Source: Rhodophyticola porphyridii
Lineage (GTDB): Bacteria > Pseudomonadota > Alphaproteobacteria > Rhodobacterales > Rhodobacteraceae
Reading direction: 5' to 3'
NCBI RefSeq assembly: GCF_003688285.1
Contig: NZ_RCNT01000009.1
Span: 62,001-126,000 of the forward strand
Length of the DNA: 64,000 nt
Shown: piece after piece, positions 1 to 64,000 of the stretch
Position numbering within the stretch: position 1 is the first letter of the stretch
How the letters are laid out: the number at the start of each line of letters is the position of its first letter
Made by a program: the position numbers and the translations under genes
Notes under the pieces: generated by a model
Database searches by the model: none
What the model saw: the letters and a program-made list of their open reading frames with translations, nothing else
Told to the model about the DNA's origin: nothing

Positions 1-24
1 CGGGTCTGCCTGGCCGATGACGGA

Positions 25-44
25 CCGGGGGGCGCTGCCCCCGG
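25..44. repeat. GC-rich stem-loop at window edge
   Basis: Seven-base arms CCGGGGG (25-31) and CCCCCGG (38-44) flank a six-base loop. There is no T-run, so this is either a factor-dependent termination aid or an extragenic palindrome. It lies just beyond the stop of the leftward acyl-CoA dehydrogenase operon (stop at 101). Nothing else is recognisable in bases 1-100. Confidence 0.45.
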
Positions 45-100
45 ACCCCCGGCAAATTTGAAAGGCAATGAAGGGGGCGGCCCTTGTTGGGGGGTGATGC

Positions 101-1177
101 TTACGGTGCCGGTTGCAGATCGGCCATGACGCGTTCCAGGTGGAATTCGGTATCCCCCAGTTGATGGTCGATCATGACGAGCCGTTTGGCGTAATGCGAA
201 GCGGGGTACTCCCAGGTCATCGCGATGCCGCCCTGCATCTGGATCGACTCTTCGGCGACCAGTCTGGCGGCCCGTCCGATCAGGTTCTTGGCCATGGAGA
301 CACTGCGCGACTGCGCCTGTGTGCCCATGCGGGAGGCGGCAAGGATGGTGATGGACCGGGCCTGTTCGATCTCGATCCCCAGGTCGACCGCGCGATGCTG
401 CAGCGCCTGAAAGCCGCCGATGGGGCGCCCGAACTGTTTGCGGGTCCTGAGATAGTCGATGAGCATCGCATTTGCGGTGTCCATTGCGCCGACGGCTTCG
501 GCCGCGAGCGCGAGAGCGCCCCAGTCGAGCGCGTCCTGCAGCATCGCGCCGGCGTCACCGGCCAAGAGAACGGCCTCGCTCTTGTCGAGGAATAGCTCGC
601 CCGCGCCGCCGCCGTCGATCATGCCATAGACCGTGATATCGGCGTTGCCCGGCGCAATCTCGAACAGGCCGATGCCACCCGCATGGCGCGCCGCAATCAG
701 AATCCTGTCAGCGGCGTGTGCACCGTAGACCACTGATTTCCTGCCGGAGATTTTCCATCCATCGCCGGAGTCCGTTGCCTCGGTGGCGATATCCTCCACC
801 GCGTAGGGCGCATCGATCTCGCCGATGGCGACCGCGTAGCGGGTTGCGCCTGACAAAAGCGGCTCCAGATCCACGCCGCCTGCCATCAGCAGCCGTGTTG
901 CGAGCAACTGGGGCAGGACCGGTTCAGGGCAGAGCGCGCCGCCAAGCTGTTCGAAGACGGTGACCACATCGAAACCGGCGCCGCCGAAGCCGCCCCTGTC
1001 TTCCGGCGCGAGCGCATAGAGAACGCCCAACTCGGCCAGGTCGCGCCATTTCTGCGCATCGTGAAACGGGGTGTCATACGCAACCGCATTCCGGTGCTCG
1101 ATACCGTAGTGATCGCTCAGATAGCGGCCGAGACTGTCGGCCAGCATCCGGCGGTCGTCGGAAACATCGAAATCCAT
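101..1177 (-). CDS. acyl-CoA dehydrogenase, small-subunit type (PimD-like)
   Basis: A 358-residue acyl-CoA dehydrogenase, a flavoenzyme that oxidises acyl-CoA to trans-2-enoyl-CoA. It shows the usual N-terminal helical, middle beta and C-terminal helical layout. The C-terminal part has the FAD-contact segment RTRKQFGRPIGGFQALQHR and the segment QMQGGIAMTWEYP. The order and lengths with its upstream neighbour (a 394-residue dehydrogenase whose stop overlaps this start by one base) resemble the paired small and large subunits of pimeloyl-CoA dehydrogenase. Membership of the family is clear. The dicarboxylyl-CoA substrate is inference from the neighbouring thiolase and hydratase genes. It is the last gene of a three-gene leftward operon. 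Confidence 0.85.
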   Translation of the reverse strand: MDFDVSDDRRMLADSLGRYLSDHYGIEHRNAVAYDTPFHDAQKWRDLAELGVLYALAPEDRGGFGGAGFDVVTVFEQLGGALCPEPVLPQLLATRLLMAGGVDLEPLLSGATRYAVAIGEIDAPYAVEDIATEATDSGDGWKISGRKSVVYGAHAADRILIAARHAGGIGLFEIAPGNADITVYGMIDGGGAGELFLDKSEAVLLAGDAGAMLQDALDWGALALAAEAVGAMDTANAMLIDYLRTRKQFGRPIGGFQALQHRAVDLGIEIEQARSITILAASRMGTQAQSRSVSMAKNLIGRAARLVAEESIQMQGGIAMTWEYPASHYAKRLVMIDHQLGDTEFHLERVMADLQPAP

Positions 1178-2361
1178 CAGCCCAGCATCCCCTTGGCCAG
1201 AATGTTCTTCTGGATTTCGTTCGACCCGCCATAGATCGAAATCTTGCGATTGTTGAAATAGCTGACCGCATTTGCGGCATGGTCTTCGGGCACGAGGGCC
1301 GCGTTGCCGTCCAGCGCCTCAGACGGGAAGGGCGCCGCGGCGGGGCCAAGCGCCCGGCGGGCGAGATCGTTGATCGCCTGACGGATCACCGTGCCCTTGA
1401 TCTTGAGCATCGAGGTCTCGGGCCCCGGGGCCCCCTTTTTCTGGGCATCGGCCAACATACGGAGATTGGTGAGCTTCATCGCTTCCAGATCGATCTCCAC
1501 CTCGGCCAGCCTGGCTGCGAAAAGCGGTGTGTCGATCAGGCGTTTTCCGCCGCGTCTGACCTTCGTGGCGAGCGATTTCAGCTGTTCCAGCGCTTCGATC
1601 GAAAACCCGACGCCTGCGATATTCGTGCGCTCATGCAGCAGCAGATACTTGGCAATGGTCCAGCCCATGTTCTCTTCGCCAACCAGATTTGAAACCGGCA
1701 CGCGCACATCGGTGAAAAAGACCTCGTTGACCTCATACCCGCCTTCGATCAGGCGGATCGGGCGCATCTCGATCCCTGGCGTGTCCAGATCCACCAGCAC
1801 GAAACTGATGCCCTCCTGCGGCTTGCCGTCGGTTTTCGTGCGCACCAGACAGAAGATGCGATTGGCGTGCTGGCCAAGTGTGGTCCAGGTTTTCTGGCCA
1901 TTGATGATGTAATGGTCCCCGTCGCGGACGGCGCGCGTCTTGAGTGAGGCAAGATCGCTGCCGGCGCCGGGTTCGGAATAGCCCTGACACCACCAGTCCC
2001 GTCCGTCGAGAATGCGCGGCAGGTACTCCTCCTGCTGCGCCTTGGTTCCGAACTTGAGCAGGACAGGCCCCAGCATCTTAAGGCCGAACGGCACGATACG
2101 CGGCGCGTTGGCACGACAGCATTCCTCCTCGAAGATATGCTGCTGGACGGCCGACCATCCGGTGCCGCCCGCCTCCACCGGCCATGTCGCGGCAAGCCAG
2201 CCCTTGGCGTTCAGGATCGCGTGCCAGCGGTCCATGTCCTCTTTGGTCAGTTCACGGCGCTTGCGTACCTTCGCGGCCAGTTCCGCGGGCAATTCCGCGT
2301 TCAGAAAGGCCCGAACCTCGGCCTCGAACGCCTGTTCCTCGGGTGAATAGGTCAGGTCCAT
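1177..2361 (-). CDS. acyl-CoA dehydrogenase, large-subunit type (PimC-like)
   Basis: A 394-residue acyl-CoA dehydrogenase. Visible signatures are WWCQGYSEPGAGSDLASLKT (FAD/substrate loop), GQKTWTTLGQHA, the helix segment HERTNIAGVG where many long-chain-type members carry the catalytic glutamate, and the C-terminal YGGSNEIQKNILAKGMLG. It probably forms a heteromer with the small subunit downstream, which starts at its stop codon. The upstream hydratase/dehydrogenase gene ends one base before this start, so the three genes are translationally tight. Inference: it oxidises dicarboxylyl- or medium-chain acyl-CoAs. The sequence alone does not fix chain length. Confidence 0.87.
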   Translation of the reverse strand: MDLTYSPEEQAFEAEVRAFLNAELPAELAAKVRKRRELTKEDMDRWHAILNAKGWLAATWPVEAGGTGWSAVQQHIFEEECCRANAPRIVPFGLKMLGPVLLKFGTKAQQEEYLPRILDGRDWWCQGYSEPGAGSDLASLKTRAVRDGDHYIINGQKTWTTLGQHANRIFCLVRTKTDGKPQEGISFVLVDLDTPGIEMRPIRLIEGGYEVNEVFFTDVRVPVSNLVGEENMGWTIAKYLLLHERTNIAGVGFSIEALEQLKSLATKVRRGGKRLIDTPLFAARLAEVEIDLEAMKLTNLRMLADAQKKGAPGPETSMLKIKGTVIRQAINDLARRALGPAAAPFPSEALDGNAALVPEDHAANAVSYFNNRKISIYGGSNEIQKNILAKGMLG

Positions 2362-4428
2362 TTATCCCTCCCGGTTCAGGTCGGCGAAGGTGGTCTCCTC
2401 GGCCGCCATGCGCCGCAGGATAGCGGGAACCTGCCAGAAATGCGCGTCTTCCGTCGCGTAGGTTTCGATCCGCTCCACCAGCCGGGCGGCGCCAAGCGTG
2501 TCGGCGTGGTGCAGCGGGCCACCATGGTGCCGCGGAAAGCCGTAGCCGAACAGAAGAACCGCATCCACGTCGATCGGCCTGAGCGCGATGCCTTCGTCGT
2601 AAACGCGCGCAGCCTCCGAGATCATTGCCGTCAAGTAGCGGGCCACGATTTCCTCATCGGTGAACGGTCGCGGACTGACCCCGTGGTGGGCGCGCTCGGC
2701 CTCGATGATCGGGGCGATGTCCGGGTTCGGGCCGGTGTCCGCGCCGTGAAGATAGAACCCCTTGCCCGTCTTTCGCCCCAGCCAGCCAGCCTCGACCAGC
2801 CGGTCGGCAACCGCCACGTAGCGTTCGGCCTCGGGACGGGTGGCGTCCTGCCGCCTGCGATTGGCATGGCCGATGTCGAGACCCGCCAGATCGGACATCT
2901 CGAACGGGCCCATCGCAAACCCGAAACCGCGGATCGCGGCGTCGATCTGTTCGGGGCTTGCGCCATCCATCATCAGGTGATCGGCTGCCTTGCGATAGTG
3001 GTTCATGATCCTGTTGCCGATGAACCCGTCGCAGACGCCCGCGCGCACCGCGATCTTCCGAAGCCGCTTGGCCAGCGCGAAACCGGTCGCCACGACCTCC
3101 GGCCGGGTCGCGTCGCCCACCACAACCTCCAGCAGCCGCATCACATGGGCGGGGGAGAAGAAATGCAGGCCGATCACATCGCCCGGCGATGCGGCGGCTG
3201 CGGCGATGTCATTCACATCCAGATAGGAGGTGTTGGTCGCAAGGATCGCGCCCGGGCAGATATTCTCCGCCTGTTTGATGATCTGCTTCTTGACCTCCAT
3301 ATCCTCGAAGGCCGCTTCAATGACCAGATCGGCGCCGTCAAGCCGGGCCATATCGGTGCTGGCGGTCAGGTCAAGCGTATCGCGTCTTTCGGATGTAAGT
3401 TTGCCGCGCCTGACCGCGCCGTCCAGATTGCCGGCGATCGCCGATTGCCCTCTTTCCAGGGCGTCCGCGTTCTTCTCCACAAGCGTGACCGGAAATCCGG
3501 CCAGCAGGCAGGCGGTTGCGATGCCCGAGCCCATGGTGCCCGCCCCGATCACACCGATGCGCCCGATATCACGCGGCGTGGCCGCTGCTTCAGGGATCTT
3601 GGCGACCGCGCGTTCCGCGAAGAAGGCATGGATAAGTCCGGCGCGCTGCGGGCTGTCGAGGCAGTTCTGAAAGAGAGCGCGTTCCCGGGCAAGGCCCTCC
3701 TGCAAGGGCAGTGTACTCGCCGCCACCGCCTCGACGCAGCGATGCGGCGAAAAGAGATGGGCCTTGATCTTGCGCAACTCCGCCGCCGTCTCGGCCAGCG
3801 CGTCGTCATCGGGTTTCGTGGTCAGATCGCCCGTGCGCCGTGTCCGCAGGTCGCCACGGCGCACATCGACGGCAGCTTGCAGGGCCAGATCGCGGGGATC
3901 GCCCGTGGCGATGCGATCGACCAGACCCAGAGCCAGCGCTTGCTCCGCGTCGATATGGCGGCCCGTGGTGATCAGGTCCAGCGCGGCGGGAATGCCCGTC
4001 AGGCGGGGGGTCCGTTGGGTGCCGCCCGCGCCGGGGATGATGCCCAGGGTCACCTCGGGCAGGCCGATGGCGACGCCGGGGACCGCGATGCGCGCATGGG
4101 TGCCAAGCGCAACCTCAAGGCCGCCACCCAAAGCCGCGCCGTGAAGGACTGAGATGACCGGCTTGGCGCAGGCTTCCAGCCGGTTGCAGAGCGCGGGCAG
4201 CCAAGGGTCTTTCGGTGGCTTTCCGAACTCGCGGATATCGGCGCCCGCGATGAAGCTGCGGCCTTTGCCGTAAAGCGCGATGACGTCGATCTCCGGGTCG
4301 GCCTCCAGGGTCTCCACCGCCTCCAGGATCGCTTGCCGCAGCGCGTGGCTGGCGGCGTTCACCGGCGGGTTGTTCAGCCCGATCAGTCCGGTCGCGCCGA
4401 CCCGCTCCAGATGCACCACATCGTTCAT
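2362..4428 (-). CDS. 3-hydroxyacyl-CoA dehydrogenase / enoyl-CoA hydratase (FadB/PimF-like)
   Basis: A bifunctional beta-oxidation enzyme of 688 residues. Residues 1-190 are a crotonase domain with the oxyanion segment FIAGADIREF and the two catalytic glutamates at E105 (GGGLEVALG) and E125 (LPEVTLGIIPGAGG). Residues 290-470 are a Rossmann NAD domain starting IGVIGAGTMGSG, with the catalytic-histidine segment LHFFSPAHVM. Two 6-phosphogluconate-dehydrogenase-like C-terminal domains follow. I chose ATG 4428 over an upstream in-frame ATG at 4479 because AGGGAGGG lies just before it and the crotonase fold begins there. It is the first gene of the leftward operon, divergent from the thiolase. Confidence 0.9.
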   Translation of the reverse strand: MNDVVHLERVGATGLIGLNNPPVNAASHALRQAILEAVETLEADPEIDVIALYGKGRSFIAGADIREFGKPPKDPWLPALCNRLEACAKPVISVLHGAALGGGLEVALGTHARIAVPGVAIGLPEVTLGIIPGAGGTQRTPRLTGIPAALDLITTGRHIDAEQALALGLVDRIATGDPRDLALQAAVDVRRGDLRTRRTGDLTTKPDDDALAETAAELRKIKAHLFSPHRCVEAVAASTLPLQEGLARERALFQNCLDSPQRAGLIHAFFAERAVAKIPEAAATPRDIGRIGVIGAGTMGSGIATACLLAGFPVTLVEKNADALERGQSAIAGNLDGAVRRGKLTSERRDTLDLTASTDMARLDGADLVIEAAFEDMEVKKQIIKQAENICPGAILATNTSYLDVNDIAAAAASPGDVIGLHFFSPAHVMRLLEVVVGDATRPEVVATGFALAKRLRKIAVRAGVCDGFIGNRIMNHYRKAADHLMMDGASPEQIDAAIRGFGFAMGPFEMSDLAGLDIGHANRRRQDATRPEAERYVAVADRLVEAGWLGRKTGKGFYLHGADTGPNPDIAPIIEAERAHHGVSPRPFTDEEIVARYLTAMISEAARVYDEGIALRPIDVDAVLLFGYGFPRHHGGPLHHADTLGAARLVERIETYATEDAHFWQVPAILRRMAAEETTFADLNREG

Positions 4429-4555
4429 GTCGCCCTCCCTTTCGCGCGCCATCCCGCCTGCGGGACCGACAATTGTCAACCGCTTGGTCGGGAAAGAATT
4501 GCCAACTCACCGGTCGCAATCTAGGACATTGGTCAGTCACAGCGAGGAGACGGGG

Positions 4556-5758
4556 ATGTCAGAGGCCTTTATTTGCGATTACATCCGCACGCCCATCGGG
4601 CGGTTCGGCGGCGCCCTTTCCGGGGTGAGAGCCGATGATCTCGGCGCGATCCCACTGGCCGCGCTGATGGCCCGGAACGAAGGCGTCGACTGGGCGTCGG
4701 TGGACGAGGTCATCTATGGCTGCGCCAATCAGGCAGGTGAAGACAATCGCAATGTGGCGCGGATGTGCGCGCTTCTGGCGGGGCTGCCGGTGGAGGTTCC
4801 GGGGGTGACCGTCAACCGGTTATGCGGGTCCGGGATGGATGCTGTGATCGGCGCGGCTCGCGCGATCCGCGCAGGCGAGGCCGAGATGATGATTGCGGGT
4901 GGCGTCGAAAGCATGTCGCGCGCGCCTTTCGTGATGCCCAAGGCCGAGGCCGCCTTTTCGCGCAAGGCGGAGATCCACGACACCACAATCGGCTGGCGCT
5001 TCGTCAATCCGGTGATCAAGGCGCAATACGGCATCGACAGCATGCCCGAGACGGCCGAAAACGTGGCCGCCGACTATGCCATTGCCCGCAGCGATCAGGA
5101 TGCATTCGCGCTTCGCTCCCAGATCAGGGCGGCGGCGGCGCAGGACAACGGGCGTCTGGCGCGGGAAATCACGCCGGTGACAATCCCGCAGCGCAAGGGC
5201 GATCCCGTGGTCGTGGACCGGGATGAGCATCCGCGCGCCACCACGGCGGAGAAACTGGCCGCCCTTCCCACGCCCTTCCGGGCCGATGGCAGCGTGACCG
5301 CTGGCAATGCCTCGGGCGTGAATGACGGGGCGGCCGCGTTGATCATCGCATCGGAAGAGGCGGCCCGCCGACATGGGCTGACGCCCGTTGCGCGCATCAT
5401 GGGCGGGGCCACGGCGGGCGTGCCGCCCCGGATCATGGGGATGGGGCCGGCGCCCGCGACGCAAAAGCTTTGCGCGCGTCTGGGTCTTGCCGCTTCGGAT
5501 TTCGACGTGATCGAGCTGAACGAGGCGTTTGCAGCTCAGGGGTTGGCTGTCCTCAGGGCGCTCGATCTGCCGGATGAGGCGGCGCATGTGAATCCCAATG
5601 GCGGGGCGATCGCCCTTGGCCACCCTCTGGGCATGTCGGGGGCCAGGATTGCCGGCACCGCGGCGCTTGAATTGCAGGCGCGTGGCGGCCGGTACGGGCT
5701 TGCGACCATGTGCATCGGCGTGGGGCAGGGTATCGCCGTGGCGCTGGAACGGGTGTGA
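4556..5758 (+). CDS. pcaF: 3-oxoadipyl-CoA-type thiolase
   Basis: A 400-residue thiolase that cleaves a beta-ketoacyl-CoA with CoA to acetyl-CoA plus a shortened acyl-CoA. Catalytic residues are visible: nucleophile Cys90 in NRLCGSGMDAV, His356 in ALGHPLGMSGAR and Cys386 in TMCIGVGQG. The N-terminus (FICDYIRTPIGRFGGALSGV, ADDLGAIPL) matches the PcaF/PaaJ subgroup that cleaves 3-oxoadipyl-CoA, rather than PhaA. The start at 4556 follows GAGGAGACGGGG, and the longer in-frame extension to 4280 runs through the divergent promoter region. Beside a PimC/PimD/PimF-like operon it probably finishes dicarboxylate beta-oxidation. PaaJ or PimB are equally fair names. Confidence 0.88.
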   Translation: MSEAFICDYIRTPIGRFGGALSGVRADDLGAIPLAALMARNEGVDWASVDEVIYGCANQAGEDNRNVARMCALLAGLPVEVPGVTVNRLCGSGMDAVIGAARAIRAGEAEMMIAGGVESMSRAPFVMPKAEAAFSRKAEIHDTTIGWRFVNPVIKAQYGIDSMPETAENVAADYAIARSDQDAFALRSQIRAAAAQDNGRLAREITPVTIPQRKGDPVVVDRDEHPRATTAEKLAALPTPFRADGSVTAGNASGVNDGAAALIIASEEAARRHGLTPVARIMGGATAGVPPRIMGMGPAPATQKLCARLGLAASDFDVIELNEAFAAQGLAVLRALDLPDEAAHVNPNGGAIALGHPLGMSGARIAGTAALELQARGGRYGLATMCIGVGQGIAVALERV

Positions 5759-5842
5759 TCGGCCGGCAATTTCCCCTGCGCGCGCCCTGATGCAGAGGGT
5801 TGCCGGTGTGCTTGATGCGGACAGGTCTGCCCCGCCCGGCTT

Positions 5843-6712
5843 TCAGGCGCGGGCAAGTGGCCGCATCAGCCCCTCCTGCGCGGTGGAGGCGACCAGCGTT
5901 CCGTCCGCGGCATAGATCAGCCCGCGGTTCACGCCACGCCCACCGCCGGTCCATGGGCTGTCCATCACGTAAAGATGCCAGGCTCCGAAATCGACGGGCG
6001 CGTGGAACCACACCGCGTGATCCAGACTGGCGGTCATGATGTCGCCGGTGAACCAGCTCTGACCATGTGGCCGCAGCCCCGTGCCCAGAAGATGCAGATC
6101 GCTGGCATAGGTGAGCAGACAATGCTGCATCCATGCCGGCGCATCCGGAACCGGGCGGGTCAGCCGGAACCAGACGGCATGGCCATCCGGAGCGGGGGTG
6201 GGCGCCATCAGGTCATATTCGCCGGTCGGCCGAAGTTCGATGGGAGAGGGCCGCAGGATATCGTCGCGCCGCGCGGCGGGCGCGCGGGCCGCAAGACCGG
6301 CCTTGGCCTCGGCACGGGTCGGCAGGGTTTCGGGGTCGGGCGCCGCCGGCATCGGGTGCTGATGGTGAAACCCCCTCTCCTCGACATGAAATGAGGCCGA
6401 CATGTTCAGGATTTGCCTTCCGTTCTGGATCGCGATCACCCGGCGGGTGGTGAAACTGCCGCCATCGCGGGCGCGGTCGACCTCGTAGATCACCGGGCGC
6501 GACGGATCGCCGGGGCGCATGAAATAGGCATGAAGCGAATGGCAGTTGCGCCCGTCCACGGTGTGGTAGGCAGCCGACAGAGCCTGCCCCACGACCTGCC
6601 CGCCGAAGATGCGTTTGGATGTTTCGCCGCCCGAACCCTTGCCGCGATAGAGGTCCATCTCCAGCGGTTCAATATCCAGAAGATCGAGAAGTACGGCAAC
6701 GGGGTCGGTCAT
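5843..6712 (-). CDS. tesB: acyl-CoA thioesterase II
   Basis: A 289-residue double-hotdog thioesterase that hydrolyses acyl-CoA to free acid and CoA. Length and landmarks match TesB: GGQVVGQALSAAYHTV in the first hotdog, SLHAYFMRPGD, RDGGSFTTRRVIAIQNG, and a second hotdog with LTYASDLHLLGTGLRPHG and SLDHAVWFH. The start at 6712 (MTDPVAVLLDLLDIEPLE) gives the family length; upstream in-frame extension to 6937 overlaps the divergent gene and is not protein-like. It converges with the thiolase gene and probably relieves CoA sequestration during beta-oxidation. Confidence 0.9.
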   Translation of the reverse strand: MTDPVAVLLDLLDIEPLEMDLYRGKGSGGETSKRIFGGQVVGQALSAAYHTVDGRNCHSLHAYFMRPGDPSRPVIYEVDRARDGGSFTTRRVIAIQNGRQILNMSASFHVEERGFHHQHPMPAAPDPETLPTRAEAKAGLAARAPAARRDDILRPSPIELRPTGEYDLMAPTPAPDGHAVWFRLTRPVPDAPAWMQHCLLTYASDLHLLGTGLRPHGQSWFTGDIMTASLDHAVWFHAPVDFGAWHLYVMDSPWTGGGRGVNRGLIYAADGTLVASTAQEGLMRPLARA

Positions 6713-6833
6713 GCGCGGGTCCTTCGGCCTGGTCCTGTCGCGGTCTCTACGCCTTTGATGGTCAGGGTACAAATCCTTCGCCTTGCGCTTCCGCGCCGAT
6801 CGGGGGCAGTCTGCGGCCAAAGAGGAGGGGCCC

Positions 6834-7664
6834 ATGAGCAAACCTTGTATCATCTGCGTGGCGATCACCGGATCGGTGCCGCGCAAATCCGACAATCCGG
6901 CCGTGCCGATCACCCTGTCCGAACAGGTGGAAAGCACTCATGCGGCCTATGAGGCCGGCGCCAGCATCTGCCACGCCCATGTTCGCAACGACGACGAAAC
7001 CCCCAGTTCCGACCCCGAGAAATTCGCGCGTCTCAAAGAGGGGCTGAAGGCGCATTGCCCCGGCATGATCCTTCAGTTTTCCACCGGCGGGCGCTCGGGC
7101 GCGGGCAAGGAGCGGGGCGGAATGCTCTCCCTGCGGCCGGACATGGCGTCGCTTTCGGTCGGGTCCAACAACTTCCCCACGCGGGTTTATGAAAATCCGC
7201 CCGATCTGGTGGATTGGCTGGCATCCGAAATGCTGACCTACCAGATCAAGCCCGAGATCGAGGCTTTCGATCTGTCCCATATCCATCAGGCCGCAAAAAT
7301 GCAGGCTGACGGTCGCCTTGCCGCGCCCGCCTATGTGCAATTCGTCATGGGCGTGAAGAACGCGATGCCCGCAGACCGGGATGTCTTCGACTATTATGTG
7401 CGCACGATGGCGCGGCTTCTTCCCGACAGCGAATGGTGCGCCGCCGGTATCGGGCGCCACCAGATCGAGGTCAACGAATGGTCGGTCGCCGCGGGCGGAC
7501 ATGCGCGGACGGGACTGGAGGACAATGTGCGGCTGGACCGCGAAACGCTTGCCCCGTCGAACGCCGCGCTGGTGACACGGGTCGCCGAGATTTGTGCAGA
7601 ACATGACCGTCCCGTGGCCACGCCATCACAGGCCCGCGAAATCCTGGGGCTGCGCCCGGCCTGA
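6834..7664 (+). CDS. beta-keto acid cleavage enzyme (BKACE/Kce family)
   Basis: A 276-residue TIM-barrel zinc enzyme of the BKACE family, which condenses a beta-keto acid with acetyl-CoA to give acetoacetyl-CoA plus a new CoA ester, or the equivalent cleavage. Zinc ligands match: His47 and His49 in CHAHVRN and Glu229 in RTGLEDN, with Arg225 and Asp230 at catalytic positions. FSTGGRSG forms the substrate loop. The glutamate that lysine-pathway Kce carries near position 14 is absent (ITGSVPRK here), which argues against 3-keto-5-aminohexanoate as substrate. RBS GAGGAGGGG precedes ATG 6834. It is followed 162 bases later by a creatininase-family gene in the same direction. Confidence 0.85.
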   Translation: MSKPCIICVAITGSVPRKSDNPAVPITLSEQVESTHAAYEAGASICHAHVRNDDETPSSDPEKFARLKEGLKAHCPGMILQFSTGGRSGAGKERGGMLSLRPDMASLSVGSNNFPTRVYENPPDLVDWLASEMLTYQIKPEIEAFDLSHIHQAAKMQADGRLAAPAYVQFVMGVKNAMPADRDVFDYYVRTMARLLPDSEWCAAGIGRHQIEVNEWSVAAGGHARTGLEDNVRLDRETLAPSNAALVTRVAEICAEHDRPVATPSQAREILGLRPA

Positions 7665-7826
7665 TTGCATCCGCTGCCTGCTGGATGTCGGGGGAGCGGG
7701 CCGGGGGCAGGGCGGGCGCCGGAGTCCATCCCGTTTCTGCCCGAATTCCGGGCGACAGCGGCCTCTTCCTTGGACAAGCGCGCGGGGATTGGCTTCTATG
7801 TGCCAAAGATCGAACGGAGATCGCCT

Positions 7827-8627
7827 ATGACCCGACCCAAACGCTTCTGGCGCGAAATGACCACGCGGGACTTTGCGGCGGCAGCGACGGATGACTGGAT
7901 TGCCGTCCTTCCTGTCGCGGCCATCGAACAGCACGGCCCGCACCTGCCGGTCGGGGTGGATGCGCTGATCGCGGAGGCAATGGTGGCGCGCGCGGCGGAT
8001 GCCCTTCCCGCAGACAGCCCGGCCACGTTTCTGCCGGTTCAGCAGATCTGCAAGTCCAACGAACACATCGCGTTTCCCGGCACGCTGACGCTGGACTGGG
8101 AGGTGGCGATCAAGTCATGGCTACAGATCGGGGCGAGTGTTGCGCGCGCGGGGGTGCGCAAGCTGGTCTTGATCACCAGTCACGGCGGCAATGTCCCCCC
8201 GATGGAGATCGTGGCGCGCGAGTTGCGTCAGAGCGATGGCATGGCCGTTGTCACCACCGCCTGGACCGGCCTGCGCGATGCGTCGGTTTACGAGTATCCC
8301 GACGGGCCGATGGTGGATATCCATGGCGGGCTATCGGAAACATCGATGATGCTCGCGCTCTGGCCCGATCTCGTGGAGATGGAACGTGCGGAGGATTTTG
8401 GCTCCGCCCAGACGGCGCTTAGGCAGGGATCGGCCAAGCTGGGCTATCACATGGCGGAGGCGAATATGGCCTGGCTCGCCCATGACCTGAACTCCAAGGG
8501 CACCGTGGGCGACGCCTCCCGCGCCACCGCAGCGCTTGGCGCGGCCGATGTGGTCGGCCAGATCGCGGGGTTTTGCGCTCTGATCGAGGATCTGGCCCGC
8601 GTCACCCCGCCCGATCACGGCGGTTAG
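7827..8627 (+). CDS. creatininase-family metal amidohydrolase
   Basis: A 266-residue member of the creatinine amidohydrolase family, whose known members hydrolyse cyclic amides or formamides or process peptides with two metals. Likely ligands are Glu34 and His36 in AAIEQHGPHLPVGVD, Asp45, His119 in ITSHGGNVPP, and Glu171 in DIHGGLSETS. E34, H36 and D45 fall at the same numbers as in creatininase. The start at 7827 has GGAG seven bases upstream; longer extension to 7665 is only the intergenic space. The substrate is unknown; the same-strand BKACE gene suggests a shared catabolic route. Its stop overlaps the convergent znuB remnant. Confidence 0.8.
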   Translation: MTRPKRFWREMTTRDFAAAATDDWIAVLPVAAIEQHGPHLPVGVDALIAEAMVARAADALPADSPATFLPVQQICKSNEHIAFPGTLTLDWEVAIKSWLQIGASVARAGVRKLVLITSHGGNVPPMEIVARELRQSDGMAVVTTAWTGLRDASVYEYPDGPMVDIHGGLSETSMMLALWPDLVEMERAEDFGSAQTALRQGSAKLGYHMAEANMAWLAHDLNSKGTVGDASRATAALGAADVVGQIAGFCALIEDLARVTPPDHGG

Positions 8628-9247
8628 GCGCGGCGCGTCAGGCTGATCAGCGTCGAGGCAAGGAAGACCCGCGCGGCGGCGCAGACGATGCTTGGCCCCG
8701 TCGGGGTGTCGAGTTGGAAAGGCGCGCACAGCCCGGCCAGCGCCGATGCGGCGCCGATGCCGCCGGCGGTCAGCGCCATCGCCTCCGGCGATCCGCTGAA
8801 AGGCCTTGCCGCGGCGGCGGGGATCAGCATCAGAACCGCCAGCGCGCCGCCCCATATCACGGCCAGATCGGCGCGGGTCACGGCAAGGATATCGCCGAAA
8901 AGACAGGTCGACAGGTCAACCCGTACCCCGCTCGGGAGCGACACGGCGACAAGGCCGACGGCCAGTGCGGAATGCGCGAGCCCCCCCAGAAATGTGTCAA
9001 TGCGGTACCCACGTTCGGACAATGTGGAAACCGCAAGCGCCATGGCCAGGCATACAGCCAGAACGCCCGCGAAGATCGAGATCGAGAAACTGACGCTCAG
9101 CGCCAAGCCCAGCAATGCCGCATGGGCCGTCGCATCGCCGAAATAGGCCATGCGCCGCCAGGCGACGAAGCAGCCAAGAGGGGCCGCCGCGACGGTCACG
9201 CCCGCGCCCGCCAAAGCTGCGCGGATCAGGAAATCATCCGGCATCAC
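8624..9247 (-). CDS. znuB: ZnuB zinc ABC permease with internal in-frame deletion
   Basis: Both ends are recognisably ZnuB, the membrane subunit of the high-affinity zinc importer: GCFVAWRRMAYFGDATAHAA near the N-terminus and LDTPTGPSIVCAAARVF near the C-terminus. The protein is only 207 residues against about 260 for the family. The segment DLAVIWGGALAVL runs straight into MLIPAAAARPFSGSPEAM, so roughly 55 residues normally between them, including at least one membrane helix, are missing. The junction is near 8831. The reading frame is kept, but function is doubtful. Its start overlaps the end of the broken znuC by four bases, the ancestral operon order. Confidence 0.85.
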   Translation of the reverse strand: MMPDDFLIRAALAGAGVTVAAAPLGCFVAWRRMAYFGDATAHAALLGLALSVSFSISIFAGVLAVCLAMALAVSTLSERGYRIDTFLGGLAHSALAVGLVAVSLPSGVRVDLSTCLFGDILAVTRADLAVIWGGALAVLMLIPAAAARPFSGSPEAMALTAGGIGAASALAGLCAPFQLDTPTGPSIVCAAARVFLASTLISLTRRA

Positions 9248-9974
9248 TCTGCAACTTCATGCGCGTGATCATGGCTGTGACTGTGTTCGTGTCTGTAAAG
9301 GGCAAGTGCGCCTTGCGTCCCGGTGCTGAACAGCGCCCGATAGGCCGGTGCGGAGGCCAGGATCTCGGGCTTGCCTTCGCAACAGATATGCCCGTTGAGA
9401 CAGATCACCCGGTCAGAGGCGCTCATCACGACATGCAGCTCGTGGCTGACCATCAGAATGGCGCAGCCCAGGTCGCGGCGGACCTGTTCGATCAGCCGGT
9501 AGAATGCGGCGGAGCCGGGCTGATCAAGGCCCTGGGTCGCTCGTCGAGGATCAGCAGATCGGAGTGGTTCAGCAAGGCCCGGGCCAGAAGAACGCGCTGA
9601 CGCTGTCCGCCGGACAGATCGGTCATCTGACGGGAGAGCAGATCGGCGGCCCTGGCCTCTTCAAGTGCTGTACACATCGCCTTTCGGGTCTGGCGTTGCG
9701 GCAGCGACAGAAAACGCGTGACGGTCAGCGGCAGGGTCCGGTCGATGTGCAACTGCTGCGGCACGTACCCGATTTTCAGCTTGGGCGCGCGCTGGATACT
9801 GCCTGTGCTTGGCTCAAGGACGCCGATCAGCGCTTTCAGAAAGCTCGGCTTGCCCGAACCGTTGGGCCCGACGATGGTCACGATTTCGCCCGGTTCGATG
9901 ACGAAATCGACATTCCGGAGCACGGTTTCTCGCCCCAGGCGCAGAGCCAGATCCCGGGTTTCGATCAGGCTCGT
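9244..9974 (-). pseudogene. znuC: ZnuC zinc ABC ATPase, frameshifted
   Basis: Three lesions are visible. (1) The expected start reading SLIETRDL has ACG at 9974-9972 where ATG is expected, so the start codon seems lost. (2) Walker A reads GPNGSGKPS: proline replaces the Thr/Ser that follows the lysine. (3) Walker B is broken: after LLILDE one base is missing near 9539, where GAGCCGACC would give EPT, and the rest (LMVSHELHVVMSASDRVICL, then a His-rich tail) continues in another frame to 9244. The signature LSGGQRQRVLLARALL remains. Restoring one base gives a protein near family length. Order zur-znuC-znuB with overlapping ends is normal. Confidence 0.9.
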
Positions 9975-10449
9975 TTTTCCGCCTCTGCACTGGCGGGGCA
10001 GAGCTCCTCCAACTCGACCACGCCCTGTTCCATGGCAAACCACGGGGCCTCGGCCTCCTGATCCGGCGATCGCTCCACCGGTCGTGCGCCGGCTTCGGCG
10101 ACGGATTCGCATTTGCGGCAGATCGGAAAAGTCGGACGATGCGCGCCGCCCGAATGGGTGCAGGCGATATAGGCGTTCAGGCGTTCGATGCGATGGGCGA
10201 AGCCATGGCTGACCACAAAGTCCAGCGCGCGATAGGCGGTGGGGGGCTGCGCGCCCAACCCTTCGGCCTGAAGCCGGGCAAGGATATCATAGGCACCGTG
10301 GGCGCGGTGGTCCTCCAGCAGCAGTTCCAGAACGCGCCTGCGGGCCGGCGTCAGGCGAGGTTTTCCTCGGCGCAGTGCTTTTCCACTGCATGCATGGCGT
10401 CTCGGATGCAACTTGCGTGGTCACGGGTGCCAAAGCCGGGCTGGGACAT
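9965..10449 (-). pseudogene. zur: Zur zinc uptake repressor, frameshifted
   Basis: A Fur-family zinc repressor remnant. From ATG 10449 the first frame reads MSQPGFGTRDHASCIRDAMH and stops after CAEENLA. The rest (RLTPARRRVLELLLEDHR, YRALDFVVSHGFAHRIERLN, CRKCESVAEAG) is in another frame to 9965. One missing base near 10358-10362 would join them into about 161 residues. The C-terminal CPxC zinc motif reads CPAS, so one ligand cysteine is also gone. A TTG at 10411 could start the second frame, but that product would begin with an unrelated peptide. It is divergent from znuA and overlaps znuC. Confidence 0.85.
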
Positions 10450-10478
10450 TGGGGAGAAACCGTGACGTGAAATATTAA

Positions 10479-10499
10479 TATGTTATAGCATAATATATA
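10479..10499. promoter_or_regulatory. Zur box between zur and znuA
   Basis: The AT-rich imperfect palindrome TATGTTATAGCATAATATAT lies in an otherwise GC-rich region between the divergent zur and znuA remnants. TGTTATA facing a near-inverted TAATATA matches the alphaproteobacterial Zur operator style. The site looks preserved although both flanking genes are broken. Assignment rests on position and resemblance. Confidence 0.6.
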
Positions 10500-10533
10500 T
10501 GAGTTCTCCGACTTCAAACAGGAGAGCCATACC

Positions 10534-11492
10534 ATGTCAATCCAAATCTTCGCCCTTTGCGCTTTGGTCCTTTCGGTTTCCGTCGCCGCCGCTTGGTCGG
10601 ATACTCTCCGAATCGTAACCGATATACCGCCTGTGCATTCGCTTACGGCGCGGGTGATGGAGGGGGTCGGAACGCCCGATCTGCTGGTGGATGGCGCCAC
10701 CTCGCCGCATGACTTTGCCCTGCGTCCTTCCCAGGCCGCGGCTCTGGCGGAGGCGGACCTTGTGATCTGGGTTGGGGGCGGCATTAACCCCGGCTTTGGC
10801 GGGTTCGCTGAGCGCACTGGCCGATCGGCCCGAGTGGCGATGCGGCGCATGACCACGACCACGCAGCGGGCCCCGGTGACGATGCGGCACATGATCACCA
10901 CGCACACGCGCATGACGACCATGACCACGACGCCCATGAAACTGCAGCCCATGACGAGGACCACCATGATCATGACCATTCCGGCATGGACCCCCATGGC
11001 TGGCTCGATCCGGCCAACGCGACCCTCTGGACCGGTGTGATCGCGGATCGGCTGGCAGATATGGATCCGGCCAACGCCTCCGTGTATCAGGCAAATGCCC
11101 GCGCGGCAGAAGTTGAACTCACAGGGTTGCAGGCCGAGATCGCAGAGCGGTTCAGCGCCGGCGTGCAGCCGCAATTCGTGGTTTTCCACGATGCCTATCA
11201 GTACTTCGAGACCGCCTTTGGCCTTGCCCCGATCGGCGCGATTCCCCTGTCCGAGGTGGAGGCGCCTTCGGCCGCGCGGGTGGCCGAGATCCGCGACCGG
11301 ATTGGCGGATTGGATGCAATCTGCGTCTTCGCCGAGCCGCAATTCGACCCTCGGATCGTGGCGGCGGTCACTGAGGATACAGCGGCCAGGACGGCGGTGA
11401 TCGATCCGTTGGGGGCGCAGCCCGAACCGGGCCCCGGGCTTTATCCGGCCCTGATGCGCGCCATGGCCGAAAGCTTCGTCTCCTGCGGCTAG
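10534..11492 (+). pseudogene. znuA: ZnuA zinc-binding periplasmic protein, two frameshifts
   Basis: The remnant begins with a signal peptide and mature start (SDTLRIVTDIPPVHSLTARV) and keeps the metal-site segment SPHDFALRPSQAAAL. After DLVIWVG the frame is lost: one extra G in the five-G run at 10774-10778. The expected LTPALAGSLSALADRP is then read in a second frame, and a second extra base near 10828-10831 moves to a third frame, which holds the long His/Asp-rich zinc loop (HDHDH, HDHHAHAHDDHDHD) and MDPHGWLDPANATLW to the stop at 11492. Removing one base at each site gives about 318 residues, the family size. Confidence 0.9.
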
Positions 11493-11950
11493 GCCGCGCG
11501 TTTCCGGCATGCGTCGCCGTAGCAGGCACAAAGCACGTGGTCCCATCCGGAGCGATAACCAAGCATGGTCTCGGTCGCTGCACTGGCCAGCACCTCGAAG
11601 CCGGTATGGGTCAGATCGACCCGCGTACCGGGCCCGTTAGCGGTGAAGACGACGGTGATCTGTGTCGCCTCGGCCGGGTCGCGGCCAACATACCAGTCAA
11701 GCGCCAGCTTCGCGCCGGGTTCCCATTCCGTGACGGTCGCCCATGGGTCGGTTCGGCCATCGGGATGGGTTTCGAGGATCCGGCCGCCTTTGTGCGGCTC
11801 GATCACCACATCCGCGGCGGGTTTTCCGTCTCGGGCGGAAAGGGAATGGCTGTCCAGCGGCCACCAGCTGGCCATGTCTTCGGTGAAGAGATCGAAGGCC
11901 TTGTCGGGCGGAAGTGGGACATGAACGGTTTTGTGGATCGGATCGGTCAT
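11489..11950 (-). CDS. SRPBCC/AHSA1-domain protein
   Basis: A 153-residue START-like (SRPBCC, AHSA1 subfamily) protein. It begins IHKTVHVPLPPDKAFDLFTE, the usual first strand and helix of the fold, followed by WWPLDSHS, GGRILETHPDG and a C-terminal helix with GYRSGWDHVLCACY. Such proteins form a hydrophobic cavity for small ligands; the specific ligand is unknown. Its start overlaps the stop of the upstream ArsR-family gene by four bases (ATGA), the common ArsR-SRPBCC two-gene operon. Its stop overlaps the end of the broken znuA by four bases on the other strand. Confidence 0.82.
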   Translation of the reverse strand: MTDPIHKTVHVPLPPDKAFDLFTEDMASWWPLDSHSLSARDGKPAADVVIEPHKGGRILETHPDGRTDPWATVTEWEPGAKLALDWYVGRDPAEATQITVVFTANGPGTRVDLTHTGFEVLASAATETMLGYRSGWDHVLCACYGDACRKRAA

Positions 11951-12291
11951 TCGGGTGTCTCCGTATCAAGGGGGGATGCGCGCTGCCCGGCCTCCGCCGC
12001 GAAAGCGGCGAGCGCGTCGTCCCAGAGGGCATCGAGATAGCGGCGCAGAGCGGCCACGCCCTCGGGTGCAAGCGCATAGACGCGGCGTGTGCCCCGCGGT
12101 GTGACCTCCAGAAGCCCCGCATCGCTGAGCACCTTGAGATGCTGCGACACGGCCGGCCGGCTGACGGTCAATCCGTGCGCCAGTTCGCCCACGGGCAGGG
12201 CCCCATGGCGAAGCCGTTCGACAATCGCCCGGCGCGTCGGATCCGCAAGAGCGGCAATCGCGGTTTCGGGGTTGGGGCTTGTGTAAGTCAT
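11947..12291 (-). CDS. ArsR-family transcriptional regulator
   Basis: A 114-residue winged-helix repressor. Residues 8-80 show the ArsR fold: IAALADPTRRAIVERLRHG, then the recognition region HGLTVSRPAVSQHLKVLSDA and the wing LLEVTPRGTRRVYAL. No ArsR-type metal-binding cysteine pair (CxC) is present, so it is probably not a metal sensor and belongs to the SRPBCC-linked subgroup. It starts the two-gene operon with the SRPBCC gene. The start codon at 12291 sits inside a triple half-site repeat, which suggests autorepression. Confidence 0.85.
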   Translation of the reverse strand: MTYTSPNPETAIAALADPTRRAIVERLRHGALPVGELAHGLTVSRPAVSQHLKVLSDAGLLEVTPRGTRRVYALAPEGVAALRRYLDALWDDALAAFAAEAGQRASPLDTETPE

Positions 12292-12315
12292 AACTTACCG
12301 TAAGTATTCGCTTAC
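12283..12315. promoter_or_regulatory. triple half-site operator over the ArsR-family start
   Basis: Alternating half-sites read GTAAGT (12283-12288), ACTTAC (12293-12298), GTAAGT (12300-12305) and CTTAC (12311-12315). The centre ACTTAC-C-GTAAGT is a perfect inverted repeat. The array covers the start codon at 12289-12291. Inference: it is the autoregulatory site of the ArsR-family protein. Confidence 0.65.
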
Positions 12316-12431
12316 GATTCTGTCAACTGATAGCTTCCGACAAGTCAAACGCGGGACGATGTACCCGTCGGCAACAGGGGAGATGAACGCAAATGGCATA
12401 TGTGATGCACCCGCCCGCGGGCTATGCGGGT

Positions 12432-13100
12432 TCAGGCAGCGCGATTCCGGCCAACTCGCTTGCGAATGCTGCGTGCGTGTTTGAACAAGCGTTGCCGCAA
12501 CTTCGCGCGGATCAGATCGCGATATCTGACGGCGGGGACGGTGGTGGGGCGTGTCTTTTTCAGAATGGCCAGCGTGTCGACCTGGGTAACCAGTTCGTAT
12601 TCCGGGTTTCTGGAAAGGACATCGTCGATTGCCCATCCCACCCCCGGAAACTTCTCGAACCGGTCGTGGAGGCAGATGAACCCACCGGGATTGACCAGAT
12701 CGGCCCATTGGAGATCGACCATAACAGGGTAGTGCCGGTGGTCCCCGTCGATGAAGACGAAATCGAAGCGGATACCATCGCGGCGCGCCGTCGTGAGATA
12801 GGTATGGGTGGTGCCTTCCCAGAAGGTGACCGTCCCGGGGTCGATGCCCGCGGACCGCAGGTTCCTGACCACCTTGTCAAACTGATCCGGATAGTAGGTG
12901 AATGGATCGATCACGTAGAAATCCGGTCTGGTCGCAGGCTCAGGATAGCAGTTGATCAGTTCCTTCAACGTGCCGCCCGCGGCGGTGCCGATCTCCAGAT
13001 GGGCGGCGGAAAGTGTGTTTTCCCGCAACAGATCGGCCAAGGCCTGGCGTTCATTCGCGCTGCATTCCGATCCAAGTGTCTGAGACGATGCGCGAACCAT
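12432..13100 (-). CDS. class I SAM-dependent methyltransferase
   Basis: A 222-residue protein with a methyltransferase_24-type Rossmann fold. Motif I is HLEIGTAAGGTLKELI (about residues 34-49), motif II is DFYVIDPF, and FDFVFIDGDHRHYPVMVDL marks the catalytic/metal face seen in O-methyltransferases. WADLVNPGGFICLHDR follows. The C-terminal basic helix (RYRDLIRAKLRQRLFKHAR) is not part of the core. GGAGGG sits upstream of ATG 13100. Flanking genes give no pathway hint (ArsR-family operon, clpP); similar proteins often act on glycans or secondary metabolites, but the substrate is unknown. Confidence 0.75.
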   Translation of the reverse strand: MVRASSQTLGSECSANERQALADLLRENTLSAAHLEIGTAAGGTLKELINCYPEPATRPDFYVIDPFTYYPDQFDKVVRNLRSAGIDPGTVTFWEGTTHTYLTTARRDGIRFDFVFIDGDHRHYPVMVDLQWADLVNPGGFICLHDRFEKFPGVGWAIDDVLSRNPEYELVTQVDTLAILKKTRPTTVPAVRYRDLIRAKLRQRLFKHARSIRKRVGRNRAA

Positions 13101-13245
13101 GGCGGCCCTCCAAACTCGGGTGCCTTTTTTCCCAAGCCGGAAGTCGTGTCAACCAGGCGCCTCTTGAAGCCCAGGTGGCCCACAACTAAGACTCTCTTAA
13201 CCGTAAGCACATAAGACATCTCCGAGATCAGACAGGCAGGACCCG

Positions 13246-13875
13246 ATGCAAGACCCCGTAGACTATTTCCAGAACAACCTCGTGCCCATGGTGGTCGAAC
13301 AGACCAGCCGGGGCGAACGCGCCTATGACATCTTCTCGCGGCTCCTGAAAGAGCGGATCATCTTCGTCAATGGCCCGGTCCATGACGGGATGAGCCAACT
13401 GGTGGTGGCGCAGCTTCTGCATCTGGAGGCGGAGAACCCGTCCAAGGAAATCTCGATGTACATCAACTCCCCCGGCGGGGTGGTGACCTCGGGTTTGTCG
13501 ATCTACGACACGATGCAGTACATCAAGCCCAAGGTGTCGACCCTTGTTGTCGGCCAGGCGGCGTCGATGGGATCGATCCTGTCCGTCGCCGGGGAGGCCG
13601 GGATGCGGTTCGCCCTGCCCAACGCGCGGATTATGGTGCACCAGCCTTCGGGCGGTTATCAGGGTCAGGCTACCGACATCATGATCCACGCCGCCGAGAC
13701 TCAGAAGATCAAGGATCAGATCAATGCCATCTATGTCAAACATACGGGAAACGCTCTGAAAGACGTCGAGGCCACGCTTGAGCGCGACAAGTTCATGTCT
13801 CCCGAAGAGGCCAAAGCCTGGGGCCATATCGACGAAATTCTTGAAAATCGTCCCACCGACGACGCAAAGAGTTGA
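13246..13875 (+). CDS. clpP: ATP-dependent Clp protease proteolytic subunit
   Basis: The 209-residue serine protease that forms the tetradecameric degradation chamber served by ClpX or ClpA in the cytoplasm. The catalytic triad is visible: Ser107 in VGQAASMGS, His132 in MVHQPSGG and Asp181 in ERDKFM. The N-terminal [20 protein letters not shown] is standard, including the processing and axial-loop region. It lies 154 bases upstream of clpX with a strong stem-loop between them, so the two may be partly uncoupled. Family identity and function are secure. Confidence 0.97.
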
Positions 13876-13887
13876 TAATATCACAAT

Positions 13888-13909
13888 GCCGCGGGGTGAG
13901 CCCCGCGGC
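13888..13909 (+). terminator. stem-loop between clpP and clpX
   Basis: A perfect nine-base stem, GCCGCGGGG and CCCCGCGGC, encloses the tetraloop TGAG 13 bases after the clpP stop. Only a weak T stretch follows (ATTTT), so it may attenuate rather than fully stop transcription into clpX. Confidence 0.65.
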
Positions 13910-14029
13910 TGACATTTTGGCGTTGTGGCTGCCGGGGGGCTGTTCTAGGCTGCTGGGAACGGCATCCCAGACAGGACCCATATCCGGGTTTGGGCGGGCC
14001 TCCGGACACAACCCGTTGAGGTAGATGAC

Positions 14030-15295
14030 ATGGCGAATTCCTCCGGCAATGACTCGAAGAACACGCTTTACTGTTCGTTTTGCGGCAAGAGCCAGCACGA
14101 GGTGCGCAAGCTGATTGCGGGGCCAACCGTCTTCATCTGCGATGAATGCGTCGAGCTTTGCATGGATATCATCCGGGAAGAGACGAAATCGGCGGGATTG
14201 AAAGCCACCGATGGCGTGCCAAGCCCGAAGGAGATTTGCGAAGTCCTCGATGACTATGTGATCGGGCAAAGCCATGCGAAACGGGTTTTGTCGGTCGCGG
14301 TGCACAACCACTACAAGCGCCTCAACCATGCTGGCAAAACTGATATTGAACTGGCCAAATCGAACATCCTGCTGATCGGGCCTACCGGCTGTGGCAAGAC
14401 GCTTCTGGCGCAGACGCTGGCCCGCATTCTGGACGTTCCCTTCACCATGGCCGATGCGACCACGCTGACCGAAGCGGGCTATGTGGGCGAGGATGTGGAG
14501 AACATCATCCTGAAGCTGTTGCAGGCCTCCGAATACAATGTGGACCGGGCGCAGCGTGGTATCGTGTACATCGACGAGGTCGACAAGATTACCCGCAAGT
14601 CCGACAACCCGTCGATCACCCGCGACGTCTCGGGCGAGGGTGTCCAGCAGGCGCTTCTGAAGATCATGGAAGGCACAGTGGCCTCCGTTCCGCCACAGGG
14701 TGGTCGTAAACACCCGCAGCAGGAATTCCTGCAGGTCGACACGACCAACATCCTGTTCATCTGCGGCGGGGCCTTCGCGGGCCTTGAAAAGATCATCGCC
14801 CAACGCGGCAAGGGCTCCGCCATCGGGTTCGGCGCCGATGTGAAAGAGAACGACACCCGCGGCGTGGGAGAGATGTTTGGAGAGCTGGAACCCGAAGACC
14901 TTCTGAAGTTCGGGCTGATCCCGGAGTTCGTGGGCCGTCTGCCGGTCATCGCCACACTGACCGATCTTGACGAGGATGCGCTGATCACAATCCTGACACA
15001 GCCCAAGAATGCCCTTGTGAAGCAGTATCAGCGGCTGTTCGAACTGGAAGACGCCAAGCTGAAGTTCACCGATGACGCCCTTGGCGCAATCGCGAAACGC
15101 GCGATTGCCCGCAAGACCGGTGCACGCGGTCTGCGTTCGATCATGGAGGATATTCTGCTTGATACCATGTTCGATCTGCCGGGCGCCGACGGGGTCGAAG
15201 AGGTTGTGGTGAATGAGGAGGCGGTGACCTCCGACGCGCAGCCTTTGCTGATCTACGCGGAACGTTCGAAAGAAGAGCCGGCCAGCGCCGGATGA
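14030..15295 (+). CDS. clpX: Clp protease ATP-binding subunit ClpX
   Basis: A 421-residue AAA+ unfoldase that feeds substrates to ClpP. The N-terminal zinc-binding domain has Cys15, Cys18, Cys37 and Cys40 ([16 protein letters not shown]). Walker A is GPTGCGKT at residues 117-124, and YIDEVDKI is Walker B. The pore loop GYVGEDVEN and the sensor/RKH-type loop [19 protein letters not shown] are present. Length is that of the family. GAGG precedes the ATG at 14030. The next gene, ridA-like, starts inside its stop codon (ATGA), which implies cotranslation. Confidence 0.97.
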
Positions 15296-15699
15296 TCCGG
15301 CGGATCCGATCAGGAAGCGCCTTCGAAGACAGGTTCTCTTACTGCCGTTCCGTGGTTGCCGGCGGGACGGTCTATGTTGCCGGATCTTGTGCCCATAGCG
15401 ACGACATGCCGACGGATATCGTCGGGCAATGTGCTTCCGCGTTGCGGATCGTCGAGGCGGCGCTTCGGGACGCCGGAACAGACCTGCAGCATGTGGTGCG
15501 CGTCGTCTATTACCTGACCGATATCCGGGAGTTCGAAGATTGTGTGCCGCTGCTGCGCGACGCCTTTGGTGCGCATCCCCCCGCAGCCTCGATCATCGAG
15601 GCCAAACTGATCGACCCTGCGGATCGCATCGAGATCGAGGTGACGGCTGTTTTGCCGAGCCAGGCGCCGTTCAGCGCAGCCAGAGATTCTCGCGCTTGA
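15292..15699 (+). CDS. RidA/YjgF-family protein
   Basis: A 135-residue member of the RidA family, trimeric proteins that often hydrolyse reactive enamine/imine intermediates. It shows [18 protein letters not shown] near the N-terminus, [37 protein letters not shown] and the C-terminal [25 protein letters not shown] core. The arginine of the canonical RidA active site (PPAR motif) is not present in this form (PPAAS), so imine deaminase activity is doubtful. Its ATG overlaps the clpX stop by four bases, and its last 29 bases overlap the convergent gene. Confidence 0.82.
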
Positions 15700-16663
15700 G
15701 CGTGTTGCGAATGGCCTGTTCACGGCGCGGCAGGTTGTCCCGGTCGAAGAGCGCCCGCGCCTTCTGCCCCCTGCCCTGATAGATCATCCGTTTCATCGGC
15801 TCGTAGGCTTTCAGAACCTTCTTGATCCAGTTCGGGGCGGATACGTCCTCCAGCGCGTCGATGACGGATTGCGGCTCGCGCGCATAGAGAAGGGGCAGAA
15901 GCCGGTAGTGGCAGCTGGTGCTGCCGTCGAGCCAGCCCGGCTCCAGCGCATCGCGTCCGCCGCCAAGCGCGTGAATGACAAGCGGCAGCGCCACCTGATC
16001 GAGCCAGGGCCAGAGTGACTGGCAAACCAACTCGCGAGGCGGGTCATCCCGGATGGCAAGCGCATACTCCAGAAAGCGGTCGCCGAATACATGCGGACAC
16101 TCATAATAGAAAAAGCCCGCGTTGAAATAGAGGTACCGTCGCCAGTACTCATTGGGCTCCCTCAGGTCGAGAGAACTTTCGAAGTCGAGGCCGAATTTCT
16201 CGTAGAGAGACCTCCAGATCTGCGTATAGCCGGGGCCATACAGCTCGATCTGCGGCCATGTCCCCTCCCGGCGGAGCGAGGCGGAAGGTCTGCCGAAATC
16301 GAACGGCACTTCGGAGAGATCTCCTGTGATCAGCGTATCCGTGTCGAAAAAGACAAACGGCTCTCTCCCGGGCAGCGCGGCCAATGCCTCGATCTTGTTG
16401 CCATGGGGATAGCTGTCGCCGAAATGCCGGCTTTCGAAGGGCAGTATCTCAACATCGAGCCGCCTGAACAGCTGTCGCACAGCCTCGTCATTGATGCGCG
16501 GATCCCTCGGCCATAACGGGCCCGGCTGCGGTTCGGCCACGAAAAGCCGGCCATTGAAGCCGGGGCTGTACTGGCGAAGGGACGCCGCGAAAAGCGCAGC
16601 CTCGTATTGCAGCCGGCCCGCTTGCGCGACGACGATAACGTTAAAGGGCTGGTCTGAAGGCAT
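15671..16663 (-). CDS. putative GT-A-fold glycosyltransferase
   Basis: A 330-residue protein I recognise only by fold features. It starts PFNVIVVAQAGRLQYEAALF, a first Rossmann strand and helix, followed by GRLFVAEPQPGPLWP and GNKIEALAALPGREPFVFFD. The motif DTDT at 107-110, right after a hydrophobic strand, resembles the metal-binding DxD of GT-A enzymes. YLYFNAGFFYYECP fits an acceptor loop. There is no signal peptide or membrane segment. Similar unnamed proteins occur in Rhodobacteraceae; function in glycan assembly is inference. It converges with ridA, and ppsA lies upstream on the same strand. Confidence 0.55.
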   Translation of the reverse strand: MPSDQPFNVIVVAQAGRLQYEAALFAASLRQYSPGFNGRLFVAEPQPGPLWPRDPRINDEAVRQLFRRLDVEILPFESRHFGDSYPHGNKIEALAALPGREPFVFFDTDTLITGDLSEVPFDFGRPSASLRREGTWPQIELYGPGYTQIWRSLYEKFGLDFESSLDLREPNEYWRRYLYFNAGFFYYECPHVFGDRFLEYALAIRDDPPRELVCQSLWPWLDQVALPLVIHALGGGRDALEPGWLDGSTSCHYRLLPLLYAREPQSVIDALEDVSAPNWIKKVLKAYEPMKRMIYQGRGQKARALFDRDNLPRREQAIRNTLKRENLWLR

Positions 16664-16700
16664 GTCCGCTCGCTGGCCGTTATGGCATCAGTGCAGTCTA

Positions 16701-16736
16701 GCCGATCGGCAGGTGTCATTCCAACCGCCGATCGGC
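16701..16736. terminator. double GCCGATCGGC palindrome downstream of ppsA
   Basis: The ten-base self-palindrome GCCGATCGGC occurs at 16701-16710 and again at 16727-16736. The two copies can pair over a 16-base loop or each fold alone. They sit between the ppsA stop (16750) and the start of the next leftward gene (16663). A terminator of ppsA is the simplest reading; a dimeric protein site is possible. Confidence 0.45.
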
Positions 16737-16749
16737 AGATCCGCGACCG

Positions 16750-19131
16750 TCAGCTTTCCGCGTCGGCGACATGTGTTTTGACCGCAAGGAAACTGTCCGG
16801 CGTCACCGAGATCGTGTCGATACCCGCCTCCACCAGCAGCCGGGCAAAGGCCGGGTCGTTGCTGGGCGCCTGACCGCAAAGTCCTACCTTCGCTCCGGCG
16901 GCATGGGCGCGTTCGATCAGCGTTTTGATCATCCAGATCACCGCGGGGTCATCCTCCCGGAACAGATCAGCCAGCTCCTCACCGTCGCGGTCAATGCCAA
17001 GCGTCAACTGGGTCAGGTCATTGGACCCGATGGAAAACCCGTCGAACCGTTCGGCAAATTCATCGGCGCGGATCACATTGGACGGGATCTCCCCCATGAC
17101 ATAGACCTGCAGACCGTTCTCACCGCGGGCGAGCCCGTTTTCGGCCATCACCTCCAGCACGCGGTCGGCCTCCTCAGGTGTGCGGCAGAACGGGATCATC
17201 ACGATGGCATTGTCGAAACCCATCGTCTCGCGGAGCATCTTGATGGCCCGGCATTCCAGCGCAAAACCTTCCCGATACCGTGGAGAGTAGTAGCGGGAGG
17301 CGCCACGAAAGCCGATCATCGGGTTTTCTTCCTTCGGCTCAAACGCATGCCCGCCCAGGAGCTCAGCGTATTCATTGGTTTTGAAATCACTCATCCGGAT
17401 TATGACTGGCTTCGGATAGGCGACGGCGCATATCCGCGACAGGCCACGCGCCAGTGTCTCGACAAAGAACTCCGGCTTGGCGTCGTAGGCCTGCGTCAAC
17501 TCCGCGATCTGCGCCTTTACCTCGTCATCGGGCAAAGTGTCGTAGTTCACCAACGCCATGGGGTGGACCTGAACGGCGCTGTTCACCACAAACTCCATCC
17601 GTGCGAGCCCCACGCCCTCTGACGGCAGCCGCCACCAGCGGAAGGCGGCGGACGGGTTGGCGAGGTTCAGCATGATCCGGGTCCTGGTCTCCGGCACGTG
17701 ATCGAGACGAAGCTCCTCCACCTCATACTCCGCGATGCCGGCATGGATCAGGCCCGCATCTCCGCCCGAGCAATCTACCGTCACCTCCTGTTCGTCATGC
17801 AGTACGTGGGTTGCGATGCCCGTACCGACGATGGCGGGCAAGCCCAGTTCCCGGCTGACGATCGCCGCATGCGATGTCCGCCCGCCGTGATCGGTGATGA
17901 TCGCCGCCGCGCGCTTCATGATCGGCACCCAGTCCGGATCGGTCGTGGAGGTGACAAGAATGGCGCCATCGACGAAGCGGTCGATGTCGCTGGCATGTTC
18001 GATCAGGCAAATCCGGCCCGCCGCAACCGCCGCTCCGACACTCAGACCTTTCAGAATGACCGGCCCGGCCTCTTTTATTGTATAAGATTTCATCGCACCG
18101 GTGTCCGCGCGCGACTGCACCGTTTCAGGACGGGCCTGAACAATGAAAAGCTCGCCCGTCTCGCCATCCTTGGCCCATTCCATATCCATCGGCTGACCGT
18201 AGTGGTCTTCGATCGTCGCGGCCTGACGGCCGAGTTCGAGGATTTCCGCGTCATTCAACACGAAGGAGGCCCGTTCCGCCCTGGATGTCGGAACGTTCTT
18301 GATGTCGCCGCCGGTCCGCCCGGCATAGATCATCTTCTTTTCCTTCGCGCCCAGTGTCTTTTCAACGATGGGCACCAGATCGGGTTGATTCAGAAGCGGT
18401 TTGTAGACCATGTATTCATCGGGGTTGACCGCGCCCTGAACGACGTTTTCACCAAGACCCCAGGCCGCGTTGATCAGCACAACCTTGTCAAAGCCGGTTT
18501 CCGTATCGATCGAGAACATCACGCCGGAGCCGCCGATATCCGAGCGCACCATGCGCTGCACCCCGATCGACAGCGCGACCTGGTTGTGATCGAAACCCTG
18601 GATCTGGCGATACGTGATCGCCCGGTCGGTAAACAGCGACGCATAGCACCGAGAACACGCCGCCAGCAACGCCGCTTCTCCGCGCACGTTCAGGAAGGTT
18701 TCCTGCTGGCCGGCAAAACTGGCGTCCGGCAAGTCCTCGGCCGTGGCGCTGGAGCGGACGGCAACGGGAATGTCCGAATGCCCGGAGCGTTCCGACAGTT
18801 CGTGATATGCCGCGACAATCGCGGCGCGGCTCGCTTCGGGCCAGTCGCCTTTGACGATCGCGGTGCGAATCGAGGAGCCGGCCTCCTGCAAGGTGATCTT
18901 GTGGGCAGCCAGATCCTCCATGGTATCGGCGATCAGCGCGTTCAGCTCATTGGCACGGATGAACTCGCGAAAGGCATCGGATGTGGTCGCAAATCCCGGC
19001 GGCACCTGAATGCCCTTGGCGCCAAGCTGCTGCACCATCTCGCCAAGGGAGCTGTTCTTGCCTCCGACCAGTGCCACATCTCCGCGGGACAGTGTTTCGA
19101 ACCAGATCACAGTCTTGAGTTCAGTCTGCAT
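16750..19131 (-). CDS. ppsA: phosphoenolpyruvate synthase
   Basis: A 793-residue PEP synthase (pyruvate, water dikinase) that makes PEP from pyruvate with ATP giving AMP and phosphate, the entry to gluconeogenesis. Three domains are visible: ATP-grasp N-terminus (VGGKNSSLGEMVQQL, VAVRSSATAEDLPDASFAGQ), the phosphohistidine domain with GGRTSHAAIVSRELG where the histidine is residue 421, and the C-terminal PEP/pyruvate barrel ending KVGLCGQAPSNDPAFA. Length and His421 number match E. coli PpsA. GGAGGG lies upstream of the ATG. It fits growth on acetyl-CoA- and TCA-yielding substrates such as those handled by the first cluster. Confidence 0.96.
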   Translation of the reverse strand: MQTELKTVIWFETLSRGDVALVGGKNSSLGEMVQQLGAKGIQVPPGFATTSDAFREFIRANELNALIADTMEDLAAHKITLQEAGSSIRTAIVKGDWPEASRAAIVAAYHELSERSGHSDIPVAVRSSATAEDLPDASFAGQQETFLNVRGEAALLAACSRCYASLFTDRAITYRQIQGFDHNQVALSIGVQRMVRSDIGGSGVMFSIDTETGFDKVVLINAAWGLGENVVQGAVNPDEYMVYKPLLNQPDLVPIVEKTLGAKEKKMIYAGRTGGDIKNVPTSRAERASFVLNDAEILELGRQAATIEDHYGQPMDMEWAKDGETGELFIVQARPETVQSRADTGAMKSYTIKEAGPVILKGLSVGAAVAAGRICLIEHASDIDRFVDGAILVTSTTDPDWVPIMKRAAAIITDHGGRTSHAAIVSRELGLPAIVGTGIATHVLHDEQEVTVDCSGGDAGLIHAGIAEYEVEELRLDHVPETRTRIMLNLANPSAAFRWWRLPSEGVGLARMEFVVNSAVQVHPMALVNYDTLPDDEVKAQIAELTQAYDAKPEFFVETLARGLSRICAVAYPKPVIIRMSDFKTNEYAELLGGHAFEPKEENPMIGFRGASRYYSPRYREGFALECRAIKMLRETMGFDNAIVMIPFCRTPEEADRVLEVMAENGLARGENGLQVYVMGEIPSNVIRADEFAERFDGFSIGSNDLTQLTLGIDRDGEELADLFREDDPAVIWMIKTLIERAHAAGAKVGLCGQAPSNDPAFARLLVEAGIDTISVTPDSFLAVKTHVADAES

Positions 19132-19288
19132 TGCGCCCTCCTCGGCGTTTTGAATGTGCTGTCCGGCGTACTATGGCCGGATGCGGAGACACGCGAATTG
19201 AGGTGTGTCAATTTCAGCTGCAATGAATTCAGATAGAAATTCGGAGCCCCGGGGCTGATCCGGACCGATTTGCAAGACGAGGATGCGC

Positions 19289-19663
19289 ATGACCAGAAAT
19301 GATCAGATAGACAGCTTGTTGGCCCGTGTTGAAACGGCCGGCGCGGTGGATGAAGCGCTGCTGGAGGAGGTCTCGGCGGGAATCGCGGCAGAATTCCCCA
19401 TGGCGGCCCAGATCGATCACAACGGTCACGCAGGCACCGATGCGGCGCTGCATCTGGTCGATACCTGTCTTCCGGGCTGGACGATTTCTCTCCGCGGCAA
19501 GGCGACCGAGCCGGACGGGCATTGGCGTTGCTCCCTGCGGGAAACGTCATCACGCGACAACGACGCGTTCGTCGGCGTGGGGCTGGGCCCGACCGTCGGC
19601 CATGCCTTGCTCATGGCTTTGCTGAAGCTGATCAGAAGCGGCGCCCACGCCCCCTCCGTCTGA
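19289..19663 (+). CDS. small hypothetical protein, Phage_ABA_S-like
   Basis: A 124-residue protein divergent from ppsA. A short helical N-terminus is followed by DAALHLVDTCLPGWTISLRG, then a second strand region and a C-terminal helix VGHALLMALLKLIRSGA. This pattern (phase of a Trp-containing strand plus an Ala/Leu helix) resembles the phage ABA sandwich domain found in small proteins of phages and bacteria; it is a weak match by eye. ACGAGG lies about seven bases before ATG 19289, so I prefer it to ATG 19283. Function unknown. A lone gene with no operon partner. Confidence 0.5.
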   Translation: MTRNDQIDSLLARVETAGAVDEALLEEVSAGIAAEFPMAAQIDHNGHAGTDAALHLVDTCLPGWTISLRGKATEPDGHWRCSLRETSSRDNDAFVGVGLGPTVGHALLMALLKLIRSGAHAPSV

Positions 19664-20122
19664 CCGCGCTGCGCCTCGGCGCCGGGTGTTGCGCCTTGCC
19701 GCTTCGGATGCATAGCCCAGTGGCAGCCGATCGGGATAAAGGTCCTCCGGAGCTGGATCGCCGGCGCGTCGAAGACGGCGCGCCCTAGGAGCGAGATTGC
19801 TGCATCACGTGCGATGGACCGTGATCGCCGGGTTCGGCGCGCGGTGATCCGGTTGCGTCTGCAGGAGCGCGGAAGCGTTATGTGCGCAGCCAGAATAAAG
19901 CCAACCGGAAAAGACTTGTGCGGACAGACTGCACGATCACTAAGCGGCGACCTGGAATCGACAATCTGCCGCCCGGGCTTGTAAGATCAAACCTTGGAGC
20001 TTTGACCTGTAACTGCCACTCTCTGTGAGGCCTTCCGGCAAAGCATTCGCACGTTTCTTACTTCCGCCCAAGATCGGTATGGCGGGAAAGCAAAGGGATG
20101 CGACCAAGCCACTGCATCGGGT
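19664..20122. other. 459-base region without a convincing gene
   Basis: Between the small hypothetical gene and the convergent end of the GT61-FkbM gene I see no coding pattern, RNA gene or long repeat. Base composition falls from GC-rich on the left to mixed on the right, in step with the atypical gene that follows. A 57-codon open frame from 19814 has no RBS and no recognisable content. Confidence 0.6.
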
Positions 20123-21874
20123 TCAATCGCGTATCCAGGCCTCAACTCCGCGACGGCAGTATAGGGGATCAGGACGCAAACCCGCTCTGCTCAACGCTGC
20201 ACGGCATCTCTTCATTCCATCGCGCCCGCAAATGTCTCGATGCAGTTCGACAACCACTACCCGAAAGCAAGACAGGTCCGCGTTCTCCAGCAAGGTCAGT
20301 TCCCCACCCTCAATATCCATCAGGAGGGCAGTTGGACGAAACTCTTCCACAATCCTGGAAAAGCTCACTGTCGGCACAGTTTCAAGCCGCATTCCTGGGA
20401 TCGCGGCTCTCCCGTCATCCACGACCATTGAGCCGAGGTAGTCTTCAGCGACGGCAAACGCCATCTCGGCTGGCGCGTCACTGCCTGCCACGACAATACC
20501 GTGGCGGATTTCGGCCCTTTCCTCCAGGCCGTTGCGTGCATAAAGTTTTCTGGCTACCGGCACCATATTCGAGTTGGCTTCGAAACTCAGAAGTGCATCG
20601 ACATCGCAATTCAGAGCCACCGCACTTCCCACGATTCCGGATCCCGCGCCAAGTTCCAGCAACCGGTCGCTGTTTCGAATGTGCCCGAACGCACTTCTCA
20701 CCTCTTGGCGCTCATAAAAGCCATCGCGGAGCGATCTGAGTTTTTTCCTATCGAGATGAGCACCTGCCGGAACTTCCACGCCCCAGTAATGCGCCAGGGC
20801 TGCCGGTTTTCGCAGTGGTTCGCTACGGTTGACTGGCAAGTAGCCGTGGCTTTTCATGTCATGAGCGATTGATTTTGAAGATGGCAGGTCAAGACTGGCA
20901 TGCGTGTCATCTTCCAAAGCTGCGCCAAACCCTCGAAGCGCCTCAAAAAGATGCTTGGGGTCTAGCTCCCCATGACTCTTTGATGTCGCGCGGTTAAGTT
21001 TTGCTGGCCGCCATTCACGTACGACCGCGTCAAACACTTTCAAATCAACCTCGGCCATTGCACGAAGCTGGCGCTGACCTACGGCGACGGAACCAGTTCT
21101 GAAACGGCGCTGGATTGAGGCCGCAACCTGTCCGGGTTGGGCGACGAGGCCAAACAAGTGAACAGCCGAACCATCATCAAAGATGATGCGCTTGGCGCCT
21201 CTATACAGGCTGATTTGCTCTGTGAGGCTAATCCGTTCTGGCCGCAGCACTCGAAACCCGCGATCGGACAGATATTGCTCAAGTGCGACATCGCCTAGAA
21301 TGCGCCCCTTCTTCGTTTTGCTGAGCCCAGCACGGGAGACATACAGTCGTTTTGGCGAGCTCGCTTCGGGTTCGGGCCAAGTCCGGCTTTGCAGGAAAAG
21401 GCGAAATTCGGGGGTGCCCGTTTCCAGCGCACCGGTGCCAAAACCCTGCTCCGGCACGATCAGGCGATCAACACGTGTGGGTCGCGTCAATACCTGCCTG
21501 CGCATCCCTGGCGCCAGGATATCAAGAAACTCCGCCTGAAAGCCTGTTTCAACTCGATCACGATCAGCGGGCCCCTTTGGCACGAACAATAGTGAGGCAA
21601 ACGACTCGGGTGGGGCGTGAATCGGCCAAAGCCGGGAAAGGCTCTCGACCAGGAAATGGCCGAAATGCCAAGACATGATCCCGGCAAAAAGGTGAGTTCC
21701 GGCGATATGCTCTTCAGGCTCGATGGGAGCGGGCGGCGAAAAGAGAGCAACGTCTCCACGAAAGATCGTACTTTCAGGGACGAAACGTCCATCCGCATCC
21801 AAAACCCCCAGACCGCCGTCACCCCTTGCGTTGGGCACAATCACTGCGTCATCGATAATCTGCATACAACGCAC
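20123..21874 (-). CDS. GT61 glycosyltransferase - FkbM methyltransferase fusion
   Basis: A 583-residue two-domain protein. Residues about 30-260 match the GT61 (DUF563) glycosyltransferase domain: HFGHFLVESLSRLWPIH, RLYVSRAGLSKTKKGR and FDDGSAVHLFGLVAQPGQ. After a linker, residues about 390-560 are an FkbM-type SAM methyltransferase: LLELGAGSGIVGSAVAL (SAM loop), LLSFEANSNMVPVARKLY and LLMDIEGGELTLLENA. The start is GTG 21874 or ATG 21865; neither has a strong RBS. Base composition is visibly less GC-rich than the neighbours, suggesting acquisition. A role in making and methylating a surface glycan is likely by family, but the partner genes are not here. Confidence 0.75.
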   Translation of the reverse strand: MRCMQIIDDAVIVPNARGDGGLGVLDADGRFVPESTIFRGDVALFSPPAPIEPEEHIAGTHLFAGIMSWHFGHFLVESLSRLWPIHAPPESFASLLFVPKGPADRDRVETGFQAEFLDILAPGMRRQVLTRPTRVDRLIVPEQGFGTGALETGTPEFRLFLQSRTWPEPEASSPKRLYVSRAGLSKTKKGRILGDVALEQYLSDRGFRVLRPERISLTEQISLYRGAKRIIFDDGSAVHLFGLVAQPGQVAASIQRRFRTGSVAVGQRQLRAMAEVDLKVFDAVVREWRPAKLNRATSKSHGELDPKHLFEALRGFGAALEDDTHASLDLPSSKSIAHDMKSHGYLPVNRSEPLRKPAALAHYWGVEVPAGAHLDRKKLRSLRDGFYERQEVRSAFGHIRNSDRLLELGAGSGIVGSAVALNCDVDALLSFEANSNMVPVARKLYARNGLEERAEIRHGIVVAGSDAPAEMAFAVAEDYLGSMVVDDGRAAIPGMRLETVPTVSFSRIVEEFRPTALLMDIEGGELTLLENADLSCFRVVVVELHRDICGRDGMKRCRAALSRAGLRPDPLYCRRGVEAWIRD

Positions 21875-22040
21875 ATCCCACTACTCAGACGAAATTGCTG
21901 GGCCTAATCGTATCTGCAAGGGTTGTAGGTGCGTTCGGTCCGGCGTTCAACGCATGTATCGACTGTATGAACGGTGTGCCGCCGGAAGGGCAGAGCGAGC
22001 GATTTATCGAACCGCCGCAACCACCTTTCGCTTCAAGGCG

Positions 22041-22058
22041 TTGGGGGGCAAACCCCAA
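22041..22058 (-). terminator. short stem-loop after tRNA-Tyr
   Basis: TTGGGG (22041-22046) and CCCCAA (22053-22058) form a six-base stem with a six-base loop, ten bases past the CCA end of the leftward tRNA gene. There is no T-run, so termination activity is uncertain. Confidence 0.4.
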
Positions 22059-22067
22059 AGTGCGGGA

Positions 22068-22151
22068 TGGTGGGCGACCCTGGAATCGAACCAGGCGTGC
22101 GTCTCCGCGAGGGAGTTACAGTCCCCTGCCACACCTTGCGGCCTGTCGCCC
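22068..22151 (-). tRNA. tRNA-Tyr (GTA)
   Basis: Read on the minus strand, the acceptor arm GGGCGAC pairs with GTCGCCC and the encoded ACCA ends at 22068. The T arm is CCTGGTTCGAATCCAGG. The anticodon loop is CTGTAAC with anticodon GTA. A long variable arm (about 13 bases) is present, as expected for bacterial tRNA-Tyr. The gene is 84 bases including CCA. It stands alone, 194 bases from the GT61-FkbM gene. Confidence 0.95.
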
Positions 22152-22186
22152 AACGTTGCGCGAAATATCGGGCGGGGACGGGGGCG

Positions 22187-22546
22187 TCAAGGGTCAACTC
22201 GCGCCATGATCTTCACGCCGTTCCCGTCGGGGTCGCGAAACTCCAGCGATTGGCTGCCATCGGCGTTTTCATGGATCTCCGCATCGGTTGCATCCTGATC
22301 TATACGGTCTTTCAGGGCCGGAAGGTCAGGGGCGAAAAGCTGAAAATCAAGGTCATGGCCCGGCAGGCCCGCGCCGCCGCCCTTGCCGGGGATATAAAGC
22401 GCGACCGGAAGGCTTCCGAGCATGAACTGGGTCCAGCCGAATTCCGCGCTGTGGAAGACCGGGGTCGCCTCGAAAAGTTTGGAATAGAACGCCTTGGCGC
22501 GGTCCAGGTTGGTGACCGGAATCTTCAGAAGCGCAAGCGACAGCAT
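22187..22546 (-). CDS. VOC-family (glyoxalase-like) protein
   Basis: A 119-residue single vicinal-oxygen-chelate module. It starts LALLKIPVTNLDRAKAFYSK, the first beta-alpha unit of the fold, continues with FHSAEFGWTQFMLG and PGHDLDFQLFAPD, and ends with SLEFRDPDGNGVKIMARVDP, the usual metal-site strand and DPDGN turn. Members act as metal-dependent lyases or dioxygenases, or bind antibiotics; nothing here identifies the substrate. AAAGGG precedes the ATG at 22546. It is divergent from rlmB and follows the tRNA-Tyr gene upstream on the same strand. Confidence 0.82.
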   Translation of the reverse strand: MLSLALLKIPVTNLDRAKAFYSKLFEATPVFHSAEFGWTQFMLGSLPVALYIPGKGGGAGLPGHDLDFQLFAPDLPALKDRIDQDATDAEIHENADGSQSLEFRDPDGNGVKIMARVDP

Positions 22547-22625
22547 GGGGTGACCCTTTCATGGGAGCCGCTTTAGCTTGCACTCCCGTTTGGCGCGACG
22601 CAAGGTCTGCGCCGGAGGTGAGCGG

Positions 22626-23405
22626 ATGGCCAAGAAACCCACCTGGGTGATCGAGAAAGAGCAGGCGAGACGGGCCGCGGCGGCGGAAACGGTATGGCTT
22701 TTCGGCTTGCATGCCGTGCGCGACGCGCTTGAAAACCCGGCGCGGATCAAATTGCGGCTGGTGGTGACCAAGAATGCCGCCGACAAGCTGGCGGAGGCGA
22801 TCGCGGCAAGCGGCGTGACGCCTGATTTGGCCGATCCGCGCAAGTTCTCGGCCCCGCTGGACCCGGGCTCGGTTCATCAGGGCGCGGCGCTGGAGGTGAA
22901 ACAGCTCGACTGGGGGCCGCTGTCGGACATCGCGGTGTCGGGGGACGGGGCCGCGCGGCTGCTTTTGCTCGACCGGGTAACCGATCCTCACAATGTCGGG
23001 GCGATCCTGCGCTCCGCAGAGGTGTTCGGCGCGCGCGCGGTGATCGCACCGGCCCGCCACTCGGCGCCCGAAACCGGGGCCCTGGCCAAGACCGCTTCGG
23101 GCGCATTGGAACGTCAGCCCTATCTGCGGGTGAAGAACCTGGGCGACACGATGCTGGAGCTGCGCAAGCTGGGATATGTACTGCTCGGGCTCGATGGCGC
23201 GGGCGAGGTCGAGATCGGGGACGCGGCGACGACGTTCCGCGACCGGCCCATCGCACTGGTTCTGGGCGCTGAGGGGCCGGGTCTGAGGGAGAGGACGCGG
23301 GAGTTGTGCGACCAATTGGTTCGCATCCCGGCGGTTGGCGATTTCGGGTCGCTGAATGTTTCAAATGCGGCGGCCGTCTCCCTATATGCAGTGGCGAGAG
23401 GATAG
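22626..23405 (+). CDS. rlmB: 23S rRNA (guanosine-2'-O)-methyltransferase RlmB-like
   Basis: A 259-residue SpoU/TrmH-family RNA 2'-O-methyltransferase with the trefoil-knot SAM domain. The N-terminal substrate-binding domain begins WLFGLHAVRDALENPA. Knot motifs are LLLDRVTDPHNVGAILRSAE (motif 1, with the catalytic arginine), IALVLGAEGPGLRERTRE (motif 2) and IPAVGDFGSLNVSNAAAVSLY (motif 3). RlmB methylates G2251 of 23S rRNA in the E. coli system; the TrmH group name is an alternative. I start at ATG 22626 because GGAGGTGAGC lies just upstream. A zinc-ribbon protein gene follows five bases later. Confidence 0.9.
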   Translation: MAKKPTWVIEKEQARRAAAAETVWLFGLHAVRDALENPARIKLRLVVTKNAADKLAEAIAASGVTPDLADPRKFSAPLDPGSVHQGAALEVKQLDWGPLSDIAVSGDGAARLLLLDRVTDPHNVGAILRSAEVFGARAVIAPARHSAPETGALAKTASGALERQPYLRVKNLGDTMLELRKLGYVLLGLDGAGEVEIGDAATTFRDRPIALVLGAEGPGLRERTRELCDQLVRIPAVGDFGSLNVSNAAAVSLYAVARG

Positions 23406-23409
23406 CGCC

Positions 23410-23709
23410 ATGCCCAACGGAACCAAGATCGCGACCTGCTGTTATTGCAGTTCACGCACGATGCTGAAGCTGACGGCGCGGGGCGGGCATGAACTTGCCT
23501 GCGGGTCCTGCGGGGCGCCGCTTCACGAGATGAAAGCGTTGAAACAGACCGAAAGCCCCGCGGTCAAACGCAGCCCTCCGCAAGCCGGACCTTATGTGGA
23601 GTATGTTCACGGTCCGCCCCGCCGGAAGACGAAACGCAAGCGCCGCAAGCCGATGTGGAAGAAGGCGCTCGAGGAAGCGTTCGATCTGGTCGAGGATATC
23701 TTCGACTAG
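23410..23709 (+). CDS. small zinc-ribbon protein
   Basis: A 99-residue protein with CCYCSS and CGSCGAPLHEM about 25 residues later, a typical four-cysteine zinc ribbon. A lysine/arginine block (RRKTKRKRRK) and an acidic C-terminal helix (ALEEAFDLVEDIFD) follow. The layout suggests nucleic acid or ribosome contact, but I know no assigned function. It starts five bases after rlmB, probably in one transcript, so a role near RNA modification is a guess from context. ATG 23410 is chosen because the upstream in-frame codons overlap rlmB. Confidence 0.6.
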   Translation: MPNGTKIATCCYCSSRTMLKLTARGGHELACGSCGAPLHEMKALKQTESPAVKRSPPQAGPYVEYVHGPPRRKTKRKRRKPMWKKALEEAFDLVEDIFD

Positions 23710-23820
23710 AGCGGCCCGGACACGGCAGGTCACGCTTGCGTCAGGGGGGATTTCGCCGCCGGACCCGACAGGCATAGTGGGATGATATACCCATTGACCG
23801 AGCAAACGGAGCCATTTCCC

Positions 23821-24273
23821 ATGCTGACCCGACGGACCACTCTGCGCCTTTTCGCCGCCACACCACTGATCGCCATGGCCCCCGCCGCCATGGCCGGCGA
23901 GCCCCCGATCTACGCGGAAGGGGGCATTGCCATCGACGGGGCGGATGCGGTGGCGTATTTCACCCAGAATGCGCCCGTGCCGGGTACGGCCGATCACAGC
24001 CATGACTGGATGGGCGCGCGTTGGCAGTTTTCCAGCGCGGCCAATCGCGACATGTTTGCGGCTGACCCCGAAAGCTATGCTCCTGCTTTTGGCGGATATT
24101 GCGCCTTTGCGGCGTCCCGCGGGTATCTCGCACCGACCATTCCCGAGGCCTGGACCGTATACGAGGACCGCCTGTATCTGAACGCCAATCTGCGCGCGCG
24201 GGAGCTCTGGCTGGCCGAGTTGCCGGGCGTCATCGCCGCAGGTGAGGCGAACTGGCCCGCGATTCTTGGTTGA
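23821..24273 (+). CDS. secreted YHS-domain protein
   Basis: A 150-residue protein with a Tat-like signal peptide (LTRRTTLRLFAATPLIAMAP, then AMAG) and a YHS domain: AIDGADAVAYFTQNAPVPG, then WQFSSAANRDMFAADPESYA and FGGYCAFAASRG. YHS domains bind metal or small ligands and this periplasmic form is common in proteobacteria; the exact role is unknown. The start at 23821 puts the twin arginine at residues 4-5. A strong terminator follows at 24394-24427. Confidence 0.8.
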   Translation: MLTRRTTLRLFAATPLIAMAPAAMAGEPPIYAEGGIAIDGADAVAYFTQNAPVPGTADHSHDWMGARWQFSSAANRDMFAADPESYAPAFGGYCAFAASRGYLAPTIPEAWTVYEDRLYLNANLRARELWLAELPGVIAAGEANWPAILG

Positions 24274-24393
24274 AGTTCCACCATCACAAAAACGTGCTTG
24301 GCCTTTAAAAGCTTCAAGCGTTGCCTAAATACAACTTATGACGCGGCGGTTCGGAACACCGCCCGTCCATCACTGTCCCTCGTTCCGTGACTT

Positions 24394-24427
24394 GCGCCCG
24401 CTGCGTTTTTGCTGCGGGCGCTTTTTT
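24394..24427 (+). terminator. rho-independent terminator
   Basis: GCGCCCGC (24394-24401) pairs with GCGGGCGC (24414-24421) over a 12-base loop, followed directly by six T residues. It serves the YHS-domain gene and lies only 14 bases before the next gene, so that gene must use a promoter inside or very close to this hairpin, or partial read-through. Confidence 0.88.
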
Positions 24428-24440
24428 CATGTGCTAGTCC

Positions 24441-24920
24441 ATGGCCATGACCGAAATTCCATCTGACGACCTGCTGCGAAAAATCCTCAAGGAAAGCAAA
24501 AGCTTCGCCTGTGTCGGCGTGTCCCCGAACCCGGTGCGCCCAAGCCATTACGTGGCGCGCTACCTGTCGCTGAAGGGGTATCGCGTGATCCCGGTGAACC
24601 CGGGCCAGCTTGGCAAGCTGTTGTTCGGGGCAGATGTCGTGGCCAACCTTTCCGACATCGCCGAACCGGTGGATGTGGTGGATATCTTTCGCAGACCCGA
24701 GGCGGTTCCGGCCATTGTCGAGGCCGCGCTGGCGATGGAGTCGCGCCCGAAAACCATCTGGATGCAGATCGGCGTGACCCATCCGGAGGCCGCTGCGCGG
24801 GCGGAGGCGGCGGGTATTCAGGTGATCCAGAACCGCTGCCCCAAGATCGAGTACCAGCGTTTGTTCGGAGAACTGCGGATGGGCGGATTCGCGACCGGTA
24901 TCATCAGTTCGAAACTTTGA
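24441..24920 (+). CDS. CoA-binding domain protein (YccU-like)
   Basis: A 159-residue single CoA-binding Rossmann domain. It opens with a helix and ESKSFACVGVSPNPVRPSHY, the nucleotide-binding loop of the family, and has SLKGYRVIPVNPGQ, DVVDIFRRPEAVPAIVEAAL, IWMQIGVTHPEAAARAEAAG and the C-terminal NRCPKIEYQRLF. These match YccU-type proteins that resemble one domain of succinyl-CoA synthetase. The function is unknown. ATG 24441 or 24447 could start. The gene lies between a strong terminator and the convergent his genes. Confidence 0.85.
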   Translation: MAMTEIPSDDLLRKILKESKSFACVGVSPNPVRPSHYVARYLSLKGYRVIPVNPGQLGKLLFGADVVANLSDIAEPVDVVDIFRRPEAVPAIVEAALAMESRPKTIWMQIGVTHPEAAARAEAAGIQVIQNRCPKIEYQRLFGELRMGGFATGIISSKL

Positions 24921-25102
24921 GCCGCGCGTTTCCTTCCTGAACCAGCCGGACAGCTCCGTTGCAAGCGGGATTGGTGGGTTCGCCGCGCGATCTCCGCGGG
25001 TTTTCGCCCCCAATCGGCATGACCCATGAACCCATGAACCGGGCAGACTTGCAGGCGCTGGCGCCGTTTCAAGGTCTGGTGATGCGCCGGCCGGGCGGTA
25101 TG

Positions 25103-25414
25103 TCAGATCCGGGAGGCCTTTTCGTCGAGGCCCGAGCGATCCTCCCGATGCTCAAGCTCGGCCAGCACGTCGGCCAGCGTCAGGTCCGACGCCGCCAGCA
25201 TCACGAGAAAATGGTACAGGACGTCCGCCCCCTCGCTGGCCAGCGCTGCGCGGTCGCCTTTCACCGCCTCCACGATCGCTTCGATCGCTTCCTCGCCAAA
25301 TTTCCGGGCGCAGGCCTCAGGCCCCTTCGACAGAAGCTGCGCGGTCCAGCTTTTTTCGGGATCGGCCAGTTTGCGGGCTGCGACGGTTTCGGCCAATCGG
25401 TCCAGTACGCTCAT
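25103..25414 (-). CDS. hisE: phosphoribosyl-ATP diphosphatase
   Basis: A 103-residue all-alpha MazG-like pyrophosphatase for the second step of histidine biosynthesis (PR-ATP to PR-AMP plus PPi). Motifs are [20 protein letters not shown], with acidic metal ligands, and [20 protein letters not shown]. It starts inside the hisF stop (ATGA overlap at 25411-25414) and is the last his gene of this leftward string. A longer in-frame extension to 25759 runs through hisF and is a shadow. Confidence 0.94.
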
Positions 25415-26172
25415 GATAACCTCATCGGAATGCCGGCTTTGGCCATGTGGGCCTTGGCCTCGGCGATGGTGTGGTCGCCGAAATGGAAGATCGATGCGGC
25501 CAGAACGGCGCTGGCATGGCCCTCGGTCACCCCTTCGACAAGATGATCCAGTGTGCCGACCCCGCCCGAGGCGATCACCGGGATCGGGACCGCATCGGCG
25601 ATGGCGCGGGTCAGCGGCAGGTTGAAGCCCGCCCGTGTACCGTCGCGATCCATCGAGGTCAGCAGGATCTCGCCCGCGCCCTTCGCGGCAACGGTTACGG
25701 CGAATTCGACCGCGTCGATGCCCGTCGGTTTGCGCCCGCCATGAGTGAAGATCTCCCATGTGCCGGGTGCTACGGTTTTCGCGTCAATCGCCACGACGAT
25801 GCATTGGGAGCCGAACCTGTCCGCGGCGCGCGCCACGACGTCGGGGTCCGCGACAGCGGCGGAATTGAAACTCACCTTGTCCGCGCCGGCCAGCAGCAAC
25901 GCGCGCACATCGTCCACCGTGCGGACCCCGCCGCCGATGGTGAGGGGCATGAAACATTGCTCCGCCGTGCGGGTCGCCAGATCATACATCGTGCCGCGGT
26001 TTTCATGGGTCGCGTGGATGTCGAGAAAGCAAAGCTCATCGGCCCCCGCCGCGTCATAGGCCCGCGCACTTTCCACCGGGTCGCCGGCATCGACCAGATC
26101 GACGAAGTTCACGCCCTTGACCACGCGCCCGTCAGCCACGTCGAGGCAGGGAATGATCCGGGTTTTCAGCAT
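25411..26172 (-). CDS. hisF: imidazole glycerol phosphate synthase, cyclase subunit
   Basis: A 253-residue (beta-alpha)8 barrel that uses ammonia from HisH to make IGP and AICAR from PRFAR. Asp11 lies in [20 protein letters not shown] and Asp130 in [11 protein letters not shown], the two catalytic acids of the family. Phosphate loops [10 protein letters not shown] and [11 protein letters not shown] are present. Good RBS (GGAAAGG) upstream. It overlaps hisE by four bases; a small membrane protein gene lies upstream on the same strand. Confidence 0.96.
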
Positions 26173-26267
26173 GAAGGTGCCTTTCCGTCAGTGACACGGC
26201 TTTCTTTATGGCCAAAGCGCGGCACAGGCCAGAGGCGCGTGGAGACGGAGCGCGATGAAACGGCGCG

Positions 26268-26552
26268 CTAGTGGCCCGGAGGCCGCCTGCGACCGGAGAC
26301 CGCCAGCCAGGTGAGCGCCAGGGCCGCACCGATGGCCACCGGCAGCGACAGGAGCAGGACCCAGGCCGCGTTGAACGCTTTGGTCAGGTCCGGCCCCCGA
26401 TCCACCCCGTTCACGATACAGGACGTGGCAAAACCGCCATGGACAGTGCAGCCGTGGCGCGCGGCGAAGGCCTCGGCCCAGAACGGCCCGGCAATCGGCA
26501 GCAGGCAAGCGATCAGCAGCAGGCTGAGCAGGATATGGGCCAGCTTGCGCAT
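26268..26552 (-). CDS. small inner-membrane protein of unknown function
   Basis: A 94-residue protein with two hydrophobic segments: residues 5-24 (AHILLSLLLIACLLPIAGPF) and about 62-84 (AWVLLLSLPVAIGAALALTW). Between them, two cysteines (HGCTVHGG, ATSCIVNG) could form a disulfide in the periplasm, with FNPY-free acidic loop VDRGPDLTKAF. RBS AAAGGACA supports the start. It sits between hisA and hisF on the same strand and may ride on their transcript. I know no function for it. Confidence 0.7.
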   Translation of the reverse strand: MRKLAHILLSLLLIACLLPIAGPFWAEAFAARHGCTVHGGFATSCIVNGVDRGPDLTKAFNAAWVLLLSLPVAIGAALALTWLAVSGRRRPPGH

Positions 26553-26704
26553 CTGAATGTCCTTTCGCGAAGTGGAACGCTACCGGTAGGACGGGTCGGG
26601 CCGGGAAAAGGTTCAACCGGGATGCGGCGCGTCGCGCCCGCAGGGATCGGCACGCCCCCCCCCGAGACAGGCCACGGATGGCCCCGAGGGCCTGTGCGCC
26701 CCGC

Positions 26705-27424
26705 CTAGCGCGTCAGGGCCGCCAGTGCCGCAGCAAGATCCAGCGCCCCGTCATAGAGCGCGCGGCCCGAGATCGCGCCGGCGATAACGCCCGTATCCCG
26801 CAACGCCACCAGATCGGAGAGGGAGGAGACCCCCCCCGACGCGATCACCGGGATCGTGGTGGCGCGCGCCAGATCGGCAGTGGCCGCCACATTCGGGCCC
26901 TGCATCGCGCCATCGCGGTTTATGTCGGTATAGATGATCGCGGCCACGCCCGCATCTTCGAAGCTGCGCGCCAGGTCGGTCACCATCAGGTCCGTCTCCT
27001 CGGCCCAGCCCCGCGTGGCCACACGGCCCTCGCGCGCATCGAGCCCGACCGCGACCTGCCCCGGGAAGGCTTTCGCCGCCGCGCGTACAAGATCGGGGTC
27101 CTCCACGGCCACGGTGCCCAGTATCACCCGCGCAATCCCGCGCGCGAGCCACATCTCGATGGTGGCCATATCCCGGATGCCGCCGCCCAGTTGCGCGGGC
27201 ACCGTGGTTTCCGCAAGGATCTTCTCGACCGCTGCACCATTCACGGGCTGGCCTTCGAACGCGCCATTCAGATCGACCAGATGCAGCCACTGACATCCGG
27301 CATCCTGAAAGGCCCGGGCCTGAGCCGCGGGGTCGTCATTGAACACCGTCGTCTTGTCCATATCCCCCTTCAGCAGGCGCACGGCCTGGCCATCCTTCAG
27401 GTCAATCGCGGGGTAGAGGATCAT
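26705..27424 (-). CDS. hisA: ProFAR isomerase
   Basis: A 239-residue (beta-alpha)8 barrel performing the Amadori rearrangement of ProFAR to PRFAR in histidine biosynthesis. Catalytic Asp8 lies in [17 protein letters not shown] and the second acid in [12 protein letters not shown]. Phosphate loops are [16 protein letters not shown] and [19 protein letters not shown] precedes ATG 27424. The gene is separated from hisH by a DUF2147 gene on the other strand, so it is in a different transcript from hisB-hisH. Confidence 0.95.
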
Positions 27425-27570
27425 CTGTGCGGCCTTTCACGGGTCGGGATCGGCACCTTTTGGCCCAGACATCGCCGATTGCCAAGCCGGCCCGGCAAGT
27501 GCCCCTTACGTCAGGCTTGCCTTGAGGCCCGCACTTGCAGCAACATTGCTTCAGTCTGCGGGAGGAGACC

Positions 27571-27969
27571 ATGATGAAACATATGATTTTGGCCGCCGTG
27601 GCGAGCCTTGCATTTGCCGGGGTGGCGCATGCGGACGATCTGATCGGCAACTGGCGCACGGCGCCGGACGACAATGGCAATACCGGGATCATCCAGGTCC
27701 AGCAATGCGGTGCGGCGCTCTGCGGCACGCTGATCGAGGCCTTTGATGCCTCGGGTGCGACGATGACCTCGGAAAATGTCGGTCGCCAGATCATCTGGGA
27801 TACGGTGCCCGAGGGCGGCGGCGAATATCGCGGACGGCTCTATTCGCCAGACCGCGACCGCACCTATCGTTCACGGTTGCAGCTCTCCGGTGATCAGCTG
27901 GTCGTATCGGGCTGTGTCATGGGCGGGGCCGTGTGCCGCGAAGGCGGACGCTGGCAACGGGTGAACTGA
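27571..27969 (+). CDS. secreted DUF2147 protein
   Basis: A 132-residue exported protein: a Sec signal peptide (MMKHMILAAVASLAFAGVAH, cleavage near AHA-DD) is followed by a DUF2147 domain, DLIGNWRTAPDDNGNTGIIQ, QCGAALCGTLIEAF, YRGRLYSPDRDRTYRSRLQL and a C-terminal paired Cys region (SGCVMGGAVCREGGRWQRV). The lipocalin-like fold is secreted and of unknown role. GGAGGAGACC precedes ATG 27571, so the extension to 27535 is dropped. It splits the his genes on the opposite strand. Confidence 0.83.
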   Translation: MMKHMILAAVASLAFAGVAHADDLIGNWRTAPDDNGNTGIIQVQQCGAALCGTLIEAFDASGATMTSENVGRQIIWDTVPEGGGEYRGRLYSPDRDRTYRSRLQLSGDQLVVSGCVMGGAVCREGGRWQRVN

Positions 27970-28076
27970 CGTCGGGGCCTTCTTCGGGGCGTCTCTTCCG
28001 GATCTGGTAGGCTACCCTCTACAAAGAGGTTGGTTGGCGGATGTGCCACGGCTCTGCAGGAGCCGGGCGCAATCCG

Positions 28077-28715
28077 TCAGGGTGTCCAGCCCAGAAAGTT
28101 GGAAATCAGGCGCAAGCCCGCGCGTTGGCTCTTTTCCGGGTGAAACTGTGTCCCGACCACGTTGCCGCGCCCCACGATCGCCGTCACCGGACCGCCATAA
28201 TCGACATGGGCCAGAAGATCCTCCGCGGCGGCCACCTGCATGTGGTAGGAATGCACGAAATAGGCGTGATCGCCCGTTGCAAGCCCGGACAGGACCGGGT
28301 GAGCGCGGTCGATAACCAGGTCGTTCCAGCCCATATGCGGCACCTTCATCCCCGGCTCTGCGGGGGCAATTCGCACAACTTCGCCCGGCACCCAGCCAAA
28401 CCCCGCCACATCCTCGTATTCGCGCCCCCAGGAGGCCAGCATCTGCATGCCCACACAGATGCCCAGGAACGGTACGCCGCGGGTCTCCACCGCCTCGACA
28501 ATCGCCTCTTCCAGGCCGTCGATCGCCTGCAACCCACGGCGGCAGGCCGGAAATGCCCCGTCGCCGGGCAGCACGATCCGCGACGCGGCCGCCACATCCT
28601 CGGGCCGGTCCGTGACGATCACCGGGGCATGACCGCCCTCGCGCGCCATACGCTGAAACGCCTTCTCCGCCGAATGCAGATTGCCGCTGTCGTAATCGAT
28701 CAGAACGGTGGTCAT
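28077..28715 (-). CDS. hisH: imidazole glycerol phosphate synthase, glutaminase subunit
   Basis: A 212-residue class I glutamine amidotransferase that supplies ammonia to HisF. The triad is Cys87 in FLGICVGMQML, His192 and Glu194 in GTQFHPEKSQ. The N-terminal VLIDYDSGNLHS and VLPGDGAFPAC (oxyanion region) are standard. The start at 28715 is four bases after the hisB stop; the longer frame to 29063 is a shadow in hisB. Confidence 0.95.
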   Translation of the reverse strand: MTTVLIDYDSGNLHSAEKAFQRMAREGGHAPVIVTDRPEDVAAASRIVLPGDGAFPACRRGLQAIDGLEEAIVEAVETRGVPFLGICVGMQMLASWGREYEDVAGFGWVPGEVVRIAPAEPGMKVPHMGWNDLVIDRAHPVLSGLATGDHAYFVHSYHMQVAAAEDLLAHVDYGGPVTAIVGRGNVVGTQFHPEKSQRAGLRLISNFLGWTP

Positions 28716-28719
28716 CCGG

Positions 28720-29307
28720 TCACAGGGAGCCTTTTGTGGAGGGCACGGCATCGGCCTTGCGCGGGTCAATCTCCACAGCCTCACGCAGCGCGCGGGCGAC
28801 CGCCTTGAACGCAGCCTCCGCGATATGATGGCTGTTGATCCCGTGCAAGCCGTCCACATGCAGGGTGATCCCGCCATGGGTGGCCAGCGCCTGAAAGAAC
28901 TCACGCACGAGTTCGGTATCGAAGGTGCCGATACTGGACGTTGGCATTTCCAGATGCCAGACCAGATAGGGACGCCCGGAGAGATCGAGCGCCGCGCGAA
29001 CCAGCGCGTCATCCATCGGCAGAAGGCAGGCGCCGTAGCGCCGGATGCCGCGTTTGTCGCCAAGGGCCTGCGTCAGCGCCTGACCAAGGGCGATGCCGAC
29101 ATCCTCCACACTGTGGTGGTCGTCGATATGCAGATCGCCCGCGCAGCGCACGCTCATGTCGATCAGCGCGTGGCGCGCCAGCTGGTCGAGCATGTGATCG
29201 AAAAAACCCACGCCGGTCTGATTGTCATAGGCGCCGCTGCCGTCGAGATTGATCTCGACGCTGATATCGGTTTCCGCCGTCTTGCGAGTGATCTTTGCGC
29301 TGCGCAT
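28720..29307 (-). CDS. hisB: imidazoleglycerol-phosphate dehydratase
   Basis: A 195-residue monofunctional IGPD, a Mn-dependent dehydratase making imidazole acetol phosphate. The two HxxE/HHxxE-type metal motifs are visible as [19 protein letters not shown] and [19 protein letters not shown], with [14 protein letters not shown] and the substrate loop [14 protein letters not shown]. It has no phosphatase domain, as usual outside the enterobacteria. It is the first gene of the hisB-hisH pair. About 110 bases of non-coding sequence separate it from hutC. Confidence 0.95.
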
Positions 29308-29417
29308 CCTGCGCCTCCGGTTGCGGTGTCGGCGCGGTTATAGGTGGGCACGGACGCGCTGCCTAGGGGCAGGTCTTCGCTGATGGCGAAAAGGTTGCAA
29401 TTTGAACAGTATCCACC

Positions 29418-30104
29418 TCACAGCGTGGAATGCAGGAGGTGCCCGGGCCGGTGGCTGAGCCGGACGGTGGTCACGGCCGATGCGTGATCCCATGTGGTGC
29501 GGGTCAGAACAAGGCCGGCGTCGCCCGCAGCCACCTGCAAGGCGGCCGCGGTTTGTGGCGGCAGGGGTTCCGCCGCGATGGTCAGATTGCCATGGGTGTA
29601 GGGCGCATGGGTCAACAGCCATTCATTGGCGCTGATCCGGGTGAAATCGGCGGTCTCCGCCCCGAGCACGACGGCCGGATTGATCCAGCGATCCTCAAGC
29701 AGATATGGCCGCGCATCCGCGAGATGACACGCGAGCAGATGCACAAGCGGCGTGCCGGTCTCGATCCGCAAAGCGGCGCGGATCGAGGCCGGCGCCGGGC
29801 CGATCTGCCGCGAGATCAGGCGATAGCCGTACCGGGCGCCCCGATCTTCGATGTCCCGGCGGATCAGCGGGATCTCGATCACTGCCTTGCCGACCGGATG
29901 CAGAGTGACCCGCGTGCCGGCCTTTCGGCGCCGGTCCAGAAGCCCGGTTTCCGCCAGGGTGCGCAGGGCCCGGTTGACCGTGGCCCGCGCACAGCCGAAT
30001 TCCTGGGCCAGATCGGTCTCGTTCGGGATCAGGTCGCCCGGTTTCCACTGTCGGGTGTGAATGCGGCGCAGCACCTCGTCATGGATCTCCTGCCACGAAT
30101 TCAT
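29418..30104 (-). CDS. hutC: histidine utilisation repressor HutC (GntR family)
   Basis: A 228-residue GntR-family repressor. Residues 1-70 form the winged helix (WQEIHDEVLRRIHTRQWKPG, then DLAQEFGCARATVNRALRTL as helix-turn-helix). The rest is a UTRA ligand domain (LLACHLADARPYLLEDRWIN, a feature of HutC that binds urocanate). It starts 11 bases after hutF with AGGA upstream, so hutF-hutC is one operon. It presumably represses itself and the divergent hutIHGU operon from the site at 31504-31523, with urocanate as inducer, by family precedent. Confidence 0.92.
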   Translation of the reverse strand: MNSWQEIHDEVLRRIHTRQWKPGDLIPNETDLAQEFGCARATVNRALRTLAETGLLDRRRKAGTRVTLHPVGKAVIEIPLIRRDIEDRGARYGYRLISRQIGPAPASIRAALRIETGTPLVHLLACHLADARPYLLEDRWINPAVVLGAETADFTRISANEWLLTHAPYTHGNLTIAAEPLPPQTAAALQVAAGDAGLVLTRTTWDHASAVTTVRLSHRPGHLLHSTL

Positions 30105-30115
30105 CGCCGTTCCTG

Positions 30116-31480
30116 TCACAACGCGGCCCGCAGATCGTTGATGGCCCGCATGTAGGCCGTGGTGATCCGGTCGCGCTCTACATGCCGGCCCGCACGCACC
30201 ATGTGCCGACCTGCGGACCATACGTCGCTGACCAGCCCATCGCCGCCAGCGAAGATGTAGCTGTCGAGGATCGTGTCCCCCGAAAGGCCGGCCAGATCCG
30301 GCGCGGTCAGATCAAGCGCCATCAGATCGGCCCAGTCCCCGTTGCGAAGCGCCCCGGTCTTGCGCCCCGCCGCTATTGCGCCGCCCGCCAGCATCGCATC
30401 GAACAGCCGGCGGCCGGTGGAGTGCGCAGGTGTCGCCAACGCCGCGCGGGACCGGTCGCGAAGGCGTTGGGAATACTCCAGAACCCGCAATTCCTCGGCC
30501 AGGGCAATGCGGATGTTGCTGTCGGACCCGATGGCGAGGCGGCCATCGTTCTGCATCCAGTGAACGCAATCGAAAATGCCGTCGCCCAGGTTGGATTCAG
30601 TGATCGGGCACAGAACGGCGTTGGCTCCGGATCGGGCAAGAGCGGCGGTTTCCGCGCGTGTCATCTGCGTGCAGTGGATCAGCGACCAGCGGGCATCCAG
30701 ATCCAGATGGTCTAGCGCCCATTCCACGGGCCGCTGGCCCCATTCGGACTCGACCTCCTCCACCTCGGCGATCTGTTCGGCCAGATGCATATGGATCGGC
30801 CCGCCGCCACCCAGCCCCGAGGCAAAGGGAATATCCGCGCGCGCCACAGCCCGAAGGCTGTGCAGCGCCACACCCATCTGCCAGTCCGCCGGCCCTGTCG
30901 CCATTGCGTGATGGCTGGAATCGTGCAGGGCCGCGAACCCGTCAAGATCGTTGCCGAAACGGATTTGCCCGCGTCCAAGCGGGCGCTGGTCGCAGCCGCC
31001 ATGCTGATAGAAGGTCGGCAATAGCGTCAGGCCGATCCCGCTTTGATCGGCCGCCGCCCCGATGCGGGAGGCCATTTCCCCCAGAAACGGATAGGGGTGC
31101 CCGTCGGGCTGATGGTGCAGGTAGTGAAACTCCACATTCGTGGCATATCCGGCCTCCAGCATTTCCATCTGTACGAAGGCGGCGATTGCCTGCACCTGAT
31201 CGGGGTCAAGCCGGTCCAGAAACCGGAACATCAGCCTGCGCCATGTCCAGAAACTGTCTGCCGGGTCGGGGCCACGCGCTTCGGTCAACCCGGCCATGGC
31301 CCGCTGAAATGCATGGGAATGCGCGTTCACGGGCGCCGGCAGCAGGCAACCGACACGGGTACCGACGGGCGGCGTATCGGCCCTTACGCCAGCGATCGCC
31401 CCGCTATCGGCAATCGTGACGGTGACGTGGTTTTGCCAGCCCTCCGGTGTCAGCGCCTGTTCGGCCCAGATCTGTGTCAC
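30116..31480 (-). CDS. hutF: formimidoylglutamate deiminase
   Basis: An amidohydrolase-superfamily zinc enzyme that converts N-formimidoyl-glutamate to N-formylglutamate and ammonia. It has the metal motif [60 protein letters not shown] and [15 protein letters not shown], all typical of HutF. I choose GTG 31480 (protein beginning [15 protein letters not shown], 454 residues): AGGA lies seven bases upstream. The alternative ATG at 31519 falls within the HutC operator. hutC follows. With hutG it forms the two-step formylglutamate route. Confidence 0.93.
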
Positions 31481-31503
31481 GGCAGTGTCCTGTCTTGACA
31501 GTA

Positions 31504-31523
31504 TATTATGTGCAGACATAATA
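31504..31523. promoter_or_regulatory. HutC operator between hutF and hutI
   Basis: Eight-base arms TATTATGT and ACATAATA enclose GCAG, a perfect palindrome of 20 bases in the 76-base gap between the hutF and hutI starts. It is shared by the divergent hutF-hutC and hutI-hutU operons and is placed where a GntR-family repressor would block both promoters. The assignment to HutC is inference from position. Confidence 0.75.
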
Positions 31524-31556
31524 AGCCAAGGATGTCGACGAAAACAAGGGCGGATA

Positions 31557-32756
31557 ATGCGGATGCTGCTGACGCGCGCGACCCTGGCGACCATGACAGG
31601 CGATGTGCCCTACGGCCTGATCCCTGATGGCGCGCTGGCCCTCGCGAACGGGCGGATCGAATGGGTCGGCCCGGCGAAGGCGATACCGGAGGTCTATCGG
31701 GGCGGCCCGGTGCACGACCTGGGCGGGCGGCTGGTCACGCCCGGCCTGATCGATTGCCACACCCATCTGGTCTTTGCAGGCAATCGCGCGCGGGAGTTCG
31801 AGATGCGGCTGACCGGGGCAAGCTATGCCGAGCTGGCCAGGGCAGGCGGCGGCATCATGTCCACCGTAGCCGCCACCCGCGCCGCCAGCATGGACGATTT
31901 GCTGGCCGATGCGCTGCCCCGCCTTGATGCGATGATTGCCGAGGGTGTGACTGTGGTCGAGGTGAAATCGGGATATGGTCTGGATCGCGAGACCGAGTTG
32001 AGGATGTTGCGGGCGGCACGCGCGCTGTCGGATCTGCGCGAGATCCGCACCGTCACCAGCTATCTGGGCGCGCATGCGGTCCCGGCGGAGTATCAGGGCC
32101 GGGCGGATGTCTATCTGGACGAGGTCTGCCTGCCGGTGCTGGAGGCCGCGGCCGCCGAAGGGCTGGTCGATGCGGTCGACGGGTTTTGCGAAGGCATCGC
32201 CTTCGACAGCGGCCAGATGGCGCGGGTGTTCGACCGGGCGCAGGCGCTTGGTCTGCCGGTGAAGCTGCACGCCGAGCAATTGTCCCATCAAGGCGGCGCG
32301 GCGCTGGCCGCGCGCTACGGGGCCCTGTCGGCGGACCATCTGGAATACGCGACTGAGGCAGATGCGCGGGTAATGGCCGCGGCAGGCACGGTTGCGGTGC
32401 TGCTGCCGGGTGCGTTTTACACGTTGCGTGAAACGCAGACCCCGCCGGTGGAGATGTTTCGCGATCATGGCGTGCCGATGGCCCTCGCGACGGATGCCAA
32501 TCCGGGCTCGTCGCCCATGGTGTCGCTGCTTCTGGCGATGAATATGGGCTGCACCCTGTTCCGGCTGACCCCCGAGGAGGCGCTGGCCGGCGTTACCCGC
32601 AACGCGGCCCGAGCGCTCGGCATCGCGGATATGGGCGTTCTGGCGCCCGATATGCGGGCCGATCTGGCGGTCTGGAATGTGGAAAACCCCGGAGAGCTGG
32701 CTTACCGGATCGGGGTCAACCGGCTTCACCGGCGTATCGTGGGGGGCAATCTGTGA
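31557..32756 (+). CDS. hutI: imidazolonepropionase
   Basis: A 399-residue metallo-amidohydrolase that opens imidazolone propionate to N-formimidoyl-glutamate. The metal site motif is [20 protein letters not shown], followed by [58 protein letters not shown] and [25 protein letters not shown] lies before ATG 31557 (a second ATG at 31563 is possible). Its stop overlaps the hutH start (GTGA). First gene of the rightward hut operon under the HutC palindrome. Confidence 0.95.
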
Positions 32757-34294
32757 GCGTGGTTCTGACACCTTCCGCCGTCGGCCTTGGCGATCTGGAA
32801 CGGATCTGGCGTGGGCGCGAAGCGGTGGATATCGCGGAAACCGCCCGCGCCCCGGTGGAGGCCGCCGCAAGAATGGTCGAGCAGGCAGCCGAGGGCGACG
32901 CGGCTGTGTACGGCGTCAACACCGGCTTCGGCAAACTGGCCAGCATCAAGATCGCCCCCGAGGATACCGCAACATTGCAGCGCAATCTGGTGTTGTCCCA
33001 CTGCTGCGGCGTGGGCACGCCGCTGGATGCGCCGACAACCCGGCTGATGATGGTGCTGAAACTGTTGTCTCTGGGCCGCGGTGCATCGGGTGTGGCATGG
33101 AGCACGATCGCTCTGATCCGCGATATGGTGAACGCGGGCGTCATTCCGGTGATCCCCGATCAGGGATCCGTCGGGGCATCGGGTGATCTGGCCCCGCTGG
33201 CGCATATGGCCGCCGTGATGATCGGCAGCGGCGAGGCGGTTTTCGACGGGACGCGGATGCCGGGCGCCAAGGCATTGACTGCGGCGGGGCTGCGGCCCGT
33301 GACCCTGCGCGCGAAGGAAGGGCTTGCCCTGATCAACGGCACCCAGTTTTCAACGGCCTGCGCGCTTGTCGGCCTGTTCAAGGCCTGGACCAATGCGGCG
33401 GCGTCGATCGTGACGGGGGCTCTTTCGACCGATGCGATCATGGGCTCCACCGCGCCGATGCTGGCCGAGCTGCACGCGCTGCGCGGCCATGCCGGGCAGA
33501 TTGCGGTGGCCGCGGCGCAGCGGGCGCTTATGGCGGGCTCGGAAATTCGCGAAAGCCATCGCGACGGCGACACACGGGTGCAGGATCCGTACTGCATCCG
33601 CTGCCAGCCTCAGGTCACCGGCGCGGCGCTGGATCTGCTATGGTTCGCGGGCCGAACGCTGGAGATCGAAGCCAATGCCGTGACCGACAACCCACTGATC
33701 CTGCTTGATCAGGGCCGGATCGTGTCGGGCGGAAACTTCCACGCCGAACCCGTGGCGCTGGCCGCGGATCAGATTGCGCTGGCGCTGGCAGAGATTGGCG
33801 CGATCGCGCAGCGGCGTGTCGCGTTGATGGTCGACCCGACGCTCAGCTTCGATCTGCCGGCGTTCCTGACGCCGGCGCCGGGGTTGAATTCCGGCCTGAT
33901 GATCGCCGAGGTGACCACCGCCGCGCTGATGAGCGAGAACAAGCATCTGGCGAACCCCTGTTCCACCGACAGCACGCCGACCTCCGCCAATCAGGAGGAT
34001 CATGTCAGCATGGCCGCCCATGCAGCGCGGCGGCTGGACCGGATGAATGCCAATCTCAACACGATCCTCGGGGTGGAACTGATTTGCGCGGCACAAGGCA
34101 TCGAATTTCGCGCGCCCCTGCGGACCAGCGCGGCTTTGCAGGCGGTGATGGCGAAAACCCGTGCGGTCATCCCGACCATCGGCGAGGACAGGTATCTGGC
34201 CGATGATCTGGCCCGGGCCGCAGCCCTCGTGGCCGAAGGGGTACTGGCCGACGGGGCCGATCTGCCCGGCTATGCGGATCGGGGGCGGGAATGA
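32753..34294 (+). CDS. hutH: histidine ammonia-lyase
   Basis: A 513-residue enzyme deaminating L-histidine to trans-urocanate. The MIO cofactor forms from Ala142-Ser143-Gly144 in [14 protein letters not shown], the same numbering as in Pseudomonas HutH. Also seen are [61 protein letters not shown] and SADNP-type [12 protein letters not shown]. The start is GTG 32753 overlapping the hutI stop by four bases; hutG overlaps its stop (ATGA). First step of the hut pathway. Confidence 0.96.
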
Positions 34295-35085
34295 CGCCGG
34301 TCGAGGTGCTTCGCGGCGGCGGACCGGTTATCCTGGGCATGCCGCATACGGGAACCTGGCTGCCCGATTGCGTCGCCGATGCGCTGAACCCCCGTGGCCG
34401 CGCCCTGTCGGATACGGATTGGCATGTCGATGAGCTTTATCGGGGCCTTCTACCCGATGTCACAACGGTTCGCGCGGTGTTTCACCGTTATGTCGTCGAC
34501 CCAAATCGTGACCCGGCCGGCGGCAGCCTTTATCCCGGGCAGAACACCACCGGGCTGGTGCCGCTGACGGACTTCGACGGGCAGGCGATTTGGGACAGCC
34601 CGCCGGACCAGCCGGAGATCGCCCGGCGCGTTGCCCGGTTCCACGCCGCTTATCATGACGCATTGGCGGCCGAGATCCGGCGGGTAAAGGCGATCCACGG
34701 GGTGGCCATTCTGTACGATTGCCACTCGATCCGCGCGACCGTTCCGCATCTTTTCAGGGGTGTCCTGCCGGATCTCAATATCGGGACCTATGACGGCGTG
34801 TCGGCGGCGCCGCAGGTGGAGGCCGCGGTGGCCGGCATCTGCGCATCCGCCGGGGGGTATTCCAGCGTGGTGAATGGCCGCTTCAAAGGTGGCTGGACCA
34901 CGCGCCATTACGGGCGGCCCCGGCACGGCGTTCATGCGATCCAGATGGAACTGGCCCAATCGACCTATCTGACCGAGGAGGCGCCACCCTGGATCTTCGA
35001 CCGGGACCGGGCCGCCCGGTTGCGCGCTGTCCTGCAAGACATCCTTGAAACCCTGGCCGATCTGGCCCCTAGGCTCAGGAGCTGA
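34291..35085 (+). CDS. hutG: N-formylglutamate deformylase
   Basis: A 264-residue zinc hydrolase of the N-formylglutamate amidohydrolase family that releases formate and L-glutamate in the last step of the hut pathway. Visible features are [80 protein letters not shown] and [13 protein letters not shown]. Its start overlaps hutH by four bases, so assignment to the hut role is strong. A second, distant family member lies at 61624-62415. Confidence 0.95.
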
Positions 35086-35090
35086 CCCCG

Positions 35091-36751
<1,661 letters not shown>

Positions 36752-36755
<4 letters not shown>

Positions 36756-37267
36756 GCCGCCCTGGCGGGCAGGTGGGTCTCGATCCAGGTCAGGATCGTG
36801 TCCTGCACGGGGTCGAGTGGTACGGCAAGGTCATCGGTGAAATCGAGAAAGGCCTGCCTGTTCAAACGGTTGACGCCAACCAGTACAGGCAGCCCAAGCG
36901 CAAGCGCGTCGGCAATGACGGGCCGAAAGCCGCGACCCTCGGCCTCGTGCTTGCCGAACTTGTTGACGACAAGCAGATCCGCTCCCTTGGCCAGATCGGC
37001 CTGCACCTGCGCCACCGCCGCTTCCAATGCCGCGGGGTCCAGCCGGCACCCCCGGGACGCGCGCCCCAGGGTCTGGGAGATACGGATGACCGGGCCCGCG
37101 GGCAGCACACGTACATCCATGTCGCAGCGGTGATCACCCTTGCGCCCGGTATTGATCTGGACGGTGCCGCAGGGCATTCGACCTTGGGCCAGAAGCGTTT
37201 CCGCCACACCTGCCAGCAGCAGGTCGGTGTCGCCGCGCCCGGCGGCCATTGTGTACGCGATGTTCAT
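36752..37267 (-). CDS. DUF2478 protein, predicted NTP-binding
   Basis: A 171-residue DUF2478 member. The N-terminus [20 protein letters not shown] is the family's nucleotide-loop-like segment, followed by [20 protein letters not shown] and [20 protein letters not shown], ending [20 protein letters not shown]. The family tends to be found near molybdate transport and molybdoenzyme genes, and here it is last in the narK1 to DUF2478 string, which fits support of the nitrate reductase molybdenum cofactor. That role is inference. The start at 37267 is preferred over the longer frame to 37339. Confidence 0.75.
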
Positions 37268-37346
37268 GTTCAAGCCTCGGTTCCTGATCCCGGTGGATAG
37301 CAAAAGTGTTTCGGATGCGTTCGGTGATGCGGGGGCCATGGGCCGG

Positions 37347-37967
37347 TCATGTCACACCCCCGAATCTGGCATGGTCTTTCGTGATCGTGCAGTCGAGATC
37401 CCGCAAAAGCCCGTCTTTCAGCCCGTAAACCAGCCCGTGGATCGAAATGTCGTCGCCTCGCTGCCAGGCCCGTTGCAGGATCGGCGTCTCTGCGACCCGC
37501 CGAACGCCTTCGATGACGTTCAATTCCGCCAGCTTGTCGCGGCGGCCTTCGATTGTTCCGATCTGCGACAGGTCGATGGTGTAGGCCCGCGCCAGCCGCC
37601 GGATCGGCTCCAGCCAGTGATCGGCCAGACCATGGGGCAGATCCTCGGTCGCGGCCCGCACCCCACCGCAGCCGTAATGGCCACAGAGGATGATCTCGCG
37701 GATATGCAGGGCATCGACGGCGAATTCCAGCGCGCTCAGCAGGTTCATATCGGTGGAATGGACTACATTGGCCACGTTGCGGTGCACGAACACCTCCCCC
37801 GGATCGAGCCCTGCGACGACATTGGCCGGAACCCGGCTGTCGGAACAGCCGATCCAGAAGAACTCGGGCCTCTGCTGGCTGGCCAGACGGCGGAAATAGC
37901 CGGGCTCGCGGGCGTTTCGGTCATCCGACCAGCGCCTGTTTCGGGCCATGAGATCGGCGAGCATCAC
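37347..37967 (-). CDS. beta-class carbonic anhydrase
   Basis: A 206-residue zinc enzyme interconverting CO2 and bicarbonate. Ligands and catalytic pair are visible: Cys41, Asp43 and Arg45 in WIGCSDSRVPANVV, His97 and Cys100 in LCGHYGCGGVRAA. VFVHRNVANVVHSTDMN and SIHGLVYGLKDGLLRDLDC complete the family pattern. Its start overlaps the end of the hemerythrin-like gene by four bases, and DUF2478 follows after 79 bases, so it appears to be part of the nar transcript. It could replenish or dispose of CO2/bicarbonate during anaerobic growth; that link is inference. Confidence 0.93.
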   Translation of the reverse strand: MMLADLMARNRRWSDDRNAREPGYFRRLASQQRPEFFWIGCSDSRVPANVVAGLDPGEVFVHRNVANVVHSTDMNLLSALEFAVDALHIREIILCGHYGCGGVRAATEDLPHGLADHWLEPIRRLARAYTIDLSQIGTIEGRRDKLAELNVIEGVRRVAETPILQRAWQRGDDISIHGLVYGLKDGLLRDLDCTITKDHARFGGVT

Positions 37968-38524
37968 GGCGTATCCATCACCCGGTCCAGCCCGCGCCGT
38001 TGCAGCATCCGCAGGCGGAGCGAGCCAAGGTCGCCCCCGCCAAGACGCGCGCGGGCAATGGGCAGAACGATCCCGGTTTCCACGATGAGAACGCGCCGTG
38101 CCTGTCTGCTGAACGCGCTCAGGGTCTCGCGCCCGGATCTCGACAGGGGGGCGGGCCGTGTCCGCGCCCCGGCGGTGCCAAGGATGTCGATGACGCCCGG
38201 GATCATCTGCCGCAGCGCGCCATGATCGGCCTCCAGCCCGTCAAGAACCCGGGCGATCCCGTCCTCCTGCGGGCAGCGGCGGCGCATGAGCGGGTGCAGA
38301 TCATCATCGCTGTCGACCAGATGCGGCGGGAAGATGTGGGTCAGAAAGGCGATGATCCTCTGCGCGGCCGGGCCGTCCACGGCCCCGATCCGGACCAGCC
38401 CGTCGATCAGATCGCAGATCTCCCTCGCCTGCCGGTGATCCTGTTCCAGAAAATCCAGCGGGTTTCCAAGCCGCCGGAATGTGCGGGGCGGTTCGGACGG
38501 GGATGGAGACGGACCGGGCGGCAT
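37964..38524 (-). CDS. hemerythrin-like HHE-domain protein
   Basis: A 186-residue protein with a proline-rich N-terminus, then a helical HHE cation-binding region: LDFLEQDHRQAREICDLIDG, IIAFLTHIFPPHLVDSDDDL, HPLMRRRCPQEDG and LEADHGALRQMIPGV, giving several histidine and acidic ligands for a di-iron site. A basic C-terminal helix (LGSLRLRMLQRRGLDRVM) follows. It sits between a parvulin gene (three-base gap) and a carbonic anhydrase (four-base overlap). Such proteins often sense or protect against NO and oxygen, which would suit a nitrate-respiring operon; not shown here. Confidence 0.75.
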   Translation of the reverse strand: MPPGPSPSPSEPPRTFRRLGNPLDFLEQDHRQAREICDLIDGLVRIGAVDGPAAQRIIAFLTHIFPPHLVDSDDDLHPLMRRRCPQEDGIARVLDGLEADHGALRQMIPGVIDILGTAGARTRPAPLSRSGRETLSAFSRQARRVLIVETGIVLPIARARLGGGDLGSLRLRMLQRRGLDRVMDTP

Positions 38525-38527
38525 GGG

Positions 38528-39325
38528 TCAGACCGGACGCATATCGGTGCCGGTGATCCGGGCGGACTCGACAAGTTTGGTGACAAAGCCCCGTGCCGCT
38601 TCGGTCCATGCGGCTTTTTCCATCGCGTCGGAGATTTTCTGCCTGACCGCCGAATAGGGCAGCACCCGGCGCGGGCCAAGCGCATCCATTCGGATGATAT
38701 GATATCCGTGGCGGGTCAGAACCGGCTCGGGCGTGATCTCGGCCTCGGCAAGACGGCGCAGGGTCGCCTCGAACTCGGGGACCGTGTCGCCGGGGCCAAG
38801 CTGGCCGAGCGCGCCACCATTCGATCTCGATCCGCAGTCGGAGTTGTGACGGGCGAGCTTGGCAAAGCTGTCCGGTGCTTCCAGCGCCAGAGATGTCAGG
38901 CCGGTGGCGCGGCTTCGCGCGCTCTCGCGCGCCGCCCCGTCGCGGGGGTCGCAGGCCACAAGGATGTGGGATACCTCCCAAAGGGGCGGGGTCCGGAACC
39001 GCGACGGGTCCTTGCGCCACTCCGCGTCGATGGCGGCCTCCTCGGGCGGGGCGACGGTGATGGCCGCGTCGAGAAGGCCCCGGATCAGGGCCTCCTCCTC
39101 GGTTTCGAAGCGGCCCGGCCCGATCTCGGCAGGGTCCGCGACCAGCCCCCGCCGCGCAGCCTCCTGCAGCATCAGGGTGCGGATCGCGAGGGCCTGGGCG
39201 GCCTTGCGCCATGCGACGCCGGGTTTGCCTTTCGGCGCCTCGTGGTTCTGGGCCTCGGCGGCGATGCGGATCTGGGGGACCACCTCGCCGTTGACGACCA
39301 GATCGGGGAAGAGCGCTGTTGCCAT
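38528..39325 (-). CDS. parvulin-type peptidyl-prolyl isomerase (nar-linked)
   Basis: A 265-residue PpiC-type isomerase. N-terminal helical region (LFPDLVVNGEVVPQIRIAAE, WRKAAQALAIRTLMLQEAAR) precedes the parvulin fold from about residue 115: WEVSHILVACDPRD, LARHNSDCGSRSNGGALGQL, FEATLRRLAEAEIT and PVLTRHGYHIIRMDAL. No signal peptide is seen, so it is cytoplasmic. It begins six bases downstream of narI, in the place where many nar operons carry a parvulin thought to help NarGH maturation. ATG 39325 is chosen because the longer frame runs through narI. Confidence 0.87.
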   Translation of the reverse strand: MATALFPDLVVNGEVVPQIRIAAEAQNHEAPKGKPGVAWRKAAQALAIRTLMLQEAARRGLVADPAEIGPGRFETEEEALIRGLLDAAITVAPPEEAAIDAEWRKDPSRFRTPPLWEVSHILVACDPRDGAARESARSRATGLTSLALEAPDSFAKLARHNSDCGSRSNGGALGQLGPGDTVPEFEATLRRLAEAEITPEPVLTRHGYHIIRMDALGPRRVLPYSAVRQKISDAMEKAAWTEAARGFVTKLVESARITGTDMRPV

Positions 39326-39330
39326 GTCGC

Positions 39331-40074
39331 CTACTCCGCCGGGGTCGATCCGGACCGCTTGGGCAGGGGAGCCCGCCGTCGCGATCGCACGATCTGATAG
39401 CCAGGGCGGAGCAGGAACCGGAACGGCGCGGCGAAGCCCGAGATCATGTGCACCAGCCGTGTGAACGGGAACAGCGCCGTAATCAGGAGACCCAGGAAGA
39501 TATGCGCCCGGTAAAGCCAGTGAACATCGATCATCGTGGACCAGGCGTTGATGTTCCAGGTCAAGATGCTCTGGGACCAGGTCATGAAGCGGACCATTTC
39601 GGAGCCGTCCATATGTTGTAGCGTCTGCGTGATGGTCAGCAGTCCGATCGCCAGTTGCAGCCAGATCAGCACCATGATGCCGATATCGGCAAGGCTGGAC
39701 GTGGCACGGATGCGGGGGTCCACAAGCCGCCGGTGCAGAAGGATCGTCGAGCCGATCAGCGCGGCAATCCCGGCCGGGCCGCCGATGACAACCGCCATCC
39801 ACTGCTTGAACCAGTAGGGAATGCCCACCGCGTCCAGCACCCAGACCGGCGTGAACAATCCGATCAGGTGCCCCAGGAACACGGTGATGATGCCGACATG
39901 GAACAGGATCGACCCCCATATCAGCTGTTTGCGGCGCAAGAGCTGGCTGGAGGAGCTTTTCCAGGTGAAGGGATCGCGTTCATACCTAGCGATGGAACCT
40001 ACCACAAGGATGGTCAACGCCGCGTAGGGCATGATCCCGAAGATGATGAAGTCGATATCGAGATTGGCAAACAT
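39331..40074 (-). CDS. narI: respiratory nitrate reductase gamma subunit
   Basis: A 247-residue membrane cytochrome b that oxidises quinol and passes electrons to NarH. Five hydrophobic helices are visible, starting IIFGIMPYAALTILVVGSIA, with heme-ligand histidines in WGSILFHVGIITVFLGHLIG and the C-terminal pair in YRAHIFLGLLITALFPFTRL, VHMISG. The cytoplasmic C-terminus is basic. It follows narJ by 12 bases and precedes the parvulin gene. Confidence 0.95.
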   Translation of the reverse strand: MFANLDIDFIIFGIMPYAALTILVVGSIARYERDPFTWKSSSSQLLRRKQLIWGSILFHVGIITVFLGHLIGLFTPVWVLDAVGIPYWFKQWMAVVIGGPAGIAALIGSTILLHRRLVDPRIRATSSLADIGIMVLIWLQLAIGLLTITQTLQHMDGSEMVRFMTWSQSILTWNINAWSTMIDVHWLYRAHIFLGLLITALFPFTRLVHMISGFAAPFRFLLRPGYQIVRSRRRAPLPKRSGSTPAE

Positions 40075-40086
40075 GGGTCTTCCTCC

Positions 40087-40791
40087 CTATTCGGCCGCGT
40101 GATGCGGTGCGGGGGTGACGGGCGTATCGATGCGCGAGAGCATTTCGCGCACGTGCGGGCAGCCGGCGTTGGGGTCGGGGCCGAAAACGACCTCGCTTTC
40201 CTCCCAGACGGCATCGAGCGCCTCCAGATCGTTCGGATCCGTCTCGGGCTCGTTCAGAAGGTCGCGCACGGCCTCGATATCGGCGGTTCGGCCGGAAAGC
40301 TGTAAAAGAGCGGCGAACACGGCGGCATATGGGCTTTCCCGGCGGTCCAGCCGTTTAGCCAGGGCCTGAAAGATATGCGCCGCGTCCGCCAAGGTATCCT
40401 GAGCCTCCACGAAGGGTTGGGTGGCCAGGAATTCCAGCAAAACCGGAAGGTGATCGGGCAATTCGGAGGTGACCGGTTCGAAACCCGCGTCGCGGTAGGT
40501 TTCCATCAGGCTGACCATTGCGCCCCCCCGGTCCCGGCTTTCACCATGGACATGCTCGAAGAGGTTGAGCGAGAGGGTGCGCGAGCGGTCGAACAGCATA
40601 ACGAACCGTTCCTCCAGATCGTAGATGTCGCTTTGCGCGATCTCCTCCACCAGCGGGCGAAGGGCTCTGCGGGTGGCCGCGGTCAGCCGGGCGTCGGAGG
40701 CGAGCACGCCCCCGATCTCGGGCATGGCCTCCTGCAGCGCCCGGGTGGGGTAGCTGAGGATCAGCGAAAGAGATTTCAGCGTCCGGTCCAT
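40087..40791 (-). CDS. narJ: nitrate reductase assembly chaperone
   Basis: A 234-residue TorD/NarJ-family chaperone needed for molybdenum cofactor insertion into NarG. Typical segments are SLSLILSYPTRALQEAMPEI, LEERFVMLFDRSRTLSLNLF, EHVHGESRDRGGAMVSLMET and ELPDHLPVLLEFLATQPF. It shares its first base with the end of narH (overlap at 40791) and lies directly upstream of narI, the standard GHJI order. Confidence 0.94.
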   Translation of the reverse strand: MDRTLKSLSLILSYPTRALQEAMPEIGGVLASDARLTAATRRALRPLVEEIAQSDIYDLEERFVMLFDRSRTLSLNLFEHVHGESRDRGGAMVSLMETYRDAGFEPVTSELPDHLPVLLEFLATQPFVEAQDTLADAAHIFQALAKRLDRRESPYAAVFAALLQLSGRTADIEAVRDLLNEPETDPNDLEALDAVWEESEVVFGPDPNAGCPHVREMLSRIDTPVTPAPHHAAE

Positions 40792-42311
40792 TACATCGCC
40801 TCCGGTATTTTCAGGGGTTTCTTCTTGCCGCCGAACAGCGAGCCCTTGCTGATGCCCGGAGAGCAGCCATTGGTGTCGGTGAAGCCGCAGCCGCCCCGCA
40901 GGTCATAAGCCTCTTCGACCTGTTCGCGGTGTGTGGTGGGGATCACGAAACGATCTTCGTAGTCTGCCAAAGCCATGATTTTATACATGTCTTCGATCAC
41001 CCGGCCGGAGAGGCCGACACGGGCGGCCACACCTTCGTCGATCACGCCGTCCACGGTCTTGGCCCGCATATAGGCTCGCATCGCCAGCATCCGCTCAAGC
41101 GCGGTGACCACGGGCGCTTCATCCCCGGCGGTCAGCATGTTGGCGAGATACCGCACCGGAATGCGGAGCGACTGAACATCCGGCATGTCGCCATCGGTGC
41201 CGATCTTTCCGGCCTCGGCGGCATTCTGGATCGGGCTGAGCGGCGGGATGTACCAGACCATCGGAAGTGTGCGGTATTCCGGATGCAGTGGGAAGGCGAC
41301 TTTCCACTCCATCGCCATCTTCCAGATCGGGCTTTCCTGCGCCGCCTTGATCCAGTCCTCGGGAATACCGTCGGCGCGGGCCGTTTCAATCACTACCGGA
41401 TCCTTGGGGTCGAGGAAGACGCCAAGCTGCGCGTCATAGAGATCCTGCGTGTCCTCCATATTCGCCGCTTCCTCGATCTTGTCGGCGTCGTAGAGCATCA
41501 CGCCCAGATAGCGGATACGCCCCACGCAGGTTTCCGAACAGACCGTGGGGTTGCCGCTTTCGATCCGCGGATAGCAGAGCGTGCATTTCTCGGATTTGCC
41601 GCTTTCCCAGTTGTAATACACCTTCTTGTAGGGACAGCCGGAGACGCACATCCGCCAGCCTCGGCATTTCTCCTGATCGATCAGAACGATGCCGTCTTCC
41701 TCGCGCTTGTAGATCGCCCCGGACGGGCAGGAGGCCGCGCAGGTCGGGTTCAGGCAGTGTTCGCACAACCGCGGCAGATACATCATGAAGGTGTTTTCGT
41801 ACTCGCCGTAGATCTCCTTCTGGATGCCCTCGAAATTGTAATCCTGAGACCGTTTGGCGAACTCGCCCCCAAGGATCTCCTCCCAGTTGGGGCCCTTTTC
41901 GATCTTTTCGATCCGCTCGCCGGTGATCTTCGAAAACGGCCGCGCGGTCGGAAACGCCTTCATCTCGGGTGCGGATTTCAGGTGGTCATAGTCGAAATCG
42001 AACGGCTCGTAGTAATCGTCGATCTCGGGCAGGTCGGGATTGCCGAAGATGTTCGACAGGATCCGCCATTTGCTGCCCTGTTTGGGATGCAGCTTGCCCG
42101 ATTTCGATCGTTCCCAGCCGCCGTTCCAGCGGGCCTGATTTTCCCAGTCGGTGGGATATCCGGTGCCCGGCTTGGTTTCGACATTGTTGAACCAGGCGTA
42201 TTCAACGCCCTCGCGGCTGGTCCAGACGTTCTTGCAGGTGACCGAACAGGTGTGACACCCGATGCATTTGTCCAGGTTCAGGACCATGCCGATTTGCGCG
42301 CGGATCCTCAT
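40791..42311 (-). CDS. narH: respiratory nitrate reductase beta subunit
   Basis: A 506-residue iron-sulfur subunit carrying electrons from NarI to NarG. Four cysteine clusters are visible: CIGCHTCSVTCKNVW near the N-terminus, CEHCLNPTCAASCPSG, CRGWRMCVSGCPYKKVYYNW (with the tryptophan of the 3Fe-4S site) and CTLCYPRIESGNPTVCSETC. Length is that of the family. It overlaps narG by four bases (ATGA) and narJ by one base. Confidence 0.97.
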   Translation of the reverse strand: MRIRAQIGMVLNLDKCIGCHTCSVTCKNVWTSREGVEYAWFNNVETKPGTGYPTDWENQARWNGGWERSKSGKLHPKQGSKWRILSNIFGNPDLPEIDDYYEPFDFDYDHLKSAPEMKAFPTARPFSKITGERIEKIEKGPNWEEILGGEFAKRSQDYNFEGIQKEIYGEYENTFMMYLPRLCEHCLNPTCAASCPSGAIYKREEDGIVLIDQEKCRGWRMCVSGCPYKKVYYNWESGKSEKCTLCYPRIESGNPTVCSETCVGRIRYLGVMLYDADKIEEAANMEDTQDLYDAQLGVFLDPKDPVVIETARADGIPEDWIKAAQESPIWKMAMEWKVAFPLHPEYRTLPMVWYIPPLSPIQNAAEAGKIGTDGDMPDVQSLRIPVRYLANMLTAGDEAPVVTALERMLAMRAYMRAKTVDGVIDEGVAARVGLSGRVIEDMYKIMALADYEDRFVIPTTHREQVEEAYDLRGGCGFTDTNGCSPGISKGSLFGGKKKPLKIPEAM

Positions 42312-45300
42312 GCTTCTGCCTCCGTTCTGGTGGCGGGAGCGTCGAGCCAGTCGACCTTCCGCATTTTCCTCACAATCACGAATTCATCGCGGTTCGATCC
42401 GACGGTGCCGTAGTAGTTGAAGCCGTAGGATTGCTGCGCGTAAGCGCCGATCATATGGGTTGGTTTCAGCGTCGCGCGGGTGACCGAGTTATGAATCCCG
42501 CCGCGGTTTCCGGTCTTCTCGGAGCCGGGCGTATTCACGATCTTCTCCTGGGCGTGATACATGAAGATCGTACCGTTTTTAATGCGCTGAGACACGACCG
42601 CGCGCGCGGTCAGCGCGCCGTTGACGTTGTAGGCCTCGACCCAGTCGTTATCCGCGATGCCCACGCTTTTGGCGTCGGCCTCGCTGATCCAGACCACCGG
42701 ACCGCCCCGGTTGAGCGTGAGCATCAGCAGGTTGTCGGAGTAGGTGGAATGGATACCCCATTTCTGGTGCGGAGTGATGAAGTTCAGCACCAGATGCGGT
42801 TCGCCGGTATCGGTGTTCACCTCATCGGTGATCGTTTTCAGATCCACCGGCGGTCGGTAGGACATGAAGCCCTCGCCGAAGGCCCGCATCCAGAGGTGAT
42901 CCTGATAAAGCTGCTGGCGCCCTGTCAGCGTGCGCCACGGGATCAGCTCGTGCACGTTGGTGTAACCGGCGTTGTAGCAGACCTTTTCGCTCTCAAGACC
43001 GGACCATGTGGGTGAGGAGATGATCTTGCGCGGTTGCGCCGCGATATCGCGGAAGCGGATTTTCTCATCTTCCTTGGGCAGCGCCAGATGCGCGTGCTCG
43101 CGGCCCGTGGCTTTCGACAGCGCCTCCCAGGCTTTCACCGCAACCTCGCCATTGGTTTCGGGCGCCAGCATCAGAACGACCTCGCTGGCGTCGATATCGG
43201 TGAGGATTTTCGCGCAGCCCTTCGCCGGGCCGTCCTGCCATTCGCCGTTGAGCTCGCGCAGGTGCTGAACCTCGGTCTCGGTGTTCCAGCTGATGCCCTT
43301 GCCGCCGTTACCGATCTTGTCCATCAGCGGTCCAAGGGCGACGAAACGGTCGTAGAGCGCCGGATAGTCCCGCTCCACCGCCACGAAGTTCGGGGCGGTC
43401 TTGCCGGGGATCAGGTCGCATTCGCCCGCCTTCCAGTCCTTCACCTGGTCCTGAGCGATCTCACCCGGCGTGTCATGCAGGATCGGCACCGCGACGATAT
43501 CTGTCTCGCGGCCCAGAACCTCGGGTGCCACCTCCTGAAACTTCCTGGCGATCGCCTTGAAGATCTCCCAGTCCGATTTGCTTTCATAGGCCGGGTCCAC
43601 CGCTGCTTGCAGCGGATGGATGAACGGGTGCATGTCCGAGGTGTTGAGGTCGTTCTTCTCGTACCAACTGGCCGTGGGCAGGACGATATCGGAATAGACC
43701 GCGGTGGTGGACATTCGGAAATCGATCGTCACCAAAAGGTCGAGCTTTCCGCGCGGTGCCTCCTCGTGCCATTTGGCTTCCCGCGGCAGTTGCTTGCCTT
43801 CCTCGCCCAGATCCTTGCCCAGAACGCCGTGATCGGTGCCAAGCAGGTGCTTGAGAAAATACTCGTGGCCCTTGCCGGAGGAGCCCAGAAGGTTCGAGCG
43901 CCAGACAAACAGGTTGCGCGGCCAGTTCTCGGGCGCGTCCGGATCTTCGCACGACATTTCAAGCGCGCCGGATTTCAGCTGCTCGCTGACATAGGCCGGA
44001 ATCTCCTTGCCGGCTTCCTTCGCCGCCTTCGCGACCTCCAGCGGATTGGTCTTGAGTTGCGGGGCAGATGGCAGCCAGCCCATCCGCTCGGCGCGGATAT
44101 TGTAGTCGATCATCGTGACGTCCCAGTCGCCATCCGGCGCCGTGGGCGAGATGATCTCGTTTGCCGTCAACTGCTCGTAGCGCCACTGATCAGTGTGCGC
44201 ATACCATGCGGAGGTGGAGTTCATGTGCCGGGGCGGGCGCCCCCAGTCCAGCGCGAAGGCCAGGGGGAGCCAGCCGGTTTGCGGGCGCAGTTTCTCCTGA
44301 CCCACGTAATGGGCCCACCCTCCGCCCGACTGGCCCACGCAGCCGCACATCACCAGCATGTTGATGACGCCGCGATAGTTCATGTCCATGTGATACCAGT
44401 GGTTCATTGCCGCGCCGATGATGACCATGGATTTGCCCCTCGTCTTTTCGGCGTTCAGGGCGAACTCGCGGGCCACATGGATGATCTTGTCAGCAGGGAC
44501 ACCGGTGATTTTCGCCGCCCAGGCCGGGGTGCCCGGAACCTCGTCGGCGTAATCTGCGGCGACCCAGTCCCCGCCAAGCCCACGGTCAAGCCCGTAATTG
44601 GCACAAAAGAGGTCGAATACGGTGGCCACGAGGATCTCGCCGTCGGCCGTCTGCACCTTGCGGATCGGGATGTTGCGGGTCAGCACATCTGGATGGTCTG
44701 CGTCGGTGGCAAACTCCGGCGTGGCCTCGCCCCCGAAGTAGGGGAAATCGACGCCCACGACATCGTCATGATCCTCATCCAGGATCAGAGATATCTTCAG
44801 CTCGGTTTCTGCCGCGCCGGCGCGCTCCTCAAGGTTCCATTCGCCGTCTTCACCCCACCGGTAGCCGATGGAGCCGTTGGGCGCGACCATCCTGCCGGAG
44901 ACCGTGTCCAGCGCGACGGTTTTCCATTCCGGGTTGTTCTCTTCGCCCAGCTTGCCATCCAGATCGTCGGCGCGCAGGAAGCGGCCCGGGATCAGGCGGC
45001 CGTCTTTGCGCTCCAGCTTCACCAGCATCGGGAAATCGCTGTATTTCCGGGTATATTCCTCGAAGTACTCGGCCTGACGGTCCAGATGGAACTCGCGCAG
45101 AATCACATGACCGAAGGCCATGGCGAGGGCCGCATCGGTGCCCTGTTTCACGTTCAGCCAGACATCGCCGAACTTGGCGGCTTCGGAGTAATCCGGGCAG
45201 ATAACCGCAGATTTGGTGCCGCGATAGCGCGCCTCGGTATAGAAATGAGCATCGGGCGTCCGGGTCTGCGGTACGTTCGAGCCCCAGATCAGCAGGTAGC

Positions 45301-46042
45301 CCGCATTGTACCAGTCGGCCGATTCCGGCACGTCGGTCTGCTCGCCCCAGGTCATCGGCGAAGCCGGCGGAAGGTCGCAGTACCAGTCGTAGAACGACAT
45401 GCAGACACCCCCCAGAAGCGAGAGGTAACGTGAGCCCGCGGCGTAGGAGATCATCGACATCGCCGGGATCGGGGAAAAGCCGAACACCCGGTCGGGCCCG
45501 TAGGTCTTGGCGGTGTAGGCGTTGGCCGCTGCCGTGATCTCGGTCGCCTCGTCCCAGCTTGCGCGGACGAACCCGCCCTTGCCGCGGGTCTCCACATAGG
45601 AGGCGCGCAGGATCGGATCGGCCTGCAGTTTGCTCCACGCCTCGATCGGGCTCAACGTCTCCCGCATCTTGCGCCAGACCTTCATCAGCCGACCGCGCAC
45701 CAGCGGGTTCTTCACCCGGTTGGCGGAGTAGAGATACCAGCTGTAGCTTGCGCCGCGCGCGCAACCCCGCGGCTCGTGATTGGGCAGATCAGGCCGGGTG
45801 CGTGGATAATCGGTTTGCTGCGTCTCCCAGGTGACGATCCCGGACTTGACGTAAATCTTCCACGAACATGACCCTGTGCAGTTCACCCCATGGGTCGACC
45901 GGACGACTTTGTCGTGCCGCCAGCGGTTCCGGTAGGTCTCCTCCCAATCGCGGTTTTCGCGGGTGACCTGTCCATGGCCGCCCGAAAACTGCTCCAGTTC
46001 CTTGGATTGCAGGAAGTTCAATCTGTCCAGCAGGTGGCTCAT
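42308..46042 (-). CDS. narG: respiratory nitrate reductase alpha subunit
   Basis: A 1244-residue molybdenum bis-MGD catalytic subunit reducing nitrate to nitrite in the cytoplasm. The N-terminal 4Fe-4S ligands are His and Cys in HGVNCTGSCSWKIYVKSG and the later ARGAS/GCARG segment. The Mo-ligand aspartate lies in DWYCDLPPASPMTWGEQTD. No Tat peptide is present, as expected for a NarGHI-type enzyme. It is the largest gene here; the upstream narK2 ends 63 bases before, with a small hairpin between. It is likely induced by Fnr/NarR under low oxygen with nitrate. Confidence 0.97.
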   Translation of the reverse strand: MSHLLDRLNFLQSKELEQFSGGHGQVTRENRDWEETYRNRWRHDKVVRSTHGVNCTGSCSWKIYVKSGIVTWETQQTDYPRTRPDLPNHEPRGCARGASYSWYLYSANRVKNPLVRGRLMKVWRKMRETLSPIEAWSKLQADPILRASYVETRGKGGFVRASWDEATEITAAANAYTAKTYGPDRVFGFSPIPAMSMISYAAGSRYLSLLGGVCMSFYDWYCDLPPASPMTWGEQTDVPESADWYNAGYLLIWGSNVPQTRTPDAHFYTEARYRGTKSAVICPDYSEAAKFGDVWLNVKQGTDAALAMAFGHVILREFHLDRQAEYFEEYTRKYSDFPMLVKLERKDGRLIPGRFLRADDLDGKLGEENNPEWKTVALDTVSGRMVAPNGSIGYRWGEDGEWNLEERAGAAETELKISLILDEDHDDVVGVDFPYFGGEATPEFATDADHPDVLTRNIPIRKVQTADGEILVATVFDLFCANYGLDRGLGGDWVAADYADEVPGTPAWAAKITGVPADKIIHVAREFALNAEKTRGKSMVIIGAAMNHWYHMDMNYRGVINMLVMCGCVGQSGGGWAHYVGQEKLRPQTGWLPLAFALDWGRPPRHMNSTSAWYAHTDQWRYEQLTANEIISPTAPDGDWDVTMIDYNIRAERMGWLPSAPQLKTNPLEVAKAAKEAGKEIPAYVSEQLKSGALEMSCEDPDAPENWPRNLFVWRSNLLGSSGKGHEYFLKHLLGTDHGVLGKDLGEEGKQLPREAKWHEEAPRGKLDLLVTIDFRMSTTAVYSDIVLPTASWYEKNDLNTSDMHPFIHPLQAAVDPAYESKSDWEIFKAIARKFQEVAPEVLGRETDIVAVPILHDTPGEIAQDQVKDWKAGECDLIPGKTAPNFVAVERDYPALYDRFVALGPLMDKIGNGGKGISWNTETEVQHLRELNGEWQDGPAKGCAKILTDIDASEVVLMLAPETNGEVAVKAWEALSKATGREHAHLALPKEDEKIRFRDIAAQPRKIISSPTWSGLESEKVCYNAGYTNVHELIPWRTLTGRQQLYQDHLWMRAFGEGFMSYRPPVDLKTITDEVNTDTGEPHLVLNFITPHQKWGIHSTYSDNLLMLTLNRGGPVVWISEADAKSVGIADNDWVEAYNVNGALTARAVVSQRIKNGTIFMYHAQEKIVNTPGSEKTGNRGGIHNSVTRATLKPTHMIGAYAQQSYGFNYYGTVGSNRDEFVIVRKMRKVDWLDAPATRTEAEA

Positions 46043-46068
46043 TTGGCTGTCTCCTAGAAGCGGGGGCC

Positions 46069-46087
46069 GCGCCGCCTGAAACGGCGC
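46069..46087 (-). repeat. small hairpin between narK2 and narG
   Basis: GCGCCG (46069-46074) and CGGCGC (46082-46087) form a six-base stem with a seven-base loop in the 63-base gap upstream of narG. It may be an mRNA processing or attenuation element that separates transporter and enzyme expression. There is no T-run. Confidence 0.4.
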
Positions 46088-46105
46088 AGCGGATGTTTCA
46101 TTGGT

Positions 46106-47503
46106 TCAGCAGGGAACCGGTGCGTTCTTGCGGCTGTAGTAGATCCAGCAGATCACCGCGCAGATCGCGTAGAAGCCGAGGAACGCCCAGAGCGCGCCGT
46201 TCGGTGCCCCGGTGATCGAGATCGACGTGCCGTAGAGCTTGGGGATGAAGAAGGCGCCATAGGCGGCGATGGCCGAGGTGAAGGCGATGATTGCGGCACT
46301 CTCGCGCTCGATCATCCGCTGCGACGCGGTGGCATCGAGTTGCGGTTCAACACGCGGGATTTCCTGTTTCATGATCGAGGGGATCATCTGGAAGGTCGAC
46401 GCATTGCCGACCCCGGTCAGGAAGAACAGCGCCATGAAGCAGGCGAAGAAGCCCCAGAAATTTCCGGTGGGCGACGCTTCGGAGGGCAGGAACTGCAGCA
46501 CGCCGAAGACCGCGACGATCATGCCGAGGAACACCCAGAACGTCACCCGTCCGCCGCCGAACTTGTCCGACACCCAGCCTGTGGCCGCGCGGCTGAGCGC
46601 GCCGACAAGCGGGCCGAGGAAGGCGAATTGCAGGGCGTCGACCTCGGGGAACTGGGTCCGCATCAGCAGCGGGAAGCCCGCCGCGTAGCCGATGAACGAC
46701 CCGAACGTGCCCGTGTAAAGGATGCACATCACCCAGTTATGGTACCGCTTGAGGATCGAAAGCTGATCGCCGAGCGAGGCCTTGGCATCGGCGATATCGT
46801 TCATGCCGAACCAGGCGGCGATGGCGCTGACGGCCAGGAACGGAACCCATATGAAGCCCGCGTTCTGAAGGAATAGTTGCCCGCCGTCGCTGAGTTGCTG
46901 CGGTTCTCCGCCGATGGCGCCGAACACGCCCATGGTGATGACCAGCGGAACCACGAACTGCATGACCGAAACGCCGAGATTCCCGAGCCCCGCATTCAGC
47001 GCCAGCGCGTTGCCCTTGGTTTTCTTTGGATAGAAATAGGCGATATTGGCCATGGAAGAGGCGAAGTTGCCGCCGCCGAAGCCGCACATCAGCGCGAGGA
47101 GCAGGAAGGTGACATAGCTGGTGTCCGGGTTCTGGATCGCGAAACCGATACCAAGCGCGGGCAGGAGCAGCGAGGCGGTGGAGATCGCCGTCCATTTGCG
47201 GCCACCGAAGATCGGCACCATGAAGCTGTAGAAGATCCTGAGCGTGGCCCCGGACAGGCCGGGCAGGGCGGCCAGCCAGAACCTCTCCCCCACCGAGAAA
47301 TCGAACCCGATGGCGGGCATCTTCGCGACCACGACGGACCAGACCATCCAGACCGAAAAGGCCAGAAGAAGGTTCGGGATCGAGATCCAGAGATTGCGGG
47401 TGGCGATGGCTTTGCCGGTCGTTTCCCAGAATTGGGGGTCCTCCGGGCGCCAGTCGGTCAGCACGGGGCCGCGATTGGCTGTTGGTGTCGAGGTGCTCGC
47501 CAT
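46106..47503 (-). CDS. narK: nitrate/nitrite transporter, NarK2 type
   Basis: A 465-residue major facilitator protein of the nitrate/nitrite porter family with 12 predicted membrane segments. The nitrate signature GFGGGNFASSMANIAYFYP (loop after helix 5) and the N-terminal FWETTGKAIATRNLWISIPN match NarK2-type nitrate/nitrite antiporters. The second signature region NAGLGNLGVSVMQFVVPL is present. It is separate from the NarK1-type gene just upstream (71-base gap), whereas in some relatives the two are fused. Likely exchanges nitrate in for nitrite out. Confidence 0.92.
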   Translation of the reverse strand: MASTSTPTANRGPVLTDWRPEDPQFWETTGKAIATRNLWISIPNLLLAFSVWMVWSVVVAKMPAIGFDFSVGERFWLAALPGLSGATLRIFYSFMVPIFGGRKWTAISTASLLLPALGIGFAIQNPDTSYVTFLLLALMCGFGGGNFASSMANIAYFYPKKTKGNALALNAGLGNLGVSVMQFVVPLVITMGVFGAIGGEPQQLSDGGQLFLQNAGFIWVPFLAVSAIAAWFGMNDIADAKASLGDQLSILKRYHNWVMCILYTGTFGSFIGYAAGFPLLMRTQFPEVDALQFAFLGPLVGALSRAATGWVSDKFGGGRVTFWVFLGMIVAVFGVLQFLPSEASPTGNFWGFFACFMALFFLTGVGNASTFQMIPSIMKQEIPRVEPQLDATASQRMIERESAAIIAFTSAIAAYGAFFIPKLYGTSISITGAPNGALWAFLGFYAICAVICWIYYSRKNAPVPC

Positions 47504-47574
47504 TGGAAAGGTCCTTTCGGCGGTTGTCGGGTTGGTGGGCAGGCCGCATCGGGCGCGACCCCTTGGAAGGTGTG

Positions 47575-48984
47575 TTACTGGGCGGGTGTCCGGCCCTCGC
47601 GTCTGGCAAGGGCGGTCAGACCCTCATCCAGCGCGGCGTTGGCTTTCTCGGCCCGTCTGCGCAGGGTTTCGATATTGGCCGCTGCAAAGGCCGCCCTTTC
47701 CTCATCTTCCTGCCGGGTCGAAAAGCGCACCAGAAAAGCCAGGAAAGACGCGCAGGTGACGATCACGCCGAGGATGAAGAAGGCCTCCGACCAGTCGATG
47801 ACGTTCTTGAACAGGAAGCCTGCCAGAACCGCGCCCGCATTGCCGCCCGCGCCCACGACGCCGGCCACGGCGCCAAGCGCCTTCTTGTTTATGAACGGGA
47901 CCACCGAATAGGTCGCGCCCTCGGCCATCTGGGTGAAGAACGAAAAAACGATCAGCGAGGGCAGCGCAAGGAACAGCACACTCATCTGGCTGAAGACCAT
48001 CAGGGCGCAGCCTTCGAAGAACAGGCAGATGAACAGCCAGAACGCGCGCCCTCTCAGGCCCCAGAGCGACCCGAAGTTGTCGCCGAAAATGCCGCCTAGG
48101 GTCCGGGCGAACAGGTTCATCAGGCCGAAGGAGGCCGCGACGAAGCCCGCCGTCACGAGGTTCAGATCGAAGTAGTCCATGAAGTAGAGGGCGGCGACGT
48201 TGTTCACCGTCAGTTCGATGCCGAAACAGGCGCCATAGATAACGAACAGAACCCAGACGCGGGGGTCCTTCAGTGCATGCATGTAATTGCCGGTGACTTT
48301 CTTCTTCTCCTCCATCCGGCCCTGCGCGCGCAGCTCGTCGAAATTGCCGTCAGGTGCGTCCTGCGTCAGGAAGTAATAGGCGATGCCGGTCAAAAAGATG
48401 ATCACGCCGACCACGACCATCGACAGCCGCCAGCCGACCGCTTCGGAAAACCCGAACCCGATAACCATGACGGAGAAGAGAAGCGGCATGACAAACTGCG
48501 TGACGCCGCCACCCAGATTGCCCCAGCCCGCCGAGGTGGCATTTGCCTGGCCGACCACGTTCGGCGCGAACATGACGGATGTATGATACTGAGTGATCAC
48601 GAAGGCCGCTCCGATGCCGCCGATCAGCACGCGGAACAGCAGGAAGGTCTCGAAGCTTTGTGCAAGGCCGATGCCCATCACCGGAAGCGAACCGATCAGC
48701 AAAAGCCACGTGTAGGACTTGCGGGGTCCGATCCGGTCGCAGAGCCAGCCGATGAAGAGTCGCGCGAAGATGGTCATCGAGACCGACCCGATGATCGCCC
48801 ATCCGATCTGTTCCGGGGTCAGTTGCAACTCGTCGCGCACGACGCTCATCAGCGGAGCGATGCCGAACCAGGCGAAGAAGCACGAGAAGAAGGCGAACCA
48901 CGTCATGTGGAAGGTCCTGATCTGCACCATCTTCACGTTGAGGAAATTCGACCACAACGCCGTGGCCTTGTTCTGTAGCTCCAT
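47575..48984 (-). CDS. narK: nitrate transporter, NarK1 type
   Basis: A 469-residue major facilitator protein of the NarK1 type, associated with nitrate/proton symport. Its landmarks are MTWFAFFSCFFAWFGIAPLM, RLFIGWLCDRIGPRKSYTWL, and the nitrate signature-like SAGWGNLGGGVTQFVMPLLF. About 12 membrane helices are present, and the C-terminus is charged. It is the first gene of the leftward nar string; GGAGGGACC precedes its ATG. A perfect Fnr-type box lies 81-94 bases upstream of the start. Confidence 0.92.
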   Translation of the reverse strand: MELQNKATALWSNFLNVKMVQIRTFHMTWFAFFSCFFAWFGIAPLMSVVRDELQLTPEQIGWAIIGSVSMTIFARLFIGWLCDRIGPRKSYTWLLLIGSLPVMGIGLAQSFETFLLFRVLIGGIGAAFVITQYHTSVMFAPNVVGQANATSAGWGNLGGGVTQFVMPLLFSVMVIGFGFSEAVGWRLSMVVVGVIIFLTGIAYYFLTQDAPDGNFDELRAQGRMEEKKKVTGNYMHALKDPRVWVLFVIYGACFGIELTVNNVAALYFMDYFDLNLVTAGFVAASFGLMNLFARTLGGIFGDNFGSLWGLRGRAFWLFICLFFEGCALMVFSQMSVLFLALPSLIVFSFFTQMAEGATYSVVPFINKKALGAVAGVVGAGGNAGAVLAGFLFKNVIDWSEAFFILGVIVTCASFLAFLVRFSTRQEDEERAAFAAANIETLRRRAEKANAALDEGLTALARREGRTPAQ

Positions 48985-49064
48985 CTCGGTCCCTCCAAGC
49001 GTCAGCGCATTTGGGCAAGCGCCGTATCTGGGGAGAACAGGGCGCCGGATTTCTGCGTTGCGGC

Positions 49065-49078
49065 TTGATGCAGATCAA
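49065..49078. promoter_or_regulatory. Fnr/NarR box upstream of narK1
   Basis: TTGAT-GCAG-ATCAA is a perfect match to the Fnr-family consensus TTGAT-N4-ATCAA. Its centre is 87 bases before the narK1 start, suited to activating the nar operon by Fnr or the adjacent NarR. Confidence 0.85.
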
Positions 49079-49179
49079 GAAAGTGGATTTTTCTGTTTAA
49101 AATAAATGGACTAGAGAAATACCTCATGCCCTCTGGATACGCGTATCAATTGCGGGCGAAAGAGTTGCACGGGATCTGT

Positions 49180-49193
49180 TTGACATTTATCAA
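49180..49193. promoter_or_regulatory. Fnr-type box upstream of narR
   Basis: TTGAC-ATTT-ATCAA differs from the Fnr-family consensus at one base. Its centre lies about 50 bases before the narR start, so it may control narR, or act as a second site for the divergent nar operon. Confidence 0.65.
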
Positions 49194-49235
49194 GTTTGCT
49201 GAAAGCAATTGTCATGTGGCACCTTAGGGGGACCG

Positions 49236-49934
49236 ATGCGCGATAACGACGTTCCGGAGATTCGCTCCCTGCCGCTGTTCCAAGAGATGGAGGACCAGAA
49301 TTTCGAGGCGCTGATCCGCGGCGCCTATGTCCAGACCTTTCCGCCACAGGTCGAATTGATCACCGAGGGCGATCCCGCAGATTTCCTGCATGTGGTGATT
49401 TCCGGCAGCGTGGAGTTGTTCGCGGCCTGGAACAGGCGACAGACGACCATGGCAACCGTGCGCCCGATCTCCACCTTCATACTGGCCGCGACGATCAAGG
49501 ATGCGCCTTACCTCATGTCGGCGCGTACAATGGAGAAAAGCCGACTGGTGCTGATCCCGTCCATGGATGTGCGCGACGTGTTCGAAACCGACAGCCGCTT
49601 TGCCCGCGCCGTCGTCAGCGAACTGGCCCAATGCTACCGTTCGGTCGTGAAGAACACCAAGGATCTGAAGCTGCGCAGCTCCATCGAACGGCTGGCGAAT
49701 TACATCCTGCGCATTCACACGACACATGACCGCGCCATGCAGTTCGATCTGAACCTCGAAAAGCGCCGTCTTGCGTCTTTTCTGGGCATGACATCGGAAA
49801 ATCTGTCTCGCGCCATTAAGTCCTTGCGACCCTATGGCGTCGAGATAGATGGCCAGAGGGTTACCATCACCGATCTGGCGGATCTGGAGCAGTTGGCCAA
49901 GCCAAGCCCGCTTATCGATGACTACTCGATATAA
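49236..49934 (+). CDS. narR: NarR, Crp/Fnr-family nitrate-responsive regulator
   Basis: A 232-residue Crp/Fnr-family protein. The N-terminal cyclic-nucleotide-like barrel (LPLFQEMEDQNFEALIRGAY, VISGSVELFAAWNRR) is followed by a long dimer helix and a C-terminal helix-turn-helix RLASFLGMTSENLSRAIKSL. ExxSR in the recognition helix fits an Fnr-type TTGAT target. The N-terminal cysteines that hold the Fnr 4Fe-4S cluster are absent, as in NarR, which responds to nitrate/nitrite in Paracoccus. Its place divergent to narK1 with boxes in between supports that name. The start at 49236 follows AGGGGGACC. Confidence 0.85.
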   Translation: MRDNDVPEIRSLPLFQEMEDQNFEALIRGAYVQTFPPQVELITEGDPADFLHVVISGSVELFAAWNRRQTTMATVRPISTFILAATIKDAPYLMSARTMEKSRLVLIPSMDVRDVFETDSRFARAVVSELAQCYRSVVKNTKDLKLRSSIERLANYILRIHTTHDRAMQFDLNLEKRRLASFLGMTSENLSRAIKSLRPYGVEIDGQRVTITDLADLEQLAKPSPLIDDYSI

Positions 49935-50606
49935 CCCGGGTATCGCGTCCTGTCGGGCCCCGAGGCCCGTCTGACCGGTCAAGGCGCGAATCGATGCGGC
50001 AAACGATGTTTCGGGAATCTCGACTGTGACCTGCCGTTAAAATGATTGTCGCGCTTCAGGAAACGAACGAAGACGACGCGGAGCGATGGCCGGAAAAAAG
50101 TTAACGCCTTGCTCGCCTTGGATCGACGGGTTTCCGTTCCCGGGACAGTGTTCGCACGATTGAGGCGCATTACTCGAAAACTTGACTAAAAATCTTTTGA
50201 TTGCAGGGGATTGCCTCTCCGCTTCTTATGTGCGGTTGCGCGCGTGGAAACAATTCGGAGGGGTTACGGCGCTTCCCCGCGGGTATTGTGACCCTCCAAA
50301 TCCAGGCTTCGCAGCGCTTTCCAGGGCACATGTCGAAAAAGGGGGCTTTTCTGGAAACGGTTCCGGTTTTACCCAAGTCTGGTGCGCTTGAGGGTTAGAG
50401 GGACAACTACCGTGGAGCGCATGGCCGGACATCAGAACGGTGCCCGGCGACGGTGCGGTTCCGGGGGCGATACCCCGGCTTGCAACCATATGTGACGAAC
50501 CGGGGCGGCGTGCGCCTCATATAGTGTCGGGCATCTTCGGAGCCTGCGTAAAAGCTCTGTCTGCGGCGTGCGCCCGTGGCCAGAGATGGTAGAAAGTGGG
50601 CTTGGT
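49935..50606. other. 672-base gap upstream of the RTX gene
   Basis: No credible gene is visible; the short open frames on both strands lack an RBS and protein-like composition. The left end has the narR stem-loop. The middle (about 50150-50260) is AT-richer than its surroundings, including TTGACTAAAAATCTTTTGAT near 50182, and may hold the promoter of the RTX gene. The rest is unassigned. Confidence 0.55.
49953..49970 (+). terminator. stem-loop after narR
   Basis: CGGGCC (49954-49959) pairs with GGCCCG (49964-49969) around CCGA, about 20 bases after the narR stop. Flanking T and A bases give one further weak pair. There is no T-run. Confidence 0.5.
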
Positions 50607-53600
50607 ATGAGCGGCAAGAAAGACGGCATCGTCGGCGGGACGAACAGCAGCGATTACATTTCTTCCTATTATACGGATCGAAACGGCGACCGCATCGACG
50701 GGCGCGATGCGATCAGAGGACGTATCGGTTCCAACGACGACAAGGTGATAGCCGGAGACGGCAATGATACGGTCCGCGCGGGCAGTGGCGACGATACGGT
50801 CTATGGCGGGCGCGGCAATGACGATCTCAGGGGCGGGAGTTCGGAGGATTCGCTGATTGGCGGTTCCGGGGACGACCGCATCTATGGCGAAGACGGCAAC
50901 GACGTGCTGAAAGGCGATACGACCGACGCCAATATAACGCCGGGCAGCACCAAAACCGAGATCTTCCGCTGGAGCCAACTGGGATATCGCGACGAGCAGT
51001 CCATCGAAGGTACGACCGTCCATCAGGACACGGGCGACGTAGATGTCTGGGTGTCGACGCCGTCGCGGTCCTCGATCCAGACGGAGTTCGAGAGTCACTC
51101 GATCAATACTGGCGGCATCTCGGGCATTAGCGGCAACTCCAGCCTCGAATCCGATGCGAAGAATGGTGACAATGGCACCTACACGATGACGTTCTCGAAG
51201 GATGTGTCGAACGTTCAGTTCACCATCTCCGATATCGATCAGGACGTGGAGTTCGTCAAAGTTTGGGCGGTGGCCGCCAATGGGAGCCGGGTCGAAGTCG
51301 ATCTGAACCTTGGCAGCAACCTGTATCGATATGGCGATCAGATCAGGGCCTATAACGACAACGATACGACCTCCACCTCAAGCTCCGGCACCGCTGTTGT
51401 GAGCATTGATGGCCCGATCCGCGCGCTCTACATCCAGCATGCCGATGACAATTCAGGCTTCTTCTCGAACTCTAAGATTTTCATTTCGGACGTGAAGTTC
51501 GACCGGATCATCGACGACACATACACCTACAGCACGGCCCGCTCGGGCGATGACACGCTTTATGGCGGCGATGGCAACGACACGGTCTATGGTGACGGTG
51601 GTAACGACCGGCTGTACGGCAACAACCACGACGACAAGCTTTATGGCGGAAGCGGTAACGATACGCTGATCGGAGGCAGCGGGGCCGACCGGGTTTATGG
51701 CGGCAACGACCGCGACGTGATTTTTGGCGCCGATGGCGATTATGTCGACGGCGGGGCGGGCGGCAGCGATTACGATGTGCTCGACCTGACCGGTCAGGGT
51801 CAGTTCTATCTTGCGGGTCCCGACGGAACCGGCCAGCCGATCGCGGATGCCAATGGCAACGGTCTGAACGGCCGGGTCATCTTCGTCGATGCGGATGGCA
51901 AGCCAACCGGCGCGAAGATCGACTTTGTCGAGATCGAAGAGGTGCGTGGCGAGAATGTTGGCACCGGGCCCGATGCAAAAGACGATGCGTTCGGCACGGG
52001 CGAGGATGATGCCGCCGCGGTGCTGGGCAATGTTCTGGGCAATGACAGCAATACGTTGAGCACACCGCTCAGTGTGACGGCCGTGAACGGTGCCGCCGAT
52101 GGCTTGGGCGCCGAGATAGCTGGTAGTGACGGCGGTGTCTTCACCGTCAATGCAGACGGAACCCTGCGGTTTGATCCGAAGGATGATTTCAACGGCCTTG
52201 GCGAGGGAGAGACCGCCACTACCTCAGTCACCTATTCCGTCGAGGACGGGAATGGCGGCACCGATACGGCCACGGTCGTGGTGACGGTCAATGGGGCCAA
52301 CGACAGCCCGGTCGCCGTCGGCAATGCCTATACTGTTGAGAGGAGCGAGGGTGCGGGCGACGTAGACGGCAACGTGCTGACCGATGACACCGGCGCCGGG
52401 GCCGACAGCGACCCCGAAGGCGATGTGTTGAGCGTCGTCGGCGTGGGCGCTCCCGCGGGCAATGTGGGCGCACCTGTTGCGGGCGACAATGGCGGCCTGT
52501 TCACTATCAATGTGGATGGCAGCGTGGATTTCTCCGCCAACGGAGAGTTCGACGGTCTTGGCCTGAACCAGACGGCCACGACCTCCGTCACCTACACCGT
52601 GGCCGATGGGACTGGCGCAACCTCGACCGCGACGGTGAGCTTCACCGTCAAGGGCATCAATAACGGTATCGTCGAAGGCACCGATAGCGCCGACACCATC
52701 GTGCCCGACTACGTCGACAGCGATGGCGACATCGTCGATGGCAACGACGCCATCCTGCCCGGCGATACGGGCGATGACGATCTGATCCGGGGCTTCGGCG
52801 GGAACGACGTGATCGATGCGGGCGCGGGTGATGACCGGGTCGAGGGCGGCACGGGCAACGATACCATTGATGGCAATATCGGAGACGATGCGCTTCAGGG
52901 CGGTTCGGGCGATGACAAGATCACCGGCGGTGAAGGCAGCGACAAGATCGCAGGCGATGACGGCAACGATGTGATCAATGCCGGCAATGACGTGGACCCG
53001 GCCTTCGATACGCCCTATCCGGGCTTTGGCACGCCCGATGCCGACCCGAATGACGACAAGGACACGGTTTTCGGCGGCACGGGCGATGACACGATTACAA
53101 CCGGTGACGATGCCGACAGTATCGATGGCGGCGCGGGCAGCGACCTTATCGACGCCGGGATCGACGATGATACGGTAATCGGCGGCACGGGCGATGACAT
53201 AATTACCGGTGGCGAAGGGTCCGACCTTATCGACGGTGGCGAGGGCCACGATCTGATCTATGGCGGTCTCGACAACGATCTGTTCGACATTCCCGATGAT
53301 CGTGACCTGCTGCCCGACAACAATATCGACACGATTACCGGCGGCGCCGGCAACGATACGATTTTCGGCCGCGATGACGACGATGTGCTGTCCGGCGGCA
53401 CGGGCGACGATCTGATCGATGGCGGCGTCGACGAAGACAGCATCGATGGCGGCGAGGGCGACGACCGGTTGCTTGGCGGACAGGGTGCCGACACGATCAG
53501 CGGCGGCGCGGGTGACGACACGATCACCGGTGGGCAGGATGCCGATCAGCTTTCCGGTGGTCTGGGCAACGATCTGTTCGTCGGCGGCAGCGGCGGCGAC

Positions 53601-54374
53601 CATGTGGTCGGCGGCGAAGACCCGGATCTGGACGGTGACGGCTTTTCCGATGACACCGATGTGCTGGACGTCTCGGGCGAAAACGTGGAGCGGATCGAAT
53701 ACGATCCGGACAATTCCGAAAAGGGGACGGTGTTCTTCGCGGACGGGTCGACCATGACCTTCGAGGAGATCGAGAAGGTCATTCCCTGCTTCACGCCGGG
53801 CACCACCATCATGACCCCGCGCGGCGAACGGCTGGTGGAGGAGTTGCAGGTCGGGGACCGGGTCATCACCCGTGACAACGGCATTCAGAAAATCTCCTGG
53901 GTGGGGCAGAAGGGTCTCGACGGCAACGCCCTTGCAGCCAATCCGCATCTCAGACCGATCCTGATCAGAGCGGGTTCTCTGGGAGGCGACCTGCCCGAAC
54001 GGGACATGCTGGTCAGCCCGAACCACCGGATTCTCATCGCGAATGAGATCGCCGAGGTCCATTTCGACAACCGCGAGGTTCTGGTGGCGGCAAAACACAT
54101 GGTGGGTGCCAATGGCATCAAACAGGTCCCCGTCGCGGAAACGACCTATATCCACTTCATGTTCGAACAGCATCAGGTGGTGTTGTCCAACGGCGCATGG
54201 ACCGAGAGCTTTCAGCCCGGCGCCTACACGTTGAAGGGCATCGACCAGGCTCAGCGGGACGAGATTTTCGAGTTGTTCCCAGAGCTTGCGACGAACGATG
54301 GAGTGTCGGGCTATCATGCGGCGCGCAAAACCCTGAAGGCTTACGAAGCACGTTTCTTGTTGGCAGAGCGCTGA
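50607..54374 (+). CDS. large RTX protein with Ig-like repeats and C-terminal Hint domain
   Basis: A 1255-residue, strongly acidic protein, probably exported by a type I system. It shows RTX calcium repeats (GGxGxDxxx) at residues about 45-110 and 305-400; a non-repeat beta domain at about 112-305; two cadherin/VCBS-like domains at about 452-690 (AKDDAFGTGED, VTYSVEDGNGGTDTA, VTYTVADGTGATSTA); a long RTX block to about 1030; and a Hint_2 domain at about 1055-1205 (IPCFTPGTTIMTPRG with Cys1061, LQVGDRVITRDNG, MLVSPNHRILI). No signal peptide. ATG 50607 is the best start; frames to 50568 lack an RBS. No type I exporter is nearby. Confidence 0.85.
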   Translation: MSGKKDGIVGGTNSSDYISSYYTDRNGDRIDGRDAIRGRIGSNDDKVIAGDGNDTVRAGSGDDTVYGGRGNDDLRGGSSEDSLIGGSGDDRIYGEDGNDVLKGDTTDANITPGSTKTEIFRWSQLGYRDEQSIEGTTVHQDTGDVDVWVSTPSRSSIQTEFESHSINTGGISGISGNSSLESDAKNGDNGTYTMTFSKDVSNVQFTISDIDQDVEFVKVWAVAANGSRVEVDLNLGSNLYRYGDQIRAYNDNDTTSTSSSGTAVVSIDGPIRALYIQHADDNSGFFSNSKIFISDVKFDRIIDDTYTYSTARSGDDTLYGGDGNDTVYGDGGNDRLYGNNHDDKLYGGSGNDTLIGGSGADRVYGGNDRDVIFGADGDYVDGGAGGSDYDVLDLTGQGQFYLAGPDGTGQPIADANGNGLNGRVIFVDADGKPTGAKIDFVEIEEVRGENVGTGPDAKDDAFGTGEDDAAAVLGNVLGNDSNTLSTPLSVTAVNGAADGLGAEIAGSDGGVFTVNADGTLRFDPKDDFNGLGEGETATTSVTYSVEDGNGGTDTATVVVTVNGANDSPVAVGNAYTVERSEGAGDVDGNVLTDDTGAGADSDPEGDVLSVVGVGAPAGNVGAPVAGDNGGLFTINVDGSVDFSANGEFDGLGLNQTATTSVTYTVADGTGATSTATVSFTVKGINNGIVEGTDSADTIVPDYVDSDGDIVDGNDAILPGDTGDDDLIRGFGGNDVIDAGAGDDRVEGGTGNDTIDGNIGDDALQGGSGDDKITGGEGSDKIAGDDGNDVINAGNDVDPAFDTPYPGFGTPDADPNDDKDTVFGGTGDDTITTGDDADSIDGGAGSDLIDAGIDDDTVIGGTGDDIITGGEGSDLIDGGEGHDLIYGGLDNDLFDIPDDRDLLPDNNIDTITGGAGNDTIFGRDDDDVLSGGTGDDLIDGGVDEDSIDGGEGDDRLLGGQGADTISGGAGDDTITGGQDADQLSGGLGNDLFVGGSGGDHVVGGEDPDLDGDGFSDDTDVLDVSGENVERIEYDPDNSEKGTVFFADGSTMTFEEIEKVIPCFTPGTTIMTPRGERLVEELQVGDRVITRDNGIQKISWVGQKGLDGNALAANPHLRPILIRAGSLGGDLPERDMLVSPNHRILIANEIAEVHFDNREVLVAAKHMVGANGIKQVPVAETTYIHFMFEQHQVVLSNGAWTESFQPGAYTLKGIDQAQRDEIFELFPELATNDGVSGYHAARKTLKAYEARFLLAER

Positions 54375-54415
54375 AACCGGGCACCCCCCAGCCCATAACG
54401 CCTTTGCCGGCAGAA

Positions 54416-54456
54416 CCCCGGCCCCGCCCCTTGATCTACGGGGGGCGCGGGCCGGG
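54416..54456. terminator. GC-rich stem-loop after the RTX gene
   Basis: CCCCGGCCCCGCCCC (54416-54430) can pair imperfectly with GGGGGGCGCGGGCCGGG (54440-54456) around a nine-base loop, in the 240-base gap between the convergent RTX and alcohol dehydrogenase genes. No T-run. Likely a bidirectional terminator region. Confidence 0.55.
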
Positions 54457-54614
54457 ATCCTGCGCTTCCGCGCCATCCTCCTCCAAAGACCCTGCGACAT
54501 CCGCCGAAGCGGTCGGAGATCCGGAGAGTTCCCCGCGCTGCGATGGGAGGGTCCGCTTTTGCCACCCTGCCACAGCGCTTGCCAGTCAGGGCAGTCGCGA
54601 TGCAGCCATCCCTG

Positions 54615-55760
54615 TTAGAGGCAGTTCAGCAGCAACTGGCGCGTGTTCTCCGCCGTGAGCGGGATCGGGTTTCCGCCGCAGCTTGGATCCGCTAGCGCCA
54701 ACTCGGTCAGCCTGTCGAGTTTGGTGTCGTCGACGCCGAGTTCGCGCAGGCCGCGCGGGATGTTCAGGCGGTCGTTCATCTGCTGCACGAAAGCGCAGAA
54801 CCCGGCAAACCCGCCCGATATGCCCAGATACGCGGCGGCCATGTCGAAACGCGCCTCTATCGCGGGGGCGTTGAATTCCAGAACGGCGGGCATGCAGACC
54901 GCATTCGTGGTGCCGTGATGGGTGTTATAGATCGCCCCGATCGGATGGCTCAGCGCGTGGATCGCCCCCAATCCCTTCTGAAAGGCCGTGGCACCCATGG
55001 CGGCGGCGCTCATCATGTTGGCGCGGGCCTCAAGATCGGTGCCATCCGCATAGGCTCGTGGCAGGTAGTCCTTGACCAGACGCATGCCCTCGAGAGCGAT
55101 GCCCTGGCTCATCGGGTGGTAATGCGGGCTGCTGAAGGCCTCCACGCAATGGGCGAAGGCATCAAGGCCGGTTCCGGCGGTGATGAAACCGGGCATGCCG
55201 ACAGTCAGTTCCGGGTCGGCAATCACCACGCTCGGCAGCACTTTCGGGTGAAAGATGATCTTCTTCACATGGGTTTCGGAGTTGGTGATGACGCTGGCGC
55301 GCCCGACCTCCGAACCGGTGCCCGCGGTGGTGGGCACGGCCACGATCGGGGCGATGGCGTCGGCGTTGGCGCGGGTCCACCAGTCGCCCACATCCTCGAA
55401 ATCCCATACCGGCCGGGTCTGGCCCGCCATGAAGGCGACCATCTTGCCGAGGTCGAGCCCCGAGCCGCCGCCAAAGGCGATCACGCCGTCATGCGCCCCG
55501 GCCTGGTAGGCCGCGATGCCGGCATCCAGATTCTTCTCGTTCGGGTTCGGGTCGACCTCCGCGAACAGCGCGCGCCCCAGCCCGGCGGCATCTAGGATGT
55601 CCAGCGCGGCGGCCGTGATCGGCAGACCGGAAAGACCCTTGTCGGTTACCAGAAGCGGGTTGGAGATGCCGGCCTGACGGCAGGCCTCAGGCAGTTCGGC
55701 GATACGCCCCGCACCGAATTTGATCGTTGTGGGGTAGGACCAGTTTCCTGTCAGGTTCAT
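54615..55760 (-). CDS. iron-containing alcohol dehydrogenase
   Basis: A 381-residue group III (Fe-dependent) alcohol dehydrogenase, NAD(P)-linked. The nucleotide region is VIAFGGGSGLDLGKMVAFM and VPTTAGTGSEVGRASVI; the metal ligands lie in AGTGLDAFAHCVEAFSSPHY (Asp and His) and IHALSHPIGAIYNTHHGTTN (His, His). It is the last gene of the RpiR-controlled operon and starts two bases after the aldehyde dehydrogenase. With the ligase upstream, oxidation of a gamma-glutamylated amino alcohol to an aldehyde is a fair hypothesis; simple alcohols are the alternative. Confidence 0.92.
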   Translation of the reverse strand: MNLTGNWSYPTTIKFGAGRIAELPEACRQAGISNPLLVTDKGLSGLPITAAALDILDAAGLGRALFAEVDPNPNEKNLDAGIAAYQAGAHDGVIAFGGGSGLDLGKMVAFMAGQTRPVWDFEDVGDWWTRANADAIAPIVAVPTTAGTGSEVGRASVITNSETHVKKIIFHPKVLPSVVIADPELTVGMPGFITAGTGLDAFAHCVEAFSSPHYHPMSQGIALEGMRLVKDYLPRAYADGTDLEARANMMSAAAMGATAFQKGLGAIHALSHPIGAIYNTHHGTTNAVCMPAVLEFNAPAIEARFDMAAAYLGISGGFAGFCAFVQQMNDRLNIPRGLRELGVDDTKLDRLTELALADPSCGGNPIPLTAENTRQLLLNCL

Positions 55761-55761
55761 C

Positions 55762-57144
55762 TCAGGTGACCTTCTTCAGATGGTAGGACTTGGGTCGCGT
55801 CAGGCTGTGGTATCCGATGACCGACAGCCCGCCGCCGCGCCCGGTGTTCTTGCACCCAGTCCAGCAGAGGCCGGGATCGAGGTAATCTGCGCGGTTCATG
55901 AAGACCGTGCCGGTTTCGATCCGGTCGCCCACCCGCACCGCGCGGTCGAGGTCGCGGGTCCAGAGGCTTGCGGTCAGACCGAAGGCGCTGTCATTCATCA
56001 GGGCCACGGCCTCGTCGTCGGAGGTGACTTTCATCACTCCGACGACGGGCCCGAAGCTTTCCTTTCGCATAACGGTCATTGCGTGATCCACGTCGATCAG
56101 GATTTGCGGCGCAAGATAGGCGCCGCCGTCATCGTCGAACCGGGCGGTGTCGATGACCGGGGTCGCACCGCGGGACACGGCCTCGGCAATCTGGTCGCGC
56201 ACGACGTCTGCAAAGCGGCTATGGGCCATCGGCCCGAGTGTCGTGGCAGGGTCGAGCGGATTGCCGAGGACATACGCTTCCACCACTGTCTTCGCCTTTT
56301 CCAGAAAAGTGTCGAACAGGTTTTCATGCACATAGATCCGTTCGATCCCGCAGCAGCATTGGCCTGAATTGAACATCGCCGCGTCGATCAGCGTGTCGAC
56401 CGCCGCGTCAAGATCTGCATCCTCCATGACATAGCCCGGGTCCTTGCCGCCAAGCTCCAGCCCAAGGCCGGTGAAGGTGCCCGCGGCCGCCCGCTCCATC
56501 GCACGCCCGCCGCCGACCGAACCGGTGAAATTGATGAAATCGAACGCGTTTTCCGCGATCAGACCCGCCGTCGTGTCATGATCGAGAAAGACATTGACGA
56601 ACACGTCTTCGGGCAAACCGGCCTCGCGGAAGGCGCGAACCATTCGTTCGCCCACCAGAAGCGACTGTGTGGCGTGTTTCAGAACAACAGTATTACCCGC
56701 GATGAGCGCCGGGGCGACGGTGTTGATGGCCGTCATGTAGGGATAGTTCCACGGCGCTACGACGAAGACGACCCCATGAGCTATGCGCCGGATGTACCGC
56801 TTGAAACCGGCATCCTCGCCCACATCGATATCGCCAAGCGCCGCCTCGGCGATCCCGGCCATGTGGCGCGCGCGTTCGTCAAAGCCGCCGAATTCCCCGC
56901 CATAGCGAACGGGGCGCCCCATCATCCATGCCAGTTCCGGGACGATATCGTCATTCATCGCCCCCACGGCGGCGACGCCCGCCATGACCAGATCGATACG
57001 ATCCTGCAGCGGGCGCGCCGCCCAGGCGGATTGCGCGGCGCGGGTGCGGGCGATACGGGCGCGGGCGGTGTCCATGTCGAGCGTCTCCCGCTCGGCGAAG
57101 ACCGACCCGTCGATGGGCGATATGCAGGTGAGAGTCTTTGTCAT
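55762..57144 (-). CDS. NAD(P)-dependent aldehyde dehydrogenase
   Basis: A 460-residue aldehyde dehydrogenase. Catalytic Cys is in the FNSGQCCCGIERIYV segment (residues 263-265), general base Glu230 in GLGLELGGKDPGYVME, and cofactor segments VVAPWNYPYM and INFTGSVGGGRAM are present. The start at 57144 (TKTLTCISPIDGSVF) is chosen because the protein family begins there; the longer frame to 57201 enters the GS-like gene. It sits between the GS-like ligase and the alcohol dehydrogenase, suiting oxidation of an omega-aldehyde to the acid in a glutamylated intermediate, as PuuC does for putrescine. Confidence 0.92.
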   Translation of the reverse strand: MTKTLTCISPIDGSVFAERETLDMDTARARIARTRAAQSAWAARPLQDRIDLVMAGVAAVGAMNDDIVPELAWMMGRPVRYGGEFGGFDERARHMAGIAEAALGDIDVGEDAGFKRYIRRIAHGVVFVVAPWNYPYMTAINTVAPALIAGNTVVLKHATQSLLVGERMVRAFREAGLPEDVFVNVFLDHDTTAGLIAENAFDFINFTGSVGGGRAMERAAAGTFTGLGLELGGKDPGYVMEDADLDAAVDTLIDAAMFNSGQCCCGIERIYVHENLFDTFLEKAKTVVEAYVLGNPLDPATTLGPMAHSRFADVVRDQIAEAVSRGATPVIDTARFDDDGGAYLAPQILIDVDHAMTVMRKESFGPVVGVMKVTSDDEAVALMNDSAFGLTASLWTRDLDRAVRVGDRIETGTVFMNRADYLDPGLCWTGCKNTGRGGGLSVIGYHSLTRPKSYHLKKVT

Positions 57145-57201
57145 GTTGGCGCTTTCAAACTGGCGTGCGGCTTCCGGGCGGCTCCGATGCGGTGCCTTCA
57201 T

Positions 57202-58563
57202 TCAGGCGCGTTCGAACCCGCGCGCGATCTCGTAATCGGTCACGACACGGTCGAACTCCTCGATCTCCCATTCGGCGGCGCGCACATAATGGTCGACCAC
57301 GTCGTCGCCCAAGGCCTCCCGCAGCATGGCAGAGCGGTGGAGCGCGCTCCGCGCGTCGCGGAGGGTGCCGGGGATATGGCTGAGATCGCCTTCATAGGCA
57401 TCCCCATTGAATGGCGGGCTGAGCGGCAAACCCTGTTCGATGCCCCATATCCCGGCCGACAGCAATGCGGCCATGGCAAGATAGGGGTTCATGTCGGATC
57501 CGCCGATCCGGCACTCGACGCGCACCGAGCCGGTCCCCGCGCCGCAGAGCCGGAAACCCGCGGTGCGATTGTCCACCGACCAAACCGTGCGGGTCGGCGC
57601 GAAAGTTCCCTTCTGGAACCGCTTGTAGCTGTTGATGTAGGGGGCCAGAAAATAGGTGTAGTCACCCGCATGGGCGATCAGCCCGGCCATGTAGCTTTTC
57701 ATCAGGTCCGACATGCCGAGCGCGTCGTTCGGATCGTGGAAGACGTTCTGCCCATCCCTCCAGAGCGATTGATGAACGTGGGAGGAACTGCCGACCTTGT
57801 CATGATGCCATTTCGGCAGAAAGGTCACGGCATGGCCCTGCTGAAAGGCGATTTCCTTGATCGCGTGTTTCGCGATGCTGTGGTGCTCCGCCGTTGCCAT
57901 CGCGGACGCGTATCTGATGTTGATCTCTTCCTGCCCGGTCTCGGCCTCGCCTTTGGAGTTCTCGACGGGAATACCGGCGGCGAACAGGTGATTTCGGATC
58001 GGGCGCATCACATGTTCTTCCTTGGTGGTCTGAAGCATGTGATAATCTTCATTATAGCCTGAAATCGGCTCCAGATCGCGGAATTTCTCCTTGCGGATCT
58101 GGTCGAAGCTTTTCTCGAACAGGAAAAACTCAAGCTCGGTTGCCATCATCGCCTGGTAGCCCATCTCCTCAAGCCGTCTGACCTGTTTTTTCAGAACCGA
58201 GCGCGGGGAATGGGGGACCTCCTCATGGGTGTGGTGATCCAGCACATCGCAAAGCACCATCACCGTGCCATCAAGCCATGGCACCGGCCGCAGCGAGGAC
58301 AGATCGGGCTTCATCACGTAGTCGCCGTAGCCTTTTTCCCAACTGGTGGCGGCATAGCCACCCGGCGTCGCCATCTCCAGATCGGTTGCCAGAAGATAGT
58401 TGCAGCAATGGGTTTCTTCCCAGGCAGAGGCAATGAAATGCGCCGCGTGAAGGCGTTTGCCCATCAGCCGGCCCTGCATATCGACAAGGCAGACCAGCAC
58501 GGTGTCGATATCGCCTGCGGCAACCCGCGATTTCAGATCGTCAAAACTCAAAGGCGCTTGCAT
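57202..58563 (-). CDS. glutamine synthetase-like gamma-glutamyl amide ligase
   Basis: A 453-residue GS-superfamily ligase of the PuuA/GlnT type, with about the length of those proteins. N-terminal beta-grasp: VLVCLVDMQGRLMGKRLHAA. Catalytic domain: MMATELEFFLFEK (metal glutamates), GQEEINIRYASAMATAEHH, WHHDKVGSSSHVHQSLW (metal His), TRTVWSVDNRTAGFRLCG and RVECRIGGSDMNPYLAMAAL. The Tyr adenylylation site of GlnA is not evident. Such enzymes join glutamate to putrescine, isopropylamine, ethanolamine and similar amines. Which amine is used here is unknown. It lies between dctP and the aldehyde dehydrogenase gene. Confidence 0.88.
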   Translation of the reverse strand: MQAPLSFDDLKSRVAAGDIDTVLVCLVDMQGRLMGKRLHAAHFIASAWEETHCCNYLLATDLEMATPGGYAATSWEKGYGDYVMKPDLSSLRPVPWLDGTVMVLCDVLDHHTHEEVPHSPRSVLKKQVRRLEEMGYQAMMATELEFFLFEKSFDQIRKEKFRDLEPISGYNEDYHMLQTTKEEHVMRPIRNHLFAAGIPVENSKGEAETGQEEINIRYASAMATAEHHSIAKHAIKEIAFQQGHAVTFLPKWHHDKVGSSSHVHQSLWRDGQNVFHDPNDALGMSDLMKSYMAGLIAHAGDYTYFLAPYINSYKRFQKGTFAPTRTVWSVDNRTAGFRLCGAGTGSVRVECRIGGSDMNPYLAMAALLSAGIWGIEQGLPLSPPFNGDAYEGDLSHIPGTLRDARSALHRSAMLREALGDDVVDHYVRAAEWEIEEFDRVVTDYEIARGFERA

Positions 58564-58592
58564 GATACGTGTTCCGTTACAGAGGGTTGGGT

Positions 58593-58618
58593 GGCCCCGG
58601 CACCCTGGCGCCGGGGCC
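58593..58618 (-). terminator. perfect stem-loop between dctP and the GS-like gene
   Basis: GGCCCCGGC (58593-58601) and GCCGGGGCC (58610-58618) form a perfect nine-base stem with an eight-base loop in the 61-base gap. It lies right after the dctP stop, where such loops usually stabilise the binding-protein message and attenuate the downstream genes. Confidence 0.6.
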
Positions 58619-58624
58619 GCCGGA

Positions 58625-59659
58625 TCAGGTGTAGCGATAGGGCCGGCCTGCGGCTTCCATATCGGCATTGTACTGGCGGATGATCTCGACCACCCGGGCC
58701 TTGGTGGGCGACTCCGCCGCGATCTCTTCCCAGAAGACCTGGGCCGCGGCTTCCACCTGGGCCCATTCTTCGTCCGGTATCGTGGTCAGTTCGAGGTCTT
58801 CGCCATGGACCCGCAGATGGGCCTCTCCGCCCCAGTACCACCACTGACGGTAGTAGTGCGACTGGTCGGTGCAGACCCGGAACAGGGTTTGCAGATCGTC
58901 GGGCAACTCGTTCCAGCGGTCCATATTGGCAAAGAAAGATCCGGCCCATGCGCCGGAGATGTTGTTGGTCAGGAAATAGTTGGTCACGTTCGACCAGCCG
59001 ACCGTGTAATCCTCGGTGATGCCTGACCACGCGATGCCGTCCAGCTCGCCGGTTTGCACGGCCACCTCAATATCCTCCCATGGCAGCGTCACCGGCACGA
59101 CCCCGAATTGTGTCAGGAAGCGGCCTGCGGTCGGGAAGGTGAAGACCCGCTTGCCCTGCAGATCGGCCAGTGACCGGATCGGCTCGACGGTGGCGAAGTG
59201 GCAGGGATCCCACGCGCCCGCCGAGATATGCTTCACACCCACGGCGGAATAAGCCTCGTCCCAGATCTCATTCAACCCGTACTGGTTGAACAGCACCGGC
59301 ACATCGAGCGAATACCGCGATGCGAAGGGAAAATAGCCGCCGAACACGGTTACCTCGGTTGGCGAGGCCATCGAGTCGTCGTCGGATTGCACGGCATCGA
59401 TCGTGCCCTGCTGCATCGCGCGAAACAGCTCCCCGGTGGGGACAAGCTGATCGGCGTAGAACAGCTCGATCTGCATCCGGTCTCCGGCGATCTTGTTGAA
59501 CATGTCGATCGCAGGCGTGATCACATGCTCGGCCAGGGCGGCGCCTGCATAGGTCTGCATGCGCCAGCGGATGGTGGATTGCGCGATTGCCGGGGCCGCA
59601 AGGGTTGCGGCGGCGGCGCCCACCGTGGTCGTGGTGAGGAACTTGCGTCTGGTGGTCAT
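58625..59659 (-). CDS. dctP: TRAP transporter solute-binding protein
   Basis: A 344-residue periplasmic DctP-family protein that captures the substrate for the DctQM permease. Tat signal peptide: TTRRKFLTTTTVGAAAATLA, then APAIAQ. Mature features: RMQTYAGAALAEHVITPAID, GTIDAVQSDDDSM, FPFASRYSLDVPVLFNQYGL, RVFTFPTAGRFLTQFGVVPV and GELDGIAWSGITEDYTVGWS. The overall shape resembles the TakP/2-keto acid subgroup, but the ligand is unpredictable. Third after the permeases in the leftward operon; followed by a stable hairpin. Confidence 0.9.
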   Translation of the reverse strand: MTTRRKFLTTTTVGAAAATLAAPAIAQSTIRWRMQTYAGAALAEHVITPAIDMFNKIAGDRMQIELFYADQLVPTGELFRAMQQGTIDAVQSDDDSMASPTEVTVFGGYFPFASRYSLDVPVLFNQYGLNEIWDEAYSAVGVKHISAGAWDPCHFATVEPIRSLADLQGKRVFTFPTAGRFLTQFGVVPVTLPWEDIEVAVQTGELDGIAWSGITEDYTVGWSNVTNYFLTNNISGAWAGSFFANMDRWNELPDDLQTLFRVCTDQSHYYRQWWYWGGEAHLRVHGEDLELTTIPDEEWAQVEAAAQVFWEEIAAESPTKARVVEIIRQYNADMEAAGRPYRYT

Positions 59660-59709
59660 TGGTTTTCTCCTTGTTGAATATCGCGCCCCGGTTCACGGGA
59701 TCTGTCGAT

Positions 59710-61035
59710 TTATTGGCCGTATACATATCCGGGCAGCCACAGTGCGATCTGCGGAAAGACCATCACGAGGGTCAGCGCCAGCGCCATTACGAGCACGAAG
59801 GGAATGATCGAGCGATAGATGTCGCCAAGGCTGATCTCGGGTGGGGCCATCGCACGCATCAGGAACAGGTTGTAGCCGAATGGCGGTGTCATGTAGGCGA
59901 TCTGCGTCGTGATCGTGTAAAGCACGCCATACCAGATCAGGTCGAAACCAAGCTCGCCCACCAACGGCACATAGAGCGGCGCCACGATCACCAGCATGGC
60001 CGTGTCGTCCAGAAACGTGCCCATTATGATGAAGCTGAGCTGCATCAGGATCAGGATCGTCCAGGGGCTCAGATGCAGCTGTTCGGTAAAGAGTGCATCA
60101 ATGGCCCGAACCGCGCCGAGCCCGTCGAAAACGGCGCCAAATCCAGTCGCGGCAAGGATGATCCACATGAACATGCAGGAAATCATCAGTGTCTTGCGGA
60201 CCGAGTTTTCGAAAACCTCCCGCGTCATGCGCCCCTTGACCACGGCCACCAGAAAGGCTGTCGTCGCCCCCACGGCGGCGCTTTCGACCAGCGATGTCCA
60301 GCCATTCACGAAAGGCACCATCATCGCGGCAAAGATGCCAAGCGGCAGCAGGCCGGCGCGCAGAAGCCGGAGCTTTTCGGCCAGTGTGACCTTGCTCAGT
60401 TCCTCCTTGTCGATCGGCGGGCCCAGATCGGGCTGCATCCGGCAGCGGACATAGATGTAGAGGATGAACATGCCCGCCATCATCAGCCCCGGAAGTACAC
60501 CGGCGAGCCAGAGTTGCCCCACCGGCTGCCGGGCGATCAGCGCATAGAGCACCAGCACGACCGAGGGCGGCACCAGAATGCCAAGCGACGATCCGGCCTG
60601 GATCACGCCGGTGACCATGATCTTGTCATAGCCCCGGCGCAGCAGTTCGGGCAGGGCGATGGTCGTGCCGATCGCCATGCCGGCTACGCTCAGCCCATTC
60701 ATCGCCGAGACCAGCACCATCAGGCCGATGGTGCCGATCGCCAGCCCGCCGTTCAGCGGCCCCATCCAGACATGGAACATCCGGTAAAGATCGTCGGCGA
60801 TCCGGCTTTCGCTGAGGACATAGCCCATGAAGATGAACATCGGCAGCGTCAGCAGCACATACCATTGCATCAGTTTCATGGCCGAGGAGAACGGGATTTC
60901 GACGCCACCCGTTCCCCAGAGTAGAACACTCGACAAGGCCGCTACGAAACCGATCGCGGCAAAGACCCGCTGCCCGGTGAACAGCATCAGCATCATCGAG
61001 GCGAACATGAGCGTGGCGATCATCTCGTAGGACAT
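59710..61035 (-). CDS. dctM: TRAP transporter large permease
   Basis: A 441-residue DctM-family ion-transporter subunit with about 12 hydrophobic segments (for instance ATLMFASMMLMLFTGQRVFA, PMFIFMGYVLSESRIADDLY, and GIVAP-like LGILVPPSVVLVLYALIARQ). FLDDTAMLVIVAPLYVPLV is a helix-turn near the substrate path. The start ATG at 61035 shares its A with the dctQ stop (TGATG), so the two are translationally coupled. It forms the sodium-dependent importer with DctQ and DctP. Confidence 0.93.
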   Translation of the reverse strand: MSYEMIATLMFASMMLMLFTGQRVFAAIGFVAALSSVLLWGTGGVEIPFSSAMKLMQWYVLLTLPMFIFMGYVLSESRIADDLYRMFHVWMGPLNGGLAIGTIGLMVLVSAMNGLSVAGMAIGTTIALPELLRRGYDKIMVTGVIQAGSSLGILVPPSVVLVLYALIARQPVGQLWLAGVLPGLMMAGMFILYIYVRCRMQPDLGPPIDKEELSKVTLAEKLRLLRAGLLPLGIFAAMMVPFVNGWTSLVESAAVGATTAFLVAVVKGRMTREVFENSVRKTLMISCMFMWIILAATGFGAVFDGLGAVRAIDALFTEQLHLSPWTILILMQLSFIIMGTFLDDTAMLVIVAPLYVPLVGELGFDLIWYGVLYTITTQIAYMTPPFGYNLFLMRAMAPPEISLGDIYRSIIPFVLVMALALTLVMVFPQIALWLPGYVYGQ

Positions 61036-61631
61036 CAGAGCGCCACCCCGCGAATGCGGCCGATATCGCGGAAGAACTCGGCCAGCGCCTGCAACAGCAT
61101 CAGGAAGACACCGATGCAAAGCGTGACCTTGATGGGCCAGAGATAAGGGCGCCAGGCCGTCGGGCTGCGCTCCAGAAAGCCGAGCATCTCGGCCGCGGCA
61201 CCCGGCCCGCCGGTCACGAAGGCGACCAGCAGATCCCGGAAGAAACCGAACGGCTCGGTGCCGAAATAGCCAAGAGAGTAAGCGGTGGAACTGATCGCGC
61301 CGGTGAAAAGGACGCCCAGGTAGAAGATCAGGAACATCACCGTGAACGCATCGACCCAGGCCTTGGTACGCAGCGACCAGTTGCCGTAGAACAGATCCAT
61401 CCGGACGTTCGCGCCAAGCTGTACGGAATAGGGGCCGCCGAGCACATAATAGGCGACCATCACGAATTGCGCCGTCTCCAACGTCCAGTGTACGGGGGTG
61501 AAGAACGTCTTGGAGATCGAACTCCAGAGCAGGATGCCCGCCAGCACGAAAATCAGATACATCGCGATCCGTCCGATAAACCGGTTCATGCTGTCGATGG
61601 CTCGGATATAGGCCAGGATGATCCTAGGCAT
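61035..61631 (-). CDS. dctQ: TRAP transporter small permease
   Basis: A 198-residue DctQ-type subunit with four hydrophobic segments, starting IDSMNRFIGRIAMYLIFVLA. WTLETAQFVMVAYYVLGGPY and VRMDLFYGNWSLRTKAWVDA match the family. It overlaps the upstream amidohydrolase gene by eight bases and dctM by one base. It is a larger-than-average DctQ, with a C-terminal amphipathic helix and membrane segment (WPIKVTLCIGVFLMLLQALA). Confidence 0.9.
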   Translation of the reverse strand: MPRIILAYIRAIDSMNRFIGRIAMYLIFVLAGILLWSSISKTFFTPVHWTLETAQFVMVAYYVLGGPYSVQLGANVRMDLFYGNWSLRTKAWVDAFTVMFLIFYLGVLFTGAISSTAYSLGYFGTEPFGFFRDLLVAFVTGGPGAAAEMLGFLERSPTAWRPYLWPIKVTLCIGVFLMLLQALAEFFRDIGRIRGVAL

Positions 61632-62415
61632 GGGGCGGCCCCCCTGCTTGCACTCCCACCTCTGTCAGGGCCGGGGCCAGGATGCTGTGAAGCTCCGCAG
61701 CGATCCGGTGCTGTTCCGCCGGGGTGCCAATCAGGTCATTGCGGATTTCGATCATGACATTGGGCAGCGATCGGGCCATTCCGTGCAGCTTGAGCGAATG
61801 GGTCACCCCGTCCTCGGGGCCATAGGGGTCGTTGCGGCCGATCTTGCGATGTGGCAGCGACGCCGCCCGCTCAAGCACCGCATCGGCAAGCCGCGCGTCG
61901 GCGTCATGCACGATGCCGATATCGACATCGCGGGGTCGGCCGTGGAAAACGGGCGCGAAACTGTGCACCGTGACCAGCGCCGTGTCGGTTCCGGCCTGCT
62001 GCCTGCGGTCAAGCACGGTGCCCACCGCTGCCAGAAAAGGGCGGTAGATCGACTGCTCGCGCGCCAATCTGTCTTCGGGCGTCAGGTTGCGATTGCCGGG
62101 TATGTCGATGGCTTCGGACCGGTCGGGCATCGCGGAGGCGGCCTCCGGCGGACGATTGCAGTCATAGACAAGACGCGACACCCGCCCGGCCACCAGCGGC
62201 GCATCAAAGAGGTCGGACAGGTTCAAGGCCACGCCAATCGCGCCCGGATCCCACGCCGCGTGGCTATGCCGGGATGCTTTGGCAAGGCCAAGGTCCTGAA
62301 ATTGCGCGGGGATATGGTGGGATGCATGTTCACACAGCAGCACCACGGGCCCGGACCGCGTCGGGTTGAAGGTTTCGACAACCTTGTCTTGTTCTGTTTC
62401 GACGAGGGCGGACAT
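61624..62415 (-). CDS. N-formylglutamate amidohydrolase-family protein
   Basis: A 263-residue zinc hydrolase of the N-formylglutamate amidohydrolase family, distant from HutG at 34291-35085. Features are VVLLCEHASHHIPAQFQDLG, WDPGAIGVALNLSDLFDAPL, VSRLVYDCNRPPEA, VTVHSFAPVFHGRPRDVDIG and SLPNVMIEIRNDLIGTPAEQ. It is the first gene of the seven-gene operon, overlaps dctQ by eight bases and is divergent from rpiR. In place of PuuD it could release the product from a gamma-glutamyl amide, or it could cleave an N-acyl amino acid. Both are inference. ATG 62415 is preferred to the longer frame. Confidence 0.88.
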   Translation of the reverse strand: MSALVETEQDKVVETFNPTRSGPVVLLCEHASHHIPAQFQDLGLAKASRHSHAAWDPGAIGVALNLSDLFDAPLVAGRVSRLVYDCNRPPEAASAMPDRSEAIDIPGNRNLTPEDRLAREQSIYRPFLAAVGTVLDRRQQAGTDTALVTVHSFAPVFHGRPRDVDIGIVHDADARLADAVLERAASLPHRKIGRNDPYGPEDGVTHSLKLHGMARSLPNVMIEIRNDLIGTPAEQHRIAAELHSILAPALTEVGVQAGGPPHA

Positions 62416-62533
62416 GGAGGATTCCCGGCAACTGGAAAAATCTTTCCTCACCAATATCTTTGTGTCAATATATTTTCAGTCGTGATCGGGCGGGCCGGGC
62501 AGAGCATCTTGGACCGGGGCAGTTTGCCTGAGA
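62416..62533. promoter_or_regulatory. divergent promoter region, NFGD operon / rpiR
   Basis: The 118-base gap is AT-rich in its left half. Imperfect arms CTGGAAAAATCTT (62432-62444) and AATATATTTTCAG (62467-62479) are near-inverted and may hold the RpiR-family site. No clear -35/-10 pair can be picked by eye. Confidence 0.4.
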
Positions 62534-63433
62534 ATGCAGCAGAGAAAGGATGACGGATCGGTGCCGAAACCCGATGTTACAGTGCGTGAACGGATCCGCG
62601 AGCAATATGCATCGCTGACGCAATCGGAACGAAAATTCGCCAAGGCGCTGCTTGAAAACTACCCGTCTGGCGGGCTGGCCTCGATCACCGCCGTGGCGGA
62701 AAACGCAGGCGTTTCAACGCCAACGGTCACGCGAATGGTTCAGAAGCTGGGCTTCAAGGGGTTTCCGCAGTTCCACAAGGCGCTTCTGCGCGAGCTTGAG
62801 GCGCGCGCCTCGGGCCCGACGCAACGCCGCGCCAACTGGGCGGCTGCCGCGCCGGATTCCCATATTCTGAATCGCTTCGCGGAAGCGGTGACCCACAACC
62901 TTGAACAGACATTCGCCAATGTGGATCTGGGCCAGTTCGATCAGGCGGTCGACATGCTGTCGGATACCGATGGTCGGCTGTATGTGGTGGGCGGGCGTAT
63001 CACGCGGGCCCTGGCCGATTATTCCTTCACCCATTTTCAGGCCATTCGAAAACGCGTCACCCATATGACCTCGTCTTCGGCCACATGGCCGCATTACGTT
63101 CTGGATATGGAGCCCGGCGACACGTTGCTTGTCTTCGACGTCCGCCGTTACGAGACAAATATCGAGCGTCTGGCCGAATTGGTGGCGCCGCGCGATGTGA
63201 ACATTATCCTGATCACCGATCAGTGGGCTTCGCCCGTGTCGAAAACGGCGAAACTCGTCTTCAATTGCTGGGCCGAAATCCCTTCCGCATGGGACAGCAA
63301 CATCGCAACGATGATGCTTGTGGAGGCCCTGATTGCCGCGACGCAGGAAAACTGCTGGCCCGACACGAAGAAGCGGTTCGACAAGCTGGACGAACTGTTC
63401 GACATGACGCGGCTGTTTCGGAAGTTCAGTTGA
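62534..63433 (+). CDS. RpiR-family transcriptional regulator
   Basis: A 299-residue regulator with an N-terminal helix-turn-helix of the RpiR type (LTQSERKFAKALLENYPSGG, VAENAGVSTPTVTRMVQKLG, FKGFPQFHKALLREL) and a C-terminal SIS domain (VVGGRITRALADYSFTHFQA, DTLLVFDVRRYETNIERLAE, VNIILITDQWASPV). SIS domains normally bind phosphosugars; here the ligand is unknown. ATG 62534 is used; GTG 62561, preceded by AAAGGA, is an alternative start. It is divergent from the seven-gene operon and is its likely local regulator. Confidence 0.9.
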   Translation: MQQRKDDGSVPKPDVTVRERIREQYASLTQSERKFAKALLENYPSGGLASITAVAENAGVSTPTVTRMVQKLGFKGFPQFHKALLRELEARASGPTQRRANWAAAAPDSHILNRFAEAVTHNLEQTFANVDLGQFDQAVDMLSDTDGRLYVVGGRITRALADYSFTHFQAIRKRVTHMTSSSATWPHYVLDMEPGDTLLVFDVRRYETNIERLAELVAPRDVNIILITDQWASPVSKTAKLVFNCWAEIPSAWDSNIATMMLVEALIAATQENCWPDTKKRFDKLDELFDMTRLFRKFS

Positions 63434-63552
63434 GGGGACGGGCCGCGGGCCCATCCCGGCATGCTTTTCCCTCTTGCCGACCCACATGGGCCGCGCGAGG
63501 TCATCCGCAGGCTGGCTCGGGAGCGGCGCATCCTGCGTGAGGTGGCGCGGCG

Positions 63553-64000
63553 TCAGGCCTCGTCGGGTGATTTCGGCAGGCGGGGAAGCGCCCGTGTCAT
63601 GTCGCCAAACGCGTCCGTATCCTCCGCGCCCTCCTTGCGCATCCCGAACAGCTGCAGGATCAGGCCGCCCCTGGCATCAAATGCCTCGATGCTGAGAGCG
63701 GGCCCGCGTTTCGTGGGCTTTTCCACCAGCCATGTCTCGGCAACATGATCGAGCCGCAGATGCAGGTTGAATCGTGAATCAAGCACGTTTTGCCATGGCC
63801 CCATTGCTTTCAGCGTCTCGATGCCGCCGCTGTGGATCTGAATGCAGCCCCGATTTCCGACAAAAACCATGACCGGTATGGCGCCTTCGGAACACGCGAT
63901 CAGCGCGTTGTTCAGTGCGCCGGGGGCCAGCGCTTCGGCAAAGGGCGCGCCCGCGATGTGATAGGCACCAAGCCGGTTCATCTTCATCCTGGACACGAGG
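63553..64000 (-). CDS. hmuS: hemin-degrading factor, 3' part
   Basis: The C-terminal 149 codons of an HmuS/ChuS-type heme protein. AYHIAGAPFAEALAPGALNN, VPVMVFVGNRGCIQIHSGGI (partly), MGPWQNVLDSRFNLHLRLDH and VAETWLVEKPTKRG match the second heme-binding repeat of the family; the tail is acidic. The reading frame is open to the window edge, so the gene continues beyond 64000. The GTG at 63996 is not a start. Family members bind or degrade heme taken up by Hmu transporters, whose genes should lie to the right. Confidence 0.85.
   Translation of the reverse strand, partial: LVSRMKMNRLGAYHIAGAPFAEALAPGALNNALIACSEGAIPVMVFVGNRGCIQIHSGGIETLKAMGPWQNVLDSRFNLHLRLDHVAETWLVEKPTKRGPALSIEAFDARGGLILQLFGMRKEGAEDTDAFGDMTRALPRLPKSPDEA

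Follow-up and report, generated by a model that had tools for sequence, protein, structure and literature searches.

Ethanolamine from membrane phospholipids is presented by Westermann et al. (2023; PMC10132767) as a marine source of nitrogen and carbon, and the ethanolamine glutamylation operon is already known and ordinary, having been described in marine bacteria. In Phaeobacter sp. MED193, the legend to their Fig. 5 gives the operon order as RpiR, gamma-glutamylglycine amidohydrolase (GGAH), EtoV, EtoW, EtoX, ethanolamine gamma-glutamylase, and aldehyde and alcohol dehydrogenases. The pathway is termed "predicted" in that legend, and the support reported in the text consists of ethanolamine binding by EtoX (Kd 7.9 uM) and of proteomics; on phosphorylethanolamine, GGAH, EtoX, the ligase and the aldehyde and alcohol dehydrogenases were raised, EtoX being raised in the no-phosphate control too. 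For Chromohalobacter and Agrobacterium the same paper refers to Vetting et al. (2015) as the source of the pathway; it calls the pathway of Chromohalobacter salexigens "demonstrated", and PMC6529630 describes it as an in silico prediction. The GlnA4 pathway of Streptomyces coelicolor has the same proposed chemistry, with a gamma-glutamylethanolamide synthetase, two dehydrogenases and a hydrolase of the formylglutamate amidohydrolase family, but another regulator, EpuRI; only GlnA4 is described there as tested, the steps that follow it being predictions (PMC6529630).

The window analysed here, 64,000 nucleotides of contig NZ_RCNT01000009.1 from Rhodophyticola porphyridii, contains what we are confident is a full eto-type operon with which this member of the Rhodobacterales would use ethanolamine (Table 1). 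Its gene set and order, RpiR / GGAH-EtoV-EtoW-EtoX-ligase-ALDH-ADH, are those of the eto type. Compared with the locus in the "Roseobacter sp. MED193" record, order and strands are the same and protein identity runs from 58 to 87% gene by gene; all eight genes and the divergent RpiR are common to the two, and no difference in gene content was found. The open reading frame positions and Pfam families bear out the preliminary description, which had read the locus as a seven-gene leftward operon with a divergent RpiR regulator and had written the gene order correctly. The top family of all eight proteins passed the Pfam gathering cut-off when the longest reading frames were scanned. For Aldedh, Gln-synt_C, DctM and FGase the starts in Table 1 are putative, having been trimmed at our choice to ATG codons inside the longest frames with stop-free translation; with these starts the gaps from ADH to DctM are 1, 57, 61 and 50 bases, DctQ and DctM overlap by 1 base, and the NFGD-family gene and DctQ overlap by 8 bases.

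Table 1. Features of the operon and its surroundings (positions within the window).
Feature	Positions	Strand	Assignment
Fe-ADH	54615-55760	-	Pfam Fe-ADH; predicted gamma-glutamylethanolamide dehydrogenase
Aldedh	55762-57144	-	Pfam Aldedh; predicted oxidiser of gamma-glutamylated aldehyde
GS-like ligase	57202-58563	-	Pfam Gln-synt_C; predicted ethanolamine gamma-glutamylase (gamma-glutamylethanolamide synthetase)
DctP (EtoX), TRAP solute-binding, ethanolamine-binding type	58625-59659	-	Pfam DctP; 4uab match
DctM (EtoW), TRAP large permease	59710-61035	-	Pfam
DctQ (EtoV), TRAP small permease	61035-61631	-	Pfam
FGase (N-formylglutamate amidohydrolase, NFGD family)	61624-62415	-	Pfam; predicted gamma-glutamylglycine amidohydrolase (GGAH)
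Promoter/operator-like conserved stretch, 5' of operon	62436-62477	-	Pattern GAAA..TTGACA..GAAA..TTT; putative function
RpiR/MurR-family regulator, divergent	62534-63433	+	Pfam HTH_6 + SIS

A genome search for co-occurrence, which the preliminary description had proposed, found the eight genes in the order and strands of the window in 64 of the best 80 loci, and because it is kept so widely the arrangement is not due to chance. Among the same 80, seven (L050, L059, L066, L071, L079, L112 and L115) have one or more genes without a match despite a continuing contig, and at L110 no RpiR was matched within the 4 kb of upstream sequence. Near four loci that have the TRAP genes but no ligase, no second ethanolamine pathway was seen among the reading frames scanned (five each at L050, L066 and L115, three at L071). 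Of 61 genomes sampled from the Rhodobacteraceae, the genome studied here among them, 34 have an EtoX-like gene.

The substrate is most directly addressed by the solute-binding protein. DctP shares 263 of 319 residues with the ethanolamine-binding protein of C. salexigens, Csal_0678 (4uab, attributed to Vetting et al. 2015; E=4.1e-189), the next sequence in a search of PDB sequences reaching only 1e-17, and is 87% identical to EtoX of MED193; the permease subunits are more divergent, at 71% for DctQ and 63% for DctM, the latter over a 502-column alignment of 441 residues in which the excess comes from additional sequence on the MED193 side. In the column of the carboxylate-binding Arg (R of 4yzz) DctP has F173, a Phe in 80 of 80 close relatives, and E216, within ITEDY, is the same residue in all 80. 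It is thus a binding protein of the Csal_0678/EtoX kind without the carboxylate Arg, a residue that Csal_0678 too does without (PMC4646407). The platform residue of the ethanolamine complex 4uab is Glu220 (PMC12410723), to which E216 probably corresponds, judging from a chain index of 217 and the absence of another Glu nearby. We consider ethanolamine the likely substrate, with glycine and glutamate as products.

The most serious alternative, though in our estimate an improbable one, is that the same cassette serves physiologically for another small amino alcohol (alaninol, serinol or propanolamine), or for several, and yields gamma-glutamyl-alanine or a similar product. A pair of alcohol and aldehyde dehydrogenases would suit any primary amino alcohol, the Csal_0678 sequence has a second PDB entry, 4xf5, whose ligand we take to be of the alaninol type, and our residue-level evidence does not separate ethanolamine from its close analogues. 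Against this, F173 and E216 are invariant in the relatives just mentioned, and DctP closely resembles an EtoX for which ethanolamine binding was measured and whose operon is reported as raised on phosphorylethanolamine (PMC10132767).

The GS-like ligase of the ethanolamine reading is 77% identical to its MED193 counterpart and matches PDB entry 5dm3 at E=1.5e-237, presumably a protein of C. salexigens, the same organism as that of 4uab. Its identity as GlnA was rejected: it scores 241.2 bits against a TIGR00653 cut-off of 429.15, and a likely housekeeping GlnA is present elsewhere in the genome (C18, which has the best score and carries the MFDGSS motif). Aligned with this GlnA, the window protein lacks the Asp of DGSS and has a Phe, in GTFAP, in place of the flap Glu; we take that Asp and Glu to be the ammonia-site acids. 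A gamma-glutamyl route of the Puu or Ipu style serving an amine that carries no alcohol group, such as putrescine or isopropylamine, would draw on the GS-like fold that the ligase has in common with gamma-glutamylputrescine synthetase, but it is barely credible, since the ligase scores 203.9 bits under that model, far below the cut-off of 650, the PuuC score in the operon is 213.8 against 850, an alcohol dehydrogenase stands where an amine oxidase would be, and the binding protein is of the ethanolamine type. We dismiss as equally remote a GS-like gene that makes glutamine or is regulatory, in an operon that imports and oxidises an unrelated hydroxy-acid: the DctP, Fe-ADH and ALDH families are frequently associated with hydroxy-acids, and within NCBIfam Fe-ADH matches the 4-hydroxybutyrate dehydrogenase model best (355.9 bits, under the cut-off of 500), but the separate GlnA, the missing ammonia-site acids and the missing carboxylate Arg all argue against it.

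In the ethanolamine operon, the NFGD-family protein is the least similar to MED193 (58%). It is not a HutG (N-formylglutamate deformylase), its reading frame at 61624-62454 scoring 18.7 bits against a TIGR02017 cut-off of 278.75; the true HutG, at 338.9 bits, lies in a hut cluster of the same window (34291-35085), which leaves the operon protein free for another role. Its structure model (pLDDT 94.3) matches five chains of 2odf at TM scores of 0.89-0.91 when normalised to the query and 0.93-0.96 when normalised to the length of the target. The protein in 2odf is Atu2144 of Agrobacterium, of the NFGD fold and 52-53% identical to ours, named in the PDB just as "gene product Atu2144" or a hypothetical protein. 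A second clear but more distant match is 2q7s. Weaker ones, to aminopeptidases, aspartoacylase, Csd4, carboxypeptidase A and MpaA (E about 0.0007-0.01, query TM about 0.3-0.4), point to a fold like that of metallopeptidases and carry no weight on the question of substrate.

Gene content, order and homology are observed directly, and the chemistry that we propose would follow that of the published homologues. EtoX (DctP) with EtoV and EtoW (DctQM) would import ethanolamine; the GS-like ligase would join it to glutamate at the expense of ATP, giving gamma-glutamylethanolamide; Fe-ADH (80% identical to MED193) would oxidise the alcohol to the aldehyde and ALDH (79%) the gamma-glutamylated aldehyde to gamma-glutamylglycine; and the NFGD-fold metallo-amidohydrolase would release glutamate and glycine. 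In the sources cited the enzyme steps, and foremost the hydrolase, rest on prediction or citation. The mechanism offered in the preliminary description (TRAP uptake, gamma-glutamylation, two oxidations and NFGD release) is most likely right, agreeing as it does with the sequence evidence, and among the amino alcohols that it guessed at ethanolamine is the best supported. The novelty that it claimed for the pathway and the NFGD role does not hold: operon, substrate and the assignment of an NFGD-family protein as GGAH are in print in PMC10132767, as a prediction in PMC6529630 and in a table of PMC9397018. The operon is one route for marine ethanolamine use, and the copy in the window is a further clear example of it. 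The Eut (ethanolamine ammonia-lyase) pathway was rejected for this genome on the lack of any EutB match at E 0.001, with the E. coli control detected; glycine decarboxylase was found.

Regulation would be exerted by RpiR, the counterpart of the MED193 regulator (75% identity), from the shared intergenic region. We can also imagine, as an unlikely extension, that the cassette admits small primary amino alcohols generally, not ethanolamine alone. The NFGD enzyme would then accept glycine, alanine or serine in gamma-glutamyl amide linkage, and RpiR would set expression by binding a twin-site element at 62436-62477 and responding to an intermediate of the pathway. A repeat search of 62390-62560 found three 10-base direct copies; inverted repeats of at least 7 were absent. 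The conserved stretch includes TTGACA at 62463-62468, and its pattern, which has descriptive value only as it was written after inspecting these related sequences, occurs in 23 of the 29 intergenic regions whose RpiR is at least 60% identical (the window included), in 6 of 45 others and in none of the shuffled sequences.

We suggest that this operon most likely carries out, in outline, the glutamylation of an amino alcohol set out in the preliminary description, with ethanolamine as the substrate; the relation of its DctP to 4uab and a gene-for-gene match to the locus of strain MED193 both argue for this reading. Ethanolamine would be imported, glutamylated and oxidized twice to gamma-glutamylglycine, which the N-formylglutamate amidohydrolase-family (NFGD) enzyme would split into glutamate and glycine. 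The glycine formed could then be used by glycine decarboxylase, which is encoded in the genome, and a search of the same genome gave no match for EutB. Both the pathway and the NFGD role had been put forward as new. This claim fails because the operon (PMC10132767) and the role (in the same paper, PMC6529630 and PMC9397018) are already described in sections of these sources: the operon is a published system.

ORF calls and Pfam bear out the place and order of the eight genes, and the top family of each protein passes its Pfam cut-off. From the right, the minus strand encodes NFGD, DctQ, DctM, DctP, a glutamine synthetase (GS)-like ligase, an aldehyde dehydrogenase and an iron alcohol dehydrogenase, with the RpiR regulator divergent on the plus strand. 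With ATG starts assumed, four of them internal to the longest ORF, positions computed by arithmetic give intergenic gaps of 1 to 61 bases and overlaps of 1 or 8 bases. The window itself covers positions 62001-126000 of contig C22, in an assembly of 22 contigs totalling 3.84 Mb.

Features in and around the operon (window positions)
Feature	Position	Remarks
hut (histidine degradation) cluster	31416-36755	HutI, HutH, HutG, HutU
Genuine HutG	34291-35085	In hut cluster; 338.9 bits
Large protein combining calcium-binding RTX repeats, cadherin-like domains and a C-terminal Hint domain	50568-54374	Just downstream of operon
Operon with RpiR gene	54615-63433	
Candidate promoter element	62436-62477	Upstream of operon
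HemS/ChuX-type haem-utilisation protein	63553-63996	Past RpiR gene

DctP points to ethanolamine as the substrate. In a PDB sequence search its single outstanding relative was 4uab/4xf5 (E=4.1e-189, the next sequence at 1e-17), with 263 of 319 aligned residues identical. 4UAB is an ethanolamine complex of Csal_0678 from Chromohalobacter salexigens in which Glu220 holds the ligand (PMC12410723, in part), and the usual carboxylate-binding Arg is reported absent from Csal_0678 (PMC4646407, in part). In the window protein F173 occupies the column of this Arg (aligned to that of 4yzz), and E216, within ITEDY, probably corresponds to Glu220, judging from chain index 217. Both residues are unchanged in 80/80 close relatives.

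The row in Phaeobacter sp. MED193 (Westermann et al., 2023; PMC10132767, operon section and figure) reads RpiR, GGAH, EtoV, EtoW, EtoX, ETAGA, GAADDH, GETADH, where GGAH is gamma-glutamylglycine amidohydrolase and ETAGA is ethanolamine gamma-glutamylase. Five proteins of the row were more abundant on phosphorylethanolamine (for EtoX this was true of the no-phosphate control as well), and EtoX bound ethanolamine with a Kd of 7.9 uM. The same source relates these genes closely to a pathway that it describes, citing Vetting et al. (2015), as demonstrated for C. salexigens and A. tumefaciens; its figure legend terms the MED193 pathway predicted, and its section on the operon includes no activity assay for any of the four enzymes. 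The passages of PMC6529630 concerned describe the Chromohalobacter pathway as an in silico prediction and predict the amidohydrolase role of an NFGD-fold protein for Streptomyces; the role is tabulated in PMC9397018, and the phrase “gamma-glutamylglycine amidohydrolase” is also matched in PMC11356490. The MED193 locus (record titled Roseobacter sp. MED193) has all eight genes in the order and orientation of the window, at protein identities of 75% (RpiR), 58% (NFGD), 71% (DctQ), 63% (DctM), 87% (DctP), 77% (GS), 79% (ALDH) and 80% (ADH). Its DctM aligns over 502 columns with the 441 residues of the query, which reflects either some 60 extra residues or an assembly oddity, and DctM identity is also lowered in three other loci (L064, L093, L097).

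A housekeeping glutamine synthetase is rejected for the ligase, which scores 241 on the GlnA model (cut-off 429); the likely GlnA is encoded on a different contig. Aligned with that GlnA, the ligase has no counterpart of the DGSS aspartate, and Phe replaces the Glu of GFEAP; these GlnA residues have roles in ammonia binding. Among solved structures the ligase is closest to 5dm3 (E=1.5e-237) and 11zs (1.5e-174). PuuA is rejected by model score (204 vs 650). Two more GS-like genes lie close together elsewhere in the genome (G000:C2:143166-146254), possibly another gamma-glutamylation route.

The hut-cluster HutG is a useful control for the operon NFGD, for which HutG identity is rejected at 18.7 bits against a cut-off of 278.75; the genome holds four FGase-family matches in all. 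The NFGD structure model (from 35 sequences; pLDDT 94.3) matches Atu2144 of Agrobacterium in all five of the 2odf chains listed, with TM scores of 0.89-0.91 by query length and 0.93-0.96 by target length; the Ralstonia N-formylglutamate amidohydrolase 2q7s is matched in two chains at 0.62-0.68. Residues invariant in the 35 sequences, among them C28 E29 H30 A31, D56, N87 R88, H151, N195, E223 and D227, are consistent with a conserved metal-hydrolase site.

Upstream of the operon, GAAA, TTGACA and GAAA..TTT at near-fixed spacing look like a promoter with regulator sites. The pattern occurs in 23 of 29 intergenic regions with an RpiR at least 60% identical (window included), in 6 of the 45 remaining and in 0 mononucleotide shuffles; it was drawn by eye from these same, related sequences, and the element is therefore a lead only.

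The preliminary description had proposed to search genomes for co-occurrence of these genes. At least 594 stretches matched, 580 of those listed were confirmed, and 64 of the best 80 loci have the complete eight-gene order (tblastn, E 1e-15). By our reading, nine of the other 16 are cut off by the end of their contig at the expected place of the missing genes, and among these nine L110 also has RpiR unmatched with 4 kb of sequence upstream; seven (L050, L059, L066, L071, L079, L112, L115) have no match for at least one gene within the stretch examined. The nearest named locus is that of Boseongicola sp. H5 (order Rhodobacterales), with DctP 100% identical. An EtoX-like protein (E 1e-80 or better) occurs in 34 of 61 same-family genomes, our own included. 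The operon may move between replicons, since an EtoX-like gene (E 1e-30) is on 17 plasmid records (e.g., NC_008688.1, NZ_CP081107.1) and the two inspected, from Paracoccus denitrificans PD1222 and Ruegeria sp. B32, both carry the same operon. Four loci (L050, at 4214-10835, L066, L071 and L115) have EtoX-type TRAP genes without ligase and dehydrogenases within 7 kb downstream; in L050 the TRAP genes are followed just downstream by a gene of the trimethylamine-methyltransferase family and one for phosphatidylserine decarboxylase.
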